The notes under the pieces: generated by a model
Database searches by the model: none
Told to the model about the DNA's origin: nothing
Seen by the model: the letters and a program-made list of their open reading frames with translations, nothing else
NCBI GenBank assembly: GCA_019695035.1
Contig: JAIBAU010000016.1
Span: 1 to 64,000, forward strand
Length of the DNA: 64,000 bases
Origin: Caulobacteraceae bacterium
Lineage (GTDB): Bacteria; Pseudomonadota; Alphaproteobacteria; Caulobacterales; Caulobacteraceae
Direction: 5' to 3'
Translations under genes and position numbers: made by a program
Part shown: positions 1-64,000 of the stretch, in pieces
How positions within the stretch are numbered: the first letter of the stretch is position 1
Layout of the letters: every line of letters starts with the position of its first letter

Positions 1-127
1 TCGCGCCGCCGCTCTTCGCAAGCGTCATCGTGATCGCCGCCGTCAGCGTCGTCTTGCCATGGTCAACGTGACCAATGGTGCCGATGTTGCAGTGCGGCTT
101 CGTACGTTCGAACTTTTCCTTGGCCAT
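1..127 (-). CDS. tuf: Elongation factor Tu, N-terminal part (runs off the window)
   Basis: The first 42 residues of EF-Tu are present, beginning [20 protein letters not shown]. They include the G1 nucleotide-binding loop [11 protein letters not shown]-Tu is the GTPase that delivers aminoacyl-tRNA to the ribosome. The rest of the gene lies beyond the left edge. tRNA-Gly and tRNA-Tyr sit just upstream on the same strand, the usual tRNA-tuf arrangement, so co-transcription is likely. The start is unambiguous from the conserved N-terminus. Confidence 0.97.
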
Positions 128-171
128 CGGTTCTACCTTCTGGGACGGCGGTGGTTGGTGTTTCCCGAGGA

Positions 172-245
172 TGGAGCGGGTAGCGGGAATCGAACCCGCA
201 TCCTCAGCTTGGAAGGCTGCTGCACTACCATTGTGCTATACCCGC
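172..245 (-). tRNA. tRNA-Gly (anticodon TCC)
   Basis: On the minus strand a full cloverleaf of 74 nt can be drawn. The acceptor stem is GCGGGTA with TACCCGC, the anticodon loop reads CTTCCAA (TCC), and the T arm contains GGTTCGATTCC. The discriminator is T and CCA is encoded. It lies between tRNA-Tyr and tuf, all on the same strand, and is probably processed from a common transcript. Confidence 0.97.
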
Positions 246-318
246 GCTCGGTCGCGGATTTGGCGCGTCATCTCCTCGTTGGATCGGGGGCCGTGGTCGT
301 CGGGATTCCGGCGGCGCG

Positions 319-402
319 TGGTGGGGGAAGTAGGACTCGAACCTACGAAGCTTTCGCAGCGGATTTACAGTCCGCCCCCTTTGCCGCTCGGGACATTCCC
401 CC
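319..402 (-). tRNA. tRNA-Tyr (anticodon GTA)
   Basis: This is an 84-nt class II tRNA on the minus strand with acceptor stem GGGGGAA / TTCCCCC, anticodon GTA (ACTGTAAAT loop), a long variable arm, T loop GGTTCGAGTCC and encoded CCA. It leads the tRNA-Tyr, tRNA-Gly, tuf series. The 133 bases between it and the divergent rlmB gene must hold the promoters for both directions. Confidence 0.97.
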
Positions 403-535
403 TCGCGCGCGTCGGAACCGACGAAGCCGTTCAAGAACGGGTGTTCAAGAACAAAAGGCCTGCGATCGCGGCTCCGCCTGATATAGGAGCGCCGGACCGA
501 AGGCCCCAAGGCCCCAAATCGGAGCGCGTCTTATA

Positions 536-1402
536 GTGTCGACTTTTCGGGAACGCAACGACCGGAAATCCCGTGGAGAACAAGGGTCTTCCGGGGGGCC
601 GCGCGACGGCCGCCAGCGAGGCGGCAAGCCCGGCTGGGACCCGACCCGGCCACGCTTCAAACCCAAGAAGGAAGAGGGTTCCGGGTGGGTCTGGGGGCGT
701 CATGCCGTCGAGGCGGCCCTGGCCAACCCGGCCCGGGCCCGCGAGATGCGGCTCCTGGCCACCGCCGATCGGGCCCGCGAACTGCAGCCCATCCTGTCCA
801 GGCACCGTCGCGACCTGCGGCCGGAGATCGTCGAGTCGAAGCAGCTGACCGACCGGCTGCCCACCGGCGCCGTGCACCAGGGGGTGGCCCTCCGCGTCGC
901 TCCGCTCGAGCCGGTTGCGGTCGAGGAGCTCGGCGCGGACGCCGCCGGCGTCATCCTGATGCTGGACCAGGTCACCGATCCCCAGAACGTCGGGGCGATC
1001 CTGCGTTCGGCCGCCGCCTTTGGCGCCCGCGGCGTGGTCCTGCAGGACCGCAACGCCCCGGTGCTGGCCGGCGCCTTGGCCAAGGCGGCCGCCGGGGCGG
1101 TCGACCGCATCCCGGTCGCGCGTGTGACCAATCTGAGCCGCGCCCTGGAAAAACTGTCGGCCATGGGCTGGCGCTCGGTCGGTCTCGCCGGCGAGGCCGA
1201 ACAGACCCTGGCGCAGGCTCTGGACCGGAGGCCCACCGTCCTGGTGCTGGGCTCTGAGGGAGAAGGGATTCGTCGCCTCGTTTCCGAGCACTGCGATGCT
1301 CTCGGGCGCATCCCGATGCCCGGTGGTTTCGAGAGCCTGAACGTCTCCAACGCCGCCGCCGTGGCCCTCTACGAAACGGTCCGCAAGGCTGAACAGGGTT
1401 GA
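536..1402 (+). CDS. rlmB: 23S rRNA (guanosine-2'-O-)-methyltransferase of the TrmH/SpoU family
   Basis: The 288-residue protein has a basic, disordered tail (residues 1-50), a SpoU substrate-binding domain (about 52-125) and a SPOUT methylase domain (about 138-285). The three SpoU motifs are visible: DPQNVGAILRS (148-158), VLGSEGEGI (237-245) and SLNVSNAAAV (267-276). The family uses SAM to 2'-O-methylate a guanosine, in RlmB G2251 of 23S rRNA. The start is GTG. It is divergent from tRNA-Tyr. TrmH-type tRNA specificity cannot be excluded, but the N-terminal domain favours RlmB. Confidence 0.9.
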   Translation: MSTFRERNDRKSRGEQGSSGGPRDGRQRGGKPGWDPTRPRFKPKKEEGSGWVWGRHAVEAALANPARAREMRLLATADRARELQPILSRHRRDLRPEIVESKQLTDRLPTGAVHQGVALRVAPLEPVAVEELGADAAGVILMLDQVTDPQNVGAILRSAAAFGARGVVLQDRNAPVLAGALAKAAAGAVDRIPVARVTNLSRALEKLSAMGWRSVGLAGEAEQTLAQALDRRPTVLVLGSEGEGIRRLVSEHCDALGRIPMPGGFESLNVSNAAAVALYETVRKAEQG

Positions 1403-1481
1403 TTTTCGTTAACCATAGGCGTTTGGTTCAGGGTCCGCTCCGCTGAACGCCGTTCCGCGGGGCGCAAACGGGGGAAAGACC

Positions 1482-2252
1482 ATGCGCGCCCGCCTCAGCC
1501 TCGCAGCCGGTTTGATCGCTTCGCTCGCCCTTCTCGGCGCCTGCCAGAAGGAGCCTGACGCCGAAGCCTACGCCGAAGCCGCCCCGCCGCCGGCCGAGAC
1601 CACCCAGGTCGCGCCCCTCGCCGGAGCCCCCGCCCCTGACACCCGCCAGGCCGCCAATCAGGCCGCCGACGACGCCTACATGGCTCGCCTGGAAGCCAAG
1701 GGACTGATGGCGGAGCGGCGCATCGACCCCGCCACGGGCAAGACCGTCCTGGTCGTGTTCAACCGCCCGATCCAGAATCCCGTCCTTCGGGGCGGCCCGC
1801 ACTATCGCTACGCGGCCAACAATCATCGCGCCCGTCGCGGCGCCATGGGCGGCAGCTGGGCCTCGAACAGCGCCGGCCATCCGGTCGCAAGCGCCGCGGC
1901 CGGGTCCGCCGCAACAGCGGCCTCGGGTGCGGCATCCTCCGCCCCCGCCACGACGGCCGCGCCGGCAGCCGACACCGCCGCGCCCGTCACGGTCGCCTCG
2001 ACACCCACCACCGGCCCGGGCGTCCGTCCGATCCCGCAGGCCGCAGAGCCGGCCGTCAACGTCACCGACCCGGCCCGCGCGGGCTTCCCGCCCATGACCC
2101 CCATGATGTGGGGCATCGTCGGCCTCATTGTGCTGGCGCTTCTGATCGCGCTGTTCGTGGCCAACCGGCCCCGCCAGCGCCGGCCTGCCTATTCCGGGCA
2201 CCAGGCTCCGCCGGAAGCCAGCGGCGGCGACCACGGTCAGGCCCACGCCTGA
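1482..2252 (+). CDS. Putative lipoprotein with a C-terminal transmembrane segment
   Basis: The 256-residue protein starts with a signal peptide ending in a lipobox (LLGAC, Cys21). A central region of about 100 residues rich in Ala, Pro and Thr is probably disordered. One hydrophobic helix (MWGIVGLIVLALLIALFVA) lies near residues 207-226. A GGGGGAAAG ribosome site precedes the ATG. I do not recognise the family. A lipid anchor plus a C-terminal helix would be an unusual double anchor, so the N-terminal signal could instead be cleaved by another route. Confidence 0.75.
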   Translation: MRARLSLAAGLIASLALLGACQKEPDAEAYAEAAPPPAETTQVAPLAGAPAPDTRQAANQAADDAYMARLEAKGLMAERRIDPATGKTVLVVFNRPIQNPVLRGGPHYRYAANNHRARRGAMGGSWASNSAGHPVASAAAGSAATAASGAASSAPATTAAPAADTAAPVTVASTPTTGPGVRPIPQAAEPAVNVTDPARAGFPPMTPMMWGIVGLIVLALLIALFVANRPRQRRPAYSGHQAPPEASGGDHGQAHA

Positions 2253-2304
2253 TTTTTGGTGTGTTCGCTTGCCGCGTGACCGTTCCGCCCCCTAGGAACG
2301 GCGC

Positions 2305-3174
2305 ATGACCGATTTGCTTGCGACCCTCGGCCTGGGCGGCGACCAGCTGGCCAGCCAGATCTCGGCCTTCTTCCAGGTCCTGATGATCGATCTCGTGCTG
2401 GCGGGCGATAATGCCGTCGCCGTGGGGCTGGCGGCCGCTGGCCTGCCCGCCGACCAGCGGCGCAAGGTGATCTTCTATGGCCTTGGTGCGGCGGTGGTGC
2501 TGCGCATCGTGTTCGCCCTCATCACGGCCCAGCTCCTCATGTTCGTGGGCCTTCTGCTGGCCGGCGGCGTCCTGCTGCTCTGGGTGTGCTGGAAGATGTG
2601 GCGCGACCTGCGCGAACAGGGCCGCGAGGCCACGGCACATGCCGAGGTCGGGCTCGAGGACGCCACCGGCATCAATGTGGACGGGTCCGGCGCCGTGGGC
2701 GCAGCGGCCATCCCGGTCAAGCGCAAGACCTTCGCCCAGGCGTTCCTGCAGATTTTCATCGCCGACCTGTCGATGTCGCTGGACAATGTTCTGGCCGTGG
2801 CCGGGGCGGCTCGCGAGCACCCCGTCATCCTGCTGTTCGGCCTGGTGCTGTCGATCGCCCTCATGGGCGTCGCCGCAACCTGGATCGCCAAGCTCCTGCA
2901 CAAGTTCCGCTGGATCGGCTTCCTCGGTCTGTTCATCGTCCTCTACGTCGCCCTGCACATGTGCTGGGAAGGCTACCGTTCGGTCGTGGTCCGCCAGGGA
3001 TACATGCCCGAGCACAACGCCATGCTGCCCGGGACCTTCCTCGACATCAGCAAGACGGAGGCGGCCAAGTACCAGCACGAGGCCAGGGACCTGCCGCCCA
3101 TTCCCGACGAGATCGCGGATCAATTGCCGGTCGAGGTGACCGGAGCGCCCGCGCCGGCCCCGCAGAAGAACTAG
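2305..3174 (+). CDS. TerC/YjbE-family integral membrane protein
   Basis: This 289-residue polytopic protein has the two hallmark acidic repeats of the TerC family: DLVLAGDNAVAVG near residue 30 and DLSMSLDNVLAVAG near 155. Its hydrophobic helices are arranged as two inverted halves around a charged loop at about 100-145. Characterised TerC-superfamily members act in metal (Mn) efflux or metalation of exported proteins. Tellurite resistance should not be assumed. The gene ends 3 bp from the convergent metG stop. Confidence 0.87.
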   Translation: MTDLLATLGLGGDQLASQISAFFQVLMIDLVLAGDNAVAVGLAAAGLPADQRRKVIFYGLGAAVVLRIVFALITAQLLMFVGLLLAGGVLLLWVCWKMWRDLREQGREATAHAEVGLEDATGINVDGSGAVGAAAIPVKRKTFAQAFLQIFIADLSMSLDNVLAVAGAAREHPVILLFGLVLSIALMGVAATWIAKLLHKFRWIGFLGLFIVLYVALHMCWEGYRSVVVRQGYMPEHNAMLPGTFLDISKTEAAKYQHEARDLPPIPDEIADQLPVEVTGAPAPAPQKN

Positions 3175-3177
3175 GCC

Positions 3178-4887
3178 CTAGCCCGCCCCGCCGAACCGCT
3201 CGGTCCATTCGGCGACCTGTTCGTCCTCGATCTTGGCGAACAGGACGTCCGGCACGGTCACGGTGGAGCCGGGGACAAGGCGGCGCAGCGCGGCCTGGCC
3301 ATCGGCGTCGGGCCAGGGCAGCGGCCCTTCCAGACCCAGGGCCGCCGCAATCCTTTCCGCCGTAAAGGGCAGGATCGGCGCGCTGACTGCGGCGATGACA
3401 GCCATAAGGTTGAGGCCAGCTCGCACGGCCACGCCGGCGCGTTCGGGATCGGTCTTGAAGGCCGTCCAGGGCGCGGATTCCTGCAGGTACTCGTTGGCCA
3501 GCACCCACAGCCGGCGCACCGCCTGGGCGGCCTTGCGAAACTCCATCGCCTCGAACTGCGCCGTGGCTTCCGCGACCGCTTCCGCCACTTCGACCTGCAG
3601 CTTCTGCTCCAGAGGCGTATCCTCGCCCCCCTCGGGAACCCGTCCGTCGAAGCGCGACGCCGTGAACTTGAGGATCCGGTTGAGGCCGTTGCCCAGCACG
3701 TTGGCCAGGTCGGTGTTGATGGCGGACTGGAACTGCTCCCAGGTGAAAGCCGCGTCCGAACCCTCCGGTCCATACGCCGTCAGGTACCAGCGCCAGTAGT
3801 CCGGAGGCAGAAGCTCCAGAGCCTGGTCCATGAAGACGCCGCGCTTGTTCGAGGTCGAGAACTTGCCTCCGTACCAGTTCAGCCAGTTGAAGGCCTTGAG
3901 GTCATCGACCGTCTTCCATGGCTCCTCGGACCCTAGGATGGTGGCCGGGAAGCTGACGGTGTGGAAAGCCACGTTGTCCTTGCCCATCACCTGCACGTAG
4001 CGGACGTCCGAAGCCCCCTCGTCCAGCCGCCACCAGCGCTTCCAGTCGGCGCCTGTCGCCTCGGCCCATTCGACGGTGGCGCCGATGTATTCGATCGGCG
4101 CGTCGAACCAGACGTAGAACACCTTCTCCTCGAAACCAGGCCGCGGAGCGCCGTCCCGGGTCACGGGAATGCCCCAGCTCAGGTCGCGGGTGATGCCCCG
4201 GTCGACCAGGCCCTCGTCGAGGAACTTGTAGGCGATGCCCTTCGTCAGGGCGGGCCAGTGGCCGGCGTGGGCGTCGACCCATGCTCGAATCCTGTCCTGC
4301 ACCTTGGACTGCAGCAGATAGAGGTGGCGCGTGTCGCGCACCTCGATGTTGCGGGAGCCGGAGATGACCGAATAGGGCTCCTTCAGGTCGGTCGGATCCA
4401 GCAGGTTGCCGCAGTTGTCGCACTGGTCGCCCCGCGCGTGCTCAAAGCCGCAATAGGGACAGACCCCCTGCACGTAGCGGTCGGGCAGGAAGCGCCGGTC
4501 GTCCACGGAGTAGACCATCTTGTCTACCCGCTCCTCGATCAGGTCGTTCTTCTCCAACACCTCGCAGAAGTGCTGGGTCAGGCGGTGATTGGGGGCGTTC
4601 GAACTGCGGCCGAACCAGTCCCAGCTGAGGCCGAACCTCTCGCCCGCGGTCTTCTGAATGATGTGCTGCTCGTCGCAGTAGGCGCGCACGTCCTGGCCGG
4701 CCTCGGCGGCGGCCAATTCGGCGGGCGTGCCGTGCTCGTCGGTGGCGCAGATGTAGAGCACCTCGTGGCCCTGGGCCCGACGGAAGCGCGCGTGCACATC
4801 GGCCGGCAGCATCGACCCGGCCAGGTTGCCCAGATGCTTGATGCCGTTGATGTACGGCAGGGCCGAGGTGATCAGGTAGCGGGCCAT
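3178..4887 (-). CDS. metG: Methionyl-tRNA synthetase
   Basis: The 569-residue class I synthetase charges tRNA-Met. The HIGH-equivalent is [11 protein letters not shown] (residues 11-21). The connective peptide carries a zinc knuckle with Cys143, Cys146, Cys156 and Cys159. The KMSKS-equivalent reads KFSTSNKRG (342-350), a variant I associate with alphaproteobacterial enzymes. The C-terminal anticodon-binding helical domain is present, with no tRNA-binding extension. The ATG is fixed by the conserved [12 protein letters not shown] start. Confidence 0.95.
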
Positions 4888-5049
4888 GGGGAATCCGGGC
4901 GGGAGGGGCGTCCGATATAGAAGCCGACGCCCTCCCCGCCAAGCGGCGGCAAGCTTCACGGTTCGCCGGACTCGCCCTAGCGTGCGCGCCGGGTAAGGAC
5001 GCGGCGCCCGCGTATCCACCGAAGTCCGCGCAGACTTGGGGAGGAAATC

Positions 5050-5463
5050 ATGAAGGGCGTGAACTGGGCCGGCGTCGTCGTCGCCGCTGTCGTCGTCTGG
5101 CTGGTCGGCTACGTCTGGTACGACATGCTGTTCGGCGCAGCCTGGCTGCGCGAGATGCACATGACCGAAGAGCAGGCCATGGCGGGCGGCATGACGCCCC
5201 TCTTCCTCGGCGCCCTGAACACCCTGGTCATGTGCCTGGGTTTGGGGCTGCTGGTCCCCCGACTGGGGGACGGGCTGATGGCCGGGGTCAAGGCCGGCTT
5301 GCTGGGGGGGATTTTCTTCGCGGCGACAAACCAGTGGCAGGGCGCCATCTACGGCGGGGATAGCAACACCCTGCTGATGATCGACGTCGGGTACATCCTG
5401 GTCGGCTACGCCGTCGGGGGCGCCATCATCGGCGCGCTTCGCTTCGGCAAGAAGTCGGCCTGA
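5050..5463 (+). CDS. DUF1761-family membrane protein
   Basis: The 137-residue protein has four hydrophobic helices and the family-typical start [20 protein letters not shown], followed by a [11 protein letters not shown] segment. A strong GGAGGA ribosome site precedes the ATG. Function is unknown across the family. An 11-bp stem terminator follows about 30 bases after the stop, so it is probably a single-gene transcript separate from the downstream tRNA-Thr. Confidence 0.82.
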
Positions 5464-5490
5464 CGACAAACGGGCGCGTTGCGTGTCGGC

Positions 5491-5521
5491 AAGCCGGGCG
5501 GCATAACCCGCCCGGCTTCTT
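5491..5521 (+). terminator. Intrinsic terminator after the DUF1761 gene
   Basis: The arms AAGCCGGGCGG and CCGCCCGGCTT form a perfect 11-bp stem with a six-base loop, followed by CTTTCG. It sits between the DUF1761 stop and tRNA-Thr. The short T-tract makes it moderate rather than strong. Confidence 0.75.
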
Positions 5522-5529
5522 TCGTGTCG

Positions 5530-5605
5530 GCCGGCATAGCTCAGCTGGTAGAGCAGCGGTTTTGTAAACCGAAGGTCGGGGGTTCGAGTCCCTCTGCCGG
5601 CACCA
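5530..5605 (+). tRNA. tRNA-Thr (anticodon TGT)
   Basis: A 76-nt cloverleaf has acceptor stem GCCGGCA / TGCCGGC, D loop AGCTCAGCTGGTAGAGC, anticodon loop TTTGTAA (TGT), T loop GGTTCGAGTCC and encoded CCA. In E. coli the matching thrU gene is next to tyrU, glyT and tufB. Here it lies 5 kb away on the other strand. Confidence 0.97.
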
Positions 5606-5678
5606 CCCGATCCCGGGCCCCCGTTGGACTCCACTCACCGGAGGGCGGATATTGTCCCGGCAACACCGGGGGGTGACC

Positions 5679-6035
5679 ATGTCGAAGTGGATTTGCACAC
5701 CGATCGCTGTAGCGGCTCTGCTGATGGCTTCGGCGGCGACACCTGCGCGAGCGGCCGGGCACGTCAGCGCCCAGCAGCTCCTGCGCGCCTGCCAGGCTGA
5801 CCCCGAAGAGGAGAAGTCATTCTGCATGGCGTATGTGCTCGGTGTTGCGGACGGCCACATGTCGCTGCAGGCCGCCGCACCCGACATGGTGAAATTCTTC
5901 TGCCTTCCGGCAGGCGTGTCAGCCGGCCGGATCGTCGAAGTGACGGTCGGCTACCTGACAGCTCACCCCGCTGACCTGCATTACGCCGCAGCCGACGAGG
6001 TTGCGCTCGCGCTGCATGACGCGTTTGCCTGTTAG
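5679..6035 (+). CDS. Rap1a/Tai-family secreted protein
   Basis: After a signal peptide ending near ARAAG (about 22 residues), the mature protein is close to 95 residues. It shows the family pattern: LLRACQAD, a second Cys in FCMAYVLGVADGHMSL, then FFCLPAGVSAGRIVEVTVGYL, HPADLHYAAADEV and a terminal ALHDAFAC. The four spaced cysteines could form two disulfides. Rap1a of Serratia is a periplasmic immunity protein for a type VI effector; most homologues have no known partner, and no effector gene is adjacent here. The ATG with GGGGGG upstream is preferred over an upstream TTG. Confidence 0.8.
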   Translation: MSKWICTPIAVAALLMASAATPARAAGHVSAQQLLRACQADPEEEKSFCMAYVLGVADGHMSLQAAAPDMVKFFCLPAGVSAGRIVEVTVGYLTAHPADLHYAAADEVALALHDAFAC

Positions 6036-6050
6036 GACTCTAGCCGACCA

Positions 6051-6443
6051 TCACGGGTTCGCAGGCTGCGCCGGCGGGTGCGCGATGCACGCCTCTGCCT
6101 TCCGCTTAAGGTCCTCGGGCGACAGATCGTCGAACACGGCGACGCTGGAGGCGTAATACTGGGCGACCTCGTCGGCGGTCATTCCCTTGCCGGCTTCAGC
6201 GCGAGCCGCATCCGACGCGGCCTTCAGCGCCGCCTCGTCCCCGGATGCCTTGCCCTCTTTGACCGCCGCGCGCAGCAGATCGATGTAAGCGAGGCATTCC
6301 ATCGGCCCATCCTCGGCGGCCGCGGCCGCAGCAGGAGCCGCAGCGACTGCGGGCGAGGCGGCCGGCTCCGACGCAGGCTTGCAAGCCGCCAGGATCGTGG
6401 TCGCCGCCAACACCGCCGTGGCGATCTGGAACCGGTTCGTCAT
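6051..6443 (-). CDS. Small putative lipoprotein
   Basis: The 130-residue protein has a signal peptide with lipobox ILAAC, an Ala/Pro-rich linker, and a helical C-terminal domain with two cysteines (MECLAYIDLL and AEACIAHPP) that may pair. It resembles small exported Caulobacter proteins of unknown function. The start was placed at MTNRFQIA because the upstream in-frame residues do not look like a signal sequence. It is convergent with the Rap1a-family gene. Confidence 0.7.
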   Translation of the reverse strand: MTNRFQIATAVLAATTILAACKPASEPAASPAVAAAPAAAAAAEDGPMECLAYIDLLRAAVKEGKASGDEAALKAASDAARAEAGKGMTADEVAQYYASSVAVFDDLSPEDLKRKAEACIAHPPAQPANP

Positions 6444-6567
6444 TGGTCTTCTCCCCTGCATTGTCTCGGACAGCGGCCGGACCCCGCCCATGAGGCCTGC
6501 GTCATCACGTGCAGATTACCTCCGTCGAAAAATAGCGATATCGTCTGCGAACGACACGGGAAACAGC

Positions 6568-6762
6568 ATGAACGACGCTAGGAAAAGAGATCGTTGTCAG
6601 CGCTGCGGGAGTTGGTTCCGTGACGGTGAGCTTCGCACGCGCCTGTACGTCGCCGAGGATCCGTCCGGCGAACAGGGCCTGAGCGGCGTTTTTCATGACG
6701 AATGCGCCTTGCCGGTATGGAACTTCGCGGTCCCTGACACCGCCGCCATCCCGCTGCAGTAG
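6568..6762 (+). CDS. Small putative zinc-ribbon-like protein
   Basis: The 64-residue cytoplasmic protein carries CQRCG near residue 10 and FHDEC near residue 42, a spacing that could bind zinc. The rest is polar, with no transmembrane segment. It ends 2 bp before the convergent SDR gene. Family not recognised. Coding is supported by the paired Cys/His motifs and clean start, but the ribosome site is weak. Confidence 0.55.
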   Translation: MNDARKRDRCQRCGSWFRDGELRTRLYVAEDPSGEQGLSGVFHDECALPVWNFAVPDTAAIPLQ

Positions 6763-6764
6763 CT

Positions 6765-7481
6765 TCAGCGCACGAAGCTGGCGCCGTTGGCGTCGATCAC
6801 GGCGCCTGTCATCGACGCCGGCGCATCCAGCGACAACCAGCGGATTACCGCGCCAATCTCCTCCGCCGAGGCGACCCGGCCGAGGGGAATGTCCGCCAGC
6901 AGCTTCTCGCCGCCGCGGCTCTCCAGATAGTCCTCGGCCATTCCGGTCATGACGAAGCCGGGGCAGACACCGAAGCACAGGATCCCCTCCCCTGCGTAGC
7001 CGCGGGCGATGGACTTGGTCATACCGATCATGCCGGCCTTCGAGGCGGCGTAGTGCCAGTGCCGGGGACTGTCCCCGCGATAGGCGGCCCGGCTGGCGAC
7101 ATTGACGATGCGGCCACCGCCGCCCCGCTGTTGATAGTGGAGGACCGCGCGGCGGCACAGGTCCGCCGCCGCCTGGAGATTGATCTGAAGGGTCCGGCTC
7201 CACCCCGCTTGCCAGACATCGAGGGAAGCCGACAGATCAACCGGTTCGAAGACGCCGGCGTTATTGACCAATATGTCGATGCGGCCGCCCAGCCGTTCCA
7301 GCGCCGCTTCCCACAGCACATCCGGGGCTGCCGGGTCCTCCAGGTCCACGCCCACGACACCTTCGCCCCCGACGCGGCCGTGCCCGACGACGCGGGCGCC
7401 CCCGGCCCTGAGGGCTTCAACCGCCGCCGCGCCGATGCCGCGGGTGGATCCGGTCACGAGGACGTTCGGGGCCTTGCTCAT
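6765..7481 (-). CDS. Short-chain dehydrogenase/reductase (FabG-like SDR)
   Basis: The 238-residue protein is a classical SDR of usual length. The cofactor loop is TGSTRGIG (residues 10-17), NNAG is at 73-76, Ser130 and the YxxxK pair Tyr144/Lys148 form the catalytic set, and the PG motif follows. These enzymes reduce or oxidise carbonyl/hydroxyl groups with NAD(P)H; the substrate cannot be read. Its ATG overlaps the stop of the beta-lactamase-like gene by 4 bp (ATGA), so the two are probably translationally coupled. Confidence 0.88.
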   Translation of the reverse strand: MSKAPNVLVTGSTRGIGAAAVEALRAGGARVVGHGRVGGEGVVGVDLEDPAAPDVLWEAALERLGGRIDILVNNAGVFEPVDLSASLDVWQAGWSRTLQINLQAAADLCRRAVLHYQQRGGGGRIVNVASRAAYRGDSPRHWHYAASKAGMIGMTKSIARGYAGEGILCFGVCPGFVMTGMAEDYLESRGGEKLLADIPLGRVASAEEIGAVIRWLSLDAPASMTGAVIDANGASFVR

Positions 7482-8581
7482 GAGGCGGGGGGTAGCACGG
7501 GGCCTGACGGAGACGGAAGCGATGGATCCTGAAGCACGTTTGGATCCCGGCCGTCGTGCCAGTCCACCACGGCGCGCGAAACGGCGGCCATCAGCGCCTG
7601 TCGCTCCGGAATGGATCGTTCGGTGGAGGCGATCATGACCGCAACGGCGTAAACCCGGCCGTTCGGCGCGGTAATCAGGGCCACATCGTTGTAGCCCGTC
7701 GAGACGGCGTCCAGCACCTGGCCCGTGCCGGTCTTGTGGGCCATCGACCAACCAGGTTCCAAACCTGCGCGAAGGCGGTTGGGCCCCGTCTCGCTCATGG
7801 CCATGACGGCAAGCATCAGGCGGGTGGAGCCCGGGCTGAGGAGCTCGCCCTTCTGCAGCCTTGCAAGGGCGCGGACGATGGAGAGGGGCGTGGCGCCGTC
7901 CATCGGATCCTTGAGATATCGATCAAGGGCCGCCTGGCGTTCCGCCTTGGGGACGAAGGCGCGCGCCCGCCAGAACCACTTGCCGTACGAGTATTCGCGC
8001 CGCCAGGTCAGCCCGGCGATTGCCGGCTGCAAGACCCGTTCGCCCGGACCGAAGCGAATTCCTTTCAAGCCCTTGGCATCGAGCACGGCCTGAACCGCCT
8101 GGGGCCCCCCGACCCGGCCCACGATGAACTGGTTGGCCGCGTTGTCGCTTTGCGTGAGCGCGCCCCGAAGCAGTTGATCCAGGGTGGTGTGCAGACCGCC
8201 GGGCTTCATCACTTCAGGCCGGATCGGCTGATGGAAGATAGAGAGATCGTCGCGCGTAACCACAACGGGCTCATTGAGCCTCACGCCGCCCCGGTCGGCA
8301 GCGTCCAGCAGGGCCAGAGCGGCCCAGAGCTTGGCCACGCTCTGCTGGGGCATGGCCTTCGCGCCCGGCCAGGACGTGGTCCAGCCGGTCTGCAAGTCCA
8401 AGACGGCGATGCCCACGTCGCCGTCGAACCCGGCGCCCAGGGCCTGGATGCGCGCCGCGAGCGGATGGGCGGGGCGCGTCGGCGAGGGCGGCGGCGGGGG
8501 CGGAGCCTCCGCGCCGTGGCCTGCGCGCACCTCGCATCCTCCCAGGATCGCGATTGCGAGGAGGATCAGCAGATGCGGCAT
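7478..8581 (-). CDS. Class A beta-lactamase-like serine hydrolase (lipoprotein signal)
   Basis: The 367-residue protein has a lipobox-like LGGC (Cys16), a Pro-rich linker, and a penicilloyl-serine transferase fold. The catalytic SxxK is Ser81-Lys84 (QQSVAKLW), SDN is at 145-147 and KTG at 283-285. I cannot find the omega-loop ExxLN motif that supplies the deacylating Glu in true class A enzymes. That stretch instead holds a Trp/Arg-rich segment (about 190-210). It may be a weak beta-lactamase or a peptidoglycan-related enzyme. It is coupled to the downstream SDR by a 4-bp overlap. Confidence 0.82.
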   Translation of the reverse strand: MPHLLILLAIAILGGCEVRAGHGAEAPPPPPPSPTRPAHPLAARIQALGAGFDGDVGIAVLDLQTGWTTSWPGAKAMPQQSVAKLWAALALLDAADRGGVRLNEPVVVTRDDLSIFHQPIRPEVMKPGGLHTTLDQLLRGALTQSDNAANQFIVGRVGGPQAVQAVLDAKGLKGIRFGPGERVLQPAIAGLTWRREYSYGKWFWRARAFVPKAERQAALDRYLKDPMDGATPLSIVRALARLQKGELLSPGSTRLMLAVMAMSETGPNRLRAGLEPGWSMAHKTGTGQVLDAVSTGYNDVALITAPNGRVYAVAVMIASTERSIPERQALMAAVSRAVVDWHDGRDPNVLQDPSLPSPSGPVLPPAS

Positions 8582-8645
8582 GGCGGCGGCCCTCGGACGA
8601 CGCCGGGGAGACTAGCAGGGAACGCGCACGGAGGCTCGGCGCAGG

Positions 8646-9023
8646 CTAGCGGCCGTTGCAGCCCCAAACGCGGATGGTGATGCTCTTGCCGCCGCCGCGA
8701 TTGCGCACTTCCTGCTGCGCCCTCGCCTTGGCCGTCGCGGCGTCGGGAGCCTTGGCCCAGCCGTAGATGGAGGTGTCGCGGTCCGAAACGGCGTAGGCGC
8801 CACAGCCGGTGTAGAAGCGGAGCACGACGTGACAGTTGCGCCCGCACTTGTTGAGCGCGCCCCAGTCCGCTTCCTTCTGGGTATTGGCGTTCACGCTCCA
8901 GCCGTAGGCGGAGCCCGCGTTGCTGTCGATGGCGAGCGCCCCGTATTGCCCGCTGCGAGCATCGGCGGCCGAAGCCGCAAACAGGGTGGCGGCCGCGACG
9001 GCGGCCAGCACGGACGTGCGCAT
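8646..9023 (-). CDS. DUF4189 secreted protein
   Basis: After a signal peptide (MRTSVLAAVAAATLFAASAADA) the mature protein is about 100 residues. It has the DUF4189 layout: YGALAID, YGWSVNANT, a central C-x3-C pair (KCGRNCHVVLRF) and a later C (TGCGAYAVS), then WGC near the end. The cysteines probably form disulfides in the periplasm. AAGGGG lies 8 bases before the chosen ATG. Function unknown. Confidence 0.82.
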   Translation of the reverse strand: MRTSVLAAVAAATLFAASAADARSGQYGALAIDSNAGSAYGWSVNANTQKEADWGALNKCGRNCHVVLRFYTGCGAYAVSDRDTSIYGWAKAPDAATAKARAQQEVRNRGGGKSITIRVWGCNGR

Positions 9024-9201
9024 GGTCATAACCCCTTGTAACCCCGTCACAAGATTCATTGCCTTGATGCAGCACGTCAAGCTTGCAGGCGCGCAACCGA
9101 TCGCGATTACGCACTCGCGCTTGTTTACCCTGTCAGGTAACCGACAACCGGGGCGCGCGCTGGTAGGATGACCTGTCGGGGATGTGTGGAGGAGGCGACG
9201 G

Positions 9202-9384
9202 ATGGCTGACGTCGGCGGACACTCGACCCTGCGGGACGCGGACGCCCGACTATTGTGCGACCGGATGGTTGCGCTGTCGGAGCGGCTGACCGATGCTCAA
9301 TTGGAGAACCTGGCCCGCGCCCTGGTTCGGGAATTGCGTGGCCGCGGGCTCCCAGGACCAACACGGCTCGATCTGCGGCTCTAG
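9202..9384 (+). CDS. Small hypothetical protein
   Basis: The 60-residue charged helical protein starts MADVGGHSTLRDADARLL and has a GGAGGA ribosome site 8 bases upstream. It has no membrane segment or cysteine motif. It overlaps the stop of the convergent 9381-9764 gene by 4 bp. Family not recognised; the strong ribosome site is the main support. Confidence 0.55.
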   Translation: MADVGGHSTLRDADARLLCDRMVALSERLTDAQLENLARALVRELRGRGLPGPTRLDLRL

Positions 9385-9764
9385 CGGATCCGGCCGGCCA
9401 CGAGCTTGATGCGGATCTTCTCGCCGGTGACAGCCTTTCCCGTCCAGCTGGCCCCGACCCCGCCCGTCGGAACAGCCGTGCAGTAGGTGAACGGGACCGC
9501 GCGGGGCTTCTTCTGCTTGAGGCACACCTTGTCCCCCTTCAGCGCCCAGGTTCCGCTGGACGGCGTACGGCGCCGCCCCATGGCGTCATAGGTGCCATCA
9601 GGCTTGAGCCACAACAGGGCTGTTCGCCCGTCGGGATAGGTCGAAACCACTGTGTTGCCGAAGGCGGCGTCGAGGCCGGTCGCGCCAGCCGCCGCAGCGT
9701 CGGCGGTCATCACACTCACTACGGCTGCGGCGGCCGCCAGATTGAGCAGGTGCGAACGGAACAT
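9381..9764 (-). CDS. Hypothetical exported protein
   Basis: The 127-residue protein has a signal peptide (MFRSHLLNLAAAAAVVSVMT) and a compact beta-rich domain with one Cys pair (KVCLKQKK and FTYCTAV). The pattern GTYDAMGRRRTPSSGTW resembles small periplasmic lipocalin-like proteins common in Caulobacteraceae. No catalytic motif is visible. It is convergent with the 60-residue gene. Confidence 0.72.
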   Translation of the reverse strand: MFRSHLLNLAAAAAVVSVMTADAAAAGATGLDAAFGNTVVSTYPDGRTALLWLKPDGTYDAMGRRRTPSSGTWALKGDKVCLKQKKPRAVPFTYCTAVPTGGVGASWTGKAVTGEKIRIKLVAGRIR

Positions 9765-9882
9765 TGGTCTTATCCCTTGCGGCCAATTGTGCGGGACTAA
9801 ACGCCCGAGGGGACGCTTCGTGCCGACTCATGGAATCCTTTCCCGGCGGGACGCGTTTTGTTTTGACCCGCCAGAGGATCCC

Positions 9883-10209
9883 ATGCGCCAGTCGCCGCTT
9901 CACAAGATTGACCCCGCCGCCGCAATCGCCCCTTCCGAGCCGACGGGCCTCAAGCCCGTCGCCCTTTCCCGCCCCGGCCGCCGGTTTTCGGTTCACGCCG
10001 CCAGTGAGCCGCGCGCAGCCGGACACTCGGTCGAAGCGCTCAGCTTCGAGGAGGCCGCCCTGGAGTTCCTCGACGCCTGGAGCCCGCAAGGCGATTCCAA
10101 CGGCGAAGTGACGCTCGTCGTCACGGACTGCGAAACCGGGACCGAGCATTGCCTGCGCGTTGACGTGGACTCCGGCGAAACCGCGAATTGCGATCAGGTC
10201 CGGGGATGA
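9883..10209 (+). CDS. Small conserved protein (DUF5961-like)
   Basis: The 108-residue cytoplasmic protein carries RRFSVHAASEP, LSFEEAALEFLDAW and VTDCETGTEHCLRVDVDSGET. I associate this pattern with DUF5961, but this is from memory. Its stop overlaps the ATG of the DUF488 gene by 4 bp (ATGA), so the two form a coupled pair. Function unknown. Confidence 0.65.
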   Translation: MRQSPLHKIDPAAAIAPSEPTGLKPVALSRPGRRFSVHAASEPRAAGHSVEALSFEEAALEFLDAWSPQGDSNGEVTLVVTDCETGTEHCLRVDVDSGETANCDQVRG

Positions 10210-10637
10210 AGCTCGCCACCATCGGGTATGAAACGGCCACCCAGCCCCTAGTGATCCAGCGCCTGAAGGATGCCGGCGTGGAGGTGGTGATCGACGTCCG
10301 GGCGGTGGCCGCCTCGCGCAAGGCCGGGTTCTCCAAGACGCTCCTGGCCAACAGCCTGAAGGCTGCGGGCATCGACTATGTGCACCTTCAGAAGCTGGGC
10401 ACGCCCAAACCCGGCCGTGACGCCGCCCGCAACGGTGACATCCAGCGGATGCACGACATCTTCAATGCCCACATGAGCGACCCGGAGCCCCAGATGCAGT
10501 TGGCGGAAGCGCTGGAGCTCGCACGCCGGCGCAAGGCAGCCCTGCTTTGCTACGAAGACGACCACCTTGGCTGTCACCGCTCCATCTTGGCTGACGAACT
10601 GCACGAACGCGCCGGATTCGAGATCGAAAACCTCTAG
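10206..10637 (+). CDS. DUF488 family protein
   Basis: The 143-residue protein matches DUF488 throughout: a start KLATIGYET, IDVRAVAASRKAGFSK, and the signature LLCYEDDHLGCHRSILADEL with a Cys that could be catalytic or metal-binding. The family is rhodanese-like in shape, with unknown chemistry. It is coupled to the preceding gene and followed by a terminator hairpin shared with the convergent gene. Confidence 0.85.
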   Translation: MKLATIGYETATQPLVIQRLKDAGVEVVIDVRAVAASRKAGFSKTLLANSLKAAGIDYVHLQKLGTPKPGRDAARNGDIQRMHDIFNAHMSDPEPQMQLAEALELARRRKAALLCYEDDHLGCHRSILADELHERAGFEIENL

Positions 10638-10656
10638 GGCCGGCGTTCCGCGCGCG

Positions 10657-10694
10657 AAAAAGCCGCCGCAGATCGCTCCGCGGCGGCTTGGTTT
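10657..10694. terminator. Bidirectional intrinsic terminator
   Basis: The arms AGCCGCCGC (10661-10669) and GCGGCGGCT (10680-10688) form a perfect 9-bp stem. An A-run on the left gives TTTTT for minus-strand transcripts, and TGGTTT follows on the plus strand. It lies between two convergent genes and is stronger for the minus strand. Confidence 0.8.
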
Positions 10695-10711
10695 CGTCGT
10701 GTAGGTCAGAG

Positions 10712-11161
10712 CTAGTTGGCGGGTGTCGGCGTCACGGCGTCACGGAAGACCAGCCCGGCGATCTTGCCTTCCGGCGTCAGGGCGATGAACCATACCGTCG
10801 ATCCCCGTTCGGACTGGGCGACGAACTTCAGGGCGCCCTGTTGCGAACCCGCGAAGGTCAGGGTCTTCAGGCGTCCGCCCTGGTTCAGCTTCTCCGCGAT
10901 CGGGTCGAGATTGGCGCGCACGATGTCGGCGAGTTGGGGGACCATGGAATCGTAGTCAGGCGTCTTGGCCATCAGGTCGGCAATGACCTTGCGCAGAATT
11001 CGTTCATGGGCGGCGATCGCCGCCGGGTCCGGACCCGCCGGTTGCTCCGTGGGCAGTGTGGACGCGTCAGGAGCAGTCTGCGCCGCCGCGGGAGACGACA
11101 GCGCCACCAGGGCGGCGGAGACGGCCAGGGCCGCCATCAGCAGGTCGGAGATGAACTTCAT
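10712..11161 (-). CDS. Hypothetical exported protein
   Basis: The 149-residue protein has a clear signal peptide (MKFISDLLMAALAVSAALVA, cleavage near AAAQ), a Thr/Pro linker, a helical segment, and a beta-rich end (GALKFVAQSERGSTVWFIAL). This resembles small domains that report a change in a mean value or respond to stress. Family not recognised. The terminator at 10657-10694 closes its transcript. Confidence 0.7.
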   Translation of the reverse strand: MKFISDLLMAALAVSAALVALSSPAAAQTAPDASTLPTEQPAGPDPAAIAAHERILRKVIADLMAKTPDYDSMVPQLADIVRANLDPIAEKLNQGGRLKTLTFAGSQQGALKFVAQSERGSTVWFIALTPEGKIAGLVFRDAVTPTPAN

Positions 11162-11316
11162 GGGGACGGGGCTCCAGGGTCACGTGCGGCACAGATGGAC
11201 CTGCGCCGTCGGGTTCGCCAGTTAAGTCGCCGTAATGCGCCATTCCTGTGACGCGGACGGTTGCGGTTCTGAAAAGCAGGCGTAGCTTTGCGGCCGATTT
11301 CAGCTGGAGCTTCGCC

Positions 11317-11841
11317 ATGCGTTCTTCATCCGCCCTCGTTGTCGTCCTCGCCGTGACCTCCCTGCTGGCGGCTTGCGGAAAGTCCGAAACGCCCGCGCCG
11401 TCCGCCGACGGAGCCCCGACCACGGCCAGCGACGACGCCGCGCCGGCTGATACGGGAGCGGCCGCGGACGCGGCGGCGCAAGCGACGCTCGCCTCTTTGC
11501 CCGCGCCCTACAACGCCGCCGACTGGGCCAACGGAAAGAAGCAGTTCGCGCGGTGCCGCTCCTGTCACACGTTGGGAGAAGGACAGGCTGACATGACCGG
11601 CCCCAACCTCCACGGGTTCCTGAACCGGCCGATGGCGTCCAAGCCCGGCTACAACTATTCGGACGCGCTGAAGGAAGGCGAGCATCATCCCTGGGACGCG
11701 ACCCATCTCGACGCATGGATCGAGAACCCCAGGGCGGCGCACCCCGGCACCAAGATGGCGTTCGCCGGCCTGAAGGACGCCGAGGACCGCCGGGACCTGA
11801 TCGCCTACCTGATGACCGAGACGGGCTACAAGCCGGGATAG
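11317..11841 (+). CDS. Lipoprotein class I cytochrome c
   Basis: The 174-residue protein has a lipobox LLAAC (Cys20), an Ala/Asp/Pro-rich tether of about 45 residues, and a c-type domain with the haem site CRSCH (80-84). A probable axial Met lies in GTKMAFAGL, and the family pattern YSDALKEG...WDATHLDAWIENP is clear. It resembles cytochrome c2/c-552 electron carriers, here anchored in the periplasm. The start has GGAG about 7 bases upstream. Confidence 0.88.
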   Translation: MRSSSALVVVLAVTSLLAACGKSETPAPSADGAPTTASDDAAPADTGAAADAAAQATLASLPAPYNAADWANGKKQFARCRSCHTLGEGQADMTGPNLHGFLNRPMASKPGYNYSDALKEGEHHPWDATHLDAWIENPRAAHPGTKMAFAGLKDAEDRRDLIAYLMTETGYKPG

Positions 11842-11844
11842 ACC

Positions 11845-14800
11845 CTATTCCGCCGCGCGGGGCAGGGAGTCGTTGGCGACCTGCTCGTCTTCCTCGAACT
11901 GCTTGATCATCCGCGCGGTCCACTGCGGCGAGCGCGTGAACCGGCCGAGGAGGTTGTAGAACACCGGCACGATGAAGAGCGTCAGCAGCGTGGCGAACAT
12001 CGCACCGGCGAAGATCACCACGCCGATGGTCTTGCGACTCCCCGCCCCCGCTCCGGCCCATAGGACGAGGGGCAGCGCGCCGAAGGCTGTGGCGATCGAG
12101 GTCATGATGATCGGGCGCAGGCGCAGGGACGCTGCCTCGATCACGGCGTCACGGATCGAGCGGCCTTCGTCCCGCAGCTGGTTGGCGAATTCGACGATCA
12201 GGATGCCGTTCTTCGCCGCGACGCCGATCAGGATGATCAGGCCGATCTGGCTGTAGATGTTCAGAGTCGAGCTGGCCATGAACAGACCGAACAGGCCGCC
12301 AGCCGCGGCCAGCGGGACGGTCAGCATTATCACCGCCGGGGATATCCAGCTCTCGAACTGGGCGGCCAGGACAAGGAACACCAGCAGCAGGGCCAGTCCG
12401 AAGGCCACGCCGACCGCGCCGGAAGACTCCAGCAGATCCCGCGCCTGTCCGCCCCACTGGATTACAGGACCGCTGGGCTGCTTTGCGGCTTCGGCCCTGA
12501 ACCACTCAATGGCGTCCTTCACAGTATAGCCGGGTGTGAGTTGCGTGGTGAGGGTGATGGCCCGTTGCCTGTTCAGACGGCGACGATCGGGCGTGTCGCC
12601 TTGCACATGGGTCTCGACCACCGCCGACAATGGCACGAGGGCGCCGGACCCGGACCGGACATAGAGGGTTTCGAGGTCCGACTGGTTTCGGCGACGTGCG
12701 ATGTCCGTCTGCAGCACCACGTCGTACTCCTGACCGCCGCGAATGTAGGTCGTGGCCCGACGCGATCCGAACATGGTCTCGAGCGCGGCGCCCACGTCCG
12801 TGGCGCTGACGCCGAGCGCGGCCGCCTTCTCCCGGTCGACGTCCACCACCATTCGAGGCGAAGTGGGCTCGTAGTCGAGTCGAGGGCGTTCGAAGCCTGG
12901 GTTCGCACGGGCCGCGGTGAGGACCGGGGCCATCCAGGCGGCCAGGTCGGCGTACTCCGGCCCGGTGACGATGAAATCGACATTGGACCCGCCGGCGCCG
13001 CCGCCGCCGCCCCGCTGGAACGGTCCCCGCACCGAGGCGGTGACCCGGGCGCCAGTGATAAACCCCAGCTGTTTGTTCAAGGCGGAGGCGATGTCATCGG
13101 CCGACCGGGTGCGGTCTCCCCACGGACTCAGGATGAGAACGCCCGAGGCAGAGTTGAACTGGCCGCCGCCGAAGGAAGGCGCCAGCACGAGGTAGCGTTC
13201 CACTTCCCCGGCGTCCCGCAGCCTCTGGAAGACAGGCTCCAGCTTGAGCGCCTGCGCAGCGGTGTAGTCGAAGCCGGCGCCTACCGGGCCCTGCACCGAC
13301 ACGTCCACTCGCCCGCGGTCTTCGTTGGGCACGAGTTCCTGCGGCAGTTTCAGGAACAGCAACCCGGCCGCGAGACCGATCACCAGCACCACGCTTCCGG
13401 CGGTGACGGCGGCGACCCGAGTGCCCAGCAGGGCGTCGAGCGACGCCCGGTAGGACTCCCGCAAGCCGTCCATAGCCGCGTCGACCCGACGGGCCAGCCA
13501 CCCCTCGGTCTTGGCCGGCCGGAGAATCTTCGACGCCAGCATCGGGGAAAGGGTGAAGGCCAGGAAAGCGGAGAACGCCACTGCTGAAGCGATCGCCGCC
13601 GCCAGTTCGACGAACAACCGGCCAATCTGGCCGGGCAGGAACAGCAACGGCGCAAACACCGAGAGAAGGACGATGGTGGTGGCGACGACGGCGAAGAAGA
13701 CCTGCCGCGTCCCGCGTTCGGCAGCCACCACCGGCGGCTCCCCCTTGTCGATGCGACGCTGGATGTTCTCGGTCACCACGATGGCGTCGTCGACGACCAG
13801 ACCGATGGCCAGCACGAGACCCAGCAGGGTCAAAAGATTGATGGAAAAACCAAGCGGGGCCAGCACGATGAAGGTCGACAGCAGGCAGATCGGAGCCACG
13901 ATTGAGGGTATGAACGCCGCCCGCATCGTCCCGAGGAATATGAAGTTCACCAGCGACACCAAGGCGATGGCGATGCCGATGGTGATCCACACTTCCCGAA
14001 TGGCTTCCGAGGTGAACTCTGAATTGTCGACGGCGACGACCAGCTGGGTCCCCTCGGGCAGGTTGGAGCGCATCTCGTCCACCACCGCCCGCACGCCCTT
14101 GGAAATCTGAAGGTCATTGGCCTGCGACTGACGCGTTATGCCGATCGCGACCTGGTCGTGACCGTTCCCTCGAAATAGACGCCGTCGCTCTTCCGCGCCC
14201 TCCTCGATGCGGGCTACATCGCCGAGGCGGGTGACGTAGGTCGAGCGCAGGGGAGAGGCCGTGCTCGCCGTTGTCGTGGCCGTGGAAGGCGAAACGGTCG
14301 AGCCCGCCGCGCCCGTGGCCGTGATCGGGAGGTTGGCGAAATCCTCGGGTGTCGCGTAGCCGCGCTCAACACGAATGGTGAAGTCCTTGTCCTTGGACTC
14401 CAGGAAGCCGGCCGGCAGTTCGGCATTCTGGCGTTGCAGCGCGCTCTGGACGTCGGACACCGTCAGTCCGCGCGCAGCGAGGGCGTCGGCGTCCAGCCAT
14501 ATGCGCATGGCGTAGGTCGCTTCGCCGAAGATGTTGGCCTGCGCCACACCCGGAACCGTTGAAAACCGTTCCACGAGGTAACGGTCCGCATAGTCGGTGA
14601 GCTGAAGACGGTTCAGCGTGGTCGACGACAAGTTCAGGATGATCACCGGCGAGGAGTCCGCATCCGCCTTGGCCACCTGCGGCGCTTCAGCCTCATCCGG
14701 CAGATTGTTGGAGACCCGGCTGACTGCGTCGCGGACATCGTTGGCTGCGTCGTCGATGTTCCGATCCAGGCTGAACTCGATCGAGATCCGCGACTGGCCG

Positions 14801-15057
14801 TCGCGACTGGTCGAGGTGATCCGGTCCACGCCCTGAATACCGGCGATCTGGCGTTCAATGACCTCTGTGACGCGGCTCTCGATCACCTCTGCGGACGCAC
14901 CGGTGTAGGTCGTGGAAACAGACACCACCGGCGGATCGACATTGGGCAACTCGCGGATCGGCAGCAGGAAAAAGGCCGCGATGCCGATCACGCATAGCAG
15001 AATGGCCGACACCGCCGCGAAGACCGGCCGCCGGACCGCGAGGTCGGAAATCATCAT
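11845..15057 (-). CDS. RND (HAE1 family) multidrug efflux permease
   Basis: This 1070-residue inner-membrane proton antiporter shows two repeats of six helices, each with a large periplasmic loop. The start MISDLAVRRPVFA is typical, and the proton-relay pair lies in VLAIGLVVDDAIVVTENI (about residue 420). It is AcrB/MexB-like in length. Its start overlaps the adaptor stop by 4 bp (ATGA). No outer-membrane factor or regulator is next to it, so it must borrow a TolC-type channel. Substrates cannot be predicted. Confidence 0.93.
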   Translation of the reverse strand: MMISDLAVRRPVFAAVSAILLCVIGIAAFFLLPIRELPNVDPPVVSVSTTYTGASAEVIESRVTEVIERQIAGIQGVDRITSTSRDGQSRISIEFSLDRNIDDAANDVRDAVSRVSNNLPDEAEAPQVAKADADSSPVIILNLSSTTLNRLQLTDYADRYLVERFSTVPGVAQANIFGEATYAMRIWLDADALAARGLTVSDVQSALQRQNAELPAGFLESKDKDFTIRVERGYATPEDFANLPITATGAAGSTVSPSTATTTASTASPLRSTYVTRLGDVARIEEGAEERRRLFRGNGHDQVAIGITRQSQANDLQISKGVRAVVDEMRSNLPEGTQLVVAVDNSEFTSEAIREVWITIGIAIALVSLVNFIFLGTMRAAFIPSIVAPICLLSTFIVLAPLGFSINLLTLLGLVLAIGLVVDDAIVVTENIQRRIDKGEPPVVAAERGTRQVFFAVVATTIVLLSVFAPLLFLPGQIGRLFVELAAAIASAVAFSAFLAFTLSPMLASKILRPAKTEGWLARRVDAAMDGLRESYRASLDALLGTRVAAVTAGSVVLVIGLAAGLLFLKLPQELVPNEDRGRVDVSVQGPVGAGFDYTAAQALKLEPVFQRLRDAGEVERYLVLAPSFGGGQFNSASGVLILSPWGDRTRSADDIASALNKQLGFITGARVTASVRGPFQRGGGGGAGGSNVDFIVTGPEYADLAAWMAPVLTAARANPGFERPRLDYEPTSPRMVVDVDREKAAALGVSATDVGAALETMFGSRRATTYIRGGQEYDVVLQTDIARRRNQSDLETLYVRSGSGALVPLSAVVETHVQGDTPDRRRLNRQRAITLTTQLTPGYTVKDAIEWFRAEAAKQPSGPVIQWGGQARDLLESSGAVGVAFGLALLLVFLVLAAQFESWISPAVIMLTVPLAAAGGLFGLFMASSTLNIYSQIGLIILIGVAAKNGILIVEFANQLRDEGRSIRDAVIEAASLRLRPIIMTSIATAFGALPLVLWAGAGAGSRKTIGVVIFAGAMFATLLTLFIVPVFYNLLGRFTRSPQWTARMIKQFEEDEQVANDSLPRAAE

Positions 15058-16229
15058 CGGGGGGCGGACCCTGTCTGGGCGCCGGGCCGGCCTCCGCGCC
15101 CGCCCTTGCCCCCGCCCAATTTCACGGGGGCGTTGGGCTGGATGCGATTGAGGCCCGACGCGACGATGCGATCGCCGGGCCGGAGGCCCTCGAGGATTTC
15201 GACGAACCCGTCCTGATTGGCTCCGCGACGCACTGTGGTCCGCTGCGCCACCAGCCCCTTGCCGGGCTGGTTGACGATCTTGAAGGCGTAGGCGGTGTCA
15301 CCCTCGAACTGCACGGCGGCCTCTGGCGCCGCGGCCGCCGTGCGCAGGCCACGCTGGATGACGACGCGCATCATCATGCCTGGCTTGATGACACTGGAGC
15401 CGTTGGGAATTTCCGCACGGACCGTGATCGCGCGCGTCCGTTCGTCGATGCGGCTGTCGAGCAGCACGATCCGCCCGGCGAAGGTCTGGCCGGGGAAGGC
15501 GTCTGATGTCGCCTCGATCGTCATGCCTGGGCGAAGCGTCGCCAGGTAACGCTCGGGCACCGGAAAATCGACCCGCATGACGCTCACATCGTCCAGGGTC
15601 GCGATGGCTGCTCCGGGGTTTATCAAGGTTCCCGGAGTCACGTCGGACAGCCCGACCACACCCGAAAACGGCGCCCGGATGACCCGGTCCCCGCGGCGGG
15701 CCTCGGCGGCGCGCAACTCGGCCTGTGCAGTCTCAAGTGCGGTCTGGGCTTGTTCGTACTTCACACGCGGCGCGATGCCTTTGTCGGACAGGGTCTTCCA
15801 GCGGTCCCTGTCCTTGCGCGCCTGGGTTACCGTGGCGCGGGCGGCGATGATGCCGGCGTCCTCTTCCCGGGCCTGCAGTTCCACCAGCGGCTGGCCCTGG
15901 CGGACATACTGGCCGTCCTGGAACAACACGCGAGTGATCAACTCCGTCGTTGACGAGGTGACGACGAGGGACTCCCGCCCCTTGGCGACGCCAAGGACCT
16001 CGATGCTGTCGGTGAAGGGACGGACCGCCACGACTATCTCGGAGACCTGCTGGGCGCGGCCGCCGCCAGGGCCCCCTCGACCTCCCGGCCCGGCGTCGCC
16101 CTTCTCGTCTTTCCCGAACGCCAGCTTCAGCCCAGCGGCAAGCGCCATGAGCATGACGACGGCGATAGCCGCAACCAGGAAAAAGTGTCGCTTGGCGGTC
16201 GTCCGTTCAGTCACGCGAAAATTTCCCAC
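15054..16229 (-). CDS. RND efflux periplasmic adaptor (membrane fusion protein)
   Basis: The 391-residue adaptor has an N-terminal membrane anchor (FFLVAAIAVVMLMALAAGL), then the barrel-sandwich, hairpin and beta-barrel domains. Recognisable stretches are GQYVRQGQPLVELQA, YEQAQTALETAQAELRAAEA and IRAPFSGVVGLSDVTPG. It bridges the permease to an outer-membrane channel. It is coupled to the permease by a 4-bp overlap. The start could be GTG at 16229 or GTG at 16214; the second has GGGAAA at a better distance. Confidence 0.9.
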   Translation of the reverse strand: MGNFRVTERTTAKRHFFLVAAIAVVMLMALAAGLKLAFGKDEKGDAGPGGRGGPGGGRAQQVSEIVVAVRPFTDSIEVLGVAKGRESLVVTSSTTELITRVLFQDGQYVRQGQPLVELQAREEDAGIIAARATVTQARKDRDRWKTLSDKGIAPRVKYEQAQTALETAQAELRAAEARRGDRVIRAPFSGVVGLSDVTPGTLINPGAAIATLDDVSVMRVDFPVPERYLATLRPGMTIEATSDAFPGQTFAGRIVLLDSRIDERTRAITVRAEIPNGSSVIKPGMMMRVVIQRGLRTAAAAPEAAVQFEGDTAYAFKIVNQPGKGLVAQRTTVRRGANQDGFVEILEGLRPGDRIVASGLNRIQPNAPVKLGGGKGGRGGRPGAQTGSAPR

Positions 16230-16396
16230 AGCCGCCTACCCATTCGGCGCGCCGTCCAACCACAGATAGTTCACATTGAACAGGCAATTGAACGGACGGA
16301 GCCCGAACATCCGTCGCAGACTCCGCGCCCGAATGCCCCCCTGAGCGGCCCATCGTCCAGTACTTGTCTGCCGTCCCCCTTACCCTACTCGGATCG

Positions 16397-17164
16397 TCAG
16401 GCGTCGTAGCCAGGAAGCCGCCGGTCGAGGCGACGCAGCACCCCCGGCCAGGCCAGTTGGGCGGCAAAGGACAGCCCGCCCGTCGCCACGGCCTTGACCT
16501 CTTCCTGGGCCGCCTCTGGAGCGATGAGGACGTTGCCCCGCCCACAACCGAGAGCCATCGTCTGCTGCTGGCAGGCGCGTTCCAGGAAAAACATCCCAAG
16601 CCAGGCCTCGGCAGCCGTCGATCCGACCGCTAGCGTTCCATGATTGCGCAACAGCATCAGACGCTTATCACCCATATCAGCCACGATCCGGGCTCGCTCG
16701 TCGAGGTTCAGGGCAATCCCCTCGTAGTCATGGTAGGCGAGCATCGGCAGGGCCAGGAGCGCGTGCTGGGTCAACGGCAGCAAGCCCTCCTTCTGCGCCG
16801 AGACGGCCACCCCCTGATCCGTATGCAGGTGGATGACATAGTGAGCGTCTTCCCGCGCCGCGTGGATTGCAGAGTGGATCGTGAAGCCCGCCGGATTGAT
16901 GAAATTCGTGGTCTCCTGGACGATCTTGCCATCCAGATCGACCTTCACCAGGGACGAAGCCGTGATTTCCTCGAAAAACCAGCCATATGGATTGATCAGG
17001 AAGTGATGCTCCGGACCGGGGACCCGGGCCGAGATATGCGTGAAGATCATGTCGTCCCAGCCGTTCAGGGCGACCGCGCGATACAGGGCCGCGAGATCCA
17101 CCCGCGCCTTCCATTCGCCCTCGCTGACCTTATCCTTCAGCGAAATCAGACTTCCATCGGCCAT
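16397..17164 (-). CDS. Class II aldolase/adducin-family protein
   Basis: The 255-residue protein has the family zinc ligands His112 and His114 (IHLHTDQG) and His175 (LRNHGTL). It also has THISAR near residue 42 and FLINPYGW near 55. Members act as aldolases or epimerases on phosphorylated or hydroxy acids. The absence of a partner enzyme gene leaves the substrate open. The chosen ATG has GGGAGG 8 bases upstream. Confidence 0.85.
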   Translation of the reverse strand: MADGSLISLKDKVSEGEWKARVDLAALYRAVALNGWDDMIFTHISARVPGPEHHFLINPYGWFFEEITASSLVKVDLDGKIVQETTNFINPAGFTIHSAIHAAREDAHYVIHLHTDQGVAVSAQKEGLLPLTQHALLALPMLAYHDYEGIALNLDERARIVADMGDKRLMLLRNHGTLAVGSTAAEAWLGMFFLERACQQQTMALGCGRGNVLIAPEAAQEEVKAVATGGLSFAAQLAWPGVLRRLDRRLPGYDA

Positions 17165-17297
17165 CACAGCCTCCCGTCGAAGAGGCCGAACCGTCGCGCC
17201 GCTGGTGAACGGCGTCAAGTTTCACACCTCGTTAAGCTTGTTTTCATCGACGCGGGAGAGGTTGGAGCCAGGCTTTCCAGTCGGGAGGGGGCTCCCC

Positions 17298-18431
17298 TTG
17301 TCCACCGCAGTCGCGGCGCACGATCTGATCAACTTGGCGCGCAGCCGTGACACGGGTGACCGCGAGCGCCTGCTGTTGGCGGTCGCCGACCTTTGCGACG
17401 GCTCCCCTGACAGCCGCCGGCCCGAGATTCAGTCCCTTCTGGACAACGTCTTCATGGCCTTGGTGGTCGAGGCCGAGCGCGATATCCGCCGCGCTTTGGC
17501 GGAGCGCCTCGCGTCCGCGGACTGGGCGCCCAAGGCCTTGGTCAACGTCTTGGCGCTGGACGAGATCGATATCGCGCGGCCGATTATCGCCCGCAGCCCG
17601 CTGCTGCAGGATCAGGACCTTATCCGTCTGCTCATCGAGAGCACCATCGAACATCAGATAGAGGTCGCTCGCCGTCCCGAACTGAGCGCGCGGGTCGTCG
17701 ATGCAGTGATCGACCGGGGCGAACCGGCCGTGCTTACGGCGCTGGTCGGCAACTCCACGGCCGCGATCACCGAGACGAGCATGCAGCGCCTGGTAGAATC
17801 GTCCCGCCGGATCGCAGCCCTTCGATCACCCCTCGCTCGCCATCCCAAGCTTACCAAGATGCTGGCCGAACAACTTTACGGCTGGGTGGGGCAGGCGCTC
17901 CGGGTCGCCATCGCGGATCGCTTCCGCATCGATTCCGAGGCTCTCGATCAGGCGATCGCGGATGCGGTCAAGGCCGCCCAGCGGGGCAAGCCCGCAGAGG
18001 AGCGCCAGGTCTTGCTCAGCCGCGATGGCGAACGGGAGGAAATGGAGCGACGCCTGATTGCCAAGCTCGAGGCCGCGGGGCAGCTGCGACCGGGCTACCT
18101 CATCCGCGCCCTCAAGGAGCGCAAGCTCACTCTGTTCGAGAACGCGCTAGCGGCCCTGGGCGGCTTTTCGGTAGCCGACGTGCGGGCCGCGATCGATGCG
18201 CCCTCCCCTGAGCCCCTTGCCTTGGCCTGCGCCGCCGTGGGCATCGACAGGATCGTGTTCCCGACGCTCCTCGGGCTGGTTCGCGAACTGAACGGCGGGA
18301 GGCCGTACGGCAGCGAGGCGGGGCGTTCGATAGCGAGCGCATTCAATGCGCCGGGCGTAATCGCCGCGTCGCACTTCCGCGAGACAATCAGCCAGCGCGC
18401 CCCTGTGCGCGCCGGGCATAACGCCGGATAA
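17298..18431 (+). CDS. DUF2336 protein (first of two)
   Basis: The 377-residue protein consists mainly of short helical repeats, as in DUF2336: [73 protein letters not shown] chose a TTG start because GGGAGGGGGC precedes it by a normal distance. A second, similar-sized DUF2336 gene is 1.5 kb downstream on the other strand, with NadK and an Hpt protein between them. Function unknown; HEAT-like repeats suggest a protein-binding role. Confidence 0.82.
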
Positions 18432-18475
18432 CGGGGTTTGACTTTCCGTCCGGTTCGACGTTGGAACCAGACGCC

Positions 18476-19249
18476 ATGACCCGCCAACCCCTTCGCCTCT
18501 GCTTCACCTCCAGCGACAGGCCGCAGGCACTGCAGGCGCGCGAGACTCTCGCCCGACGCTACGGCGATCATTCCGCGGCGGACTGCGATGTCGTGGTCGC
18601 TCTGGGTGGGGACGGGCTGATGCTGGAAACCCTGCACCTCCACCTGGACAGGGACAAGCCGATATACGGCATGAACCGCGGCTCGGTCGGCTTCCTCATG
18701 AATGACTATATCGAGGACGACCTCCTCGAGCGGATCGCCGGGGCCCAGAAGGCCGTGATTCACCCCCTGCGCATGACAGCGCGGACCGTGAACGGCGAAA
18801 TCACCGAGGCGTTGGCCATCAATGAAGTCTCACTGCTGCGGCAGACCCGTCAGACTGCAAAGCTGAGGATCTCGGTGGACGGCAAGGTCCGACTGCCCGA
18901 ACTCTTCTGCGACGGTGTCCTGGTGGCGACCCCCGCGGGATCCACAGCCTACAACCTTTCGGCGCATGGACCGATCATCCCCTTCGGCGCCCAGGTGCTT
19001 GCCCTCACACCGATCAGCGCATTTCGTCCGAGGCGGTGGCGCGGTGCGCTCCTGCCCCACACGGCGGAGGTCGCAATGGAAATCCTCGAGGCGGACAAGC
19101 GGCCTGTCAGCGCGACCGCCGACAACCAGGAGGTTCGAGACGTGACTCACGTCTCCGTGGTCGAGGACCGGGAGAGGTCCCTCACCATGCTGTTCGATGC
19201 CGACCACAGCTTCGAAGAACGGGTCCTCGTCGAGCAATTTTCCGTCTGA
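18476..19249 (+). CDS. nadK: NAD kinase
   Basis: The 257-residue enzyme phosphorylates NAD to NADP. The GGDG motif is at 44-47 ([11 protein letters not shown]). NE ([10 protein letters not shown]) and the nucleotide-binding [21 protein letters not shown] are both intact. The protein has usual bacterial length. It lies 44 bases after the DUF2336 gene and about 80 bases before the Hpt gene, all in one direction, so an operon is possible. Confidence 0.93.
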
Positions 19250-19330
19250 CCGTTAGGACTTCATAAGCGGCTTGTGGAGCAGACTTTCCTTCTGCGCGAG
19301 CTCTGCCGGGCCGCGCCGGAGGAGAAGGTC

Positions 19331-19822
19331 GTGAGCAAGCCGTCGGGCGCCCAATTCATTCAGCCGCCGAACACCCTGCGCCTCAAGGTTGGAGGCAGCC
19401 GTTTCGGCGGCATCGACCCGGCCGCGCTCGCCAAGGCCGAGGCTGCTCTCGCCAATCTGTCGTCGCAGTTCGAGGAATGGCTCGCGGACGAGATGCGCAA
19501 GCTGGACGGCGCGCGCGCTGAAATCCAGGCCCACGGCTACACTGTTGCGACGGCGGAGACCCTCTACCTGCGCGCGCACGACATGAAGGGGTTGGGCGGG
19601 ACCTACGGCTACCCCCTCATTACCCGCGTGGCGGCTTCACTGTGCAAGCTGACCGACGAGGAAGCTGTGCGCATGAAGGCCCCGCTGTTCCTGATCGACG
19701 CCCATATCGATGCGATCAAGGCGATCATCCGCGATCAGATCAAGGATGAGGCCCACCCTGTGGGAACCGCCTTGGCTGGCGAACTGGAGCGCAAGGTCGC
19801 CGCCCACCTCGCCAGCCTCTAG
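19331..19822 (+). CDS. Hpt (histidine phosphotransfer) domain protein
   Basis: The 163-residue helical protein has an Hpt signature around the phosphoryl-accepting His83: YLRAHDMKGLGGTYGYP. Helices before and after could form the four-helix bundle. A GTG start is chosen because GGAGGAGAAG precedes it by 4-5 bases. The gene is followed by a terminator hairpin. A membrane hybrid kinase with a C-terminal receiver lies 1.3 kb away, which makes a phosphorelay possible, though neither partner is proven. Confidence 0.85.
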   Translation: MSKPSGAQFIQPPNTLRLKVGGSRFGGIDPAALAKAEAALANLSSQFEEWLADEMRKLDGARAEIQAHGYTVATAETLYLRAHDMKGLGGTYGYPLITRVAASLCKLTDEEAVRMKAPLFLIDAHIDAIKAIIRDQIKDEAHPVGTALAGELERKVAAHLASL

Positions 19823-19845
19823 GTCCCAGAAGCAGAAATGCAGAG

Positions 19846-19880
19846 GAGCCGGCGGCCCAAGGCTGCCGGCTCTAGTTTTG
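19846..19880 (+). terminator. Intrinsic terminator after the Hpt gene
   Basis: The arms GAGCCGGCGGCC and GGCTGCCGGCTC pair over 12 positions with one G-T wobble and a CAA loop, followed by TAGTTTTG. It separates the nadK-hpt transcript from the convergent DUF2336 gene. Confidence 0.75.
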
Positions 19881-19893
19881 TGTTCGACGTCCG

Positions 19894-21030
19894 TCAGGCC
19901 GCATTTGCCTGGGCCGCAACATCGGGCGCCCGGTCCAGTCGCTCCAGGAGGTAGTTGATGTCATCCTTGGCGGCGTAAGGCTGGGCAGTCAGGAAGCGCT
20001 GGATCATGCGCTCCTGGAAGCGCTCGCGGTCGCGATGGCCGCCATCGAACTGCAGCGACCTGTAGGCGTCGACCCCCGCTCGGAACGCGGCAAACAACCG
20101 CGAAGGCAGGCCGGCGCGGTCGTAGATGGCCCGCAGGCCGAGCGGGCCGGCGTCATGGATCATCAGCCAGGTCCGCTGGTGTGCGACCCCGGCCAGTTCC
20201 GCGACGGCATGTTCGAAGAACGGCATCTGCCCGCGCCCCAACGCCCTCAGCAGCAGGGATGGCGTCAGTCGCCGATTGCGCGCGAGGTGGCGGACAAATT
20301 CGGCGATGTCAGTGCTGACTGCGGCTTGTTCAACCAGATCGACAGTGGCGCGCTCCCGCGCAGCCGCCGCCAGCTCCATAGCCGTCTCGGGCCGAAGTGA
20401 ATGGCGCGCGACGAGATGTTCACGAACCGTGTCGCTGACCAGCTTGACCAGGCGTTCCGAAATGGAGACCGGAAGGACGGCGCGATAGGCCAGCGCTTTC
20501 GTTATGTCTTCAGAGTCCGCGAAACGGTCGACCACCAGGTCAAGCGCCCGCTCGCTGAAGAGTGCATTGTCGTTGGCGCAGGCGATCTCGACCGCAGGCT
20601 TGGCTCCGACCTCGGCGATCACGGAGGTAACGGCCGGGGACAGGATATCGCGGCTCGCCACGGCGATCTGCTTGGCTACCGATCCGGCCCGCACGATCTC
20701 CGCGAGATCATCGTCAGTGAAGGCCGGGGAGAAATTGACGATCGGTAGGGCCACGGCCTCGACGTCGCGGGCCAGCTTCAGGGCAGTATCACGCGGAAGA
20801 AGGGGTGAGGCCTTGAGCGTCACCGCGAGGGCGCGGCGCACCAGTTCGGTGGCGTCAGCAGCCAGCACGCGAATGATGTCCTGAGCAGCTTCACGTTCTT
20901 CGGCCGTAAGCGCCACCTTCTCGATCGAGCGGCAGAGCTTGTGGGCCGCTGCAGCACGGTCGTCCGCGCTATCGCCCTTCACAAGGCGGCGGATGTCGGC
21001 TTCGGTCAGCCGGGCGCGCGTCACGCTCAT
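19894..21030 (-). CDS. DUF2336 protein (second of two)
   Basis: The 378-residue helical-repeat protein resembles the one at 17298-18431 in length and layout: LVRRALAVTLKASPLLPRD, FTDDDLAEIVRAGSVAKQIA, TPSLLLRALGRGQMPFFEHA. The N-terminus differs (MSVTRARLTEADIRRLVKGD). An upstream TTG would add 12 residues; the ATG is preferred. It is divergent from the hybrid histidine kinase, sharing about 136 bases of intergenic DNA. Confidence 0.8.
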   Translation of the reverse strand: MSVTRARLTEADIRRLVKGDSADDRAAAAHKLCRSIEKVALTAEEREAAQDIIRVLAADATELVRRALAVTLKASPLLPRDTALKLARDVEAVALPIVNFSPAFTDDDLAEIVRAGSVAKQIAVASRDILSPAVTSVIAEVGAKPAVEIACANDNALFSERALDLVVDRFADSEDITKALAYRAVLPVSISERLVKLVSDTVREHLVARHSLRPETAMELAAAARERATVDLVEQAAVSTDIAEFVRHLARNRRLTPSLLLRALGRGQMPFFEHAVAELAGVAHQRTWLMIHDAGPLGLRAIYDRAGLPSRLFAAFRAGVDAYRSLQFDGGHRDRERFQERMIQRFLTAQPYAAKDDINYLLERLDRAPDVAAQANAA

Positions 21031-21166
21031 TCCAAGGATCTCGCAGGGCTGGGTACTGAACCGCAAACATCCTTCATCAACCCTAATGAAGCTTTACCTT
21101 CCGGGGTCGGAAAAAGGCTTACGGGGCGTAACCCTGCGGCAACCCTGCGCGACGTAGACTGCCGCC

Positions 21167-22972
21167 ATGTCAGATTCCAGCGCCTCGCCGTCAAAGCTAC
21201 GCACTCTGGCCGAGATTGAGCGGGCGGTGTCGCGTCAGGCGCTGGACGCCCAGGTCCGGATGCTGCCGTACGCGCTGGCCTTCTTCGGCCTTTGCCTGCC
21301 CATCTTCGCGGCCACAGCTGCCTATGCGCCCAACGCCGTCCAGCTGCTCATTTCGCTCGGCGTGTACGGCTTCAATTGGGCGGTCTTCTACGGCATCGTC
21401 GACTGGCTCAAGCGCGATCCCGAAGCGGCCGGCGAGCTCAAGCGCCGGACGGCGATGCAGATCGGAGGTGGACTGCTCTGGGCGATCGCTGTCCTGGAAA
21501 CGTCCTACTTCGCCCTCGCGGCAGGGCCCCTTGCCGAGACGCTGCTTGTGCTATGCGCTGGCGCCGCCGCTGGCGTGATCTTCTTTTCGTCCCCTTCCCT
21601 GCCGAGCCTGTTGCTGGTCGGGCCTATTGCGGCGGCCGGGCCCATCATTGGCTTGCGCAGCAATCCCGAGACCGCCTGGACGGGTCTGCTGGTCCTTTGC
21701 GGATCCGCTCTGGCCCTGGCGCTGGCCTTGATCCTGAACCGACATCTGCGCGAGCACTTCATGCTCAACCTCGAACGGGACGGGCTGATCGAGGACCGCG
21801 AACGGGCTCTCAAGGAAGCCCACCGCCTGGCCAAGTCGAAGTCGGACATCGTGGCCACCCTGTCGCACGAGATCCGCAACGGGCTTTCGGGCGTGGCTCA
21901 CGTCCTGGCAGGCGCGCTCGGCGCAGGATCCAGAGGCGCGCCGTCCCGCGAACAGCTGAAGGCCGCCCTGCACGCGGCCCGGGACCTCGTCGACGTGCTG
22001 GACGCTACCCTCGACTCCGAAACGGCTGACACCGGTCGCCTGGTGGTCACCGCCCGACCGGTGGACGCGGACCGGCTGGTCCAGGACATGGTCCTCCTGC
22101 ATCGCCAGACAGCGTCGGCAAGGGGGCTCGAGCTGGTCGCCCAGGTCGAGCCAGCCGCCATGCAGGGTGCAGTGATGGCTGATAGCGCCCGACTACGTCA
22201 GATCCTCAACAATCTTGTGGGGAACGCCGTCAAGTATACCCTTCGTGGTCGGATCGAGGTGCGCGCGCTCCTGGCCGCGCCGGATCGGATCCGTTTCGAG
22301 GTTGCTGACACGGGCCCCGGCCTGTCCGCCGACGAATTGGCCCTTGCCTTCGAGCCGTTCACGAGGGTCTCGCGCACGGGAGCCGGCACGCCGGGCGCCG
22401 GTCTCGGCCTCTCGCTGTCCAGGAGTCTCGCCAGTCTGATGGGGGGCGTCCTGAGCGCGGAGAGCGCGCCGGGCGTGGGAAGCCGGTTCCAGGTCGAGTT
22501 GCCGTTCGACTCCAATGCTTCCGCACCGGCCGAGCCCGCCACTGAAGCACCGATGGAGACCTCGGCGCCCGCGTTGCGTGTGTTGGTCGCCGAAGACGAC
22601 ACCCTCAATGCCGCCATGCTTCGCGCCGTGCTTGAGCAGCTCGGCCACCGCGTACTTCTCGCTCAGGATGGGCGGCGCGCGCTTGAACTCCTCAAGGTCA
22701 CTGAGGTGGATCTCGTCATGCTCGACGGCCGTATGCCGGTTATGGACGGCGTCGCCTGCGCCCGGGCTATTCGGGCCCTCGATGGCGAGCGAGGCCGTCT
22801 CCCGGTCGTCGCCGTGATTGGCGGAGACCTTGAGGAAGCCCAAGATATGACCAATGCGGGATGCGACGCCGTCTTGCGCAAACCCGTCACTGTCTCGGCC
22901 GTAGCGCGTGCAGTGGCGGACGCCGCTTCCGCCGATCGGCGTCGCGACGACGCTCATAGGGCGGTCGCCTGA
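21167..22972 (+). CDS. Membrane hybrid histidine kinase with C-terminal receiver
   Basis: The 601-residue protein has about six transmembrane helices (residues 33-190), then a HisKA domain with phospho-accepting His234 (TLSHEIRNGLSG). An HATPase domain follows (N box LRQILNNLVGNAVKYT, G boxes DTGPGLS and GAGLGLSLS). The receiver runs from about 468 to 590 (LVAEDD, VMLDGRMPVMDG, conserved Lys in LRKPVTV). With an Hpt protein nearby it could start a phosphorelay. No DNA-binding regulator is adjacent. The input domain has no recognised ligand fold. Confidence 0.92.
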   Translation: MSDSSASPSKLRTLAEIERAVSRQALDAQVRMLPYALAFFGLCLPIFAATAAYAPNAVQLLISLGVYGFNWAVFYGIVDWLKRDPEAAGELKRRTAMQIGGGLLWAIAVLETSYFALAAGPLAETLLVLCAGAAAGVIFFSSPSLPSLLLVGPIAAAGPIIGLRSNPETAWTGLLVLCGSALALALALILNRHLREHFMLNLERDGLIEDRERALKEAHRLAKSKSDIVATLSHEIRNGLSGVAHVLAGALGAGSRGAPSREQLKAALHAARDLVDVLDATLDSETADTGRLVVTARPVDADRLVQDMVLLHRQTASARGLELVAQVEPAAMQGAVMADSARLRQILNNLVGNAVKYTLRGRIEVRALLAAPDRIRFEVADTGPGLSADELALAFEPFTRVSRTGAGTPGAGLGLSLSRSLASLMGGVLSAESAPGVGSRFQVELPFDSNASAPAEPATEAPMETSAPALRVLVAEDDTLNAAMLRAVLEQLGHRVLLAQDGRRALELLKVTEVDLVMLDGRMPVMDGVACARAIRALDGERGRLPVVAVIGGDLEEAQDMTNAGCDAVLRKPVTVSAVARAVADAASADRRRDDAHRAVA

Positions 22973-22973
22973 G

Positions 22974-23786
22974 CTAGGGCTCGTCGCCGTCCGGTGCGAA
23001 GGCGCCCATCAATTGCGCCTCGAACAAGGACTGGCCGAAACCGGCCCCGCCATTCATCTGATTGAGCAGGTTGCGGTCCGACCGCAAACGGTCCAGGCGG
23101 CGCGCCAGCGCCAAGTCTCTGGCGCTGGCTTCGTCTATCGGAGCGGCCGCATCGCCCCCGGCTTCCACGGCGGGATCGCCGCCGGCGGTTCGCAGGAGGT
23201 TGGCATACACCTGCGCCACCGACGCAGGCTGGCCGTTTCGATAAAAGATCGATCGATTGGCGCTCGCCGCGTCGGGAAACAGCCTTGCGGCCGACGCATC
23301 GGGGTTTGATCGCACCGCTTCGATGAGCCGGGCGGAACCTGCGGGGCCGAGGAAATGCGCCGCGTAAAGATCGCCGGCCGAAGGTTCGCGCCCGGTCCGC
23401 CCTCGCAGATAGGCGGCGTTATCGGCGGCCATCTCACCGGCCATCAGGGAAGACGCCTGGGCGTCATACCGAAGGTTCAGGACCGCGCGGCGGGTGTCAG
23501 CGTCGCCCGCGACCCTGTAGCGGCCATCCGGTCCCCGACTGATCAACTCAGCGTACCGGCCAAGCCCATGCTTGGCGCCGTGTTGCTTGACGGTGGCCAG
23601 CCAGCTCTGCTCGACAAACTGGAACAGGCCGGCGGCCGAACTCGTCGGGGCCCTGGCGGACGGATTGAAGCTGCTTTCCCGTCGGGCGGTTCGAACCAGG
23701 AAGTCGAAATCAACGCCGGTGGCGCGGGCGGCGTTGCGCAACGCCCCTTCGACCGCCCCGAATCCACGCACTGCGCCCACGTTCAT
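22974..23786 (-). CDS. Lytic transglycosylase-like protein
   Basis: The 270-residue protein carries an SLT-like motif with the catalytic Glu in RTARRESSFNPSARA, followed by SSAAGLFQFVEQSWL and, later, AGDLYAAHFLGP, which is typical of this transglycosylase subgroup. Such enzymes cut peptidoglycan, often to let flagella or secretion machines pass. No signal peptide is visible, so it may be exported with a partner or act after assembly. The ATG at 23786 is preferred over a TTG at 23804. It is convergent with the hybrid kinase gene. Confidence 0.8.
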   Translation of the reverse strand: MNVGAVRGFGAVEGALRNAARATGVDFDFLVRTARRESSFNPSARAPTSSAAGLFQFVEQSWLATVKQHGAKHGLGRYAELISRGPDGRYRVAGDADTRRAVLNLRYDAQASSLMAGEMAADNAAYLRGRTGREPSAGDLYAAHFLGPAGSARLIEAVRSNPDASAARLFPDAASANRSIFYRNGQPASVAQVYANLLRTAGGDPAVEAGGDAAAPIDEASARDLALARRLDRLRSDRNLLNQMNGGAGFGQSLFEAQLMGAFAPDGDEP

Positions 23787-23860
23787 GACCACGACGGTGG
23801 GCAAACATGGTTAACGGGGGGCTAAGCAGCTCGCCGCAAAGCTGCCGCAACGTCAACTAA

Positions 23861-23893
23861 CCGTCGCCGTACGATGAACCCACCGTCGCCGTA
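23861..23893. promoter_or_regulatory. Direct repeat upstream of the TonB gene
   Basis: The 11-base word CCGTCGCCGTA occurs at 23861-23871 and 23883-23893, 22 bases apart, or about two helical turns. It is in the space between the transglycosylase and tonB-like genes. It could be a regulator site, but the evidence is only the repeat. Confidence 0.3.
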
Positions 23894-23960
23894 AGCGGAG
23901 CGGACGCTTCCTTCCAGAGCAGGGCGATCAAGCTCCGCCAAAGAGAGGGAGATGACGGCC

Positions 23961-24683
23961 ATGATCTTGAAAGCTGCAGGCCACGGCGACGTGGTCAATC
24001 CACTGGACTACGGCGGCGGACGCCGCCCCATCCCGAACTGGATGTGGGGCGCCATCGGCGTCTCGGTCGCCCTCCATATCGGGGGAGCGATTTTCCTCTA
24101 CAGCCAGCAGTTCGTGACGATCGCGCCGTCCCCGGAGGACGACCGCACCATTGAGCTGATCCCCTACGTGAAACCGGTCCCGCCGCCGGTCAGGCCGGCC
24201 GAGACGCCCAGAACAGCGCACCAGAACCCGCCCATCCACACCCCCGAGGCAGCTCCGCCCGACGGCGTGGAACATGCGCCCTTCGCGCCGAACCCGGACG
24301 GCCAGACTGGCGAAGGTCCCATCACCAACATCCAGGCGGGACCCCCTGAGACCGGACCGGCCGTATCCACGACGTCCGCGCCCCCAGGGGTCATCCGCAG
24401 CCCCAACTGGGTCTCAAGACCCAGCGCCGCGCAGATGGAGCGAGCCTACCCCGTCCGGGCCCTCGAGGAGGGCCTGGGTGGCCGGGTCACGATTCAGTGC
24501 GCCGTTACCGTCAGCGGCGCCCTGACCGGCTGTTCGGTGGTCTCGGAGACTCCGCTTGGCAAAGGCTTCGGCCAGGCGGCGCTGCGCTTGTCGAAATACT
24601 TCCGCATGAGCCCCAAGACCGTTGACGGAGCGCCCGTCGAAGGAGCCTTGGTCACGGTTCCCATCGGTTTCAGCGCGCAGTAG
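23961..24683 (+). CDS. TonB-family energy transducer
   Basis: The 240-residue protein has a cytoplasmic stub, one transmembrane helix (MWGAIGVSVALHIGGAIFLY), a Pro-rich periplasmic spacer (VPPPVRPAETP) and a C-terminal TonB domain. The end shows YPVRALEEGLGGRVTIQCAV and a SKYFRMSPKTVDG segment. TonB couples the proton motive force through ExbBD to outer-membrane receptors; exbBD genes are not adjacent. ATG 23961 has GAGGGA at about 10 bases; ATG 23952 is too close to that site. Confidence 0.88.
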   Translation: MILKAAGHGDVVNPLDYGGGRRPIPNWMWGAIGVSVALHIGGAIFLYSQQFVTIAPSPEDDRTIELIPYVKPVPPPVRPAETPRTAHQNPPIHTPEAAPPDGVEHAPFAPNPDGQTGEGPITNIQAGPPETGPAVSTTSAPPGVIRSPNWVSRPSAAQMERAYPVRALEEGLGGRVTIQCAVTVSGALTGCSVVSETPLGKGFGQAALRLSKYFRMSPKTVDGAPVEGALVTVPIGFSAQ

Positions 24684-24692
24684 GCGGGGTGT

Positions 24693-25727
24693 TCAGGCCG
24701 GGTCGAAGCGGTCCGGCCTGAACGCGTCTGCGGCAGCGTTTGGCAGTTCCCCGGCCAGGCTCGCCGCTAGAACCTCCCCCGCAAGAGGGCCCAGCAACCA
24801 GCCGTTCCGTCGGGGAGCCAAGGCCGCGAAGATTCCGCTCGCAGTTGTGGCGCCGACCAGCGGGAGCCCGTCGGGCGACGCGCCCCTCACCCCGCACCAT
24901 GCACGCACGAGTCGGGCGGACTCCAGTCCCTCGAACAATCGAGACGCCTCGGATCTGAGGTTCGCCACCACGACATCGTCGACGTCGGTGTCCGAGCGGC
25001 CCGGTTCCATGGTGGCGCCGACGATGAGCCCCGCATGGGACGGTGTGAGGTAGCAACCCGGGCCGCGCGTCGTCCGCTCGACGGCCCGCGCCACCGCACC
25101 GTCGAGTAACAGGATTTGTCCTTTCACGGGCGAGACGAGACCATCGACCCGGGCGCTTCCGCCCAGATCGATGCTGCCTGCCGACCAACCCGCGGCCAGG
25201 ACGGCTGCGTCTGCATCAAAGGTCTGGCCGCCTGCCGTCACCCGCACGCCTTCCGGGCGCATTTCGATCGACTGGGCGGCGCTCTGCTTGACCGGTCCCG
25301 TCAGCGCCGACCGCATCCGCTCCAGCGCCTGACCCACATCGACCCGCGCCTCGCCGGGGAGGTGCGCACCCCCGCGTAAGGGCCGCCACGGAACGCCGAT
25401 CGCATCCAGCCGCTCGGCGAGCGGGTCCACCGGCCCGATCCAGTCGGTTCCGTCTCGCACGAAACTCAAGCCGTATCGCTCCGCGTGAGCTGGCCACCGG
25501 GCCGCCGCTTCCAGGTAAAGGGCGGCGGTTTCCGCCGAGACCGACTCCAGGCCGGCTTCGAGACCGGGGGCGATCATTCCCGCCGCCGCCGCCGATGCGC
25601 TGGTCCGACCGAGGTATGGATCGAATACCTGCGTTTTCGCGCCCCGTCGCTCCAACGCCAGGGCGGAAGACAGGCCCAGGACGCCGGCCCCAATGACGAT
25701 GATGCGAGCGTTGGAGAGCGTCTTCAT
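24693..25727 (-). CDS. FAD-dependent amine oxidase, ThiO (glycine oxidase)-like
   Basis: The 344-residue protein has an N-terminal FAD dinucleotide motif (IIVIGAGVLGLSSALALE), the ASAAAAGMIAP motif typical of ThiO, and a C-terminal GWLLGPLAGEVLA near the flavin. ThiO oxidises glycine to the imine used in thiazole synthesis. No thiG/thiS gene is visible here, so a more general D-amino-acid or sarcosine oxidase remains possible. The start is uncertain between 25727 and ATG 25760. Confidence 0.78.
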   Translation of the reverse strand: MKTLSNARIIVIGAGVLGLSSALALERRGAKTQVFDPYLGRTSASAAAAGMIAPGLEAGLESVSAETAALYLEAAARWPAHAERYGLSFVRDGTDWIGPVDPLAERLDAIGVPWRPLRGGAHLPGEARVDVGQALERMRSALTGPVKQSAAQSIEMRPEGVRVTAGGQTFDADAAVLAAGWSAGSIDLGGSARVDGLVSPVKGQILLLDGAVARAVERTTRGPGCYLTPSHAGLIVGATMEPGRSDTDVDDVVVANLRSEASRLFEGLESARLVRAWCGVRGASPDGLPLVGATTASGIFAALAPRRNGWLLGPLAGEVLAASLAGELPNAAADAFRPDRFDPA

Positions 25728-25928
25728 AGGCTTCGAATAGGCCTGCGGCCCCACGGCCATCAAGCGCCCGAGCGTACCGCGGCGTCGCTCACATTCCAGT
25801 CAATATGGACTACGGCCTCGCGCGGCCCCTGAAGCTGCGGTAATGTCGAATGGTCCGCGACCCGCGGACGCAATCGGCAGGCCCGGCCTTCACTGGACCG
25901 CGAACTCCCGGCGACAAAGGGGAATTCC

Positions 25929-26120
25929 ATGGCCTATCTCTGTTACCTGCAGGCTGCCGACGGTTCCTCCACTCACTTCGAGGCGCTGGGCGCCGTCAGC
26001 GCCGACGAAGCCCGCATTCTCGCGTGCAACATCCTCAATAGCCATGACAGCGCCGTGCGCGCCGAGGTTCGCTCGGAGGATGACGACCTGGTGTGGGAAC
26101 TGAACCGCGAGCCGGCCTGA
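25929..26120 (+). CDS. Small hypothetical protein
   Basis: The 63-residue cytoplasmic protein (MAYLCYLQAADGSSTHFEAL...) has an AAGGGG ribosome site 7 bases upstream. It is acidic, with no transmembrane helix. It may form a small alpha/beta fold, but I do not recognise it. The surrounding regions have no sign of an operon. Confidence 0.6.
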   Translation: MAYLCYLQAADGSSTHFEALGAVSADEARILACNILNSHDSAVRAEVRSEDDDLVWELNREPA

Positions 26121-26152
26121 TCCAGGCGGGACAGGCCGCGCCCCGCGGCGGC

Positions 26153-26668
26153 CTATCGAATGGGATTGGCTTCGAAAGTCGTGGTCTGCGGTGTTTCCAG
26201 ACCGTTTCGCTTATATGCGGCGACGAGTTCCTGCTTCCGCGCGGCCATGTCCTTCCCCAGCTGCTCAACATCGACCCCCGAATTGCGCGCCTGGGAGAAT
26301 AGTCCCTCGACGCGCTTCTCCTCTTCCTCGACGTGATGCTCGATTAGCTCCGACAGGACCTTGACCTTCGAGTCGTAGAATTCGTCTCCTGGGGATCCCG
26401 CCTCGATCTCGGCAATCAGCACCTTGGCGCTGTCGTGTTCGACATAAGCTTCCTTGAGCAGGTCTTCCTCCACCGCGCCTTCGCAGGCCGGATAGAAGAT
26501 TTCCTCCTCGATCTGTGCGTGGACGGTCAGCTCGAGGCAGATCTGCAGCGCCAGCTCCTCCTTTCGCTTCGAGGCGGACGCCTTTTCGAAGTCCTCGAAC
26601 AGGGACTCGACCTTCCGGTGGTCCGCCTTGAGCAGGGCAATGGCGTCGGGCGCGGCGTCCTGGGGCAT
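26153..26668 (-). CDS. Hemerythrin HHE-domain protein
   Basis: The 171-residue four-helix protein carries His residues expected to bind a di-iron centre: LLKADHRKVESLFEDFE, LTVHAQIEEEIFYPA, YVEHDSAKVLI and LIEHHVEEEEKRV. Family members bind oxygen or sense redox conditions in the cytoplasm. A basic tail follows the domain (MAARKQELVAAYKRNG). The assignment rests on the paired HxxxE pattern. Confidence 0.88.
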   Translation of the reverse strand: MPQDAAPDAIALLKADHRKVESLFEDFEKASASKRKEELALQICLELTVHAQIEEEIFYPACEGAVEEDLLKEAYVEHDSAKVLIAEIEAGSPGDEFYDSKVKVLSELIEHHVEEEEKRVEGLFSQARNSGVDVEQLGKDMAARKQELVAAYKRNGLETPQTTTFEANPIR

Positions 26669-26837
26669 GGCAACGTCTCCTCAAAGCGGGCCGGCGCGGC
26701 CCGAACCTCCACACAATGGCCCGCCCGCTCGGCGGTTCCCGCTCGAGACGAGGCCAACGAGCCCATGAGGGTGGTTAAGGCGGGAACGCTTCAGCACTGC
26801 GCCCGTTTGGCCGTCGCAACCCTGCGGAGGCAAAGCC

Positions 26838-27317
26838 ATGTCAGACGAGAACGTGACCGTGACCGAAAACACCGCGGTCGTCCGCGATCCCGTGACCGGC
26901 GAGGCGCGTCGCGTCGTCGAGCGAACTGTGACCCGCACCGACAACAGCAACTGGGGCCTTTGGGTGGCCGGTATTGCGGTATTCGGAGCCGTGCTGGTGA
27001 TCGCCTTGTTCCTGATCGGTCGCGGGCGCGACACGACCGCTGCTGACGACGCGGTGCTGGCCGCCCAGGCCCAGGCGGAAGCGTCCCGTATCCAGGCGGA
27101 GCAGGCTATCCAGGACGCCAACAGCGCCCGGATCGCAGCCGCCGCCAGCGCTTACAACACCGGCAGCGCCGCGGCGAACAACGCCGCCGCCGCCAGCGCC
27201 GCCGCCGCTGAGGCCGCAGCAGCGCGCGCCGACGCAGCCGCCCGAGCCGCCAGCGCTCCTGCGCCGGCTCCGACCGACGACGACGCCATCACGGTCGAGA
27301 AGGCTCCAGGGGAGTAG
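26838..27317 (+). CDS. Single-pass membrane protein with an Ala-rich coiled coil
   Basis: The 159-residue protein has a charged N-terminus, one transmembrane helix (LWVAGIAVFGAVLVIALFLI, about 37-56) and a long Ala/Gln/Glu-rich helix (DDAVLAAQAQAEASRIQAEQ) that probably forms a coiled coil, then a low-complexity Ala-rich tail. Function unknown. Its last 29 bases overlap the convergent Rz1-like gene, so the host-phage border lies near here. Confidence 0.7.
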   Translation: MSDENVTVTENTAVVRDPVTGEARRVVERTVTRTDNSNWGLWVAGIAVFGAVLVIALFLIGRGRDTTAADDAVLAAQAQAEASRIQAEQAIQDANSARIAAAASAYNTGSAAANNAAAASAAAAEAAAARADAAARAASAPAPAPTDDDAITVEKAPGE

Positions 27318-27609
27318 GCCGCGGCGGGCGGCAAGCCCGGCGCGCCAGTTCGGCCCGTGCCCAGCCTTCCCGCCCCCACGCCCGCGCCTCAGCCTCCGAG
27401 GTGAGAAACGCCTCAAGGGCCTGGCGCTCCTCCGAGGTGACCGGCTGGACGACGCCGCCCCGCACCTCAGGCTCCACGGCCAACGGCGCTGTCAGTCGCG
27501 GATCGCAGGCCTCGGATGGGGGCGGCGGCGGTTCAACCGCCCGCGGCGAGCGCGTCGCGCAGGCGCTCAGCAGGAACGAGGCGGCGAACAGGGCAACCGT
27601 TCGCTTCAT
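27289..27609 (-). CDS. Rz1-like outer-membrane spanin lipoprotein
   Basis: The 106-residue protein has a lipobox signal (FLLSAC) followed by a Pro-rich stretch (VEPPPPPSE), as in Rz1 o-spanins. It begins inside the upstream Rz-like gene in another frame (77-base overlap), a classic spanin layout. With its partner it would fuse inner and outer membranes at lysis. It is longer than lambda Rz1. Its end overlaps the convergent membrane-protein gene by 29 bases. Confidence 0.72.
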   Translation of the reverse strand: MKRTVALFAASFLLSACATRSPRAVEPPPPPSEACDPRLTAPLAVEPEVRGGVVQPVTSEERQALEAFLTSEAEARAWGREGWARAELARRACRPPRPTPLEPSRP

Positions 27610-27949
27610 GAGTGACCTCCTCTTGCAGGATTGACCGAATGGCGCGGGCGGATCGCCGGGCCGTCTCGACCCGTTTGAGGCAGGACGCCTCGGCGGCCTT
27701 CGCCGCTATCTCCGAAACGGAGCGCTCGCGCCGGCGCACGCCAGCGATAGCGTCGTGCGCCGCCCGCCAGCGCGCCGTGGACGTCCGCCACGCGTCGCGC
27801 TCCTGGGCCAGTCTGGCCGACCTGTGCCGCTCGAGCGCCCCCTCCGCCGCCGCAGCGGCCAGGAGGACAGCCAGAACGACGGCGACAAGGGCGGTGATAG
27901 GGCCCGCCATTCGCGCGGTCAGCAGCCTCCAGATCAACGCTGGGCTCAT
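27533..27949 (-). CDS. Rz-like inner-membrane spanin
   Basis: The 138-residue protein has one N-terminal transmembrane helix (AGPITALVAVVLAVLLAAA) and a long charged coiled-coil region (ALERHRSARLAQERDAWRTS), as in i-spanins. Its ATG overlaps the endolysin stop by 4 bp (ATGA). The Rz1-like gene starts within its 3' part. The i-spanin role is inferred from topology and gene order, not from sequence identity. Confidence 0.72.
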   Translation of the reverse strand: MSPALIWRLLTARMAGPITALVAVVLAVLLAAAAAEGALERHRSARLAQERDAWRTSTARWRAAHDAIAGVRRRERSVSEIAAKAAEASCLKRVETARRSARAIRSILQEEVTHEANGCPVRRLVPAERLRDALAAGG

Positions 27950-28323
27950 GGGTAGGCCGCCCGATCCAGTTCGAAGTGCGGTCCGTCCCGAAAGCTCTTC
28001 CAATCACCGCCCCAGGTGAGCGGGACGCCAACCTCGGCGGCCGCGGCCTTCACGCAGTCCGCGAGGCGAGCATAGAGCGGCCAGTCCCATCGGATCTGGC
28101 CGCCGATCTTCACCGCGAGATCCACGGCGCGTCCGTCCAGATGCCGGGACAGCAGCGTTCGGGACGCCCCCGCCGCGACCAGGCGGTGTTGCCGCTCAAG
28201 CGTTCTCAATCCTTCCGTGACGGTAAAGTCGAGCGGACTGTCGGCGGCGGCCCGCCGGACTACCCGCACGAGGTCCGGATGGACTCCTCGCAAGGCCTTC
28301 TCAGCCCGTGCATCCAGTTTCAT
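27946..28323 (-). CDS. Endolysin: M15-type L-alanyl-D-glutamate peptidase
   Basis: The 125-residue protein has the zinc-peptidase ligands His61 and Asp68 (SRHLDGRAVDL) and His116 (GPHFELD), with TVTEGLRTLERQ ahead. Such peptidases cut peptidoglycan cross-bridge peptides at lysis. The short length and lack of a signal peptide fit a phage endolysin released through a holin. AGGGA lies 7 bases before the ATG. It is followed by the spanin pair. Confidence 0.86.
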   Translation of the reverse strand: MKLDARAEKALRGVHPDLVRVVRRAAADSPLDFTVTEGLRTLERQHRLVAAGASRTLLSRHLDGRAVDLAVKIGGQIRWDWPLYARLADCVKAAAAEVGVPLTWGGDWKSFRDGPHFELDRAAYP

Positions 28324-28483
28324 CGATGATCCCTGATTGGTCGCCGCTGGGGTCCGGGCGCTGGGCCGGGCCAATTGCGGCTCGAAAATGGCGATTGCCC
28401 GGAACCAGGCGGGTCGGGTGGACGTTGATCGGGGGCCGCCGGTCCCTTGAGGCGGCATGAGTGCGAGACTTCCCCCACTTCAT

Positions 28484-28517
28484 CGGCCCGCGGGTGTTCC
28501 GCGGGCCGGTGTTTTTT
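28484..28517 (+). terminator. Strong intrinsic terminator with no visible plus-strand gene before it
   Basis: The arms CGGCCCGCGG and CCGCGGGCCG form a perfect 10-bp stem with a five-base loop, followed by GGTGTTTTTT. It lies in the 236-base gap upstream of the endolysin. The T-run is on the plus strand, opposite to the lysis genes. No protein gene on the plus strand ends here, so an untranslated RNA might. Confidence 0.75.
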
Positions 28518-28559
28518 GGCCGCCTCCGCGCACTCCAAGGTCGACAGGTCCGAGGGGAA

Positions 28560-28979
28560 CTATCTCGCCGTACAACGGGTTGATTGGGCACGCCGACTTG
28601 AACCACCGGCGTCAAGGCCAGGCCCGCGTCGCCCTCTTCCCCTCCCCTCCGGCGCGGGCCTTTCTCCTTCCGGGGCCGCGGACGCACTCTCGGAGAGTTC
28701 GAACTCCATCGACCCGCCGCGGGCCCGAATGTGCGGCGTGGGGCGTCTCTGGTAGAACAGCGTGCCCAGGCCGATCAGACAGAGCGCTCCGATCAGCGCC
28801 GCTCCCAGAAAGTCGAGCCGCAGCGTTTCGGATTGCTCAGACCACGGATAAGCCCACACGAGCAGGGCGGTCACCCAGACTGCATAGACCGTCAGCACCG
28901 GGGTGTAGAGCAGGGCCGCCCAGTCCCTTACAACCTCCGCCAATCGGCGTTCCGGGCCCTCGCGGTCACCCGGGCTCAT
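28560..28979 (-). CDS. Candidate phage holin (two or three transmembrane helices)
   Basis: The 139-residue protein has hydrophobic segments LLYTPVLTVYAVWVTALLVW and FLGAALIGALCLIGLGTLFY, then a polar, Arg/Gly-rich C-terminal tail. Position between virion and endolysin genes and small size fit a holin. It overlaps the preceding gene by 4 bp. The tail from about residue 100 is low complexity and may be a degraded reading frame. The holin role is inferred from position only. Confidence 0.55.
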   Translation of the reverse strand: MSPGDREGPERRLAEVVRDWAALLYTPVLTVYAVWVTALLVWAYPWSEQSETLRLDFLGAALIGALCLIGLGTLFYQRRPTPHIRARGGSMEFELSESASAAPEGERPAPEGRGRGRRGPGLDAGGSSRRAQSTRCTAR

Positions 28980-29299
28980 GCCCGTCCCCGGCGCGGTCGG
29001 TGGGCAGCCGCGGGAATGGCGCCCGGCTCCACCACAGGCGGCGTGTCGGCGCGCATCCAGCGGATGGCGGCATTGAGGTCCCTGAACTGCTCCAGCAACG
29101 CGTCGAGCCGCGTCTCGACGCGCGCGACCTGCACCTGAAGCCTGGCCAGCGCGTCGCTGTCGCTTTCCAGTCCGCCCACGCGTTCCGCCAAGGTTTCAAC
29201 GGTCGCCCTCAGGGCGCCCCAGGCGACGAGGGAGCCGGCAAGATTGACGAGCAGGCTCAGGCCCATCCCGGCCAGGGTGGTCCAGTCCGGCGCGCTCAT
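28976..29299 (-). CDS. Small phage membrane protein with coiled coil
   Basis: The 107-residue protein has a transmembrane helix (LAGMGLSLLVNLAGSLVAWG) followed by a heptad-type region (ARLQVQVARVETRLDALLEQ). This resembles DUF2730-like phage proteins beside lysis genes. ATG 29299 has AGGGG upstream and overlaps the preceding stop by 4 bp. It is a second candidate for lysis control. Confidence 0.6.
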   Translation of the reverse strand: MSAPDWTTLAGMGLSLLVNLAGSLVAWGALRATVETLAERVGGLESDSDALARLQVQVARVETRLDALLEQFRDLNAAIRWMRADTPPVVEPGAIPAAAHRPRRGRA

Positions 29300-29547
29300 C
29301 GGTACCCCTGGGAGGACCAGGGCCAAGCCGTCGTTGGTCGCCAGTCATCGGACGGGCGCGGCCACGGACTGAGCGGCCACGCCTCCATGGGCGGACGGGC
29401 CGGCCATCCGTAGGGCCACGCGGACGGCGCCCAGGCGGGTCGCGGCCCGCTCCAGTCCGGCTGATCGTTCCGATAGTCGGCGAAGCCGGGCCCGAACGGG
29501 GCCCGCGGCGGAGCCGGCCGGGGTGCGAAGAGGGGTTGCATGGTCAT
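29296..29547 (-). CDS. Pro/Trp-rich small phage protein
   Basis: The 83-residue protein is mostly Pro, Trp, Ala and Arg (MTMQPLFAPRPAPPRAPFGP) with no domain I recognise. It is supported by 4-bp overlaps at both ends with flanking phage genes. Such repeats of W-P are typical of disordered phage connectors. The coding call rests on context more than content. Confidence 0.5.
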   Translation of the reverse strand: MTMQPLFAPRPAPPRAPFGPGFADYRNDQPDWSGPRPAWAPSAWPYGWPARPPMEAWPLSPWPRPSDDWRPTTAWPWSSQGYR

Positions 29548-30812
29548 TTCCTGCTGCTGTCGTAGAGGCCGGCCGCGACCTGGGCCCAGCCCATTGGATC
29601 GTAGCCGGTGGTGAGGTTCACCCCGGTCGAATTCATCGGCCACGGCGTCGCCCCCAGGACCCCCTGCATCAGACCGGCCTGTTGGAACGGGTGCTGCTGT
29701 TGGCGGAGGAATTCCTGGTAGGCCGCGTCCAGCCCCTGCTGTGCGTAGGCCTGGTTCTGGGTTCCGAACTGGTTCAGCAGGTTGGCGTCGGCCATGCCCA
29801 TCTGTTGCTGCTGAAGGCCGAGGGCCCCCATCAGCGTGGCCGCGGAGAGGCCGAGTTGCGCGCCCTGAAGCCCCGCCGACTGGTTCGCGATCTGGGCCTG
29901 CATCTGACGCAGGAAGTCCTGCGCCGCCTGCGACTGAGCGTTCTGGTATGCTGTCGATCGGATCGACTCGATGCCTTCGCGCGCTTGGCGCGCGTAGACG
30001 TCGTTGGTGAGAGCGTCAGCCACGCCATGGCGCGAACCGCCCCAGGCGCCCTGACGAGTGAACTCTCCCGCCTGCTCGTTGACCGCCCGCGCGCGACTCC
30101 TTTCGATGTCGTCGAGAAAGCCCCCGATCACCGCGTCGGTGTAGGGGTTCATGTAGCCCGACAGGTCCATGCCGTTCAGCGAGCCGCCGTCGGCCGCCAT
30201 GGGCGCATAGCCCGCCGCCGCACGCGCCGCGTCAATGGCCGCCGAGGTCACGCCGGATCCGGCGCCGATACTGGCCCCGGCCAGGGCCTGGGCGGCCTGC
30301 TGCAGCGCATCGGGACCGGCACTGAGTGAGCCCCCGTAGGGCGTCACGGGCTGGTGCGCGAGACCGAGGATGCCCTGTGAAAGAGTCTCGTACTGCTGTT
30401 GCGCCCACGGACTGAGGGTCTGGGTGTTTCGTGTCTTGGTCTTCGATTTCGAACTCATGGTCAGGTCCTTGGCGAGGGCCAGGTAGGCCGGCCGGTAATC
30501 GGGCAGCGCGCGGGCCCACCCGGGCCGCCCGTGAATTGTGATGCGATGGCAGCCCAGGGCGCGCGCGAATGCGCTCGCCGACGCCTCCATGGTCTTCAGT
30601 TCCCCGAGGTCGCCGCCCGCTAGCCAGACGTGGTAATCGCGCCGCCGCGGATGCTCGACCAGTTCGCCGACTGCAGCCGAACGCAGGCCCGGCCAGAAGT
30701 GGAATTCCCCGCGGGCGACGCCCGCCCAAACGTCCTCGAGCGCGTGGGTCCCATCCAGAGCGGGCGCGAGCCAGGGCGCACACCGGCGCCATTCGGCTGC
30801 AAGGTCCGGCAT
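29544..30812 (-). CDS. GNAT-like phage protein fused to a Gln/Ala-rich virion protein
   Basis: The 422-residue frame has two parts. Residues 1-117 match a GNAT-fold phage protein (RGEFHFWPGLRSAAVGELVE, HVWLAGGDLGELKTME, GCHRITIHGRPGWARALPDY). Residues 119-422 start afresh as MSSKSKTKTRNTQTLSPWAQ and become Gln/Ala-rich helical, like internal virion or ejection proteins. An internal ATG at 30458 with AAGGA 7 bases upstream could start a separate 304-residue protein. No stop separates the parts. Confidence 0.68.
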   Translation of the reverse strand: MPDLAAEWRRCAPWLAPALDGTHALEDVWAGVARGEFHFWPGLRSAAVGELVEHPRRRDYHVWLAGGDLGELKTMEASASAFARALGCHRITIHGRPGWARALPDYRPAYLALAKDLTMSSKSKTKTRNTQTLSPWAQQQYETLSQGILGLAHQPVTPYGGSLSAGPDALQQAAQALAGASIGAGSGVTSAAIDAARAAAGYAPMAADGGSLNGMDLSGYMNPYTDAVIGGFLDDIERSRARAVNEQAGEFTRQGAWGGSRHGVADALTNDVYARQAREGIESIRSTAYQNAQSQAAQDFLRQMQAQIANQSAGLQGAQLGLSAATLMGALGLQQQQMGMADANLLNQFGTQNQAYAQQGLDAAYQEFLRQQQHPFQQAGLMQGVLGATPWPMNSTGVNLTTGYDPMGWAQVAAGLYDSSRK

Positions 30813-30850
30813 GCTGCCCTCCGCCGATTTCGAGTGGACCGCTTGGACCG

Positions 30851-31069
30851 TCAGGCGGACTCTGTCGTCAGGGCGCCGTCGTCGGCGATGGTCAGCCGCC
30901 AGCGCGATCCGTTGGCGCTAACGAGGATCAGCCCGGCGGAGGCGGCCCCCAGATCCAGGTCCCGACCACGCTTCAGGCTGTCCCGGTCTGCGGCCTCCAG
31001 GAGTCCGCGCAGGGCCTGTTCATTGCCCGGGTCATAGGCCTGGGGAGCGCGCGGCAGGGTCAAGGGCAC
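30851..31069 (-). CDS. Small conserved phage protein
   Basis: The 72-residue protein starts MPLTLPRAPQAYDPGNEQAL and ends LILVSANGSRWRLTIADDGA, a pattern I recognise from short genes in phage virion clusters. GTG is the start, with GGAGA 6 bases upstream. Function unknown. Confidence 0.65.
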   Translation of the reverse strand: MPLTLPRAPQAYDPGNEQALRGLLEAADRDSLKRGRDLDLGAASAGLILVSANGSRWRLTIADDGALTTESA

Positions 31070-31138
31070 GACAGGTCTCCGGAACCGGACGTCGTCCTGG
31101 GGATTGCACCAGCAACCTCAATCGGAAGGACGGACATC

Positions 31139-31396
31139 ATGAGTGGCGTAGGCATCATTGGCGCGATCATCATCGGCATCCTGGCCGGCTGGATCGCCGA
31201 GAAGGTCATGCATCGGAACCATGGTCTCATCACGAACCTGATCGTCGGCCTGGTCGGCGCCCTGCTCGGGTCTTTCGTGGCCGGGCTGATTGGCATCGAT
31301 TTCGGGGGCTGGGTCGGCAGCCTCGTCATCTCGGCCCTGGGTGCGATCCTGCTGCTGTTCCTGCTCGGCCTTGTGAAGCGACCGACGGTGCGCTGA
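31139..31396 (+). CDS. GlsB/YeaQ/YmgE-family membrane protein
   Basis: The 85-residue protein has three short hydrophobic helices with Gly-rich motifs (MSGVGIIGAIIIGILAGWIA, LIVGLVGALLGSFVAGLIG). This is the transglycosylase-associated / GlsB family, linked to stress and envelope. It runs against the phage operon, with GGAAGGA at the right distance and its own terminator. It is probably a host insertion or a cargo gene. Confidence 0.85.
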   Translation: MSGVGIIGAIIIGILAGWIAEKVMHRNHGLITNLIVGLVGALLGSFVAGLIGIDFGGWVGSLVISALGAILLLFLLGLVKRPTVR

Positions 31397-31420
31397 TCGC
31401 GGCGAATTCACCGACTGCGA

Positions 31421-31445
31421 CGGCCGCCCCTCGGGGCGGCCGTTT
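31421..31445 (+). terminator. Intrinsic terminator after the GlsB-like gene
   Basis: CGGCCGCCCC and GGGGCGGCCG form a stem with a two-to-three base loop, followed by TTTCCTT. It lies 25 bases after the stop codon of the GlsB-like gene. Confidence 0.7.
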
Positions 31446-31568
31446 CCTTATGGTCCGGAAAGTCGGAGACACCGCACGCCAACGTGATTGAGACCCCTTC
31501 GCGCGGGGTATCGGAAAGCGGGATTTCTCCCTAACACGACACACGGCGATCGCCGTGGAGGCAACGCG

Positions 31569-31769
31569 ATGGCCAGTTACACCCTCCACGTCGTCTACAG
31601 GGGGCGGGCCGCGCCGGCCGAGACCATCGAAGAGAACGCGCCGCAAGCGGTCCTCGAAACCATACCCCGGCTCCTGCAGGCGCACCCCGATTGCCATCGC
31701 ATCATCGTCTACAGCGGGCCGACCCACATCTTCTCCGTCGACTGCAACGGCGCCACGGTTCGCGACTAA
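31569..31769 (+). CDS. Small hypothetical protein
   Basis: The 66-residue protein (MASYTLHVVYRGRAAPAETI...) has GGAGG 8 bases upstream. It is probably an alpha/beta fold with no membrane segment. It ends 9 bases from the convergent phage gp10-like gene. Family not recognised. Orientation suggests cargo like its GlsB-like neighbour. Confidence 0.6.
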   Translation: MASYTLHVVYRGRAAPAETIEENAPQAVLETIPRLLQAHPDCHRIIVYSGPTHIFSVDCNGATVRD

Positions 31770-31778
31770 GGTGACGGT

Positions 31779-33278
31779 TCACCGCCGCCCGGCCGTCTGA
31801 ACGTCGAGCCGCAACACGCCGACCCGGCTGTCCGCAGCTGCCGTAAAGGCCACCTCGGTCTCCACCTGCCGGGCGCTGAAACGCGCATCGGCCGGGGTTC
31901 GGGTCAGCGGATAGGGCCCCTGTTCGGCTTCCGCTCCGTTGGGAAAAGCGCGCGTGAAGAAGCGCACCTGCGCCTCCCCGCGCGTGCGCTCGTCCCCGAT
32001 CACGCCGGACACCGCCATCACCCGATCGCCCGCGCCGATCTCCAGCGGAGCCGAGCGGGCGAAGGGCTGCGCCCCGCTCCAGTCCCAGCCCACCTCGTGC
32101 TCCCAGAGCCGCCCGTCGGGCGCCATCAGCAGCGGGTTCTGGAACACCCCGGCGCTGGCGCCGCAGGTGCGCGCCAGCTGGCCCATCGACCACGTGCCGG
32201 TCCGATAGCACCAGGCCGCATAGCGGTCGTTCTCCAGCGATGCCGCCGACGGATAGTGCCACCAGACCTCGCCGTGGTCGGCGTTGTGCCAGGCGGTCAC
32301 CTTGCTGGCCTGCTGTTCGTTCAGGTCCTGGAACACGTGGTCCGCAATCTCGCAGGGCAGGTCTGCGACCGCCCCGCCGTCGTAGGCGAAGAAGGCGCCC
32401 CGCCCCATCCACACGCAGCGCCCGTCCAACGACACCGCCGCCCCCTTGGCCAGCACGCCGCAGTCGGCGCCCGCGCGCTGGAAGCCGTAGACGGCCACTC
32501 CGCCGAGGTAGGTCGCCGCCCAGACGTCGACGTCCGAGAACACCAGCGTCGCACCGCGAACCCGCCGCCCGCACATCAGCCGACCGGGAGTCTGCAGGTC
32601 CAGGTCGCCGGCCTGGTTGGTCGCCGCCGGCGTCCAGTCGGCGCTGTCGGCCTGGTCGCACCAGGACACGCGCCGGTCGCCAAGGGCGAATATGAAGTTC
32701 TCGGCCGTGACCACGACTCCGCGCAGCCCCGTGGGCGCTGCGGCGATCGGTTGCGCCGCCACCGCTGAGTCCAGAGTCCATTCGTAGAGCTTCCCGTCGC
32801 CCTCGCAGCAGGCCACCAGGTGTTGGCCCCAGGTATCCAGCGTCCAGACGGCGGCCGGCAGGATGTTGTCGTCGTCCAGGCGGGGCTGGCCGTACCCGGG
32901 CGGCGCATTGTAGGCCCCGCCGCCGTAGCCTCCGCCGAGTTCGGCGTCCGGCTTGGATCCGGCGTAGCCGGCCGGGGTGATGTCGAAGCGGCTCCCCGCC
33001 GCATTGAACACGAAGAGACCCTCGCCGCCCGCCGGCGCATTATTGGTTCCGACCGCGGCCCAACGGCTGCCGGCGTTGTCGCGCCAGGTCACCATCGCCC
33101 GCGCCTTGCCGGGCACGGCCGGGGTCGCAGCGTTCTTCAGCCGCCACCCGCCCACGGGCTGCAGGTCCGGCCCGTTCGGCCAGCGCACCAGGTTGGCGGC
33201 GCACCAGCGCCCCTTGGCCTGCCGCGCTGTCCCGTTGGCGTAGACGCCGGGCGGGATCTCCAGGTCGACGTAGGGCAT
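31779..33278 (-). CDS. Phage virion protein, P22 gp10-like (DNA stabilisation / tail hub)
   Basis: The 499-residue protein is rich in beta-strand and Trp/Gly motifs. WRDNAGSRWAAVGTN, YEWTLDSAVAA, WCDQADSADWTPAATNQAGD and SLDGRCVWMGRGAFFAYDGG fit beta-propeller-like stabilisation proteins of short-tailed phages (P22 gp10 group). It would help close the portal after packaging. The start overlaps the preceding stop by one base (TGATG). Assignment rests on pattern and position. Confidence 0.68.
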   Translation of the reverse strand: MPYVDLEIPPGVYANGTARQAKGRWCAANLVRWPNGPDLQPVGGWRLKNAATPAVPGKARAMVTWRDNAGSRWAAVGTNNAPAGGEGLFVFNAAGSRFDITPAGYAGSKPDAELGGGYGGGAYNAPPGYGQPRLDDDNILPAAVWTLDTWGQHLVACCEGDGKLYEWTLDSAVAAQPIAAAPTGLRGVVVTAENFIFALGDRRVSWCDQADSADWTPAATNQAGDLDLQTPGRLMCGRRVRGATLVFSDVDVWAATYLGGVAVYGFQRAGADCGVLAKGAAVSLDGRCVWMGRGAFFAYDGGAVADLPCEIADHVFQDLNEQQASKVTAWHNADHGEVWWHYPSAASLENDRYAAWCYRTGTWSMGQLARTCGASAGVFQNPLLMAPDGRLWEHEVGWDWSGAQPFARSAPLEIGAGDRVMAVSGVIGDERTRGEAQVRFFTRAFPNGAEAEQGPYPLTRTPADARFSARQVETEVAFTAAADSRVGVLRLDVQTAGRR

Positions 33279-34414
33279 CAGGCCGCCACCATGATGGTGA
33301 AGCTGTCCGGGTCGGCGTAGCTGCCCGCGCCGTTCTTGAATTCGACGTTGACGGTGGCCCCGCTGAAGGACGTCACCGTGGCGATCAGGCTCGACCCTGC
33401 CGACACCGCCGTCACCGTGGCCGCCGCCAGGGTCGGGGCGTTGGCCAGGGTGACGACGTAGCGTCCGGTGTTGGGGTGCGAGGCTCCGCTCACCCCCGTC
33501 GAGGCGCCGTTGACCGAGCCGGCTCCGGTCACCACGCCCACGGCGCTCAGCTGCGGCGGCGCGACGCCCAGGGTGGCCCGCATCGCCGCCGCATCCGTGT
33601 CGTCCAGCAGGCCGCGCGCGAAGGCCGTGAGTGTCGTCATCGCCCAGGTCCCCGCCCCGGTCGCGTACGGCGTCCGGTCGGCGGCGCTGGCCAGAGCCGC
33701 GATGGCCGCCAGGTCGACGTCGTGAGCCTGCACGTCGGTTCCGATGCGCAGGCCCAGGGTGGCGCGCTGGGCCGCCGCGTCGACGTCGTCCAGCAACGCC
33801 CGGCCCGCGCTGGTCAAGGGAAAGGTCGCCGCCGTCGTGGCGGTGTCGAAATACAGCCCCCGGTCCGCCGCCTGGCTCAGCCCGCCCAGATCCTGCAGCA
33901 CCGGGTTCAGCGCCGCCAGCGGACCGACCGTCGCGCCGTTGATCTGCACGTAGAGCCCCTGGTCGGTCGTCCACAGATCGCCGTTTCCGAGGTTTGTAGT
34001 CGGCGCGGAGCCGTGCGGCAGGCGCAGGCTGGCGAAGCCGCCGGCGCCGGCCGCCGGCTGCACGGCAGTGATCCGGCCGGTGAAGCTGGCTCCCTCCAGG
34101 AACGCGACGCCCTTCACCGCGCCGTTGAGGCGGAAGTTCAGGCCGGCGGCGGTCGACCACAGGTCGCCGTCGGCAAGGCCCGTGGGCTGCACCCCGTGCG
34201 GCAGGCGAAAGCTGGCCTGTCCGGCCGCGGCCGGGGTGACCCCGACCAGCACACCGGTCAACGGCATGACCCCGCCCCCGGCCTTGGTCTGCTTGCCGCC
34301 CAGCGGCACGAAGAGACCGTCCATCGCGGTCAGCACCGCGTTCAGCTTGGCGCCCCAGCTCGAGGCGTCCGCGCCCAGCTGCGGCAGGTCGAAGTTGTGG
34401 TTGCTGGTCCCCAT
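33278..34414 (-). CDS. Phage tail-fibre-type protein with internal repeats
   Basis: The 378-residue protein begins with MGTSNHNFDLPQLGADASSW, a typical fibre attachment sequence. It has two copies of a LRLPHG / NGDLWTTDQGL module (residues about 50-155) and two of LLDDxDAAAxRATLG (about 205-280). The C-terminus is beta-rich. Such repeats form fibre shafts. It probably contributes to receptor contact. Confidence 0.7.
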   Translation of the reverse strand: MGTSNHNFDLPQLGADASSWGAKLNAVLTAMDGLFVPLGGKQTKAGGGVMPLTGVLVGVTPAAAGQASFRLPHGVQPTGLADGDLWSTAAGLNFRLNGAVKGVAFLEGASFTGRITAVQPAAGAGGFASLRLPHGSAPTTNLGNGDLWTTDQGLYVQINGATVGPLAALNPVLQDLGGLSQAADRGLYFDTATTAATFPLTSAGRALLDDVDAAAQRATLGLRIGTDVQAHDVDLAAIAALASAADRTPYATGAGTWAMTTLTAFARGLLDDTDAAAMRATLGVAPPQLSAVGVVTGAGSVNGASTGVSGASHPNTGRYVVTLANAPTLAAATVTAVSAGSSLIATVTSFSGATVNVEFKNGAGSYADPDSFTIMVAA

Positions 34415-34442
34415 CTGGGCCCCCCTCTCGGAATTACGGTCC

Positions 34443-34844
34443 TCAGCTGGCGGCCGGCCCGATCAGCCCGTGGCTGCGCAGGGCGGCCAGCACGGTGTTC
34501 AGCGTCGCCACCGCCGTCGCGGTGGTGGCGTTCGGGATCGAAGCCTGCTGGGCCCCCACCACCTTCACCCCGTCCACCTTCAGTTGCCCGCTCGCGCCGG
34601 ACAGCAGCATGGTCGCGTCGTCGAAGGCCACGTGGGACAGCGCGGCCTCGATCGCCGCCTCGGTCAGGGCGCCCGACGTCGCGGACACCGTGACGTCGAT
34701 CCGGTCCTGGGCCGGATTGTCGCTGACCGCGAGGGCGATGTTGGCGCCTTCGATCAAGTTCAGGGTGCGCCGAACGCCCGCCGTCGCCCCGCCCCTGGCG
34801 ACGCACAGCACCTCGCCCGCGATCAGGTGTCGCCTGCTCGTCAT
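34443..34844 (-). CDS. Phage tail-fibre-associated protein
   Basis: The 133-residue protein has beta-type motifs (LNLIEGANIALAVSDNPAQD, RIDVTVSATSGALTEAAIEA) common in short tail-fibre proteins, and a repeat-like end (NATTATAVATLNTVLAALRS). It precedes the fibre gene on the same strand. Precise role not readable. Confidence 0.62.
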   Translation of the reverse strand: MTSRRHLIAGEVLCVARGGATAGVRRTLNLIEGANIALAVSDNPAQDRIDVTVSATSGALTEAAIEAALSHVAFDDATMLLSGASGQLKVDGVKVVGAQQASIPNATTATAVATLNTVLAALRSHGLIGPAAS

Positions 34845-34990
34845 CGATCCCTCCGGCCGCCGGGCGGCGAACGTCCGCGCCCTGGCCCGAGGCCGGCGGA
34901 TCGCACCCGCGAAGATTGCGCTATGCTCGTCCCGACGAGCCTGATTCTGCGGAGGCTGGCCTTTGCCGCCTCAACGGGGGAAACTGGTCC

Positions 34991-35236
34991 ATGAGTACGG
35001 ATGCACGTCTTCGCTTCACCGCCGCCGAACTGTCGGCGGAACTCCCGTTTGAGGAACCTTCGATGGCCAACAGCGACCAGCGCCTGCTTGCTCTAGCAAG
35101 GACCCCGGATCCAATGGAGGAACTTCGGGTTAAGGTAGACCGTGCAGAGCTCAACGAAAGGCTTGCCCAAGCAAATGTTCGCATCGCAGTTGCGCGAGCC
35201 GAACTTGCCGACCTGCGTTCGCGGGCAAGAAGCTAA
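34991..35236 (+). CDS. Small helical hypothetical protein (cargo)
   Basis: The 81-residue protein (MSTDARLRFTAAELSAEL...) is helical and charged. Its DNA is visibly less GC-rich than the neighbouring phage genes, like the epimerase-like gene just after it. GGGGGAAA lies 8 bases upstream. It is probably part of the same acquired segment. Confidence 0.5.
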   Translation: MSTDARLRFTAAELSAELPFEEPSMANSDQRLLALARTPDPMEELRVKVDRAELNERLAQANVRIAVARAELADLRSRARS

Positions 35237-35284
35237 TCGCGTGGCACCCTACTCTAGGTTGGCGTACTTGGTCCTGCTGGACCC

Positions 35285-36547
35285 ATGCAGACAGTAGCCA
35301 TAGCCGGCCTTGGCAGAGTTCCAGCCGCGCGCCGAGAAGCGTACGAATTCTATGGCATGGTTCCGTTGGCCGACGGCTTTCCGGGGAAGCAGACTGAGCG
35401 CGGGGTAGTGCCTCATCCCATATTTGGCACTTACCTTCTGCGCGACATGCTGACCGTCTTTGACAAGACCGGTCAAAACCTTGAGGACGCTAGGAAGCTC
35501 GCAGACGCTGCGATCAGCCGAATGCGGCCGCGCGGGGACGCACTCATATTCTGGTATGGGGACGACGGCCTCTCGCAACTCGACGGCACCCATTACTCCG
35601 GGCTCACACAAGCGCGTTACCTTCAGCCACTCATCAGCGTAGCTAAAGCAACCGGCGAAGCTAAATACTTTGAAGCGGCGCGCCGCGTGTTCCAGAGTCT
35701 GAAGATTCCCGCCTCGGAAGGGGGAGTCCATCGCCTCCATAAGGGAGACAGCGTCGTCGAGGAGTATGCAGGCAAAGTTCCAACCTACGTGCTGAATGGC
35801 TGGACTACAGCCATTCTGGAACTGTTTGGTTATGCAACGTCATCGGGCGACCAAGAGGCCCAGCAGTTCGCACTGTCAAATGTCCGTGCACTGAAAGCAC
35901 TATTGCCACTTTACGACGTACCGGATTTGGCGAACAGCAGGTACCAGCTTGTCGGCTCCACCGTTCATCGTTTCCGCTCAAAGAGCCCCATCAAAGCTCT
36001 GAGTGGCTTTGTTAGGGTCGGCGAAGATATTTTTCCGTTTGAACACGGCAATTCCGGAAACCCTCGCTGGACCAATCAAATTCGTCAATCGGTACCAAAA
36101 CAGTTCCGGTTAAACACCCTGTTGTCTAGGGCATTTACTTGCAAGATCGTCGTTCGGTTCAAAGCCGAGAGCGATTGCACGCTCCGATGGGACGTCGCTC
36201 CCGGGCGCTATCAGACCCAAGGCACAGCAATCTATCCCGACGGGTTCACCCCAGTGAAGGAGATCGCTGCCAAAGCCGGCCTCAACACGATCGTTCTCGA
36301 TCCACCGTGGGAGAGCTTAAACCTGATCGGATATCCTACGAATTTCCGGAAGGTTATCGCTGGCAAGCGCTACAATGTTTACCACTGGCTCCACGTTAGG
36401 AACTTGGAGCGTCTCTTCGAAATCACCCACGATTTCGAGATCGAAGAGTGGGCTCATAAGTGGCGAGGATATGCGCGCAAGTGGCCGGAGTTGTATCCTG
36501 AGTCCGACATCGCGTACTCCGCACCTGGGGCAGGAATTTCTTGGTGA
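35285..36547 (+). CDS. D-glucuronyl C5-epimerase-like protein
   Basis: The 420-residue protein contains the C-terminal C5-epimerase signature EEYAGKVPTYVLNGW (159-173) followed by AILELFGYA and ANSRYQLV (216-223). An (alpha/alpha) toroid-like helical domain spans residues 60-230, then a beta-rich end. Relatives convert glucuronic to iduronic acid in polysaccharides. No signal peptide is seen. Base use is less GC-rich than its neighbours and it opposes the phage genes, so it looks acquired. It abuts the spike gene with no space between stops. Confidence 0.72.
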   Translation: MQTVAIAGLGRVPAARREAYEFYGMVPLADGFPGKQTERGVVPHPIFGTYLLRDMLTVFDKTGQNLEDARKLADAAISRMRPRGDALIFWYGDDGLSQLDGTHYSGLTQARYLQPLISVAKATGEAKYFEAARRVFQSLKIPASEGGVHRLHKGDSVVEEYAGKVPTYVLNGWTTAILELFGYATSSGDQEAQQFALSNVRALKALLPLYDVPDLANSRYQLVGSTVHRFRSKSPIKALSGFVRVGEDIFPFEHGNSGNPRWTNQIRQSVPKQFRLNTLLSRAFTCKIVVRFKAESDCTLRWDVAPGRYQTQGTAIYPDGFTPVKEIAAKAGLNTIVLDPPWESLNLIGYPTNFRKVIAGKRYNVYHWLHVRNLERLFEITHDFEIEEWAHKWRGYARKWPELYPESDIAYSAPGAGISW

Positions 36548-37288
36548 CTACAAGCGCGCGATAAGTAATGCGTTCAATTCAGCGATGGCTTGGCTGCTAG
36601 GCGTGCCGCCAAGAACGAGCACTTGGTGAAGGGTACCTCCAAAGAAGCCATTTGCGGACGCTGCAGTGGTTGCACCGGCCGTGACGTTGCCCGAGACAGT
36701 TGCTAGAGACTGGCCCCCAACCGGTCCGGCAACCCCGTCAAAATGCGGGGTGCACGCAGCGTCCACAAAACACGCACGCACTAGATGGCGTCCGAGCCAG
36801 ATTCCCGACGTGTTTATGGTGCTAGTCCCTTGGGCATTTAGTCCGGCGCGGTTGTCTGCGCTTGTCACCGTCCGGCGCACTAACCGCGTGGCAGTGGATC
36901 CGCTCCCGTAGCCAAAAGCCGTCGTTGCGGCGGTTAGATTTTTGTCTTGGTCTTGTGCGCCAGCAATCCAGATCTCGGACGAAGCGTTACCCACAGGAAA
37001 CGTCCCGGGCGTCGCATTCAACCGCAGAAAATCATCCACCCCGTCAAACGTGACCCCCGCGCGTCCGTTGAAGCTAGTCGGGCTCCAGGTCGGGCGGGCG
37101 GCGTCGGTGGCCTGGGTCAGGTCGTAGCCGCCGATCTCGTCCTTCCAGGACGACACCCCCGAGCCTGTCACCGTGATCTTCGAAGCGCTGTCGGCGTTCC
37201 ACCAGCCGACCAGCAACCCGCCCAGGATGGTCAGGGGCGTCGGCGCGATCGCGCCGCCGCCCGGCGTCCCCACGCCGACCCCGATCAT
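36548..37288 (-). CDS. LamG/ConA-like phage spike protein, apparently chimeric
   Basis: The 246-residue protein has an N-terminal anchor (about 1-30), then a concanavalin-type domain (LVGWWNADSASKITVTGSGV, VSSWKDEIGGYDLTQATDAA, GVTFDGVDDFLRL, FFGGTLHQVLVLG). Such domains bind surface glycans. Codon use shifts near residue 70: the anchor is GC-rich like the phage genes and the rest is AT-richer like the epimerase gene. That suggests a swapped receptor-binding end. It overlaps the base protein stop by 4 bp. Confidence 0.72.
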   Translation of the reverse strand: MIGVGVGTPGGGAIAPTPLTILGGLLVGWWNADSASKITVTGSGVSSWKDEIGGYDLTQATDAARPTWSPTSFNGRAGVTFDGVDDFLRLNATPGTFPVGNASSEIWIAGAQDQDKNLTAATTAFGYGSGSTATRLVRRTVTSADNRAGLNAQGTSTINTSGIWLGRHLVRACFVDAACTPHFDGVAGPVGGQSLATVSGNVTAGATTAASANGFFGGTLHQVLVLGGTPSSQAIAELNALLIARL

Positions 37289-37536
37289 CGCAGGCCCAGG
37301 ATGCCGGCGGCGGTGGTGCCCGTGGCCAGCACCTTCTTGCCCTGGATCGGCAGCACCGATCCCGAGGGGGCGTTGCGGAACGTCACCGCGACGCCGGTGA
37401 CCGAGTTCTGGTCCTCGGGCAGCACCGCCACGTCCCCGCCCACGCCGACGTACAGGGCGGTGAAGTTCACCCGGTTGGCGTCCGACGGCGTGATGGCGAA
37501 GGCCCCCGCCGGAAGAACCGCATTCTGAAGGGCCAT
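37285..37536 (-). CDS. Phage spike-base protein
   Basis: The 83-residue protein matches a small conserved virion protein: MALQNAVLPAGAFAITPSD, YVGVGGDVAVLPEDQ, VTFRNAPSGSVLPIQGKKVL. It is the usual partner just before spike genes and probably forms the trimer base. It overlaps the spike gene by 4 bp. Confidence 0.72.
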   Translation of the reverse strand: MALQNAVLPAGAFAITPSDANRVNFTALYVGVGGDVAVLPEDQNSVTGVAVTFRNAPSGSVLPIQGKKVLATGTTAAGILGLR

Positions 37537-37540
37537 GGGC

Positions 37541-38176
37541 CTATCCTTTCGTGATGTCGAAGTCGTCCGCGCCCCCGCCCGGGCCGGGGACGTCGGTCCG
37601 CAGCGGCGCCTCGCGGCTGCGCGCCTCGCGGTTGTTGATGGCGTCCACCGCGGCCTGGTAGCGGTCCTGCCAGCGCATCGCCTGCGCCTCGTCCGCCGCC
37701 CACAGCGCCGCCTCGACCAGCGCCGCGGCCAGGTAGGCGTCGGGGTGGTTCGAGAGCAGCCAGTTCGTCGGCTCAGCCTCGGACAGCGCCAGCCGGCGCA
37801 GGAAGCGCAGCACCCCGCTCGTCGCCGCCGCGCAGGGCCGCTCCAACGCCAGGGTCTCCCCCTCCACCGCCCAGCAGGCGGGTGCACCCGCCGTCGCGCC
37901 GTCGCCCAGCGGGCCGGCGACGCGCCGCAGGCGGGCGCGCCCCTCCGGCCCGTCGAGCCACAGGGCCACCGGCGCCAGGTAACCGGCCGGAAGGGCTGCG
38001 GTGCGGGCGCCGGCGACGAAGGCGACCGGCGCCTCCGCCTCCATGACCCGCAGCCGCAGGTCCCGGTTCAGCCGCGCTTCGCCGAGCGTGACCAGGTCGG
38101 CGGCAGGCAGGTCGGAGCGGTCGAAGCTCCACGCCCCCACTGCAGCCGTCAGCTCCTCATAGGCGCCGATCGCCAT
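37541..38176 (-). CDS. Phage head-tail adaptor protein
   Basis: The 211-residue helical protein has LVTLGEARLNRDLRLRVMEA and YLAAALVEAALWAADEAQAM, a pattern typical of adaptors between portal and tail (P22 gp4 position). A linker rich in Gly/Ala precedes the C-terminus. It lies between coat and spike-base genes. Assigned by pattern and position. Confidence 0.72.
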   Translation of the reverse strand: MAIGAYEELTAAVGAWSFDRSDLPAADLVTLGEARLNRDLRLRVMEAEAPVAFVAGARTAALPAGYLAPVALWLDGPEGRARLRRVAGPLGDGATAGAPACWAVEGETLALERPCAAATSGVLRFLRRLALSEAEPTNWLLSNHPDAYLAAALVEAALWAADEAQAMRWQDRYQAAVDAINNREARSREAPLRTDVPGPGGGADDFDITKG

Positions 38177-38185
38177 GGCCGGCGC

Positions 38186-39391
38186 CTAGTTGTTGGCCAG
38201 GCGGCAGGCCAACTGGGGCCGCAGCGTCTTGTAGCCGTACAGGATGTCCAGGCGCGTCGGGAACTTGTCGGCGTTGATGTCGTACTGCCGCACGATGCGC
38301 ATCGAGATCCCGTCGTAGACCTCACGCGCCGCCCAGTCGACGCCGCGCGGCATCACCAGGTCCGCGGTGGCGAAGGTGAAGGCGTCCTCCTGGAACAGCA
38401 GGCTCTGCCCCACCGTGGACCCTGCGGTCGAAGCGAACAGCAGGGGTGCGTTGTCGGCCGGGACCGCCGTCACGTTCTGGCGCGGGCCCGAAGCCACGAT
38501 GGCCGGGCTGACCGCGATCGTCGCCTGGCCCGAGCCGTTGGAGTTCACATCCGAGCCCGACACCACGAACTGCTGGCGCACGCCGAGGTCCGCCTTGGTC
38601 TCGGGGTGCACCGCGTTCACCCCGGTGATCTCGAAAATGTCGCCCACCTTCAGCAGGCCGGTGACGCTGTTGGTCCAGCCGTCGGTGACGATCTGCGTCG
38701 CGCCGTCCGCCGTGGCGCCGTTGATCAGCGGCGTGCCGCCCCGCGCGCCGGCGGTATGGGTTCCCAGATGGGTGTTCTCGTAGAATTCGAAGCCGGCCGT
38801 GCGGCCCATCGAGCCTTCGCGGTACTGGCGCGCCAGCCCGTCCTCGTCGTGGAATAGGCCTTTCAACGCGTCCACCAGGTCGGCGTTGTCGGTGGTGTTG
38901 AGCAGCGCCGTGCGGTTGGCCGGCGGGGTCAGGCTGTCCTCCAGCTTCTTGCGGCCCGCCAGCAGCCTGGCGAAGGTCAACGCCTGTCCGTGGTTGTTGA
39001 CCTGCTGATAGACCTCCCGCCGCATCGACAGGGCGTCCGCCTCGATCGCCGCGGCCAGCACGCTGACCGCCGGCTCCAGCACCCGCTTGGAGAAGTCGTC
39101 CAGGCTCAGGGACAGCTCGGCCGACGAGAAATTCATGTCGACGCCCTTCTGGGTCGTCACAGCCAGGTCCAGCGAGGTCTCGGTCGTGTCTTGCGCCGAC
39201 AGCGCCGCGCCGGAGCGCACCGTGTACTGGTTGGGAAGTCGGATTTTCACTTTCTCGCCGACCTTCGCGCCGGACCGGGCGAAGCTCTCGTCGTACTGGC
39301 GATTGATCGCGCCGATGAAGTTGCACTTCTGGTGCAGGATCCGCAGCGCCTCTCGGGTCACCGCGGTGGGGGAAAGGATGGAGTTCGCCAT
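38186..39391 (-). CDS. P22-type major coat protein
   Basis: The 401-residue protein begins MANSILSPTAVTREALRILH and shows the gp5-type pattern of HK97-fold coats: NRQYDESFARSGAKVGEKVK, RSGAALSAQDTTETS, an insertion-like beta region at about 230-310, and AAREVYDGISMRIVRQYDIN near the end. This is the structural protein of the capsid. Start adjoins the scaffold stop (TAGATG). The full-length frame suggests it is not decayed. Confidence 0.85.
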   Translation of the reverse strand: MANSILSPTAVTREALRILHQKCNFIGAINRQYDESFARSGAKVGEKVKIRLPNQYTVRSGAALSAQDTTETSLDLAVTTQKGVDMNFSSAELSLSLDDFSKRVLEPAVSVLAAAIEADALSMRREVYQQVNNHGQALTFARLLAGRKKLEDSLTPPANRTALLNTTDNADLVDALKGLFHDEDGLARQYREGSMGRTAGFEFYENTHLGTHTAGARGGTPLINGATADGATQIVTDGWTNSVTGLLKVGDIFEITGVNAVHPETKADLGVRQQFVVSGSDVNSNGSGQATIAVSPAIVASGPRQNVTAVPADNAPLLFASTAGSTVGQSLLFQEDAFTFATADLVMPRGVDWAAREVYDGISMRIVRQYDINADKFPTRLDILYGYKTLRPQLACRLANN

Positions 39392-39958
39392 CTAGCCTCG
39401 TGCCTTCTTTCTGAGTTGGTTGCGGCGCGCCTGCATCCAGGCGTCCGCGCTGGTCCGGTCGGAGAGGGTCTGCGGGTGCCCCCGCCCGCCCACCGTGGTC
39501 GGCGGGCGGAAGCGGCCGAAGGCGCGCTCATGGGCCTGTTGCGCCAACGCCTGCTCGCCCAGCATCGCCAGGTGCAGGATCTTCACCTCCCGGGGGTCCT
39601 CCACGCCGGCCACCTCCTCGGCGGTGAAGCCGCGGGCCCGGGCGTAGGCGGCGATCTCGTCAGCGAGTTCAGGGGACCAGCCTTCGATGTCCCGCTCGAG
39701 TTCGGCATGGGCGGCCGCCAGGCGCTGCTCGACCTCGGCGTCACCCTCGGCGCCGCCGGAGCCGGAAACGCCCTGCAGGTCGCGCCAGGCCGCGGCGGCC
39801 GCGACGGGGTCGAGGGCCGCCCATTGGTCCCACGCGGCCTGGGAGAGTCCCGCTGCGGATCCGGTTTCGCCGGCGCCATCGACGCCCTGTCCGCCGGGCG
39901 AGTTCGCGGCCGACGCAGACAAAAGCGCGCCGTCGACCGGGTCGGTCGCGTCGTTCAT
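39392..39958 (-). CDS. Phage scaffolding protein
   Basis: The 188-residue acidic, helical protein (LSQAAWDQWAALDPVAAAAA, HAELERDIEGWSPELADEIA, LHLAMLGEQALAQQAHERAF) sits just before coat, the usual scaffold place, and ends with a basic helix typical of coat-binding ends (RRNQLRKKARG). GGAGCAAGGC precedes the ATG. Identity is from gene order and composition. Confidence 0.72.
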   Translation of the reverse strand: MNDATDPVDGALLSASAANSPGGQGVDGAGETGSAAGLSQAAWDQWAALDPVAAAAAWRDLQGVSGSGGAEGDAEVEQRLAAAHAELERDIEGWSPELADEIAAYARARGFTAEEVAGVEDPREVKILHLAMLGEQALAQQAHERAFGRFRPPTTVGGRGHPQTLSDRTSADAWMQARRNQLRKKARG

Positions 39959-40089
39959 GCCTTGCTCCAATGTCTTGAATTCGGGAGGCCTAACGAGGCC
40001 TCCCGGGGTTCCCGGGCTGCGTCGCCCCACCGACTGCAGAAAATCTGGATGGCCGGCGCCCCGGGGCGAACCAGCCCCCGTCGCGACAT

Positions 40090-40133
40090 CGACCAGACAC
40101 AAATTGACCCTTGATCCGGCCTATCGCGTCAAG
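40090..40133 (-). promoter_or_regulatory. 44-bp repeated promoter-like element, copy 1 (upstream of scaffold)
   Basis: On the minus strand it reads CTTGACGC, four variable bases, GGCCGGATCAAGGGTCAATT, five variable bases, CTGGTCG. The second copy at 44614-44657 has the same blocks and spacing. TTGACGC matches the -35 box of Caulobacter housekeeping promoters. TTGAC and GTCAA also form an inverted repeat, so a regulator could bind. It lies 132 bases before the scaffold start. Confidence 0.6.
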
Positions 40134-40222
40134 GGGCGCTTTTTGTGAAACCTCGACCGCCGACTCGTGGTTGATCCTGCCCCGCCCCGCCAGGGGCCCA
40201 GTTCTGTTCCGGAGTCGCTTTC

Positions 40223-40642
40223 GTGCATCCCCAGCCCACGGCTGCAACGCCCTCAGTCGCCGACAACACCGACCGCCACGATGATCCCCTGACCCTCGCC
40301 GTCGAGGCCGCAGCCGGTTGCGCCCAGGCCGCCACGGCCGCCGCCGACGCCTGCGCGGCGCAAGGGGACCGGACCCTGACCCAGGCCATTCGCCTGACCC
40401 TGGACTGCGCGGACGTCTGCCGCGCCGCGGCCAGCGTCGGTGCGCGACGTTCGGGTTCCAACGCGCCCGTTGTCATCGGCCTGCTGATGCTGGCGGAGGC
40501 CCTCTGCCGCGACTGCGCCGCGGAGTGCGACCAGCACGTCGAGCGCCTCGCCGCCCTGGCCCGCGCCGGTGACGCGTGCCGCCGCACGGCCGACGCCTGT
40601 CTCGACGCCCGCACGGCGGTGGCGCGCGAGCAGCTGCAGTAG
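40223..40642 (+). CDS. Four-helix copper-type Cys-rich protein (DUF326-like)
   Basis: The 139-residue protein is helical with cysteines arranged along helices: AAGCAQAATAAADACAAQ, LDCADVCRAAASVG, LCRDCAAECDQHVE, GDACRRTADACLDART. This pattern fits DUF326/Csp-type proteins that can store or bind copper. GTG start with GGAG 8 bases upstream. It lies opposite to the phage genes, between scaffold and portal. Confidence 0.82.
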   Translation: MHPQPTAATPSVADNTDRHDDPLTLAVEAAAGCAQAATAAADACAAQGDRTLTQAIRLTLDCADVCRAAASVGARRSGSNAPVVIGLLMLAEALCRDCAAECDQHVERLAALARAGDACRRTADACLDARTAVAREQLQ

Positions 40643-40696
40643 GCGCCGGGCCCGCCGGCCCGAATAGGTTCGGCGATTGCATCTCCCTCTTCCGCC

Positions 40697-41797
40697 ATGA
40701 TGCGGACGTGCCAATTCGAAACAACGCCGTGGGCCGAGGTCGGCGATCAGGACCGCAGCGCCTGGGCGCGCTTTCGTGACCGCCGCCCCGAGCTGGCTTC
40801 GCCCTACCTGTCCATCGAGTGGGCCGACGCGGTGCAGCGCGCCCGCGGCGACCTTCAGTTGCTGCGGGTGTTCCAGGACGGCCGCCTCTGCGCTCTGCTG
40901 CCCTACCATCGCGGACGGCTCGGCGCCCTGCGCCCCGCGGGAGGACCCCTCAACGACGGCCAGGGATTCATCGCCGAGCGCGGCGTGGACATCTCCCCTC
41001 GCGAAGTGGTCCGCCGCCTCGGCTGCCGCGGCCTCCGCTTCGCCGACGTTTCGCCGACCGATCCCTGCTTCGGCGACCACGGCGTGCTCCGGGACGCCTT
41101 CAGCCTCGACCTGTCGCAGGGCTACGACGCCTATCTCTCGCGTCAGTCGAGGGCCCAGCCCAAGGCTTTCCGCAACCTGCGCGCCCGCACCCGCCGGCTC
41201 GACGGCCACGAGGTCTCGCTGCGTCTCGACGACCGAGATCCGGCCACCCTGGATCAGCTTCTCGAGCTCAAGCGCGACCAGTACCGCCGCACCGGCCAGA
41301 TCGACGTGTTCGGACACGACTGGACCCGCAACCTGATCCGGTCGCTGTTCGAGACGCCGGCCGGCTCCGGCCTGCGGGGTCGGCTCAGTTCGCTGTGGAT
41401 CGACGGGGCCCTGGCGGCCGCCCATTTCGGGCTGCAGGAGGGCGAGATCCTGCACTACTGGTTCCCGGCCTTCGACCGGGCCTTCGCCGAGTTCTCGCCC
41501 GGCCACATCCTGCTTCAGCGCCTCGCCCGCGCCCTGCCCGAGGAAGGCGTGCGCCGCATCGACCTCGGCGGAGGAGACTATCGGTTCAAGGCCGAGTTCG
41601 CCGACCAGCGCCGACCGGTGGTCTCGGGCGTGGTCCGCAACGCCAACCTGCTGGGTTCACTGGTGGCCGCCGCCCAGGGCGTGGCCGCCGTCTCGTCCCG
41701 CCTCCCGCTCGGACCCGTATCCCGCCTTCCGGTGCGCGCCTTGCGCCGCGCCGACCGCTACCTGTCCTTCCACGAAGCCGGCCAAGCCGCCGCCTGA
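40697..41797 (+). CDS. GNAT-family acyltransferase (FemAB/CelD-like)
   Basis: The 366-residue protein follows the Acetyltransf_6 layout: a first half (EWADAVQRARGDLQLLRVFQ, GRLCALLPYHRGRLGALRPA) and a second with SRQSRAQPKAFRNLRAR, GRLSSLWIDGALAAAHFGLQ and YWFPAFDRAFAEFSPGHILL. Relatives act in surface polysaccharide or cell-wall modification. The next gene starts 10 bases on with its own GAGGAGA, so the two are an operon. Confidence 0.8.
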   Translation: MMRTCQFETTPWAEVGDQDRSAWARFRDRRPELASPYLSIEWADAVQRARGDLQLLRVFQDGRLCALLPYHRGRLGALRPAGGPLNDGQGFIAERGVDISPREVVRRLGCRGLRFADVSPTDPCFGDHGVLRDAFSLDLSQGYDAYLSRQSRAQPKAFRNLRARTRRLDGHEVSLRLDDRDPATLDQLLELKRDQYRRTGQIDVFGHDWTRNLIRSLFETPAGSGLRGRLSSLWIDGALAAAHFGLQEGEILHYWFPAFDRAFAEFSPGHILLQRLARALPEEGVRRIDLGGGDYRFKAEFADQRRPVVSGVVRNANLLGSLVAAAQGVAAVSSRLPLGPVSRLPVRALRRADRYLSFHEAGQAAA

Positions 41798-41807
41798 GGA
41801 GAGCGCC

Positions 41808-42590
41808 GTGTTCGACGGATCGTTCGAAAACCCGACCGCCCTGTTCCTGCTGCTGTTCGCCGCCATGACCGCCGGGCCGGCCGCCATGGCCGCCCTCGTC
41901 GCGCCCGGACGCCCCCTGCGCCTTGGCGAATTCCTGGGAGGAGGCGCGGCGATGCTTGCGCTGTGGGGCCTGCTTGTCCCGCTGAACGTCTACAACCACG
42001 CCCGGGGTGAATCGCTGGTGCTGCTCTTCGGCGCCGAAGCCAATGACACCGGCCTGGTCGAGTACGGCACCGTCGCCCTGCTTCTGACCGCCGCCGGCCT
42101 GGCCGCCTCGCTGGCCCGGACCGCGCGCGGTCTGCAGGGGCTCCTGTATGGCCTCCTCGCCGTCGCCGCCTTCCTGGTCGCGGGCGAGGAAATCAGCTGG
42201 GGCCAGTGGATCTTCCACTGGGCCACGCCCCAGGCCATCGACGCCCGCAATCTCCAGCACGAGACCAACCTGCACAACTTCCTCCCGCCGGGCTTCTGGG
42301 GCGACGCCTACGCCGCCGTCGGCTGGGCCCTCATCGCGGCCGTCATCGCCCTGCGTTTCACGGGTCTCAACGACCGCCTGCGCTTCCAGCCCTTTGACGC
42401 GGTGAGCAACGGGCGCGCGGTCCCCGCCCTGTTCCTGGGCGCCGGCGTCCTCATGCAGCACCCGTTCTTCCAGGAGGTCTCCGAGCTGGCCCTGGCCACG
42501 GCCATCGTCTTCGCCCTGGTCCAGCTGAATGGCGCACGCCGCAGGCCGGCCGCCGAGCCGGCCGGGCAGCTCCAGCCTGTCGCGGCCTGA
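41808..42590 (+). CDS. Polytopic membrane protein with EEISWGQ motif
   Basis: The 260-residue protein has about seven hydrophobic helices. A conserved-looking loop holds GEEISWGQWIFHWATP followed by RNLQHETNLHNF near residues 125-155, i.e. clustered Glu, Gln, His and Asn that could bind metal. I have seen this motif in uncharacterised membrane proteins but do not know a function. GTG start with GAGGAGA 6 bases upstream; paired with the GNAT gene. Confidence 0.72.
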   Translation: MFDGSFENPTALFLLLFAAMTAGPAAMAALVAPGRPLRLGEFLGGGAAMLALWGLLVPLNVYNHARGESLVLLFGAEANDTGLVEYGTVALLLTAAGLAASLARTARGLQGLLYGLLAVAAFLVAGEEISWGQWIFHWATPQAIDARNLQHETNLHNFLPPGFWGDAYAAVGWALIAAVIALRFTGLNDRLRFQPFDAVSNGRAVPALFLGAGVLMQHPFFQEVSELALATAIVFALVQLNGARRRPAAEPAGQLQPVAA

Positions 42591-42608
42591 CGTAACGGGG
42601 CCCGGAGC

Positions 42609-44501
42609 TCACCCGGCCTGAGACCGGGCGGCCAGCCGCTCGGTCTGGGCCTGGAAGGCCTCGATCTCCAGGCGGCGGGTCTCCAGTTGCAGCCGCGCCA
42701 GGTCGAGCTGGCGCGTCGACTGGCTCGCCGCCAGGGCCTGGGTGGCCTGCTGCAGCTGGGCGGTGAGTTGCTGGACCTGCTGCTGCGCGGCGATGACCTG
42801 GGGATCCGGCCCGACCGTTCCGGGAGGCAGCATGGCCTGAAGCCGACGGGCGATCTCGGCCGACCCCGGCCAGTCCAGATTCCGTGCCAGCAGGTCGCCG
42901 ACCACCGGGGCGGCCTGGGGGAAGGCCCGCACGAAGGTCAGCATCTGCTCGGCGGCGTCCTGCCGGCGCGTGGTGTAGCTGGGTCCGGCCTCGACGGTCA
43001 GGTCGTAGGCGCCGACACCCAGATCGTAGACCCTCTGCAGCGTCCGTCCGTCCGCGCCGGTCACGGCGGTGGGCTGATTCACCGCCACCACCTGGGGCGC
43101 GCCCTCCGGTCCCAGCACGCGGATCATGCGGGGCGTCGAATAGACCTTGGGGATCAGGTCGATGAGGATCCGCCCGGCGTGGCGGATCGACCGCGACAGG
43201 TTGTCGACGAAGTGGAACGTCGAGACATCGCCCTCGCGCTGGCGGGCGGTGATGGCCCGGCCCGAGGTCTCGTTGGAGGGCGCGCCCAGCGCCGCGTCAT
43301 GCAGGCCCATGATCGCCTTCATGTCGTCCGAGGCGTTCATCGCTTCCTGCAGGGCGCCGGCAGGCGGGCCGTCAAACGCCTGGCGCTGCGGCGGCTGGGG
43401 GCCGTCGTATTCGATGAAGGGGTGGCTTTCGGTGTTGGCGGTGGACCACTTCTCCACATCCGTGTCGAAGGCGCCCTTCGGGCCAATGAAGGGCGCCTTG
43501 GGGCTCAGCGCGACCAGTTCGGTCGAGGCGGTGCGCCAGTAGTTGAACATCCGCTGTGGATCCTTGGCGTCGCGCACCAGGGACTTGAACACGCGCTTGC
43601 CCTCGACGGTCACCTCCTCGCCGAAGACCGGCACGATCGGGATAAAGCGGCCCGGCCAGTCGCAAGTCTCGAGCACCTCGGCGCCGGTCAGCAGGCGCTG
43701 ACGCACCCGGCTGCCCCTGACCACGCGCTCGGCGACGACGCTCAGGCCCTGGGCCGCGAACTGGTCCCGGCGCGCCCGCCACACCGATTCCTCCACCGCC
43801 TGTCCGTCCGAAAGGCCCAGCAGCCGCGCGGTCGTCTCCTCCCGCGTCCAGTACTCGGCGACCAGCACCCGGTCTCCATCCATCCAGGGTCCGCCCAACC
43901 CCTGGTAGCTGGATCGCCAGTCCACCGCCTCGGCGCCCTTGAAGCGCTTCTCGAAGACCGCCCGCGGCATGGCTTCGGTGACAAACGCCAGGTTCCAGTC
44001 CGAGCTGTCCGCCGCCGTGGAATAGGGATCGGCGTAGACCGTGAAGGGATCGGCGACGCGCTGGATGCGGATGGTCTGCTCGAACCCGCATTCGCGGGCG
44101 TAGTCCAGCCCGATGCGAAAGTACCCCAGACCCCCGGTCACGGCGCACTCCAGCGCGGTATCGTAGGCGACGTCCGCGTCCGAGGCGTACTCGATGTTGC
44201 GGATCAGGCCGCTGAAGATTTCGGCCGTGGCCACGTCCGCGCCGCTGTCGGCGGGATGCACGGTGATGGCGGGCTTGTTCTGGCGCGCATCGTTGACGAC
44301 CTGGCGGATGAAGGCCGGAAGCCGATTGATGGTCAGGCAGGGTCGGACCTCGCGACGGCGCTTGGCCAGCACCTCGCGCGGCCACTGTTCGCCCAGCCGC
44401 GCGAACCTGAGATCGTCCAGCGCCTCGGCCCGGTTTTCGGCCTCGGCGTCGATGCACAGCTGGAAGGCCTCACGGGCCTCCTGCAGGAGGGTTTCGGTCA
44501 T
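42609..44501 (-). CDS. P22-type portal protein
   Basis: The 630-residue protein has an acidic N-terminus (DDLRFARLGEQWPREVLAKR), CLTINRLPAFIRQVVNDARQ, VTGGLGYFRIGLDYA, RVADPFTVYADPYSTAADSS and, later, ETSGRAITARQREGDVSTFH, all P22 portal features. A Gln-rich C-terminal coiled coil follows (QQVQQLTAQLQQATQALAAS), as in the portal barrel. The ring of twelve would be the DNA entry channel. No terminase gene stands next to it. Confidence 0.87.
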   Translation of the reverse strand: MTETLLQEAREAFQLCIDAEAENRAEALDDLRFARLGEQWPREVLAKRRREVRPCLTINRLPAFIRQVVNDARQNKPAITVHPADSGADVATAEIFSGLIRNIEYASDADVAYDTALECAVTGGLGYFRIGLDYARECGFEQTIRIQRVADPFTVYADPYSTAADSSDWNLAFVTEAMPRAVFEKRFKGAEAVDWRSSYQGLGGPWMDGDRVLVAEYWTREETTARLLGLSDGQAVEESVWRARRDQFAAQGLSVVAERVVRGSRVRQRLLTGAEVLETCDWPGRFIPIVPVFGEEVTVEGKRVFKSLVRDAKDPQRMFNYWRTASTELVALSPKAPFIGPKGAFDTDVEKWSTANTESHPFIEYDGPQPPQRQAFDGPPAGALQEAMNASDDMKAIMGLHDAALGAPSNETSGRAITARQREGDVSTFHFVDNLSRSIRHAGRILIDLIPKVYSTPRMIRVLGPEGAPQVVAVNQPTAVTGADGRTLQRVYDLGVGAYDLTVEAGPSYTTRRQDAAEQMLTFVRAFPQAAPVVGDLLARNLDWPGSAEIARRLQAMLPPGTVGPDPQVIAAQQQVQQLTAQLQQATQALAASQSTRQLDLARLQLETRRLEIEAFQAQTERLAARSQAG

Positions 44502-44613
44502 GGGGACTCCGGAGAGGCGCGCGCCGTCGTCCCGCCGGGACTTCCCGGCCGGTCGTCCGGCGGCTCAGGGGCTGGATGGGGCCGGCGGGCCTGGCGCGCG
44601 CGATGCGCAGTTC

Positions 44614-44657
44614 CGACCAGGCCGGAATTGACCCTTGATCCGGCCCCCAGCGTCAAG
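44614..44657 (-). promoter_or_regulatory. 44-bp repeated promoter-like element, copy 2 (upstream of portal)
   Basis: Same three conserved blocks and spacings as copy 1 (40090-40133), with 35 of 44 positions visibly fixed by the blocks alone. It lies 113 bases before the portal ATG and just 6 bases from the CPBP protease stop. Functions as promoter or operator are inferred from placement and from the TTGACGC box. Confidence 0.6.
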
Positions 44658-44662
44658 CGCGA

Positions 44663-45394
44663 TCAGCGGGGTGCGGCCTCGAAGCCCCCACCCATGGCGA
44701 AGCTCATCAGCCAGGGCTCCTCCACCAGATCCAGCAGGCCGTGCGCCACGATCACCGGCCACAGGCTCCGCCCGCCGGCCACAAAGGCGGACGCCAGCAG
44801 CAGCCCGAGGACGCCGGTGGACACCATCGCGCCCAGGCTCGAGCCCAGGTCGAAGCGCCCGGACATCAGCCCCCACAGGGCGTGCGCCAGGCCGAACAGC
44901 AGGCCCGACAACAGCACCTGCACCCAGGTCGGCAGGCCCATCGCCCCCGCCTGCCGCATGACGAATCCTCGGAAAATGGTCTCCTCGCAGGCGCCCGCAG
45001 ACACCGCCACCGCGACAGAGCACCCGATCCGCCAGGCCGACCAGTCCGTGGTCATCGGATAGGCGCTGAGCGGACCGGCGGTCAGGCCTGCGATGTGCAA
45101 TCCCGCGACGGCCAAGGCGAGGATCCAGCCTGCCAGGCGGCCCGGCCGGTCGAACCCGAGGTCCGCCAGTCTCAGCCCCTGCAGACGCATGAGCCAGGTG
45201 ACGGCCGCGAACATCAGCCACAGGAACAGTGCGCTGAACCCGATCCGGAACGCCACGGTCGCGCGCAGCCCCTCGACGCCCAGCGCCTCGCCCAGCGGCG
45301 GCCGCCCCACCTGGAGCCCGGCATAGACGGCCAGATAGATCAGCAGGAACGCGGCCGCGGCGGCTCCCGGCGACATCTTGTTCGGACCCGACAT
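44663..45394 (-). CDS. CPBP-family intramembrane metalloprotease
   Basis: The 243-residue protein has eight hydrophobic helices and the family catalytic motifs ACEETIFRG (Glu137-Glu138), FGLAH (167-171) and a C-terminal HGLLD. CPBP/Abi-type proteases cleave membrane-near peptides or prenylated proteins; roles include bacteriocin immunity. ATG 45394 has GAGG at 6 bases; an upstream ATG at 45400 is too near. It sits at the right border of the phage island. Confidence 0.85.
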   Translation of the reverse strand: MSGPNKMSPGAAAAAFLLIYLAVYAGLQVGRPPLGEALGVEGLRATVAFRIGFSALFLWLMFAAVTWLMRLQGLRLADLGFDRPGRLAGWILALAVAGLHIAGLTAGPLSAYPMTTDWSAWRIGCSVAVAVSAGACEETIFRGFVMRQAGAMGLPTWVQVLLSGLLFGLAHALWGLMSGRFDLGSSLGAMVSTGVLGLLLASAFVAGGRSLWPVIVAHGLLDLVEEPWLMSFAMGGGFEAAPR

Positions 45395-45493
45395 GGACAT
45401 CCTCGCGATCGGTGTCCCGCCATCCTCGGGCCGGACCCTAGGTCCGGCTCAAGGGGTGTCGAACGGAACTCCGACCCTACGCCGAGGCGGTCG

Positions 45494-48400
45494 TCACCAG
45501 CGCCAGCGCGCGCCCAGCCGCGCCGAACCACCGTCGGCCTCGCCTCCGAAGTTCCAGTCCACGCCGACCGAACCCTCCAGCCCGTACCACGTCATGGCCG
45601 TCATCCCGAAGCGGACCTGGCCGAAGGCGCCGGGCGGGGTATCGGTAATCGAGAATCCGGTCGCTCCCGTGGTGAAGGTCATGGTGTTCTCGCCCGCGAA
45701 CTCCTCAATGGCGTAGACCCCGAGCGAAGGAATGAGGATCACATCGCCCGAGCCCATGGTCGCCCCGAAACGCACCCCGGCCCGGCCGAGCAAGCTGTCG
45801 GCGTCGCCAAAGTCGATGGTCGCGCCCGACGTGCTGAACCGGTCCACGTCCGTGGTCGTCCAGGCCAGCGCCGCCATCGGCTCGACGAACCAGGCGCCCG
45901 GTTCGCCGAAGCGGAAACCGAGCTCCCCTGACAAGCCGAGCGATCGGGCGTCGAAGGTCTGGAAGTCGGTCACGCCGGTCAGGTTGGCGTCCAGGCTGTT
46001 GAAGTCACCCTTGGCCAGGCCGTTCAGGAAAAAGCCGCCGCGGGACCAGCTGGCGTAGGCGCCCACGTTCCAGCCCTCGATGTCGAAGCTCTCGCCTCCG
46101 ACGTCGTAGCGCGTCTCCTGCTGCACGAAGCCGCCGGTCAGGCCCCACACCATGTCGCCGACCCGATTGTCGACGCCGAACTGAAGGCCGCCCCAGGTCG
46201 AGCTGTGGCTCTGGTTCTCGACGAAGGTGACGCCGCCCAGGACGAAGGTCTGCTCATCGGCGAAGCCGGTGTCCCCGCCGTGCGCCTGCATCCACATTTC
46301 CCAGCCGTCCGATCGGCCGCTGGACATCCCTTCGCCCATGGTCCGGGCCGAGCCGCTCTCGTCGGAATCGCGCATCTCGGAGAAGCGGTCCGAAACGGCG
46401 TTGTTCGAACGCTGCCAGAAGTCCTGCAGCGCCCCCGGCACGCCCAGGATGCGGAAGGCGGATTCATCGGGCAGGCCGACGATCAGCCAGTTGTCGGCGG
46501 CCGCATCGAACACCAGCCGGTATTCCACCATGCCGGTGTCCACCGACTCCATGGTGAACTCGTCGCCAGTCTCCGAAGCGAAGGCGGAGTCGACCACCAG
46601 GATGCCCGCCAGGTTGATGGCGCCCGGCGTCGCCGCCAGGACCGCGTTCGGCATGATCGTGGTCACCCCGGTCGCCTGGGCGATCACGATGCGGTCCGCG
46701 CTTGAGCCCGGCCCGCCGAACTGGACGTCAAGCGCGAGCTCGGAGCCCGCGCCGCCTGTGAAGGTCGTGCTCGTCATCGACAGCACGTCCCCCACCTGCG
46801 CGTCGACGCCCGAGACCCGTCCAGTGTTCGTGAAGGTCTCCAGGCTCGAGAAGGTTGTGGTCGCCGCCGATCCGTTGAAACGGCTGAAGCCGACCACCCC
46901 GCTGTTGCTCAAGCTGTCGGTCCCGCCGCCGAAGGTCGAGGCGCCGTAGGCTTCGAACTGGCCGCTGTTGTCGAAGCTGTCGCCGTTCCCGGTCAGACTC
47001 ACCCGGCCAAAGATCGAGGCCCGGTTGTCGATGGAAACCGCCCCGCCTGCGGCCTCGATGGCCAGGCCGCTGTCGGCGTAGATCAGGCCGTGGTTCTCGA
47101 TCGCGCCACCGATCCCCGACACCATCACGATCGCGGCGCTGTCGCCAATGATGGAGCCGTCCTCGAGAACCACCGAGGCCAGCTCGTCGGCGCCGACCCG
47201 AACCCCGACCCCATCGGCCGAGAACACGTCGCCGTCGACGATCACCGTGGCGTCGTGGCTGAGGAAAACTTGTTCCGTCTGGCCGTCCTGGCGGGCGCCT
47301 TGGCCGTATCCGCTAAAGGCGTAGGCGTAGGCGACGACGCCGTCCGAGCCATAGCCGTAGGCCGCGACATCGCCCGCAATCACGGTCACGTCGGCGCCGG
47401 CTTGCGCCAGGACCCCGTGCGCTGCGTCGCCGTAGGTCTTGATCCGTCCAGCGTCGACCATCACCGCGCCGTACAGGCTGTAGGCCTCGATGCCGTGGCC
47501 CTGGTCGCCGTAAGTCAGGATTTCGCCTTCGCCGTTGTAGACCTCGATCTCCTCGCCGGCGTGAGCGAAGATTCCGTCGCCGCCATAGCCTGCCGCCGTG
47601 ATCAACCCGGTGTTCACGACCTCGGTCCGACCGATGATCGACCAGGCGAAGATACCGTCCGCGCCGAAGCCGTCCGCGTAGATCTCGTCGCTGCTCGACA
47701 CATAGGTCGTGCCCGATGCGCCATAGGCGCGCAGCCCGTTGCCGTTGACGGCCTGGATTTCCCCGGTGGCGGTCAGGATGACCCCGATGGACCCGCTCAC
47801 CGACACGGCCGAGCCTTCGGCAGCGTACACGTCGATCACCTCGGCCGAGCCCCGGCCGAAGACCGACGTCACGTACACGCCGTGGTCGTCGCTGAAGACC
47901 GAGCCGTCCGAGACGAAACTGGCATCGTCGCGGCCGAAAATCTGCACTGCGAAGCCCGTGTCGGCGTAGAAGAAGACATCCCCGGTCGTGACCGAGACCT
48001 CCCCCTCCGAGGATAGCGCCCGCACGCCATACGACGAGAAAAGCGCGTCGCCGGAGCTGACCGTGGTCGCCCCGTCGATGTCCACGGTCACGTCGGAATA
48101 GGCGCGTACGTAGGCGCCCACCGCGCGGCCGGCGCCCCCGACCGACGCCGTCAGGTCGCCCCCGACGGTCACCGAGGCAGCGCCGTCCGAATTGACGGTG
48201 ATCCCTGCCACAAGACCGGTACCTGCCGCGCTGGTCAGGTCGCCGTCGACGGTCAAGTCGACGCTGTCGCCCGTGGCGCTCGCGCCGAAGGCGAAGCTTG
48301 CGCCGTAAGCCGACACGTCGCCGGTGACGTGAGCCACGATGTCATCCGCGACAAGGTTCAGGCCGCGGACATCCGAAGTCCCCTCTGCCAGGACATCACC

Positions 48401-51400
48401 GTCGACGTAGATGTCGATGTCCCCCTGGCCCGGGGCGGACAAGACGCCCACCGCGCTGCCGCCGTCGGCGTGAATGTCCCCGTGGACGTCCAGGTCGACG
48501 CCATCGGTCATCGTCAACCAGACTCCGACCGCCGGGCCGGAATCGGTCACCGCCGTCAGCGCGCCGGTCTCCACCGTTCCGTACGCGCCGGTCACTTTCA
48601 CCGCGACGGCCCGGGTCGCGCCATAGGCCCCGATATCGCCGCCGACCGCGATCGCGGCATCGCCGGAACCCGAGTTGGCATAGACCCCGTAGGCGCGGCT
48701 CCCGTCCGCCTCGACGTCGCCTTCCGTGTCGATGGTCTGGTCGCCGGTTGTGTGCACGTAGGCTCCGAACGCGTCGCCCCCATCCGAGGTCGCCGTCAGC
48801 GCCCCTGTTTCCAGCGTCGCAGAGGCCCCGAGGATGTGCACCGCCGCCGTCGTGCCGGCGCCGTAGGCCTCCACGTCGCCGGCCTCGACGGTCGCCGCGC
48901 CGGCCAGGCTCTCGAGATACAGGCCGTAGGCTTGGCCGTAGACGCTGGCCGCCGTCACGCTGTGTACGGTGACGTCCAGCGCCCCGTAGGACTCCGCCTT
49001 GACTCCATAGGCGTCGACGTAGTTCGAACGGACGTCGATGTGGCCGCCCACGGTGACACTCGCCGACTGCAGCGCCGGCGGCGGCGCGTCCAGGCCCGAG
49101 GTTTCGGACACGCGGCCGTAGCCATAGGTCGGCTGCTCTTCCGGCGGCTCGAACGAGACCAGCACCCCGTAGGCGGAATCGTCCCCCGTCGCGCTGATGT
49201 CGCCGGTCACCTCGATGTCGACCAGACCGTAGGTCGCCGACCCCACGGCCCCGAAGGCGTCGGCTCCGCTCGAAATGACGGTGATGTCCCCGTCGACGTA
49301 AATCTGCGCGCCCGCGCTGTAGCTGCTGGCCGTCGCGCCGGTCCCATCGTCCGCGGCGCTGACGTAGATGTCGCCGGTCACCGAAATGGAGCCGAGGCCC
49401 GTGTCGCCGTAGGCCAGCAGGGCCACGCCGCTGGAACGCTCGGAGGTCACCGTCAGGTCGCCCTCGACAATGATCGACGCCGTATCGCCAAGCGCCGTAG
49501 CGCCGGTCGCCGAGTCACGACCCTCGATCACCAGGTCGCCGGTCAGGTCGATGCTGGCCTGCTGGCCGGCGCTGGCGAAGACGCCGGCGGCGAATCCCTG
49601 GTCGGAGGTCACCGTCACGTCGCCCGCCCCGGTGATCGAAACCGAGCCGTACTGCGACTGCGCCGTGAACCCGAACGCCTGCCAGTAGCCGTCGATCGTG
49701 CTTTCTCCGACCGTCAGGTCGATGTCGGCGCCCTGGATCCCGTTGACCGCGGCCCCGGTCGCGAAGTTCGCATTCACCTCGATTCCGCCCAGGGCGATGA
49801 CGGAATCGTCACCCGCGACCGCCCAGAATGCGGCTCCCCCATTCTGGGCCGTCACCGAGATTGATCCCATGTAGGCGTCGACCGACCCGGTGTACGAGGA
49901 CAGTTCAACCCCTGTGACATCTCCGCCGGAGACGATCAGGTCGCCGTCGACATTGAGATAGAGGTCGCCGTTCACGGCGCGCATCCATATGCCCGTCGCC
50001 CGGCTGCCCGAAACGTCGAGGTCGCCGTTCACCGTCAGTTCGATGTCGCCGTAGCGCGACAGCATGCGGAAGCCGCGGGCGTAAAGGCCGGCGTCGACTT
50101 CCGTATCGCCGTTGATCGTGGCCGACAGGTCGCTGTTGGCGTTCATTTCAGCCGCCGAGGCGGTGCCGAACTGGCCAGTTGCGACGACCTCGATGTCGGC
50201 GTTCACCGTGACCACGGCCGAGGCGTCGTTGTCGGCATAGTTGGTGCCGATCGCCAGACCCTTCGCGCTGAAATACGAGCTGGCGTAAACGTCGCCGTTG
50301 ACCTCGACGGTCACCAGCCCGGTCGCCGTGCTGGCGTTCAGCCCTGCCGCGCTCGACCATCCGGTCGCCGACAGGGCGCCGGTCGTCACCGTTGCGTCAG
50401 TGTAGCCGAACACGGCTACCCCCGAGGCGTAGTCGTACTTGCTGTAAATATCCACGTCGCCGGTCGTGACCTCGGCGTAGCCCGTCTGCGACAGGATCAC
50501 CACGCCGCCGCTGCCCGACAGCGAGTCCAGCGTCACATCGCCCACATCGACCAGGGCGTCGCCGCCGTAGGCTACGCCCGAGATGCCCAGCGAAGACCCG
50601 TGCACGTCGCCACCGTAGATGGCCAGGTCGTCCCCGGCGCGGGCGAACACCGCGAATGTGGTTGACCCGTAGGCGCTGACATCGTCGAAGCTGATGTCGA
50701 TGTCGCCGCCGTTGCTGTCGGCGTGAATTCCGAACGAGAAGTCGCCTTCCGTGGTCACGGAGCCCACATCGACCGTGACCGTGCCCGAGCCGTAGCTGGC
50801 CACGTAGACGCCGGTCGCAAAGTCACCTTCGGTATGGACATAGCCCGAAGCAATCGCGGTGGCGTCCGTGTTGCCGAACACCCAGACGCCGTCGGCCTCG
50901 TAGCCGCTTGTGTGCACGTCGGTCACCGACGCGTAGACCACGCCCGCCGCGAAGCTGCGCACATAGACGCCGTCGCTGCTGTTCCCGGCCGTCGAGATCA
51001 AGCCGCTCGCATAGACGGCCTGGTCGGCATTGCCGGCGACATAGACGCCCTTCGAGCTCGTGCCCTCGGTGGTCACGTCGTCCACCGTCACCGCGTCGGA
51101 GCCCGATCCGAAGTTGCGCACGTGCACCCCGTCGGCCGCCGCGCCGTAGGTCGTCAGGGCGCCGGTCGACTCAACAACCACGTCGGCGTCGGCGTAGACC
51201 CGGATCGCATCCGCGCCCGAGCCGTTGGTCGTCACGCTGCCGACCGTGCCGTCGACGGTCGCGGCCGCTCCGTAGCCGCGCAGCAGCACCCCCGCGCCCG
51301 AACTGCTGTCGACATCGATCGATCCGGTCGCATCCAGATCGATGGCGCCGTTGCTCCGGACGATTATCCCGTAGGCGTTCGAGCCCTCGACGTAGATGTC

Positions 51401-52861
51401 GCCGTCCACGCTCACCGTCGCCCCGTCGGTTCCGCGCGCCACCACGCCGAGGGCCGTTCCGATCACGCTGGTGACATGGAGGTCGCCGGTCAGATCGACA
51501 TAGGCGTAGTCGCCTGCAGTGACGTAGACGCCCGTGGCGGATTGGGAAGCCAGCACCGTCCCGTCGCCGGTCATGATCGCCGTGGCTGTTCCCGCGCTTG
51601 CATTCACCCGGATGCCGGTCGCGCTGGATCCGTTCGAGGTCACAGACAAGTCGCCATAGAGCCCTGCATAGGCGCCAAGCGGACCCGAGCTGGTCAGGCC
51701 AGTCGCCGTTCCGCCCGCGACCACCGTCAGGTCGCCGGTCATGTCCAGCACCGCCGTCTGGCCGCCGGTCGCCCGCGCGCCCGTGCCCGCGCCGCCCGCC
51801 TCGACCGAGATGTCTCCCTCGATCGTCAGCGACCCCTCGCCGGTGTTCCCCTGTACGGTCACGCCCACGGCTGCGCCGTTCAGGGAGGTGACCTCGATGG
51901 ACCCGGTCGACGCCGTGCCGTCCGATCTGCCGAATACGTAGGCGCCCGTCGCTATGCTGTTGGTCGAATAGACCGTGACCGCGCCGGCCGCCTCCAGGTA
52001 GGCGTCACCGCCCAGGGACTGGGACACGATGCCGTAGGCGTAGCCGTTGGCGGTGGCGACGTCGATCGTGCCATCAACGGTCGTCACCACGATCGCGCTT
52101 CCGGTCGCGTTGGTGAAGGACGCCACCCCGATGGCCCTCGAAGACCCGACTCCGGTCACCTCCACGGCGCCGCCGTTGTAGACATAGGCGCTGCCGTTCA
52201 CTGAATCGGATTCCACCCCGCGCACGCGGTCGTTGGTGGCGCCGGTCGCCGTGACCGCGCCGGTATTGCTGACCGTGGACAATCCGTTCGTCGTGTAGCC
52301 CTGCACCCCGATGGCGAGGGTGAAGGCGTTCGAGGCGCCCGTCAGGGTAATGTCGCCGCTATTCGTGATGCTCGCGCCGCTGGTCGAGCGGGTGAAGATG
52401 CCGCGCGTGCCGGCGCTGATGTCGCCCGCGTTCTCCACCGTCGCTGTGTTCGAGCCGCCGGCCGCATCTGCGAAAAGGCCACCCGACGTCGTGGTCACGG
52501 TGACATATTCGTCCACCAGGATTGTGGAATCGTATCCGGCGAACGAGCTCGTGCGCACGCCGTAACTGGTGCCCGCGTTAATCGTCACCGCCCCCGCCGA
52601 GTCGTCCACGACCACGGTGATGTCCTCGCCCGCGTCGGCGGCATAGGTGATCCCGGTCGGATAGGGATTGCCCGCCGCCGTGCAGGTGGCGACCCCGGCG
52701 ACGTCTGCGCCGCACTCGTCCCCTGCCCGGACTGCGCCCGGCGCGAGCGAGATCGTCAGCGACAGCCCCAGCGCCGTTCCGAGCAGCAGCGAGCGCCGCG
52801 CCGCCACGTTCAGCGGACAGATGAAGATGGACCGGGCACGGCCGCTGGATGCGCTGTTCAT
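45494..52861 (-). CDS. Giant autotransporter adhesin-type protein
   Basis: The 2455-residue type Va protein has an extended signal sequence (about 45 residues, RRSLLLGTALGLSLTISLAP then AVRAG). A repetitive passenger of about 2100 residues follows, built of short units such as VTGDIYVSAADD, VDGDITVISSGAD and GVYVASYGSG that fit a beta-helix. A C-terminal beta-barrel of about 280 residues ends in ARWRW. It has almost no Cys beyond the N-terminus. A Pro/Tyr insert occurs near residues 1237-1267. The start has GGGGG 5 bases upstream. Adhesion is inferred, not shown. Confidence 0.88.
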   Translation of the reverse strand: MNSASSGRARSIFICPLNVAARRSLLLGTALGLSLTISLAPGAVRAGDECGADVAGVATCTAAGNPYPTGITYAADAGEDITVVVDDSAGAVTINAGTSYGVRTSSFAGYDSTILVDEYVTVTTTSGGLFADAAGGSNTATVENAGDISAGTRGIFTRSTSGASITNSGDITLTGASNAFTLAIGVQGYTTNGLSTVSNTGAVTATGATNDRVRGVESDSVNGSAYVYNGGAVEVTGVGSSRAIGVASFTNATGSAIVVTTVDGTIDVATANGYAYGIVSQSLGGDAYLEAAGAVTVYSTNSIATGAYVFGRSDGTASTGSIEVTSLNGAAVGVTVQGNTGEGSLTIEGDISVEAGGAGTGARATGGQTAVLDMTGDLTVVAGGTATGLTSSGPLGAYAGLYGDLSVTSNGSSATGIRVNASAGTATAIMTGDGTVLASQSATGVYVTAGDYAYVDLTGDLHVTSVIGTALGVVARGTDGATVSVDGDIYVEGSNAYGIIVRSNGAIDLDATGSIDVDSSSGAGVLLRGYGAAATVDGTVGSVTTNGSGADAIRVYADADVVVESTGALTTYGAAADGVHVRNFGSGSDAVTVDDVTTEGTSSKGVYVAGNADQAVYASGLISTAGNSSDGVYVRSFAAGVVYASVTDVHTSGYEADGVWVFGNTDATAIASGYVHTEGDFATGVYVASYGSGTVTVDVGSVTTEGDFSFGIHADSNGGDIDISFDDVSAYGSTTFAVFARAGDDLAIYGGDVHGSSLGISGVAYGGDALVDVGDVTLDSLSGSGGVVILSQTGYAEVTTGDVDIYSKYDYASGVAVFGYTDATVTTGALSATGWSSAAGLNASTATGLVTVEVNGDVYASSYFSAKGLAIGTNYADNDASAVVTVNADIEVVATGQFGTASAAEMNANSDLSATINGDTEVDAGLYARGFRMLSRYGDIELTVNGDLDVSGSRATGIWMRAVNGDLYLNVDGDLIVSGGDVTGVELSSYTGSVDAYMGSISVTAQNGGAAFWAVAGDDSVIALGGIEVNANFATGAAVNGIQGADIDLTVGESTIDGYWQAFGFTAQSQYGSVSITGAGDVTVTSDQGFAAGVFASAGQQASIDLTGDLVIEGRDSATGATALGDTASIIVEGDLTVTSERSSGVALLAYGDTGLGSISVTGDIYVSAADDGTGATASSYSAGAQIYVDGDITVISSGADAFGAVGSATYGLVDIEVTGDISATGDDSAYGVLVSFEPPEEQPTYGYGRVSETSGLDAPPPALQSASVTVGGHIDVRSNYVDAYGVKAESYGALDVTVHSVTAASVYGQAYGLYLESLAGAATVEAGDVEAYGAGTTAAVHILGASATLETGALTATSDGGDAFGAYVHTTGDQTIDTEGDVEADGSRAYGVYANSGSGDAAIAVGGDIGAYGATRAVAVKVTGAYGTVETGALTAVTDSGPAVGVWLTMTDGVDLDVHGDIHADGGSAVGVLSAPGQGDIDIYVDGDVLAEGTSDVRGLNLVADDIVAHVTGDVSAYGASFAFGASATGDSVDLTVDGDLTSAAGTGLVAGITVNSDGAASVTVGGDLTASVGGAGRAVGAYVRAYSDVTVDIDGATTVSSGDALFSSYGVRALSSEGEVSVTTGDVFFYADTGFAVQIFGRDDASFVSDGSVFSDDHGVYVTSVFGRGSAEVIDVYAAEGSAVSVSGSIGVILTATGEIQAVNGNGLRAYGASGTTYVSSSDEIYADGFGADGIFAWSIIGRTEVVNTGLITAAGYGGDGIFAHAGEEIEVYNGEGEILTYGDQGHGIEAYSLYGAVMVDAGRIKTYGDAAHGVLAQAGADVTVIAGDVAAYGYGSDGVVAYAYAFSGYGQGARQDGQTEQVFLSHDATVIVDGDVFSADGVGVRVGADELASVVLEDGSIIGDSAAIVMVSGIGGAIENHGLIYADSGLAIEAAGGAVSIDNRASIFGRVSLTGNGDSFDNSGQFEAYGASTFGGGTDSLSNSGVVGFSRFNGSAATTTFSSLETFTNTGRVSGVDAQVGDVLSMTSTTFTGGAGSELALDVQFGGPGSSADRIVIAQATGVTTIMPNAVLAATPGAINLAGILVVDSAFASETGDEFTMESVDTGMVEYRLVFDAAADNWLIVGLPDESAFRILGVPGALQDFWQRSNNAVSDRFSEMRDSDESGSARTMGEGMSSGRSDGWEMWMQAHGGDTGFADEQTFVLGGVTFVENQSHSSTWGGLQFGVDNRVGDMVWGLTGGFVQQETRYDVGGESFDIEGWNVGAYASWSRGGFFLNGLAKGDFNSLDANLTGVTDFQTFDARSLGLSGELGFRFGEPGAWFVEPMAALAWTTTDVDRFSTSGATIDFGDADSLLGRAGVRFGATMGSGDVILIPSLGVYAIEEFAGENTMTFTTGATGFSITDTPPGAFGQVRFGMTAMTWYGLEGSVGVDWNFGGEADGGSARLGARWRW

Positions 52862-53136
52862 TTGGACCCCCAACCTAGGCCTGCAACAAGCTTGGCCGCG
52901 CTACTTTCTTAGCCGCGAGGGAACAATTTGACTAGGTGTAACTATCAGATTTGGCGGCGCTTATCGCCGTTCATACAATTCCCTTCAAGGGTGCGCGGTT
53001 CTCGTTTGACGAGTGTTCCCGCCCACCGGCCTGACATGCGAGGGGAACAGGGAAGCATCCGAGGCGTCTGACCGGGCGGCTCCGCTGAGATCTCAGTCGC
53101 CGCGGAGGATGCTGCGCCGCCGCTGAGCGTTCGGCG

Positions 53137-53724
53137 TCAGCCCGCGCGGAACGGGGCCACGCGCGAGAAAAGCTGTTCGCGGCTTCCCACGCCCAGCTTG
53201 GCGTAGATGCGGCGGATGTGGGTGCGGACGGTGTCCAGGGTGACGCCCAGGCTTTCGGCAAGGACGTCGGCGCGATCGCCCTCGACCAGGCGCTTCACCA
53301 CCTGGGCCTCGGCGCGAGTCAGGCCGAACACCGTCGAGATATCGCACCACACATAGCGCCGCTCGCCCGAGGTCTCGGTGAAGGTCAGGGCCGCCGCCGG
53401 CGGCTGGTCGTCCGGTTCGAGCCGCTCCAGCGCCACCACATAGTGGTCGTCGCGCCCGCGCCGCGGGAAGCTCCATGCCCGCAACTCGTGCTCCAGACTC
53501 CCGACCATCTCGCGGAACTGGCCGTGGACGGCCTTGTCGACAAAGGTCAGCTTGCCGCCGTGCACCACGACATCATCCGCCTGTCGGAACAAGGTCAGGG
53601 CCGACCGGTTGGCCCAGACCAGCGTCAGGTCGGCAAGCCACACCAGCACTGAAGGCCGCGAATGCCGCTCGGCCCAGCTGAGAAAATAGGATTCGGCCTT
53701 CTGGGGCAGGGAGACGCAATCCAT
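53137..53724 (-). CDS. LuxR-type transcriptional regulator
   Basis: The 195-residue protein has a short sensor-like N-terminal part (WLADLTLVWANRSALTLFRQ, resembling PAS) and a C-terminal LuxR helix-turn-helix: FGLTRAEAQVVKRLVEGDRA, LAESLGVTLDTVRTHIRRIY, KLGVGSREQLFSR. It lies 275 bases upstream of the autotransporter on the same strand, so it is the best candidate for its regulator. GAGG lies 8 bases before the chosen ATG. Confidence 0.83.
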   Translation of the reverse strand: MDCVSLPQKAESYFLSWAERHSRPSVLVWLADLTLVWANRSALTLFRQADDVVVHGGKLTFVDKAVHGQFREMVGSLEHELRAWSFPRRGRDDHYVVALERLEPDDQPPAAALTFTETSGERRYVWCDISTVFGLTRAEAQVVKRLVEGDRADVLAESLGVTLDTVRTHIRRIYAKLGVGSREQLFSRVAPFRAG

Positions 53725-53945
53725 CTCCACCGCCTCGCTCGGCCCCGCGTACACGCCCACCCTGCACCCCGCGAACCAGAACGGTAAGCTTAACTCAACC
53801 GCAGATTTGCAAATCACCAATTCTTGTTACCCGTCGGAAAGAAATTCCGGCTGCTGCGACGAAGAGCCTTGCCGTGCGGCGAACGACCCGGATTCGCCTT
53901 GCCCAGGTCGGGAACACGACGCGGGGGTTTGCGGTTCTCGGGGCC

Positions 53946-54221
53946 ATGCCGCGCTATCATTTTCATATCCAGGACGGCGTCCGCCACGACGACGACGAAG
54001 GGATCGACCTCGCCGACGATACGGCCGCCGAGCGGGAAGCCGCGCGGCTGGTCGCCCAGCTGGTCCGCGACGACTACCAGCGCCTGTTCCACGACGGCCA
54101 CTGCGAGGTCACCGTCACCGACGGGCGCGGCCTGGCCCTGTTCAGCATGGCCGTGATGGTGCGCAACGCGGCGGCGCGGCCCCGCGGGGGGCTGGTGCTG
54201 GGGGTCGAGCAGCCGACCTAG
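53946..54221 (+). CDS. DUF6894-type small protein
   Basis: The 91-residue protein begins MPRYHFHIQDGVRHDDDEGI and continues DLADDTAAEREAARLVAQLV, a pattern common to DUF6894 proteins of alphaproteobacteria. Function unknown. Its stop overlaps the convergent membrane-protein gene by 4 bp. Naming is from memory of the family pattern. Confidence 0.75.
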   Translation: MPRYHFHIQDGVRHDDDEGIDLADDTAAEREAARLVAQLVRDDYQRLFHDGHCEVTVTDGRGLALFSMAVMVRNAAARPRGGLVLGVEQPT

Positions 54222-54484
54222 TCGCCGCTGCGGTCCTCCGCCTCCTCGGCGGGCGCGAACCGGATCGGCTCGTCGTAGCCCCGCCGCGCCGAGACGAACG
54301 CCAGGCGCATCAGCACCCACGTCAGGGCGCCCACGCAGAGCACTCCGCCCCCGATGATCGCGTTGGTGACCCACGAGCGGCTGAACAGATCCCCGAAGCC
54401 GCCCATCTCCACGACCGCCCAGGCCATGAAGCCGAACACCCCGGCGAGGCCGATAACGAGCATCAGGATCGCGCCGGGTTTCAT
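54218..54484 (-). CDS. Small two-helix membrane protein
   Basis: The 88-residue protein has two transmembrane helices (ILMLVIGLAGVFGFMAWAVV and WVTNAIIGGGVLCVGALTWV) and an acidic C-terminus (EEAEDRSGD). Family not recognised. The upstream sequence in frame is not protein-like, which fixes the ATG. Confidence 0.65.
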   Translation of the reverse strand: MKPGAILMLVIGLAGVFGFMAWAVVEMGGFGDLFSRSWVTNAIIGGGVLCVGALTWVLMRLAFVSARRGYDEPIRFAPAEEAEDRSGD

Positions 54485-54533
54485 GCCCTGACTGTCGGCC
54501 CGTCCGCGCGGTCGTGCAAGCGCGGCCGCAGCC

Positions 54534-54956
54534 TCAGTCGCCGACCCGGCGCAGCACGGCGGTGGCGCTGATCTCCGGTTCGTCGGTGCCGTCGCCGGTC
54601 CAGTACCAGAACAGCCGGCCGCCATCGCGGACCATGGTCACCGTGCCGCCGACCACGCAGGTGTCGGCGCCATAGGTGATCACCTCGCGATAGACGACCG
54701 TGTTGCCGATCGAGCGCAACCGGGTCAACGGACCGCCGCAGCCCAGGGTGGGATAGGCGATGGCGCCGTCTCCCGCCGGGTTCAGGACCACTCGCAGCGG
54801 CCAGCGCGAATCCGGCTCGACGGGAGTCTGGACTCCCTCGCCTACCCAGGTCCCCGCCATGGCCGCGGGCCGGACGGCGACGCCGGCCACCGTGGCGCAG
54901 GCGTACAGGGATCCGACCGCCACGGCGCAGATGCCTCCCAGGACGTAGCGGATCAT
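54534..54956 (-). CDS. Hypothetical exported protein
   Basis: The 140-residue protein has a hydrophobic leader with a lipobox-like SLYAC, then a beta-rich domain (GTWVGEGVQTPVEPDSRWPL, LFWYWTGDGTDEPEISATA). Two further Cys (LGCGGPL and DTCVVGG) may pair. Probably a periplasmic or lipid-anchored beta-barrel-like domain. No close family known to me. Confidence 0.68.
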   Translation of the reverse strand: MIRYVLGGICAVAVGSLYACATVAGVAVRPAAMAGTWVGEGVQTPVEPDSRWPLRVVLNPAGDGAIAYPTLGCGGPLTRLRSIGNTVVYREVITYGADTCVVGGTVTMVRDGGRLFWYWTGDGTDEPEISATAVLRRVGD

Positions 54957-55002
54957 GCCCTTGCCTCTCCCGACCGCAATCTAGCGCGGGAGGTCGACGC
55001 TG

Positions 55003-56010
55003 TCAGGGCGCTTCCATCGTGCGCTTCAGATTCTGCAGGGTCCAGGCGTTGCCCATCCTGAACTTGGCGTACAGGTCGTCGAAGCTCGCGCCCGGCCGGA
55101 AGCCGACCCCGGTCACCGTCACCTCGGTGGAGCCGTCGGGTCGCGGCGTCAGCAGGATGGTGGTCACGGTCTGGGCGAAGTCCTCGGCGTTGGGAAAGCC
55201 AGGCGGAGCCTGGACGTTGCGAATGGTCAGCATGCGCCCTGGCGCGTAGGCCTCGATCCGGTTGCGGATATTGGCCGGCGCCCCCTGGGTGGCGGTCTCG
55301 CTGTAGCTGGTCTCGATCATTCCGCCGAGGCGGAAATCGACCCAGGCCCGCTTCACGCTCCAGCGCTCCCACCCCTGCGCCGTGCTCAGCGCGGCCCAGA
55401 TCCTCGCCGCCGGCGCGCGCACCACCGTCGACAGCTGGATCACGCCCCAGCCGTCGGCCTCGCGGTAGGAGCTGTCGCGCACGTCGGGGAAGGCCGGATC
55501 GACCGTTCCCGGCGTTTCGACGCGGGTGAAGCGGACCTTGAACTTGCTTTTCCACGTCCCGCCTTCGAGCGCCTCGGTGGTGGCGACGTAGGCGTCGCCT
55601 CCCTCGCGGATCCAGCGGGCCCGCATTGTCAGGCGCGAGCCGTCCGCGCCCAGGTAGCTGTCCTCGAAGCCGAGGCCGCCTTCGATGGCGCGAGCGGTTC
55701 CCTCGCTGTGGCCGCCGTCGGACGCGTCGTAGGCATAGCGGATGCTCCCCGCCGCCGAGTCCCATCGGTAGAGGGTTTCGCCGGCATAGGCGTCGGGCGC
55801 GCCTTCGACGACGTGCCGGTCGCGCAGGCCGCGCCCGCCATTCACCGCTTCGAAGCAGTGGGTGTCCGTCACCCCTCCGCCGCCCGGAAATTCGCCCTTC
55901 CAGCAGGCGCCGGCCAGGAACGCCATGGGCGCCAGCGGATCATCGCCCGCCTGCGCCGGAGCGGAGATCGTCAGGGCCGCGACAGCGGCGGCGGCGAGGA
56001 CTCTGCGCAT
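55003..56010 (-). CDS. Exported two-domain protein: DUF6265-like plus SRPBCC/AHSA1
   Basis: The 335-residue protein has a signal peptide (MRRVLAAAAVAALTISAPAQ), an N-terminal beta-barrel-like part (FLAGACWKGEFPGGGGVTD, about 25-170) and a C-terminal SRPBCC cavity domain (TVVRAPAARIWAALSTAQGW, about 190-335). SRPBCC domains bind hydrophobic ligands. The ATG overlaps the TetR stop by one base, making it the last gene of that operon. Confidence 0.75.
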   Translation of the reverse strand: MRRVLAAAAVAALTISAPAQAGDDPLAPMAFLAGACWKGEFPGGGGVTDTHCFEAVNGGRGLRDRHVVEGAPDAYAGETLYRWDSAAGSIRYAYDASDGGHSEGTARAIEGGLGFEDSYLGADGSRLTMRARWIREGGDAYVATTEALEGGTWKSKFKVRFTRVETPGTVDPAFPDVRDSSYREADGWGVIQLSTVVRAPAARIWAALSTAQGWERWSVKRAWVDFRLGGMIETSYSETATQGAPANIRNRIEAYAPGRMLTIRNVQAPPGFPNAEDFAQTVTTILLTPRPDGSTEVTVTGVGFRPGASFDDLYAKFRMGNAWTLQNLKRTMEAP

Positions 56011-56624
56011 CAGTCTTTCTCCGTAGGCGGATGATCGATTGTCATGGCGTCCAGGTATTCGCGCAGGCTGGCGACGGCCTGGTCGAAAGCATCCAGGCTT
56101 CGATAGGTGCGCGCCTGCATCACCGCACCCTCCATCACTGTCAGGGTGAAGCTCGCCGCCCGGGCGGGATCAAAGCCTGGCCGGAACCGTGGCCGCGCCT
56201 GCTCGAAGCAGGCCTCGACATGGCGCCGCCAGCCTTCGAAGTTGTCCGCCAGCAGCTGCCGCACCGGCGGGTCCGGCTCGTGCAGCTCGAGGGCCAGGCT
56301 GCCGATCGGACAGCCGTAGGTGCACTCGCTGACAGCCAGGTGATTGCGGTAGCAGTCGAGCAGGGCGAACACCTTCTCGACCGGGTCCGCCACCGCCCCC
56401 CAGGCCGGCTCGAGAAGCATCGGTTCGATGCCGCCCTTGTAGGCCTCCAGCACCGCCAGCAGCAAGTCCTGTTTGGTCGGAAACGCGTGATAGAGACTGC
56501 CGGAATTGGCGCCCGCCTGGCGCAGGATGTCCGAGACGCTGGTCGAGCCATACCCCTTCTCGGAGAAGAGCGTCATGGCCGCATAGACCAGCCGGTCGCG
56601 CGTGGCGGGCGGACCCTCGCTCAC
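56010..56624 (-). CDS. TetR-family repressor
   Basis: The 204-residue protein has an N-terminal helix-turn-helix (RDRLVYAAMTLFSEKGYGST, SVSDILRQAGANSGSLYHAF) and a helical ligand domain (YGCPIGSLALELHEPDPPVR) similar to TetR_C groups with a conserved GCPIG. GTG start overlaps the upstream stop by 4 bp. A 16-bp palindrome upstream of the operon is a likely autoregulatory operator. Confidence 0.86.
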   Translation of the reverse strand: MSEGPPATRDRLVYAAMTLFSEKGYGSTSVSDILRQAGANSGSLYHAFPTKQDLLLAVLEAYKGGIEPMLLEPAWGAVADPVEKVFALLDCYRNHLAVSECTYGCPIGSLALELHEPDPPVRQLLADNFEGWRRHVEACFEQARPRFRPGFDPARAASFTLTVMEGAVMQARTYRSLDAFDQAVASLREYLDAMTIDHPPTEKD

Positions 56625-56971
56625 CGCGGCTTGAACACCAGGCCGCCGAGGCCGCCGCCGATCAGGCCCGCCACGGCCGAGGCTCCCCCACCGATCCACA
56701 AGGTGGAGAGGGGAACGTCCTTCAGCAGGTAGCTCACCACGATACCGATCAGTCCGGCGAGGCCGCCGACGATGAGGCCGCCCACGGCTCCGGCGGCCGC
56801 CCCCGGCCGGGCCTGCATCGCGAAGACGAAGCCCCCGAACAGGGAGAGGAAGGTGCCGAGTGGCGCGAACAGGCTGTCCTTCACCAGCGGGATCCAGTGT
56901 CCCGCGACCACCATGGCCAACTGCAGCACGGTGAAGACGGCGAGCTGGGTCGTGAGCGCCTTGCGGTTCAT
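56621..56971 (-). CDS. Small membrane protein in the TetR operon
   Basis: The 116-residue protein has four hydrophobic helices (AVFTVLQLAMVVAGHWIPLV, GTFLSLFGGFVFAMQ, GGLIVGGLAGLIGIVVSYLL, AVAGLIGGGLGGLVF). It is first in an operon with TetR and the SRPBCC protein. GGGAGGG lies 7 bases before the ATG. Function unknown; control by the TetR protein is likely. Confidence 0.75.
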   Translation of the reverse strand: MNRKALTTQLAVFTVLQLAMVVAGHWIPLVKDSLFAPLGTFLSLFGGFVFAMQARPGAAAGAVGGLIVGGLAGLIGIVVSYLLKDVPLSTLWIGGGASAVAGLIGGGLGGLVFKPR

Positions 56972-56985
56972 TGATCATCCCTCCC

Positions 56986-57001
56986 TTGATTGATCATTCA
57001 A
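56986..57001. promoter_or_regulatory. Near-palindromic TetR-type operator
   Basis: TTGATTGATCATTCAA is a 16-bp near-perfect palindrome centred on TGATCA (one mismatched pair). It lies 15 bases before the first gene of the tetR operon, and a half-like TTGATCAT recurs at 56971-56978. TetR proteins bind such sites. Binding here is inferred. Confidence 0.55.
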
Positions 57002-57086
57002 CCAAGTGACCGGACAATGCACGACCTGTCAAGCACGCCCGCTCCCCCGTCTACCTTCGCCCGGCCGTGGCGCCGCCTTCCTGGGC

Positions 57087-58394
57087 TCAGCCCCCGACCT
57101 TCAGCCTTGCGAAGACCATCGCTCCCTGGGGATCGCCGCCGTAGCTGGGTTCCAGATCACTCGGGACAGCGTTGAAAGTGTAGAGGGCGCCCAGGCCGAG
57201 GGTGACGTTGTCGTCGACCCTCCAGTCCCGGATCGCGCCGACCGAAAGCTTCGCGACCGTCTCCACCGGCCCATGGCCGCCGCCCGGCGTCAGTTCGTCC
57301 GTGTCGATCTGTTCGGCGCGGGCGAAGAGGGTCCAGTCGGCGTTGGGCCTGTAGGCGCTCTCGACCGCCCAGGCCGGGAGGTCGTGATGGTCCTTCTGCT
57401 TCATCGCCCAGGCCAGGGTCGTCGACCACCAGCCGTGGTCGCCGACGGGCACGGTGTAGATCGCGCTCACCGACCAGCGCCGTTCGTCTTCGTGAGGGTC
57501 CAGCGCCTCGGGGCTTTTCACCTCGGCCCAGGAAGCCTGCAGCGACCAGTAGTCATTCGGATTGAAGCTGATCCGAGCCGAGGTGGAGTCCAGCGCCCCG
57601 GTCTCGATGTCCCAGCGGTCCTCGTCGGGCTCCCGGCCGCGGAAGCGCGAGATCTCGACCTTCCAGTCGTCATGGACCCAGCCTGCGGTCAGCACGCCGA
57701 AGGTGATGTGGGTGGAATCCATCCAGTGGTGGCTGATCGGCGCCTCCGGGCTGTCCATCGCCGACAGTCGGTGCATGAAGGCGGGCGGGCCGAACGCCGG
57801 TTCGCCAGGGAGTCCGCCATATAGGAACAGGCTGTCCTGTTCCGTGAAGCGGTGCGCCCAGGTCGCGGACAGCTCCATGACGAAGTCATGCGGGTGCTGG
57901 CGATCCACCAGCGGAGTCGTCCCGTCGGCCGTCTCGCCGGCCGCGAGCAACAGGGGATAGCCTTCTTTCCCCATGAGCGGATCGGGACTGAACATGCCGC
58001 GCAGCGCCAGGCTGTCGTCGTCGCCCAGCCAGCGTCGCGCGGAGATCATGGCCATGCCGGACACGAAACCCCGCTCGTCGCCCCGGGGGCCGTCCTGCCA
58101 GTCGTAGACGGCGTTCACCGTCAGGTGGCTCATGACCAGCCAGTCGCCCACCATGTCGTGCCGCCCTCCGTGGTGGCTCGCATCGGGCTGCCAGCTGGTT
58201 CCGGACGCGTCGCGGCTCATGCGATAGTCCCCGAGCAGGCTGGGCGGGGCGGACATGCCCGCGTCCGCGGTCTCGCCTTCCTGGCCGCCCGCCATGGCGC
58301 CCATGTCGTGACCGGCGTGAGGGTCGGCTTCCGCGGCGAGGGCGGGGCTCGAAAGGACGGCCGCGGCGGCGGCCGTCAGCAGAAGGGTTCTCAT
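57087..58394 (-). CDS. Outer-membrane beta-barrel protein of a copper-type operon
   Basis: The 435-residue protein has a signal peptide (MRTLLLTAAAAAVLSSPALA), a His/Met-rich mature start (EADPHAGHDMGAMAGG), and alternating beta-strand patterns to the end (LGLGALYTFNAVPSDLEPSY, GAMVFARLKVGG). His/Met residues suggest metal binding, perhaps copper. It is coupled to csoR by a 4-bp overlap. Not clearly CopB; no similar name is certain. Confidence 0.78.
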   Translation of the reverse strand: MRTLLLTAAAAAVLSSPALAAEADPHAGHDMGAMAGGQEGETADAGMSAPPSLLGDYRMSRDASGTSWQPDASHHGGRHDMVGDWLVMSHLTVNAVYDWQDGPRGDERGFVSGMAMISARRWLGDDDSLALRGMFSPDPLMGKEGYPLLLAAGETADGTTPLVDRQHPHDFVMELSATWAHRFTEQDSLFLYGGLPGEPAFGPPAFMHRLSAMDSPEAPISHHWMDSTHITFGVLTAGWVHDDWKVEISRFRGREPDEDRWDIETGALDSTSARISFNPNDYWSLQASWAEVKSPEALDPHEDERRWSVSAIYTVPVGDHGWWSTTLAWAMKQKDHHDLPAWAVESAYRPNADWTLFARAEQIDTDELTPGGGHGPVETVAKLSVGAIRDWRVDDNVTLGLGALYTFNAVPSDLEPSYGGDPQGAMVFARLKVGG

Positions 58395-58666
58395 CGGGAA
58401 GTACGCTCCAGAAGGTCGATCAGTTCGTTGGCTTTCTTGCGCTGTTCATCGGCGTCGCCGCTGACGATCGCACCTTCAATGCAGTGCCCGAGGTGATCCC
58501 TCAGCAGGCCCTTTTCGATGCCGACGAGCGCGGCCTTCACCGCCTGGATCTGGGTCAGGACGTCGATGCAGTAGCGGTCCTCATCGACCATTCGTGCGAT
58601 CCCTCGCACCTGACCCTCGACCCGTTTCAGTCGGTTCAGCAGGGCGGGCTTGTTGTCCCGATTCAC
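58391..58666 (-). CDS. csoR: CsoR-family metal-sensing repressor (copper type)
   Basis: The 91-residue helical protein carries the copper-type ligand set Cys33, His58 and Cys62 (RYCIDVLTQIQAV, RDHLGHCIEG) and RVEGQVRGIARM. CsoR releases DNA on binding Cu(I). A GTG start has GAGGAG 8 bases upstream. A G-tract palindrome lies before the operon. RcnR/FrmR homologues differ in ligands, so copper is favoured. Confidence 0.87.
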   Translation of the reverse strand: MNRDNKPALLNRLKRVEGQVRGIARMVDEDRYCIDVLTQIQAVKAALVGIEKGLLRDHLGHCIEGAIVSGDADEQRKKANELIDLLERTSR

Positions 58667-58677
58667 GGCGCGGCTCC

Positions 58678-59169
58678 TCAGTGCGGATGGTAGGCGTGGA
58701 CCACCGCGTGGCCTTGGCCTCGCGCAATCAGCCAGCGGTTGACCGGGAACGCGGCCGCCCCGGCGATGAACAAGGAGAGCGCCAGGCTTCCCCAGAACAG
58801 CGGCGAACTCAGGGGGGCGGACATGGCGCCGGGGATAACCAGCATCAGGGCGTTGTCGACCACCTCCATGGTCGCGATCGAGAGGGTGTCCGAGGCAAGC
58901 GCCAGTCCCAGCACCGTCGCGAGGGGCAGCCTGGCCTTCAGGAGCGGCAGCATGGTCAGCCCATAGCCGGTGAGGAACGCCAGCAGGATGGACAAGGCGA
59001 CCACGGGCCACGGGCTCCATCCGAGCGCGGCCCCCGCGACCATTCCGGCGACCTCGCCGATCGCGCAGCCGGCCAGACAATGCGCCGTCGCCTGGAGGGC
59101 GGTGCGCGTCAGGTCGGGCGTCGCCCCTGGATGCGCCTGCGCGTGGTGATGATGGTTGGTGTGGTCCAT
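58678..59169 (-). CDS. DUF4396 membrane protein, metal operon
   Basis: The 163-residue protein starts with a His-rich tail (MDHTNHHHHAQAHPG), has about four transmembrane helices (GCAIGEVAGMVAGAALGW, VVALSILLAFLTGYGLTML, LALSLFIAGAAAFPVNRWLI) and ends HAVVHAYHPH. It is first in the csoR operon. Membrane plus His ends suggests metal transport or handling. GGAG lies 6 bases before the ATG, inside a hairpin. Confidence 0.83.
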   Translation of the reverse strand: MDHTNHHHHAQAHPGATPDLTRTALQATAHCLAGCAIGEVAGMVAGAALGWSPWPVVALSILLAFLTGYGLTMLPLLKARLPLATVLGLALASDTLSIATMEVVDNALMLVIPGAMSAPLSSPLFWGSLALSLFIAGAAAFPVNRWLIARGQGHAVVHAYHPH

Positions 59170-59189
59170 GACGGGCTCCAAGCCCGTCA
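59169..59189 (-). promoter_or_regulatory. Hairpin overlapping the ribosome site of the DUF4396-csoR operon
   Basis: On the minus strand the arms TGACGGGCT and AGCCCGTCA form a perfect 9-bp stem with a TGG loop. The right arm ends in the A of the start codon, and the GGAG ribosome site is shared by loop and stem. It lies between the CsoR operator and the ATG. It could restrain translation. Confidence 0.6.
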
Positions 59190-59191
59190 GA

Positions 59192-59210
59192 TATACCCCC
59201 TCGGGGTATA
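59192..59210. promoter_or_regulatory. CsoR-type operator
   Basis: TATACCCCCTCGGGGTATA is a 19-base palindrome with two G/C tracts flanked by TATA, the usual shape of CsoR-family operators. It lies 22 bases before the DUF4396 start. CsoR (two genes downstream) is the likely binder; copper would relieve repression. Confidence 0.8.
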
Positions 59211-59221
59211 CCGCAAGGCGA

Positions 59222-59656
59222 CTAGCCCGCCTTGTGCGACGACCAATGGATATGGACGATGCGCCAGCCGGTCGGACCCTGCTCGAGCACCACCGTCTCG
59301 CTGCTGACCCGGTTCACGGGTTGGCCGTGGAACGTTCCGCTGGCGGTCGCCTGCCTGAGCACCCAGGCGGATTCGCCGCGAACAACCACCCGGCTCGCCG
59401 TCGCCGTCTCCGTCACGCCGCGAAGATAGGCGACGTCCTGCGGGAGGTGGGTGCGGACATACTCCGCCTTGCTCGCTTCGACGTGGCCCTCCTCGTACAC
59501 GACGAGATCGTCCGACAGGTAACCGGCCGCCTCGTCCATCCGACCCGCCGCCAGGGCGGCGTGAAAGGCCTCGACGGTTTCGCCGGGATCGGGCGCCGAA
59601 ACCGCAGGGCCGGCCAGCAGGCCGACGACAATGGCGAGAGGGAGCAGCTGGTTCAT
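59222..59656 (-). CDS. NTF2-like (SnoaL/DUF4440) exported protein
   Basis: The 144-residue protein has a signal peptide (MNQLLPLAIVVGLLAGPAVS) and an NTF2-like cone domain (VEAFHAALAAGRMDEAAGYL, VVYEEGHVEASKAEYVRTHL, GWRIVHIHWSSH). The family includes small enzymes and ligand binders. It ends 12 bases before the CsoR operator on the same strand but probably has its own transcript. Start placed at the ATG just before the signal peptide. Confidence 0.77.
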   Translation of the reverse strand: MNQLLPLAIVVGLLAGPAVSAPDPGETVEAFHAALAAGRMDEAAGYLSDDLVVYEEGHVEASKAEYVRTHLPQDVAYLRGVTETATASRVVVRGESAWVLRQATASGTFHGQPVNRVSSETVVLEQGPTGWRIVHIHWSSHKAG

Positions 59657-59694
59657 GGCCAAGGCTTAGGCCGCGCCGGGCCTGTCGCCAAGGC

Positions 59695-59871
59695 TCAGCC
59701 TTTTCGGCCGAGGCTTCCGGCGGGATCTGTCTCTCTCGGATCGGGCCCGTCGGGACCCGCGGACTGCTGCTCGGCCCGGCCCACCTCCCGGGTTTTCGTC
59801 TTCGTCGGCAGCTCGCCCGGAGGTGAAGCTCCATTGGCCTTGCGGCCGGTCGTCTGATCCTTGCTGGTCAT
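59695..59871 (-). CDS. Small polar hypothetical protein
   Basis: The 58-residue protein begins MTSKDQTTGRKANGASPPGE and ends AGSLGRKG. It is disordered-looking and rich in Gly, Pro and charged residues. Its ATG overlaps the stop of the upstream TM gene by 4 bp (ATGA), which supports translation. No family recognised. Confidence 0.5.
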   Translation of the reverse strand: MTSKDQTTGRKANGASPPGELPTKTKTREVGRAEQQSAGPDGPDPRETDPAGSLGRKG

Positions 59872-60137
59872 GCAGCGGTCCGCCTCTCCGATTGACCGGA
59901 CAGCGCCGCTTCCAGGCGGTCCAGTCGACGACTGTTTGCTTCCTTGGCGCGCTGTCCGTTCAGGAATGCCCTGAAACGCATGCCCATGCCGATGATCGAG
60001 GTGGCCACGCCGGCGACCAGAGCCGCCTGCAGCCCGGGGTGCTCTTTGGCTCCGTCCCAGGAGACCAGACCCAACAGCAGCACGCTGACCGACGAGATCA
60101 GATAGCCGCCGCCTTTCCAGAGGATGGCCTTGTTCAT
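59868..60137 (-). CDS. Small two-helix membrane protein
   Basis: The 89-residue protein has two hydrophobic helices (GGYLISSVSVLLLGLVSWDG, LQAALVAGVATSIIGMGMRF) and a basic helical tail (NGQRAKEANSRRLDRLEAAL). It is coupled to the 58-residue gene. Family not recognised. A related layout is common in small stress membrane proteins. Confidence 0.65.
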   Translation of the reverse strand: MNKAILWKGGGYLISSVSVLLLGLVSWDGAKEHPGLQAALVAGVATSIIGMGMRFRAFLNGQRAKEANSRRLDRLEAALSGQSERRTAA

Positions 60138-60188
60138 CCCGAGTCTAACCCGGCGATGGCCTCACCGTTCCACCCGGGCGGTCGCCCG

Positions 60189-60314
60189 CTACCGGCGGCG
60201 GCCAACGTCGTTCCAGAACGCCTTCGCATAGACGGCCAGGATAATCAGGCCCAGCATCCAGGCCAGGACGCCCCCGGCCAAGGTCGTGACGTCGCCGTGT
60301 AACGCTGCGGACAT
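60189..60314 (-). CDS. Very small single-pass membrane protein
   Basis: The 41-residue frame has one hydrophobic helix (GGVLAWMLGLIILAVYA) and a basic end (GRRR). AAGGAG lies 9 bases before the ATG, a strong ribosome site for such a short frame. It is between the two-helix protein and the CHAT gene, on the same strand. Small membrane proteins of this type are often missed. Confidence 0.5.
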   Translation of the reverse strand: MSAALHGDVTTLAGGVLAWMLGLIILAVYAKAFWNDVGRRR

Positions 60315-60383
60315 CGGGGCTGCTCCTTCGGCGCCACCTTCAGACCGCGCCCTTGAACCCGCGATGAACGACGCCGGGCGGCC

Positions 60384-63300
60384 CTATCGCGAGGCGATGG
60401 CCTGCCCCGAGCCGCCCTCCAGCCGGGCGCCGCCGTCCCCGATCAGCACGAATCCGGCCCAGTAGAAGGGGTGGGCGGTTTCGGCCGTGTCGTAGAGGCG
60501 GGCCTGCGCTTCCGCCAGCGCCTGGCTCAGGGGCTCGCCCGTCCGAACCGCCGAGGAGAGCAGGGTCTGGGTCTGCAGGGCCGATGCGGAGGCGTCGATC
60601 TTCCAGTGGGTGGCGAGGACCGAACTGGCGCCAGCATAGACGAAGGCGCGGGCCAGGCCCGAAAGCGCCTCGCCCCCGTCGGCGAAGCCCGTCCTGGCCG
60701 CGTCCGAGCGTCCCCCGCCCGCGGTGTCGCAGGCCGACATCACCACCAGCCGCGCCGTCAGTTTCACATCGAGGATCTCCGAGGCCTCGATCAGCCCGTC
60801 GCCGTCCGCGCCGGGCGACGCCAGCAGGGCCGGCTCTGCGAAACAATCCGACAGGCCGAGCACGCCGTGTGTGGCCAGCAGCAGCACCTCGGCGCCTCCC
60901 ACCGCCGGGTCGTCGAGCACCGCCCGGTCGGTGAAGGCGTTCTGGACCACCGCCCGCCCGTTCTGGCCGAAGACGGCGGCGGTCTGCACCGCCTCCCCGT
61001 TTGTTTCGGGCAGCGAGCCCAGGCGGCGCAAGACGGACTCCAGTTCGTCGCGACAGCGCTCTGACAGGCCCTGCCGTTCGGCGACCCTCTGGGCGACCAG
61101 ATGCGGGTCCGGCTGGAAGTCCCCGAAGGTGACCGCCGCGGTGGCCTGCGCCGGAGCCGGGTGAGTGCGAGTGCGCACGAACGCCGCAGGGCCCAGCGAT
61201 GCGGCGATGGCGCGGCCCCGGCCGAACCAGGCCACCCCGGTGTAGTCCTGGTCGCTGCGGATCCGTTCCGCGACAGCCTCGTTCGGCGCTGCGGTCACGA
61301 GGGCCGCGAAGGGCACGCCCGCGAGCGGACCGCCCGCGTCGATTTGCAGTCGACTGAGGCCCGAAAGCTGGCCTTCGATCGGCTTGAACAGCTTGGCGTA
61401 AAGTTGCTGGGCCGCGTCCATGTCGTAGTCCGGAAGGCCGCCGCGCTTGAGCTGCACGCTCTTGCGGATGCGGTCCGTAAGGGCGCTGGCCTCCGCCTCG
61501 CCGAGGTCCGCCACGAAGGGGGTCACGGCGTCGCGGGTGATCAGGGCCCCATAGACCCGGTCGTCGGCGACGACGAGGCGGATGTAGCCTTCGCCTTCGG
61601 AGAGCGCCGCTCGCAAGTCGGCCGCCTTCAGCTGGGGGCTCAGCAGTTCGATGTACCGGGGCGAACGCGACCGCAGCGCCTCCTCCGCCGAGGCCAGCGT
61701 CTGCGATGACCGGGCCAGTTCGGCGTCCGCCGCCTTGATCATGCGGGCGTCGGCGTCCGATGTGGAAGACAGGCGCTCCCGGCGGGCCAGGGCCGCTCGG
61801 TAGCCGCGCTCGGCGTCCTGGTAGGCGCGGACGCTGTCGCCGCCTTCGCTGGCGGCGAGGCGGGCGGCCAGCTGCGCCGCCGATCGCGCGGCGGCGCCGT
61901 CCCAGACCAGCGCGAGCGTCTGGAAGTACTCGTCGGCCAGACCGGGGTCGCCCCCGCCGGCATAGGCCGTGCGAAGCGCATCCAGATGCGAGGCGGCCAC
62001 GTCGGCCGGCATGCCCGGCGCCTCGCGATGGTGGGCGAAGATCTCGACGGCCGAACGGCTGTCGGCCAGCGCGCCGGCGACGTCGCCGGCGGCCCGCTTC
62101 GCATCGGCGAGCGCCAGCAGCAGGTGGCCTTCAGCGCGGGTGCCGGGCGCGTCGCGACGCAGTAACGCCAGGCCGGCGCGGGCCTCGCCCACGGCCCCGA
62201 ACGCGTCGCCGCGTTCCAGCCTCAGATGCGACCGCTCCTTGTAGATCTGGGCGACCAGCCATCCGGGCTGAACCTCGCTCGCAGCCATGCGGTCGGTGGC
62301 CCGATCCAGCGCGGCCTGGGCTTCGGCGGTCCGCCCCTGTCCACGCGCCGCCACCGCCGTAACGTAGTCGGCCTGAGCCGAGAGCACGACGACCTTCTCG
62401 CTGTCGGACAGCTCGCCCATCGACATCAGCAGCCCGCGGCCACGACGCGAGGCCGCCGCGGCGTCCTCGATCTGGCGCGCCTGTTCGGCGGTCAGGCGCA
62501 CGTTCGAGGCGCTGGGGGGGGCGCTCAGCGCCTCGCGCTGGGCGTTGGCGGCCATCGCCAGCTCCATCGCCTGGCGCCTGCGGCCCTGGTTCAGCGCATC
62601 GATGGCGCGGTAGTTGGCGATCTTGGTCAGCAGCAGGCGGGCGTTCGCTGTCCGGGCGCGGGCCTCGGCGCGGTCGAAGGCGTCGCCCGCTTCCTGGAAC
62701 CGCCGTTCGCCGGAGAGGTTGACCCCGATCTCGGCGAGGATCTCGGCCGCGCCTTCGCTGTCGTCGGGGGCCACGGCCTCGTGCGCGCGCAGCAGCTCGG
62801 CGAAGTCGCGAGCCGCGCCGCCGAAGCTCCAGATGGCGTTCTGCTCGTAGGCGCGCTGGCGCAGCAGCTCGTAGTTCGCCTCAGCCGCCTGACCCGGCGC
62901 GCCCTGCGGATAGGCCGCGCGCAGGGCGTCCATGCCGGGGCTGTCGCCCGCCTCCCGGGCCACGGCCTCCGCCTTCGCGGCGCCGGAGAGCACCCGCGCC
63001 GCGGCCACCATCGGACCCCAGTCCGACGGATAGGCTGCGCCCACGATGATGGAGCCTCCGCGGCGCGCCACGAGGCCGAACCGCCGGGCGCCGGCCTCAT
63101 TGCCCGAGCGCGCGCAGGCGATCTGCTCCAGGCCGCTGAAGTCGCTCGAGGCGATCGCCTGGCCGTCGCCGCTGCACTGGTCGCGCAGGCGCTCCAGGGC
63201 CGCGGACTCCTGCGAGGCGGGATAGATGGCGACGAAGCCGGACGGCCGCTCCCACGGCCCGCAGTAGAGGTCGACGGCGCCGGCCTGGGGATCGTCGAAG

Positions 63301-63458
63301 CGCGCCAGCGCCCGGCAGGCCTGCTTCTCGGTGTTTTCCCCGGCGGCGAAGTCCCGGACCATGCGGCCCTTGCCCACAGCGGGCGCGGCGGCAGCCAGCG
63401 CCAGGGCCGAGGCCCCGGTCAGCATCAGCGCCAGGCGGGTCATGGCGGCGAGGGTCAT
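60384..63458 (-). CDS. Exported TPR-CHAT caspase-like protease
   Basis: The 1024-residue protein has a signal peptide (TRLALMLTGASALALAAAAP), helical TPR-like repeats (about 170-560) and a C-terminal CHAT domain (about 640-1010). The caspase-like dyad is His864 (LLLATHGVLG) and Cys910 (VMSACDTAGGG). CHAT proteases cleave partner proteins after a signal. A signal peptide places it outside the cytoplasm. The start overlaps the stop of the upstream gene by 4 bp, tying it to that large acidic protein. Confidence 0.85.
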   Translation of the reverse strand: MTLAAMTRLALMLTGASALALAAAAPAVGKGRMVRDFAAGENTEKQACRALARFDDPQAGAVDLYCGPWERPSGFVAIYPASQESAALERLRDQCSGDGQAIASSDFSGLEQIACARSGNEAGARRFGLVARRGGSIIVGAAYPSDWGPMVAAARVLSGAAKAEAVAREAGDSPGMDALRAAYPQGAPGQAAEANYELLRQRAYEQNAIWSFGGAARDFAELLRAHEAVAPDDSEGAAEILAEIGVNLSGERRFQEAGDAFDRAEARARTANARLLLTKIANYRAIDALNQGRRRQAMELAMAANAQREALSAPPSASNVRLTAEQARQIEDAAAASRRGRGLLMSMGELSDSEKVVVLSAQADYVTAVAARGQGRTAEAQAALDRATDRMAASEVQPGWLVAQIYKERSHLRLERGDAFGAVGEARAGLALLRRDAPGTRAEGHLLLALADAKRAAGDVAGALADSRSAVEIFAHHREAPGMPADVAASHLDALRTAYAGGGDPGLADEYFQTLALVWDGAAARSAAQLAARLAASEGGDSVRAYQDAERGYRAALARRERLSSTSDADARMIKAADAELARSSQTLASAEEALRSRSPRYIELLSPQLKAADLRAALSEGEGYIRLVVADDRVYGALITRDAVTPFVADLGEAEASALTDRIRKSVQLKRGGLPDYDMDAAQQLYAKLFKPIEGQLSGLSRLQIDAGGPLAGVPFAALVTAAPNEAVAERIRSDQDYTGVAWFGRGRAIAASLGPAAFVRTRTHPAPAQATAAVTFGDFQPDPHLVAQRVAERQGLSERCRDELESVLRRLGSLPETNGEAVQTAAVFGQNGRAVVQNAFTDRAVLDDPAVGGAEVLLLATHGVLGLSDCFAEPALLASPGADGDGLIEASEILDVKLTARLVVMSACDTAGGGRSDAARTGFADGGEALSGLARAFVYAGASSVLATHWKIDASASALQTQTLLSSAVRTGEPLSQALAEAQARLYDTAETAHPFYWAGFVLIGDGGARLEGGSGQAIASR

Positions 63459-64000
63459 GGCCGATCTCCCGCGCCGCTGCCGGTCCAGAGGTCCTCGTTG
63501 CCGGAGCCGGTGATGGGCTCGCCGATCCGCTCCTGCTGGTAGGCGCGGTCCGCGCCCGGCGCCACGAGGGCCCGCAGCAGTTCCGAGTCCTGGTCGTCGC
63601 TTTCGGCGGCCTGGTCGTCCGCATCGTCCTCGTCGTCGGCGGCCGCCTGCTCTTCGTCCGCAGGCGGATCATCGGCCATCTGCTGGTCTTCCTCGATCGC
63701 CGCCAGGTCGTCCACGCCGACATCCGTTGGGGTTTCGAAGTGCGGGACCTTGTCGGCGTCGCCGCAGGGTCCGCCGCCGAATTGGCAGCCGTTGATCGTG
63801 TACTCGACGCTCTCGGGCAGCAGGGGCGAGAGCAGGTACGGATTGTCCGCCACGTCCTTGCCGGTGACCTGGCCGGTCTGGCCGACCAGCACCCCGTAGA
63901 GCTGGATCTTGGTCGGTCCCGAACTCAGCGAGATGGTGTAGCCGTTCGGCCCGCCGATCACCGCCCCGTCCAGCCCGGCGTCGGCCGAGATCAGCTCCGT
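63455..64000 (-). CDS. C-terminal part of a large protein coupled to the CHAT gene (runs off the window)
   Basis: The frame is open to the window edge and begins there with TELISADAGLDGAVIGGPNG. It includes SLSSGPTKIQLYGVLVGQTG, a cysteine pair (NGCQFGGGPCGD), a strongly acidic stretch (DDLAAIEEDQQMADDPPADE) and an end GSGNEDLWTGSGAGDRP. It resembles ends of filamentous-haemagglutinin-like exoproteins next to CHAT genes. Identity needs the missing N-terminus. Overlaps the CHAT start by 4 bp. Confidence 0.65.
   Translation of the reverse strand, partial: TELISADAGLDGAVIGGPNGYTISLSSGPTKIQLYGVLVGQTGQVTGKDVADNPYLLSPLLPESVEYTINGCQFGGGPCGDADKVPHFETPTDVGVDDLAAIEEDQQMADDPPADEEQAAADDEDDADDQAAESDDQDSELLRALVAPGADRAYQQERIGEPITGSGNEDLWTGSGAGDRP

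Follow-up and report, generated by a model that had tools for sequence, protein, structure and literature searches.

A patch of AT-richer DNA among the P22-type virion genes of a phage-derived element is probably one allele of an interchangeable slot for surface-glycan-modifying enzymes, set among the receptor-binding genes. Its cargo would be a uronosyl C5-epimerase of the heparan glucuronyl kind, acting at the level of the polymer and altering the glycan to which the phage binds. The element covers about 16 kb, from roughly 28.5 to 44.5 kb on a contig of 66.8 kb, and we refer to the whole 64-kb stretch of DNA analysed as the window. The genes and features that concern us are the following.

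31779..33278, minus strand: virion structural protein (phrog_3287, E=3e-67), 3' border of the variable interval, syntenic in relatives
33278..34414, minus strand: tail-fibre protein, GC-rich (phrog_24210, E=1.6e-15)
34443..34844, minus strand: 133-aa protein adjoining the patch, GC-rich (weak PHROGs matches only)
34911..37053, no strand: AT-richer patch between maximum-likelihood change points, right edge inside the spike gene
34991..35236, plus strand: small ORF of 81 aa, which may not be a gene
35285..36547, plus strand: C5-epimerase-family protein, 420 aa (PF06662), inverted relative to the virion genes
36545..36550, no strand: abutting convergent stops of epimerase and spike
36548..37288, minus strand: ConA/LamG-type jelly-roll adhesin (the spike), 246 aa (phrog_10356, E=8e-9)
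37285..37536, minus strand: tail-fibre-like protein, 83 aa (phrog_12296, E=3e-11)
37541..38176, minus strand: head-tail adaptor of SU10 type (PF24175, E=5e-25), 5' border of the variable interval
38186..39391, minus strand: P22-type coat protein (PF11651, E=6e-34)
40697..41797, plus strand: Acetyltransf_6 (GNAT) protein (PF13480, E=8e-37), inverted, between portal and coat
41808..42590, plus strand: membrane-protein-like ORF adjoining the acetyltransferase, without Pfam match
42609..44501, minus strand: P22-type portal (PF16510, E=4e-201)

A foreign patch that ends inside the spike gene

A two-breakpoint maximum-likelihood fit over 30-42 kb placed the edges of the patch at 34911 (34887-35091) and 37053 (36990-37095). 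G+C is 0.571 between these edges and 0.712 beyond them, and the fit gains 78.6 in log-likelihood. This agrees with the first-pass annotation of the sequence, which had put the change in base use at about 34.9 and 37.07 kb. Among 2-kb segments, the one of lowest G+C lies 5.4 s.d. below the remainder of the 64-kb window. Codon use is likewise non-uniform, in that third-position G+C drops within the spike gene, from 0.96 over residues 1-73 (flanking virion genes, 0.90-0.95) to 0.60 over residues 74-246, with 0.62 in the epimerase gene. These data support the patch being foreign DNA that comprises the 3' part of the spike gene together with the epimerase gene, and its contiguity is compatible with a single exchange event. 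No direct or inverted repeats longer than 9 bases were found at the patch edges, so there is no transposon or att signature at the patch, and a promoter scan of the patch returned nothing above shuffles. A 41-bp match elsewhere in the same genome (contig C19) lies inside an unrelated chromosomal gene and was set aside as chance. The small gene formerly counted as part of the patch could not be upheld: ORF 34991-35236 has no match in Pfam or NCBIfam and only chance-level matches in PHROGs, and no relative of it was found adjoining the epimerase homologues.

The epimerase and spike genes are convergent, tail to tail, and their stops touch without a gap, as first described: the TGA of the epimerase (36545-36547) abuts the TAG of the spike (minus strand, 36548-36550). 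At its other end, the spike gene begins 4 nt before the preceding phage gene has ended (37285-37288), which indicates that the 5' part of the spike belongs to the phage operon. Its relatives are full-length viral proteins of 31-38% identity. The predicted model (pLDDT 85.4) is a single jelly-roll domain that begins near residue 18 and takes up the rest of the protein; the best Foldseek match is the cyanopodophage Pan3 tailspike (9vyh), at 13% identity and a TM of about 0.6, and ConA/LamG-type modules from various other proteins come next. As the spike matches no Pfam family at E<1, the curated LamG profile included, we call it LamG-type by its fold and its phage homologues and not as a member of Pfam LamG.

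The composition break falls at about residue 78, in the conserved stretch RPTWSPTSFNGRAGVTFDGVDD, and therefore cuts through this single domain. The earlier picture of a phage-like anchor carrying a foreign tip consequently stands as a shift in composition between the two parts of the gene, while an anchor domain and a tip domain find no support in the predicted single-domain model. Identity to relatives is higher over residues 22-78 (37-56%) than over residues 79-246 (25-35%). This fits recombination inside a conserved segment between two genes of one family better than a new tip domain joined to an old anchor domain.

Another genome of the same bacterial family (locus L066) carries a homologous spike, 37% identical over residues 22-245, without an epimerase. 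There, a beta-helix tailspike gene and then an Acyl_transf_3 gene come after that of the LamG-type spike (7421-11032), and the acyltransferase recurs with 100% identity over 355 residues in a viral contig (L072), the only cargo protein that we found at viral LamG-type loci. A full-length spike relative that sits by an acyltransferase means that spike and epimerase are not an obligate pair. The first-pass annotation had named relatives with the full spike, the same tip and no epimerase gene as what would speak against it, and half of that description is found here. Overall, its foreign patch and its epimerase family hold, whereas separate anchor and tip domains and an obligate pair are not supported.

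Family, fold and relatives of the epimerase

The 420-aa product matches PF06662, the C-terminal catalytic domain, with E=1.5e-21 (77 bits, cut-off 23.3). In the PDB, its sequence alone matches the solved zebrafish and human heparan-sulfate glucuronyl C5-epimerases (Glce), and as a profile it does so with E of about 1e-17. The AlphaFold model has a mean pLDDT of 91.8, and all eight best Foldseek PDB matches are Glce; by VIA-align, the comparison with Glce gives a Z of 23.6 over 252 residues and the next fold family 16.2. The catalytic residues of human Glce are E499, Y500, N510, Y560 and Y578 (PMC13308652), and E160, Y161, N171 and Y366 of the window epimerase correspond to E499, Y500, N510 and Y578. 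Y366 faces position 488 of the human chain, which is F in the substrate-bound structure 6i01 and Y in 6hzz, while Y220, which falls outside the HMMER-aligned segment, is by position the likely equivalent of Y560. By profile, catalytic residues and predicted fold, the protein is thus a member of the PF06662/D-glucuronyl C5-epimerase fold family. This bears out its original description as epimerase-like and, for the catalytic tyrosines that structure prediction was to address, gives a Glce-like fold with Y161 and Y366 present and Y220 probable. Compared with Glce (human 6hzz, zebrafish 4pw2), it shares the fold of the catalytic domain and the aligned E, N and Y residues, but is shorter (420 aa against 511-516 residues in the solved chains) and only about 18% identical.

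In an alignment of 14 sequences (the window protein and 13 bacterial homologues), E160, N171 and Y366 are invariant and Y220 nearly so; the column of Y161, equivalent to human Y500, holds Y, F, W, S or K. This variation suggests that part of the bacterial family may do other chemistry. The window enzyme can be likened in its putative activity class to the glucuronyl C5-epimerase of Bermanella marisrubri RED65, the only bacterial one identified (PMC13308652), and would probably flip uronic-acid sugars inside finished chains. It has no evident signal peptide, nor do several of the homologues, while some begin with hydrophobic leader-like segments; its missing leader suggests that it acts in the cytoplasm.

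We regard it as very improbable that the gene product degrades polymer during infection, as a helper of a virion depolymerase. Such a role would suit a gene that adjoins an adhesin, and the alpha/alpha-barrel fold is common to glycoside hydrolases, but in both structure and sequence the epimerases match far better than anything else, and the gene reads against the virion operon.

Near-full-length homologues (33% identity) lie on Limimaricola and Paracoccus plasmids, and an alignment-based contig scan found 13 further homologues of 26-38% identity in bacterial genomes. A single-sequence scan of genome contigs returned no epimerase relatives, and neither did a pattern scan of 2.9 million viral contigs. 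A search of relatives, class and phylum for the epimerase or PF06662 found it only in its own genome, one other member of the class and one other member of the phylum. On both plasmids, an ABC-2 export permease directly follows the epimerase homologue, with nucleotide-sugar dehydrogenase and UDP-GlcNAc 2-epimerase genes nearby. A WecB-type gene lies within the fetched flanks of 10 of 15 homologue loci and KpsT/KpsE-type genes in several, while BLAST with the phage structural genes of the window found none of these genes there. The homologue loci are polysaccharide loci, and the window gene therefore most likely came from a capsule-type locus in some bacterium of lower G+C.

An association of this family with a phage adhesin is also found in Bradyrhizobium phage ppBeUSDA76-1, where a PF06662 protein (E=1.2e-44; gene at 8572-9729 of L005, annotated as hypothetical) is encoded directly downstream of a beta-helix tailspike. 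As in the window, a C5-epim_C gene adjoins a phage adhesin gene. In contrast to the window epimerase, this protein has 385 aa and an apparent signal peptide, its gene lies on the same strand as the tail genes, and the two are about 27% identical over 160 residues only. Given this distance and the direction of the gene, PF06662 enzymes have probably joined phage adhesins more than once.

The variable cargo interval in related clusters

A coat-protein search of 199 genomes of the same bacterial family gave matches in 20 others, and 19 of the loci were fetched. All 19 hold the coat gene with the SU10-type adaptor, and 17 the phrog_3287 protein. The interval between adaptor and phrog_3287 gene contains fibre genes and varies from 1.8 to 6.2 kb. 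By our own classification, on which all cargo counts rest, glycan-type genes occupy this interval in 13 of the 18 readable related clusters. They encode class I and FkbM methyltransferases, GT4 and GT2 glycosyltransferases, TPR/GT9-like proteins, and Wzy_C and EpsG polymerase-like membrane proteins. Such genes number at least 19, and 16 of these read against the virion genes. Their median third-position G+C is 0.83, against 0.915 for the fibre genes (Mann-Whitney p=1e-5); most cargo methyltransferases range from 0.57 to 0.74, with an exception in L032 at 0.90, and a GT4 gene common to five clusters looks adapted in composition. As a control, 129 downstream genes showed no glycan-type family among the 25 commonest of their 43 families, that is, none with more than one member; this region includes host genes, and its zero in the Fisher test is not exact.

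The epimerase itself is in none of the 19 related loci, which hold different enzymes at the same slot. The proposed pairing of a glycan-modifying enzyme with receptor-binding genes survives in kind, through the other glycan enzymes at the equivalent position, but not as a fixed pair. MBOAT and AlgX-type acetylation genes lie between coat and adaptor in two clusters; these MBOAT and AlgX-like SGNH genes, at 2290-5975 of L032 and in the matching region of L039, are inverted. In the window cluster, the Acetyltransf_6 gene at 40697-41797 and its neighbouring membrane-protein-like ORF possibly form a second glycan cargo site.

The same survey bears on what the slot enzymes act upon. An epimerase that modifies virion glycans, as a decoration of the adhesin, and not the host surface, would account for the position of the gene, next to adhesin genes within the late structural region, and for the methyltransferases and GT4 enzymes that relatives carry at the slot. 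We nevertheless think this distinctly unlikely: the epimerase homologues belong to cellular polysaccharide loci with ABC exporters, the relatives also hold Wzy_C, EpsG, MBOAT and AlgX-type genes acting on exported polysaccharides, and the cargo is mostly inverted.

The epimerase gene lies among P22-type virion genes of a phage-derived, possibly temperate element, yet the contig yielded no tyrosine integrase, and the portal has no terminase next to it. The element is thus not a complete prophage and may be a remnant. An 8.3-kb host contig (C10, L170), apart from the window element, carries a gene 30% identical to the terminase-like protein of the relatives. Alternatively, the epimerase gene could be foreign DNA that is simply carried along in a prophage remnant as it decays, its link to the spike not being under selection. 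This reading draws on the reduced state of the element and on the homologous spike that lacks an epimerase. Still, we consider it rather unlikely, as the 420-aa frame is intact with its catalytic residues kept, and glycan enzymes recur at the same slot in so many relatives. An interchangeable slot for enzymes that alter the bound surface glycan is the reading that we prefer.

In ten genomes of the family, the P22-type structural cluster lies near hisD, in several of them with murA, DUF2239, DUF2948 or Maf genes (loci L028-L046 and L160-L166). The coat proteins show a mean identity of 0.75, not far from the 0.81 of hisD, and the two correlate weakly by rank (0.34, a value that 46 of 999 permutations equalled or exceeded). 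BLAST with the four integrases of the host itself found none in the relatives' loci, except for a weak match in L033. It is possible that the element is domesticated or GTA-like. A more speculative extension, to which we give little credence, is that an integrase-less P22-type structural cassette has been kept vertically at a fixed chromosomal place in this bacterial family, with rapidly exchanged adhesin-linked capsule-modifying enzymes, the uronosyl C5-epimerase among them. Particles of a domesticated or GTA-like kind would then diversify jointly with the host coat to which they bind.

Candidate host substrate, proposed mechanism and known conversion systems

A candidate substrate can be named from the gene content of the host. 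Its capsule cluster (contig C28, L157-L158) holds wecB and UDP-ManNAc dehydrogenase equivalogs, GT4 glycosyltransferases, KpsE/T/M homologues, two KpsC/KpsS-type proteins and two heparinase II/III-like proteins. On contig C9, a UDP-glucose 6-dehydrogenase-like (Ugd-like) gene, with best equivalog hits below their cut-offs, lies beside pseudaminate genes. Together, these genes make it plausible that the host produces a uronate-containing, ABC-exported capsule on which the epimerase could act.

Under the slot reading, the cargo probably arrived along with the changed part of the spike, through recombination within the conserved segment of the jelly-roll gene. The epimerase would be expressed from the resident element and act in the cytoplasm on the capsule or LPS chain of the host before ABC export, inverting a uronic acid at C5 (GlcA to IdoA, or perhaps ManNAcA to GulNAcA). 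The altered glycan would then change binding by this or by competing phages, as serotype-converting genes do, either hiding the old receptor from competitors or yielding a glycan preferred by the exchanged spike.

For Sf6, O-acetylation is known to block the phage's own tailspike and superinfection (PMC9558356), and the same logic of receptor alteration has been proposed for Kapi1 (PMC8787464). By analogy with Sf6 oac, P22 gtrABC and Kapi1, the window system may represent a phage-borne enzyme that alters the surface polysaccharide bound by the phage; its protein family and the loci of its homologues favour a role in surface-glycan modification. In contrast to Sf6 oac and P22 gtrABC, which acetylate or glucosylate and lie next to int-attP, as Shigella serotype-converting genes usually do (PMC3851460), the window gene sits inside the structural genes, between adaptor and tail genes, and is of the uronosyl C5-epimerase kind. 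We propose that this is a form of serotype conversion that is new in its chemistry and in having its slot linked to adhesin genes. In a literature search, with subscription papers outside its reach, no paper connected glucuronyl C5-epimerases to phage cargo.

The lysogenic-conversion genes known so far decorate a surface glycan with acetyl or glucosyl groups. A C5-epimerase would reshape a backbone sugar of the finished uronate chain, which phage lyases and lectins should read differently. An adhesin-linked slot with many alternative glycan enzymes also makes the link between receptor binding and receptor change testable across one set of clusters, and offers further candidates for bacterial iduronate-forming enzymes. 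Finally, upstream of the portal lies a 2459-aa ORF (45494-52873) that, although it has no match in PHROGs, begins with an N-terminal segment like the leader of an autotransporter or adhesin.
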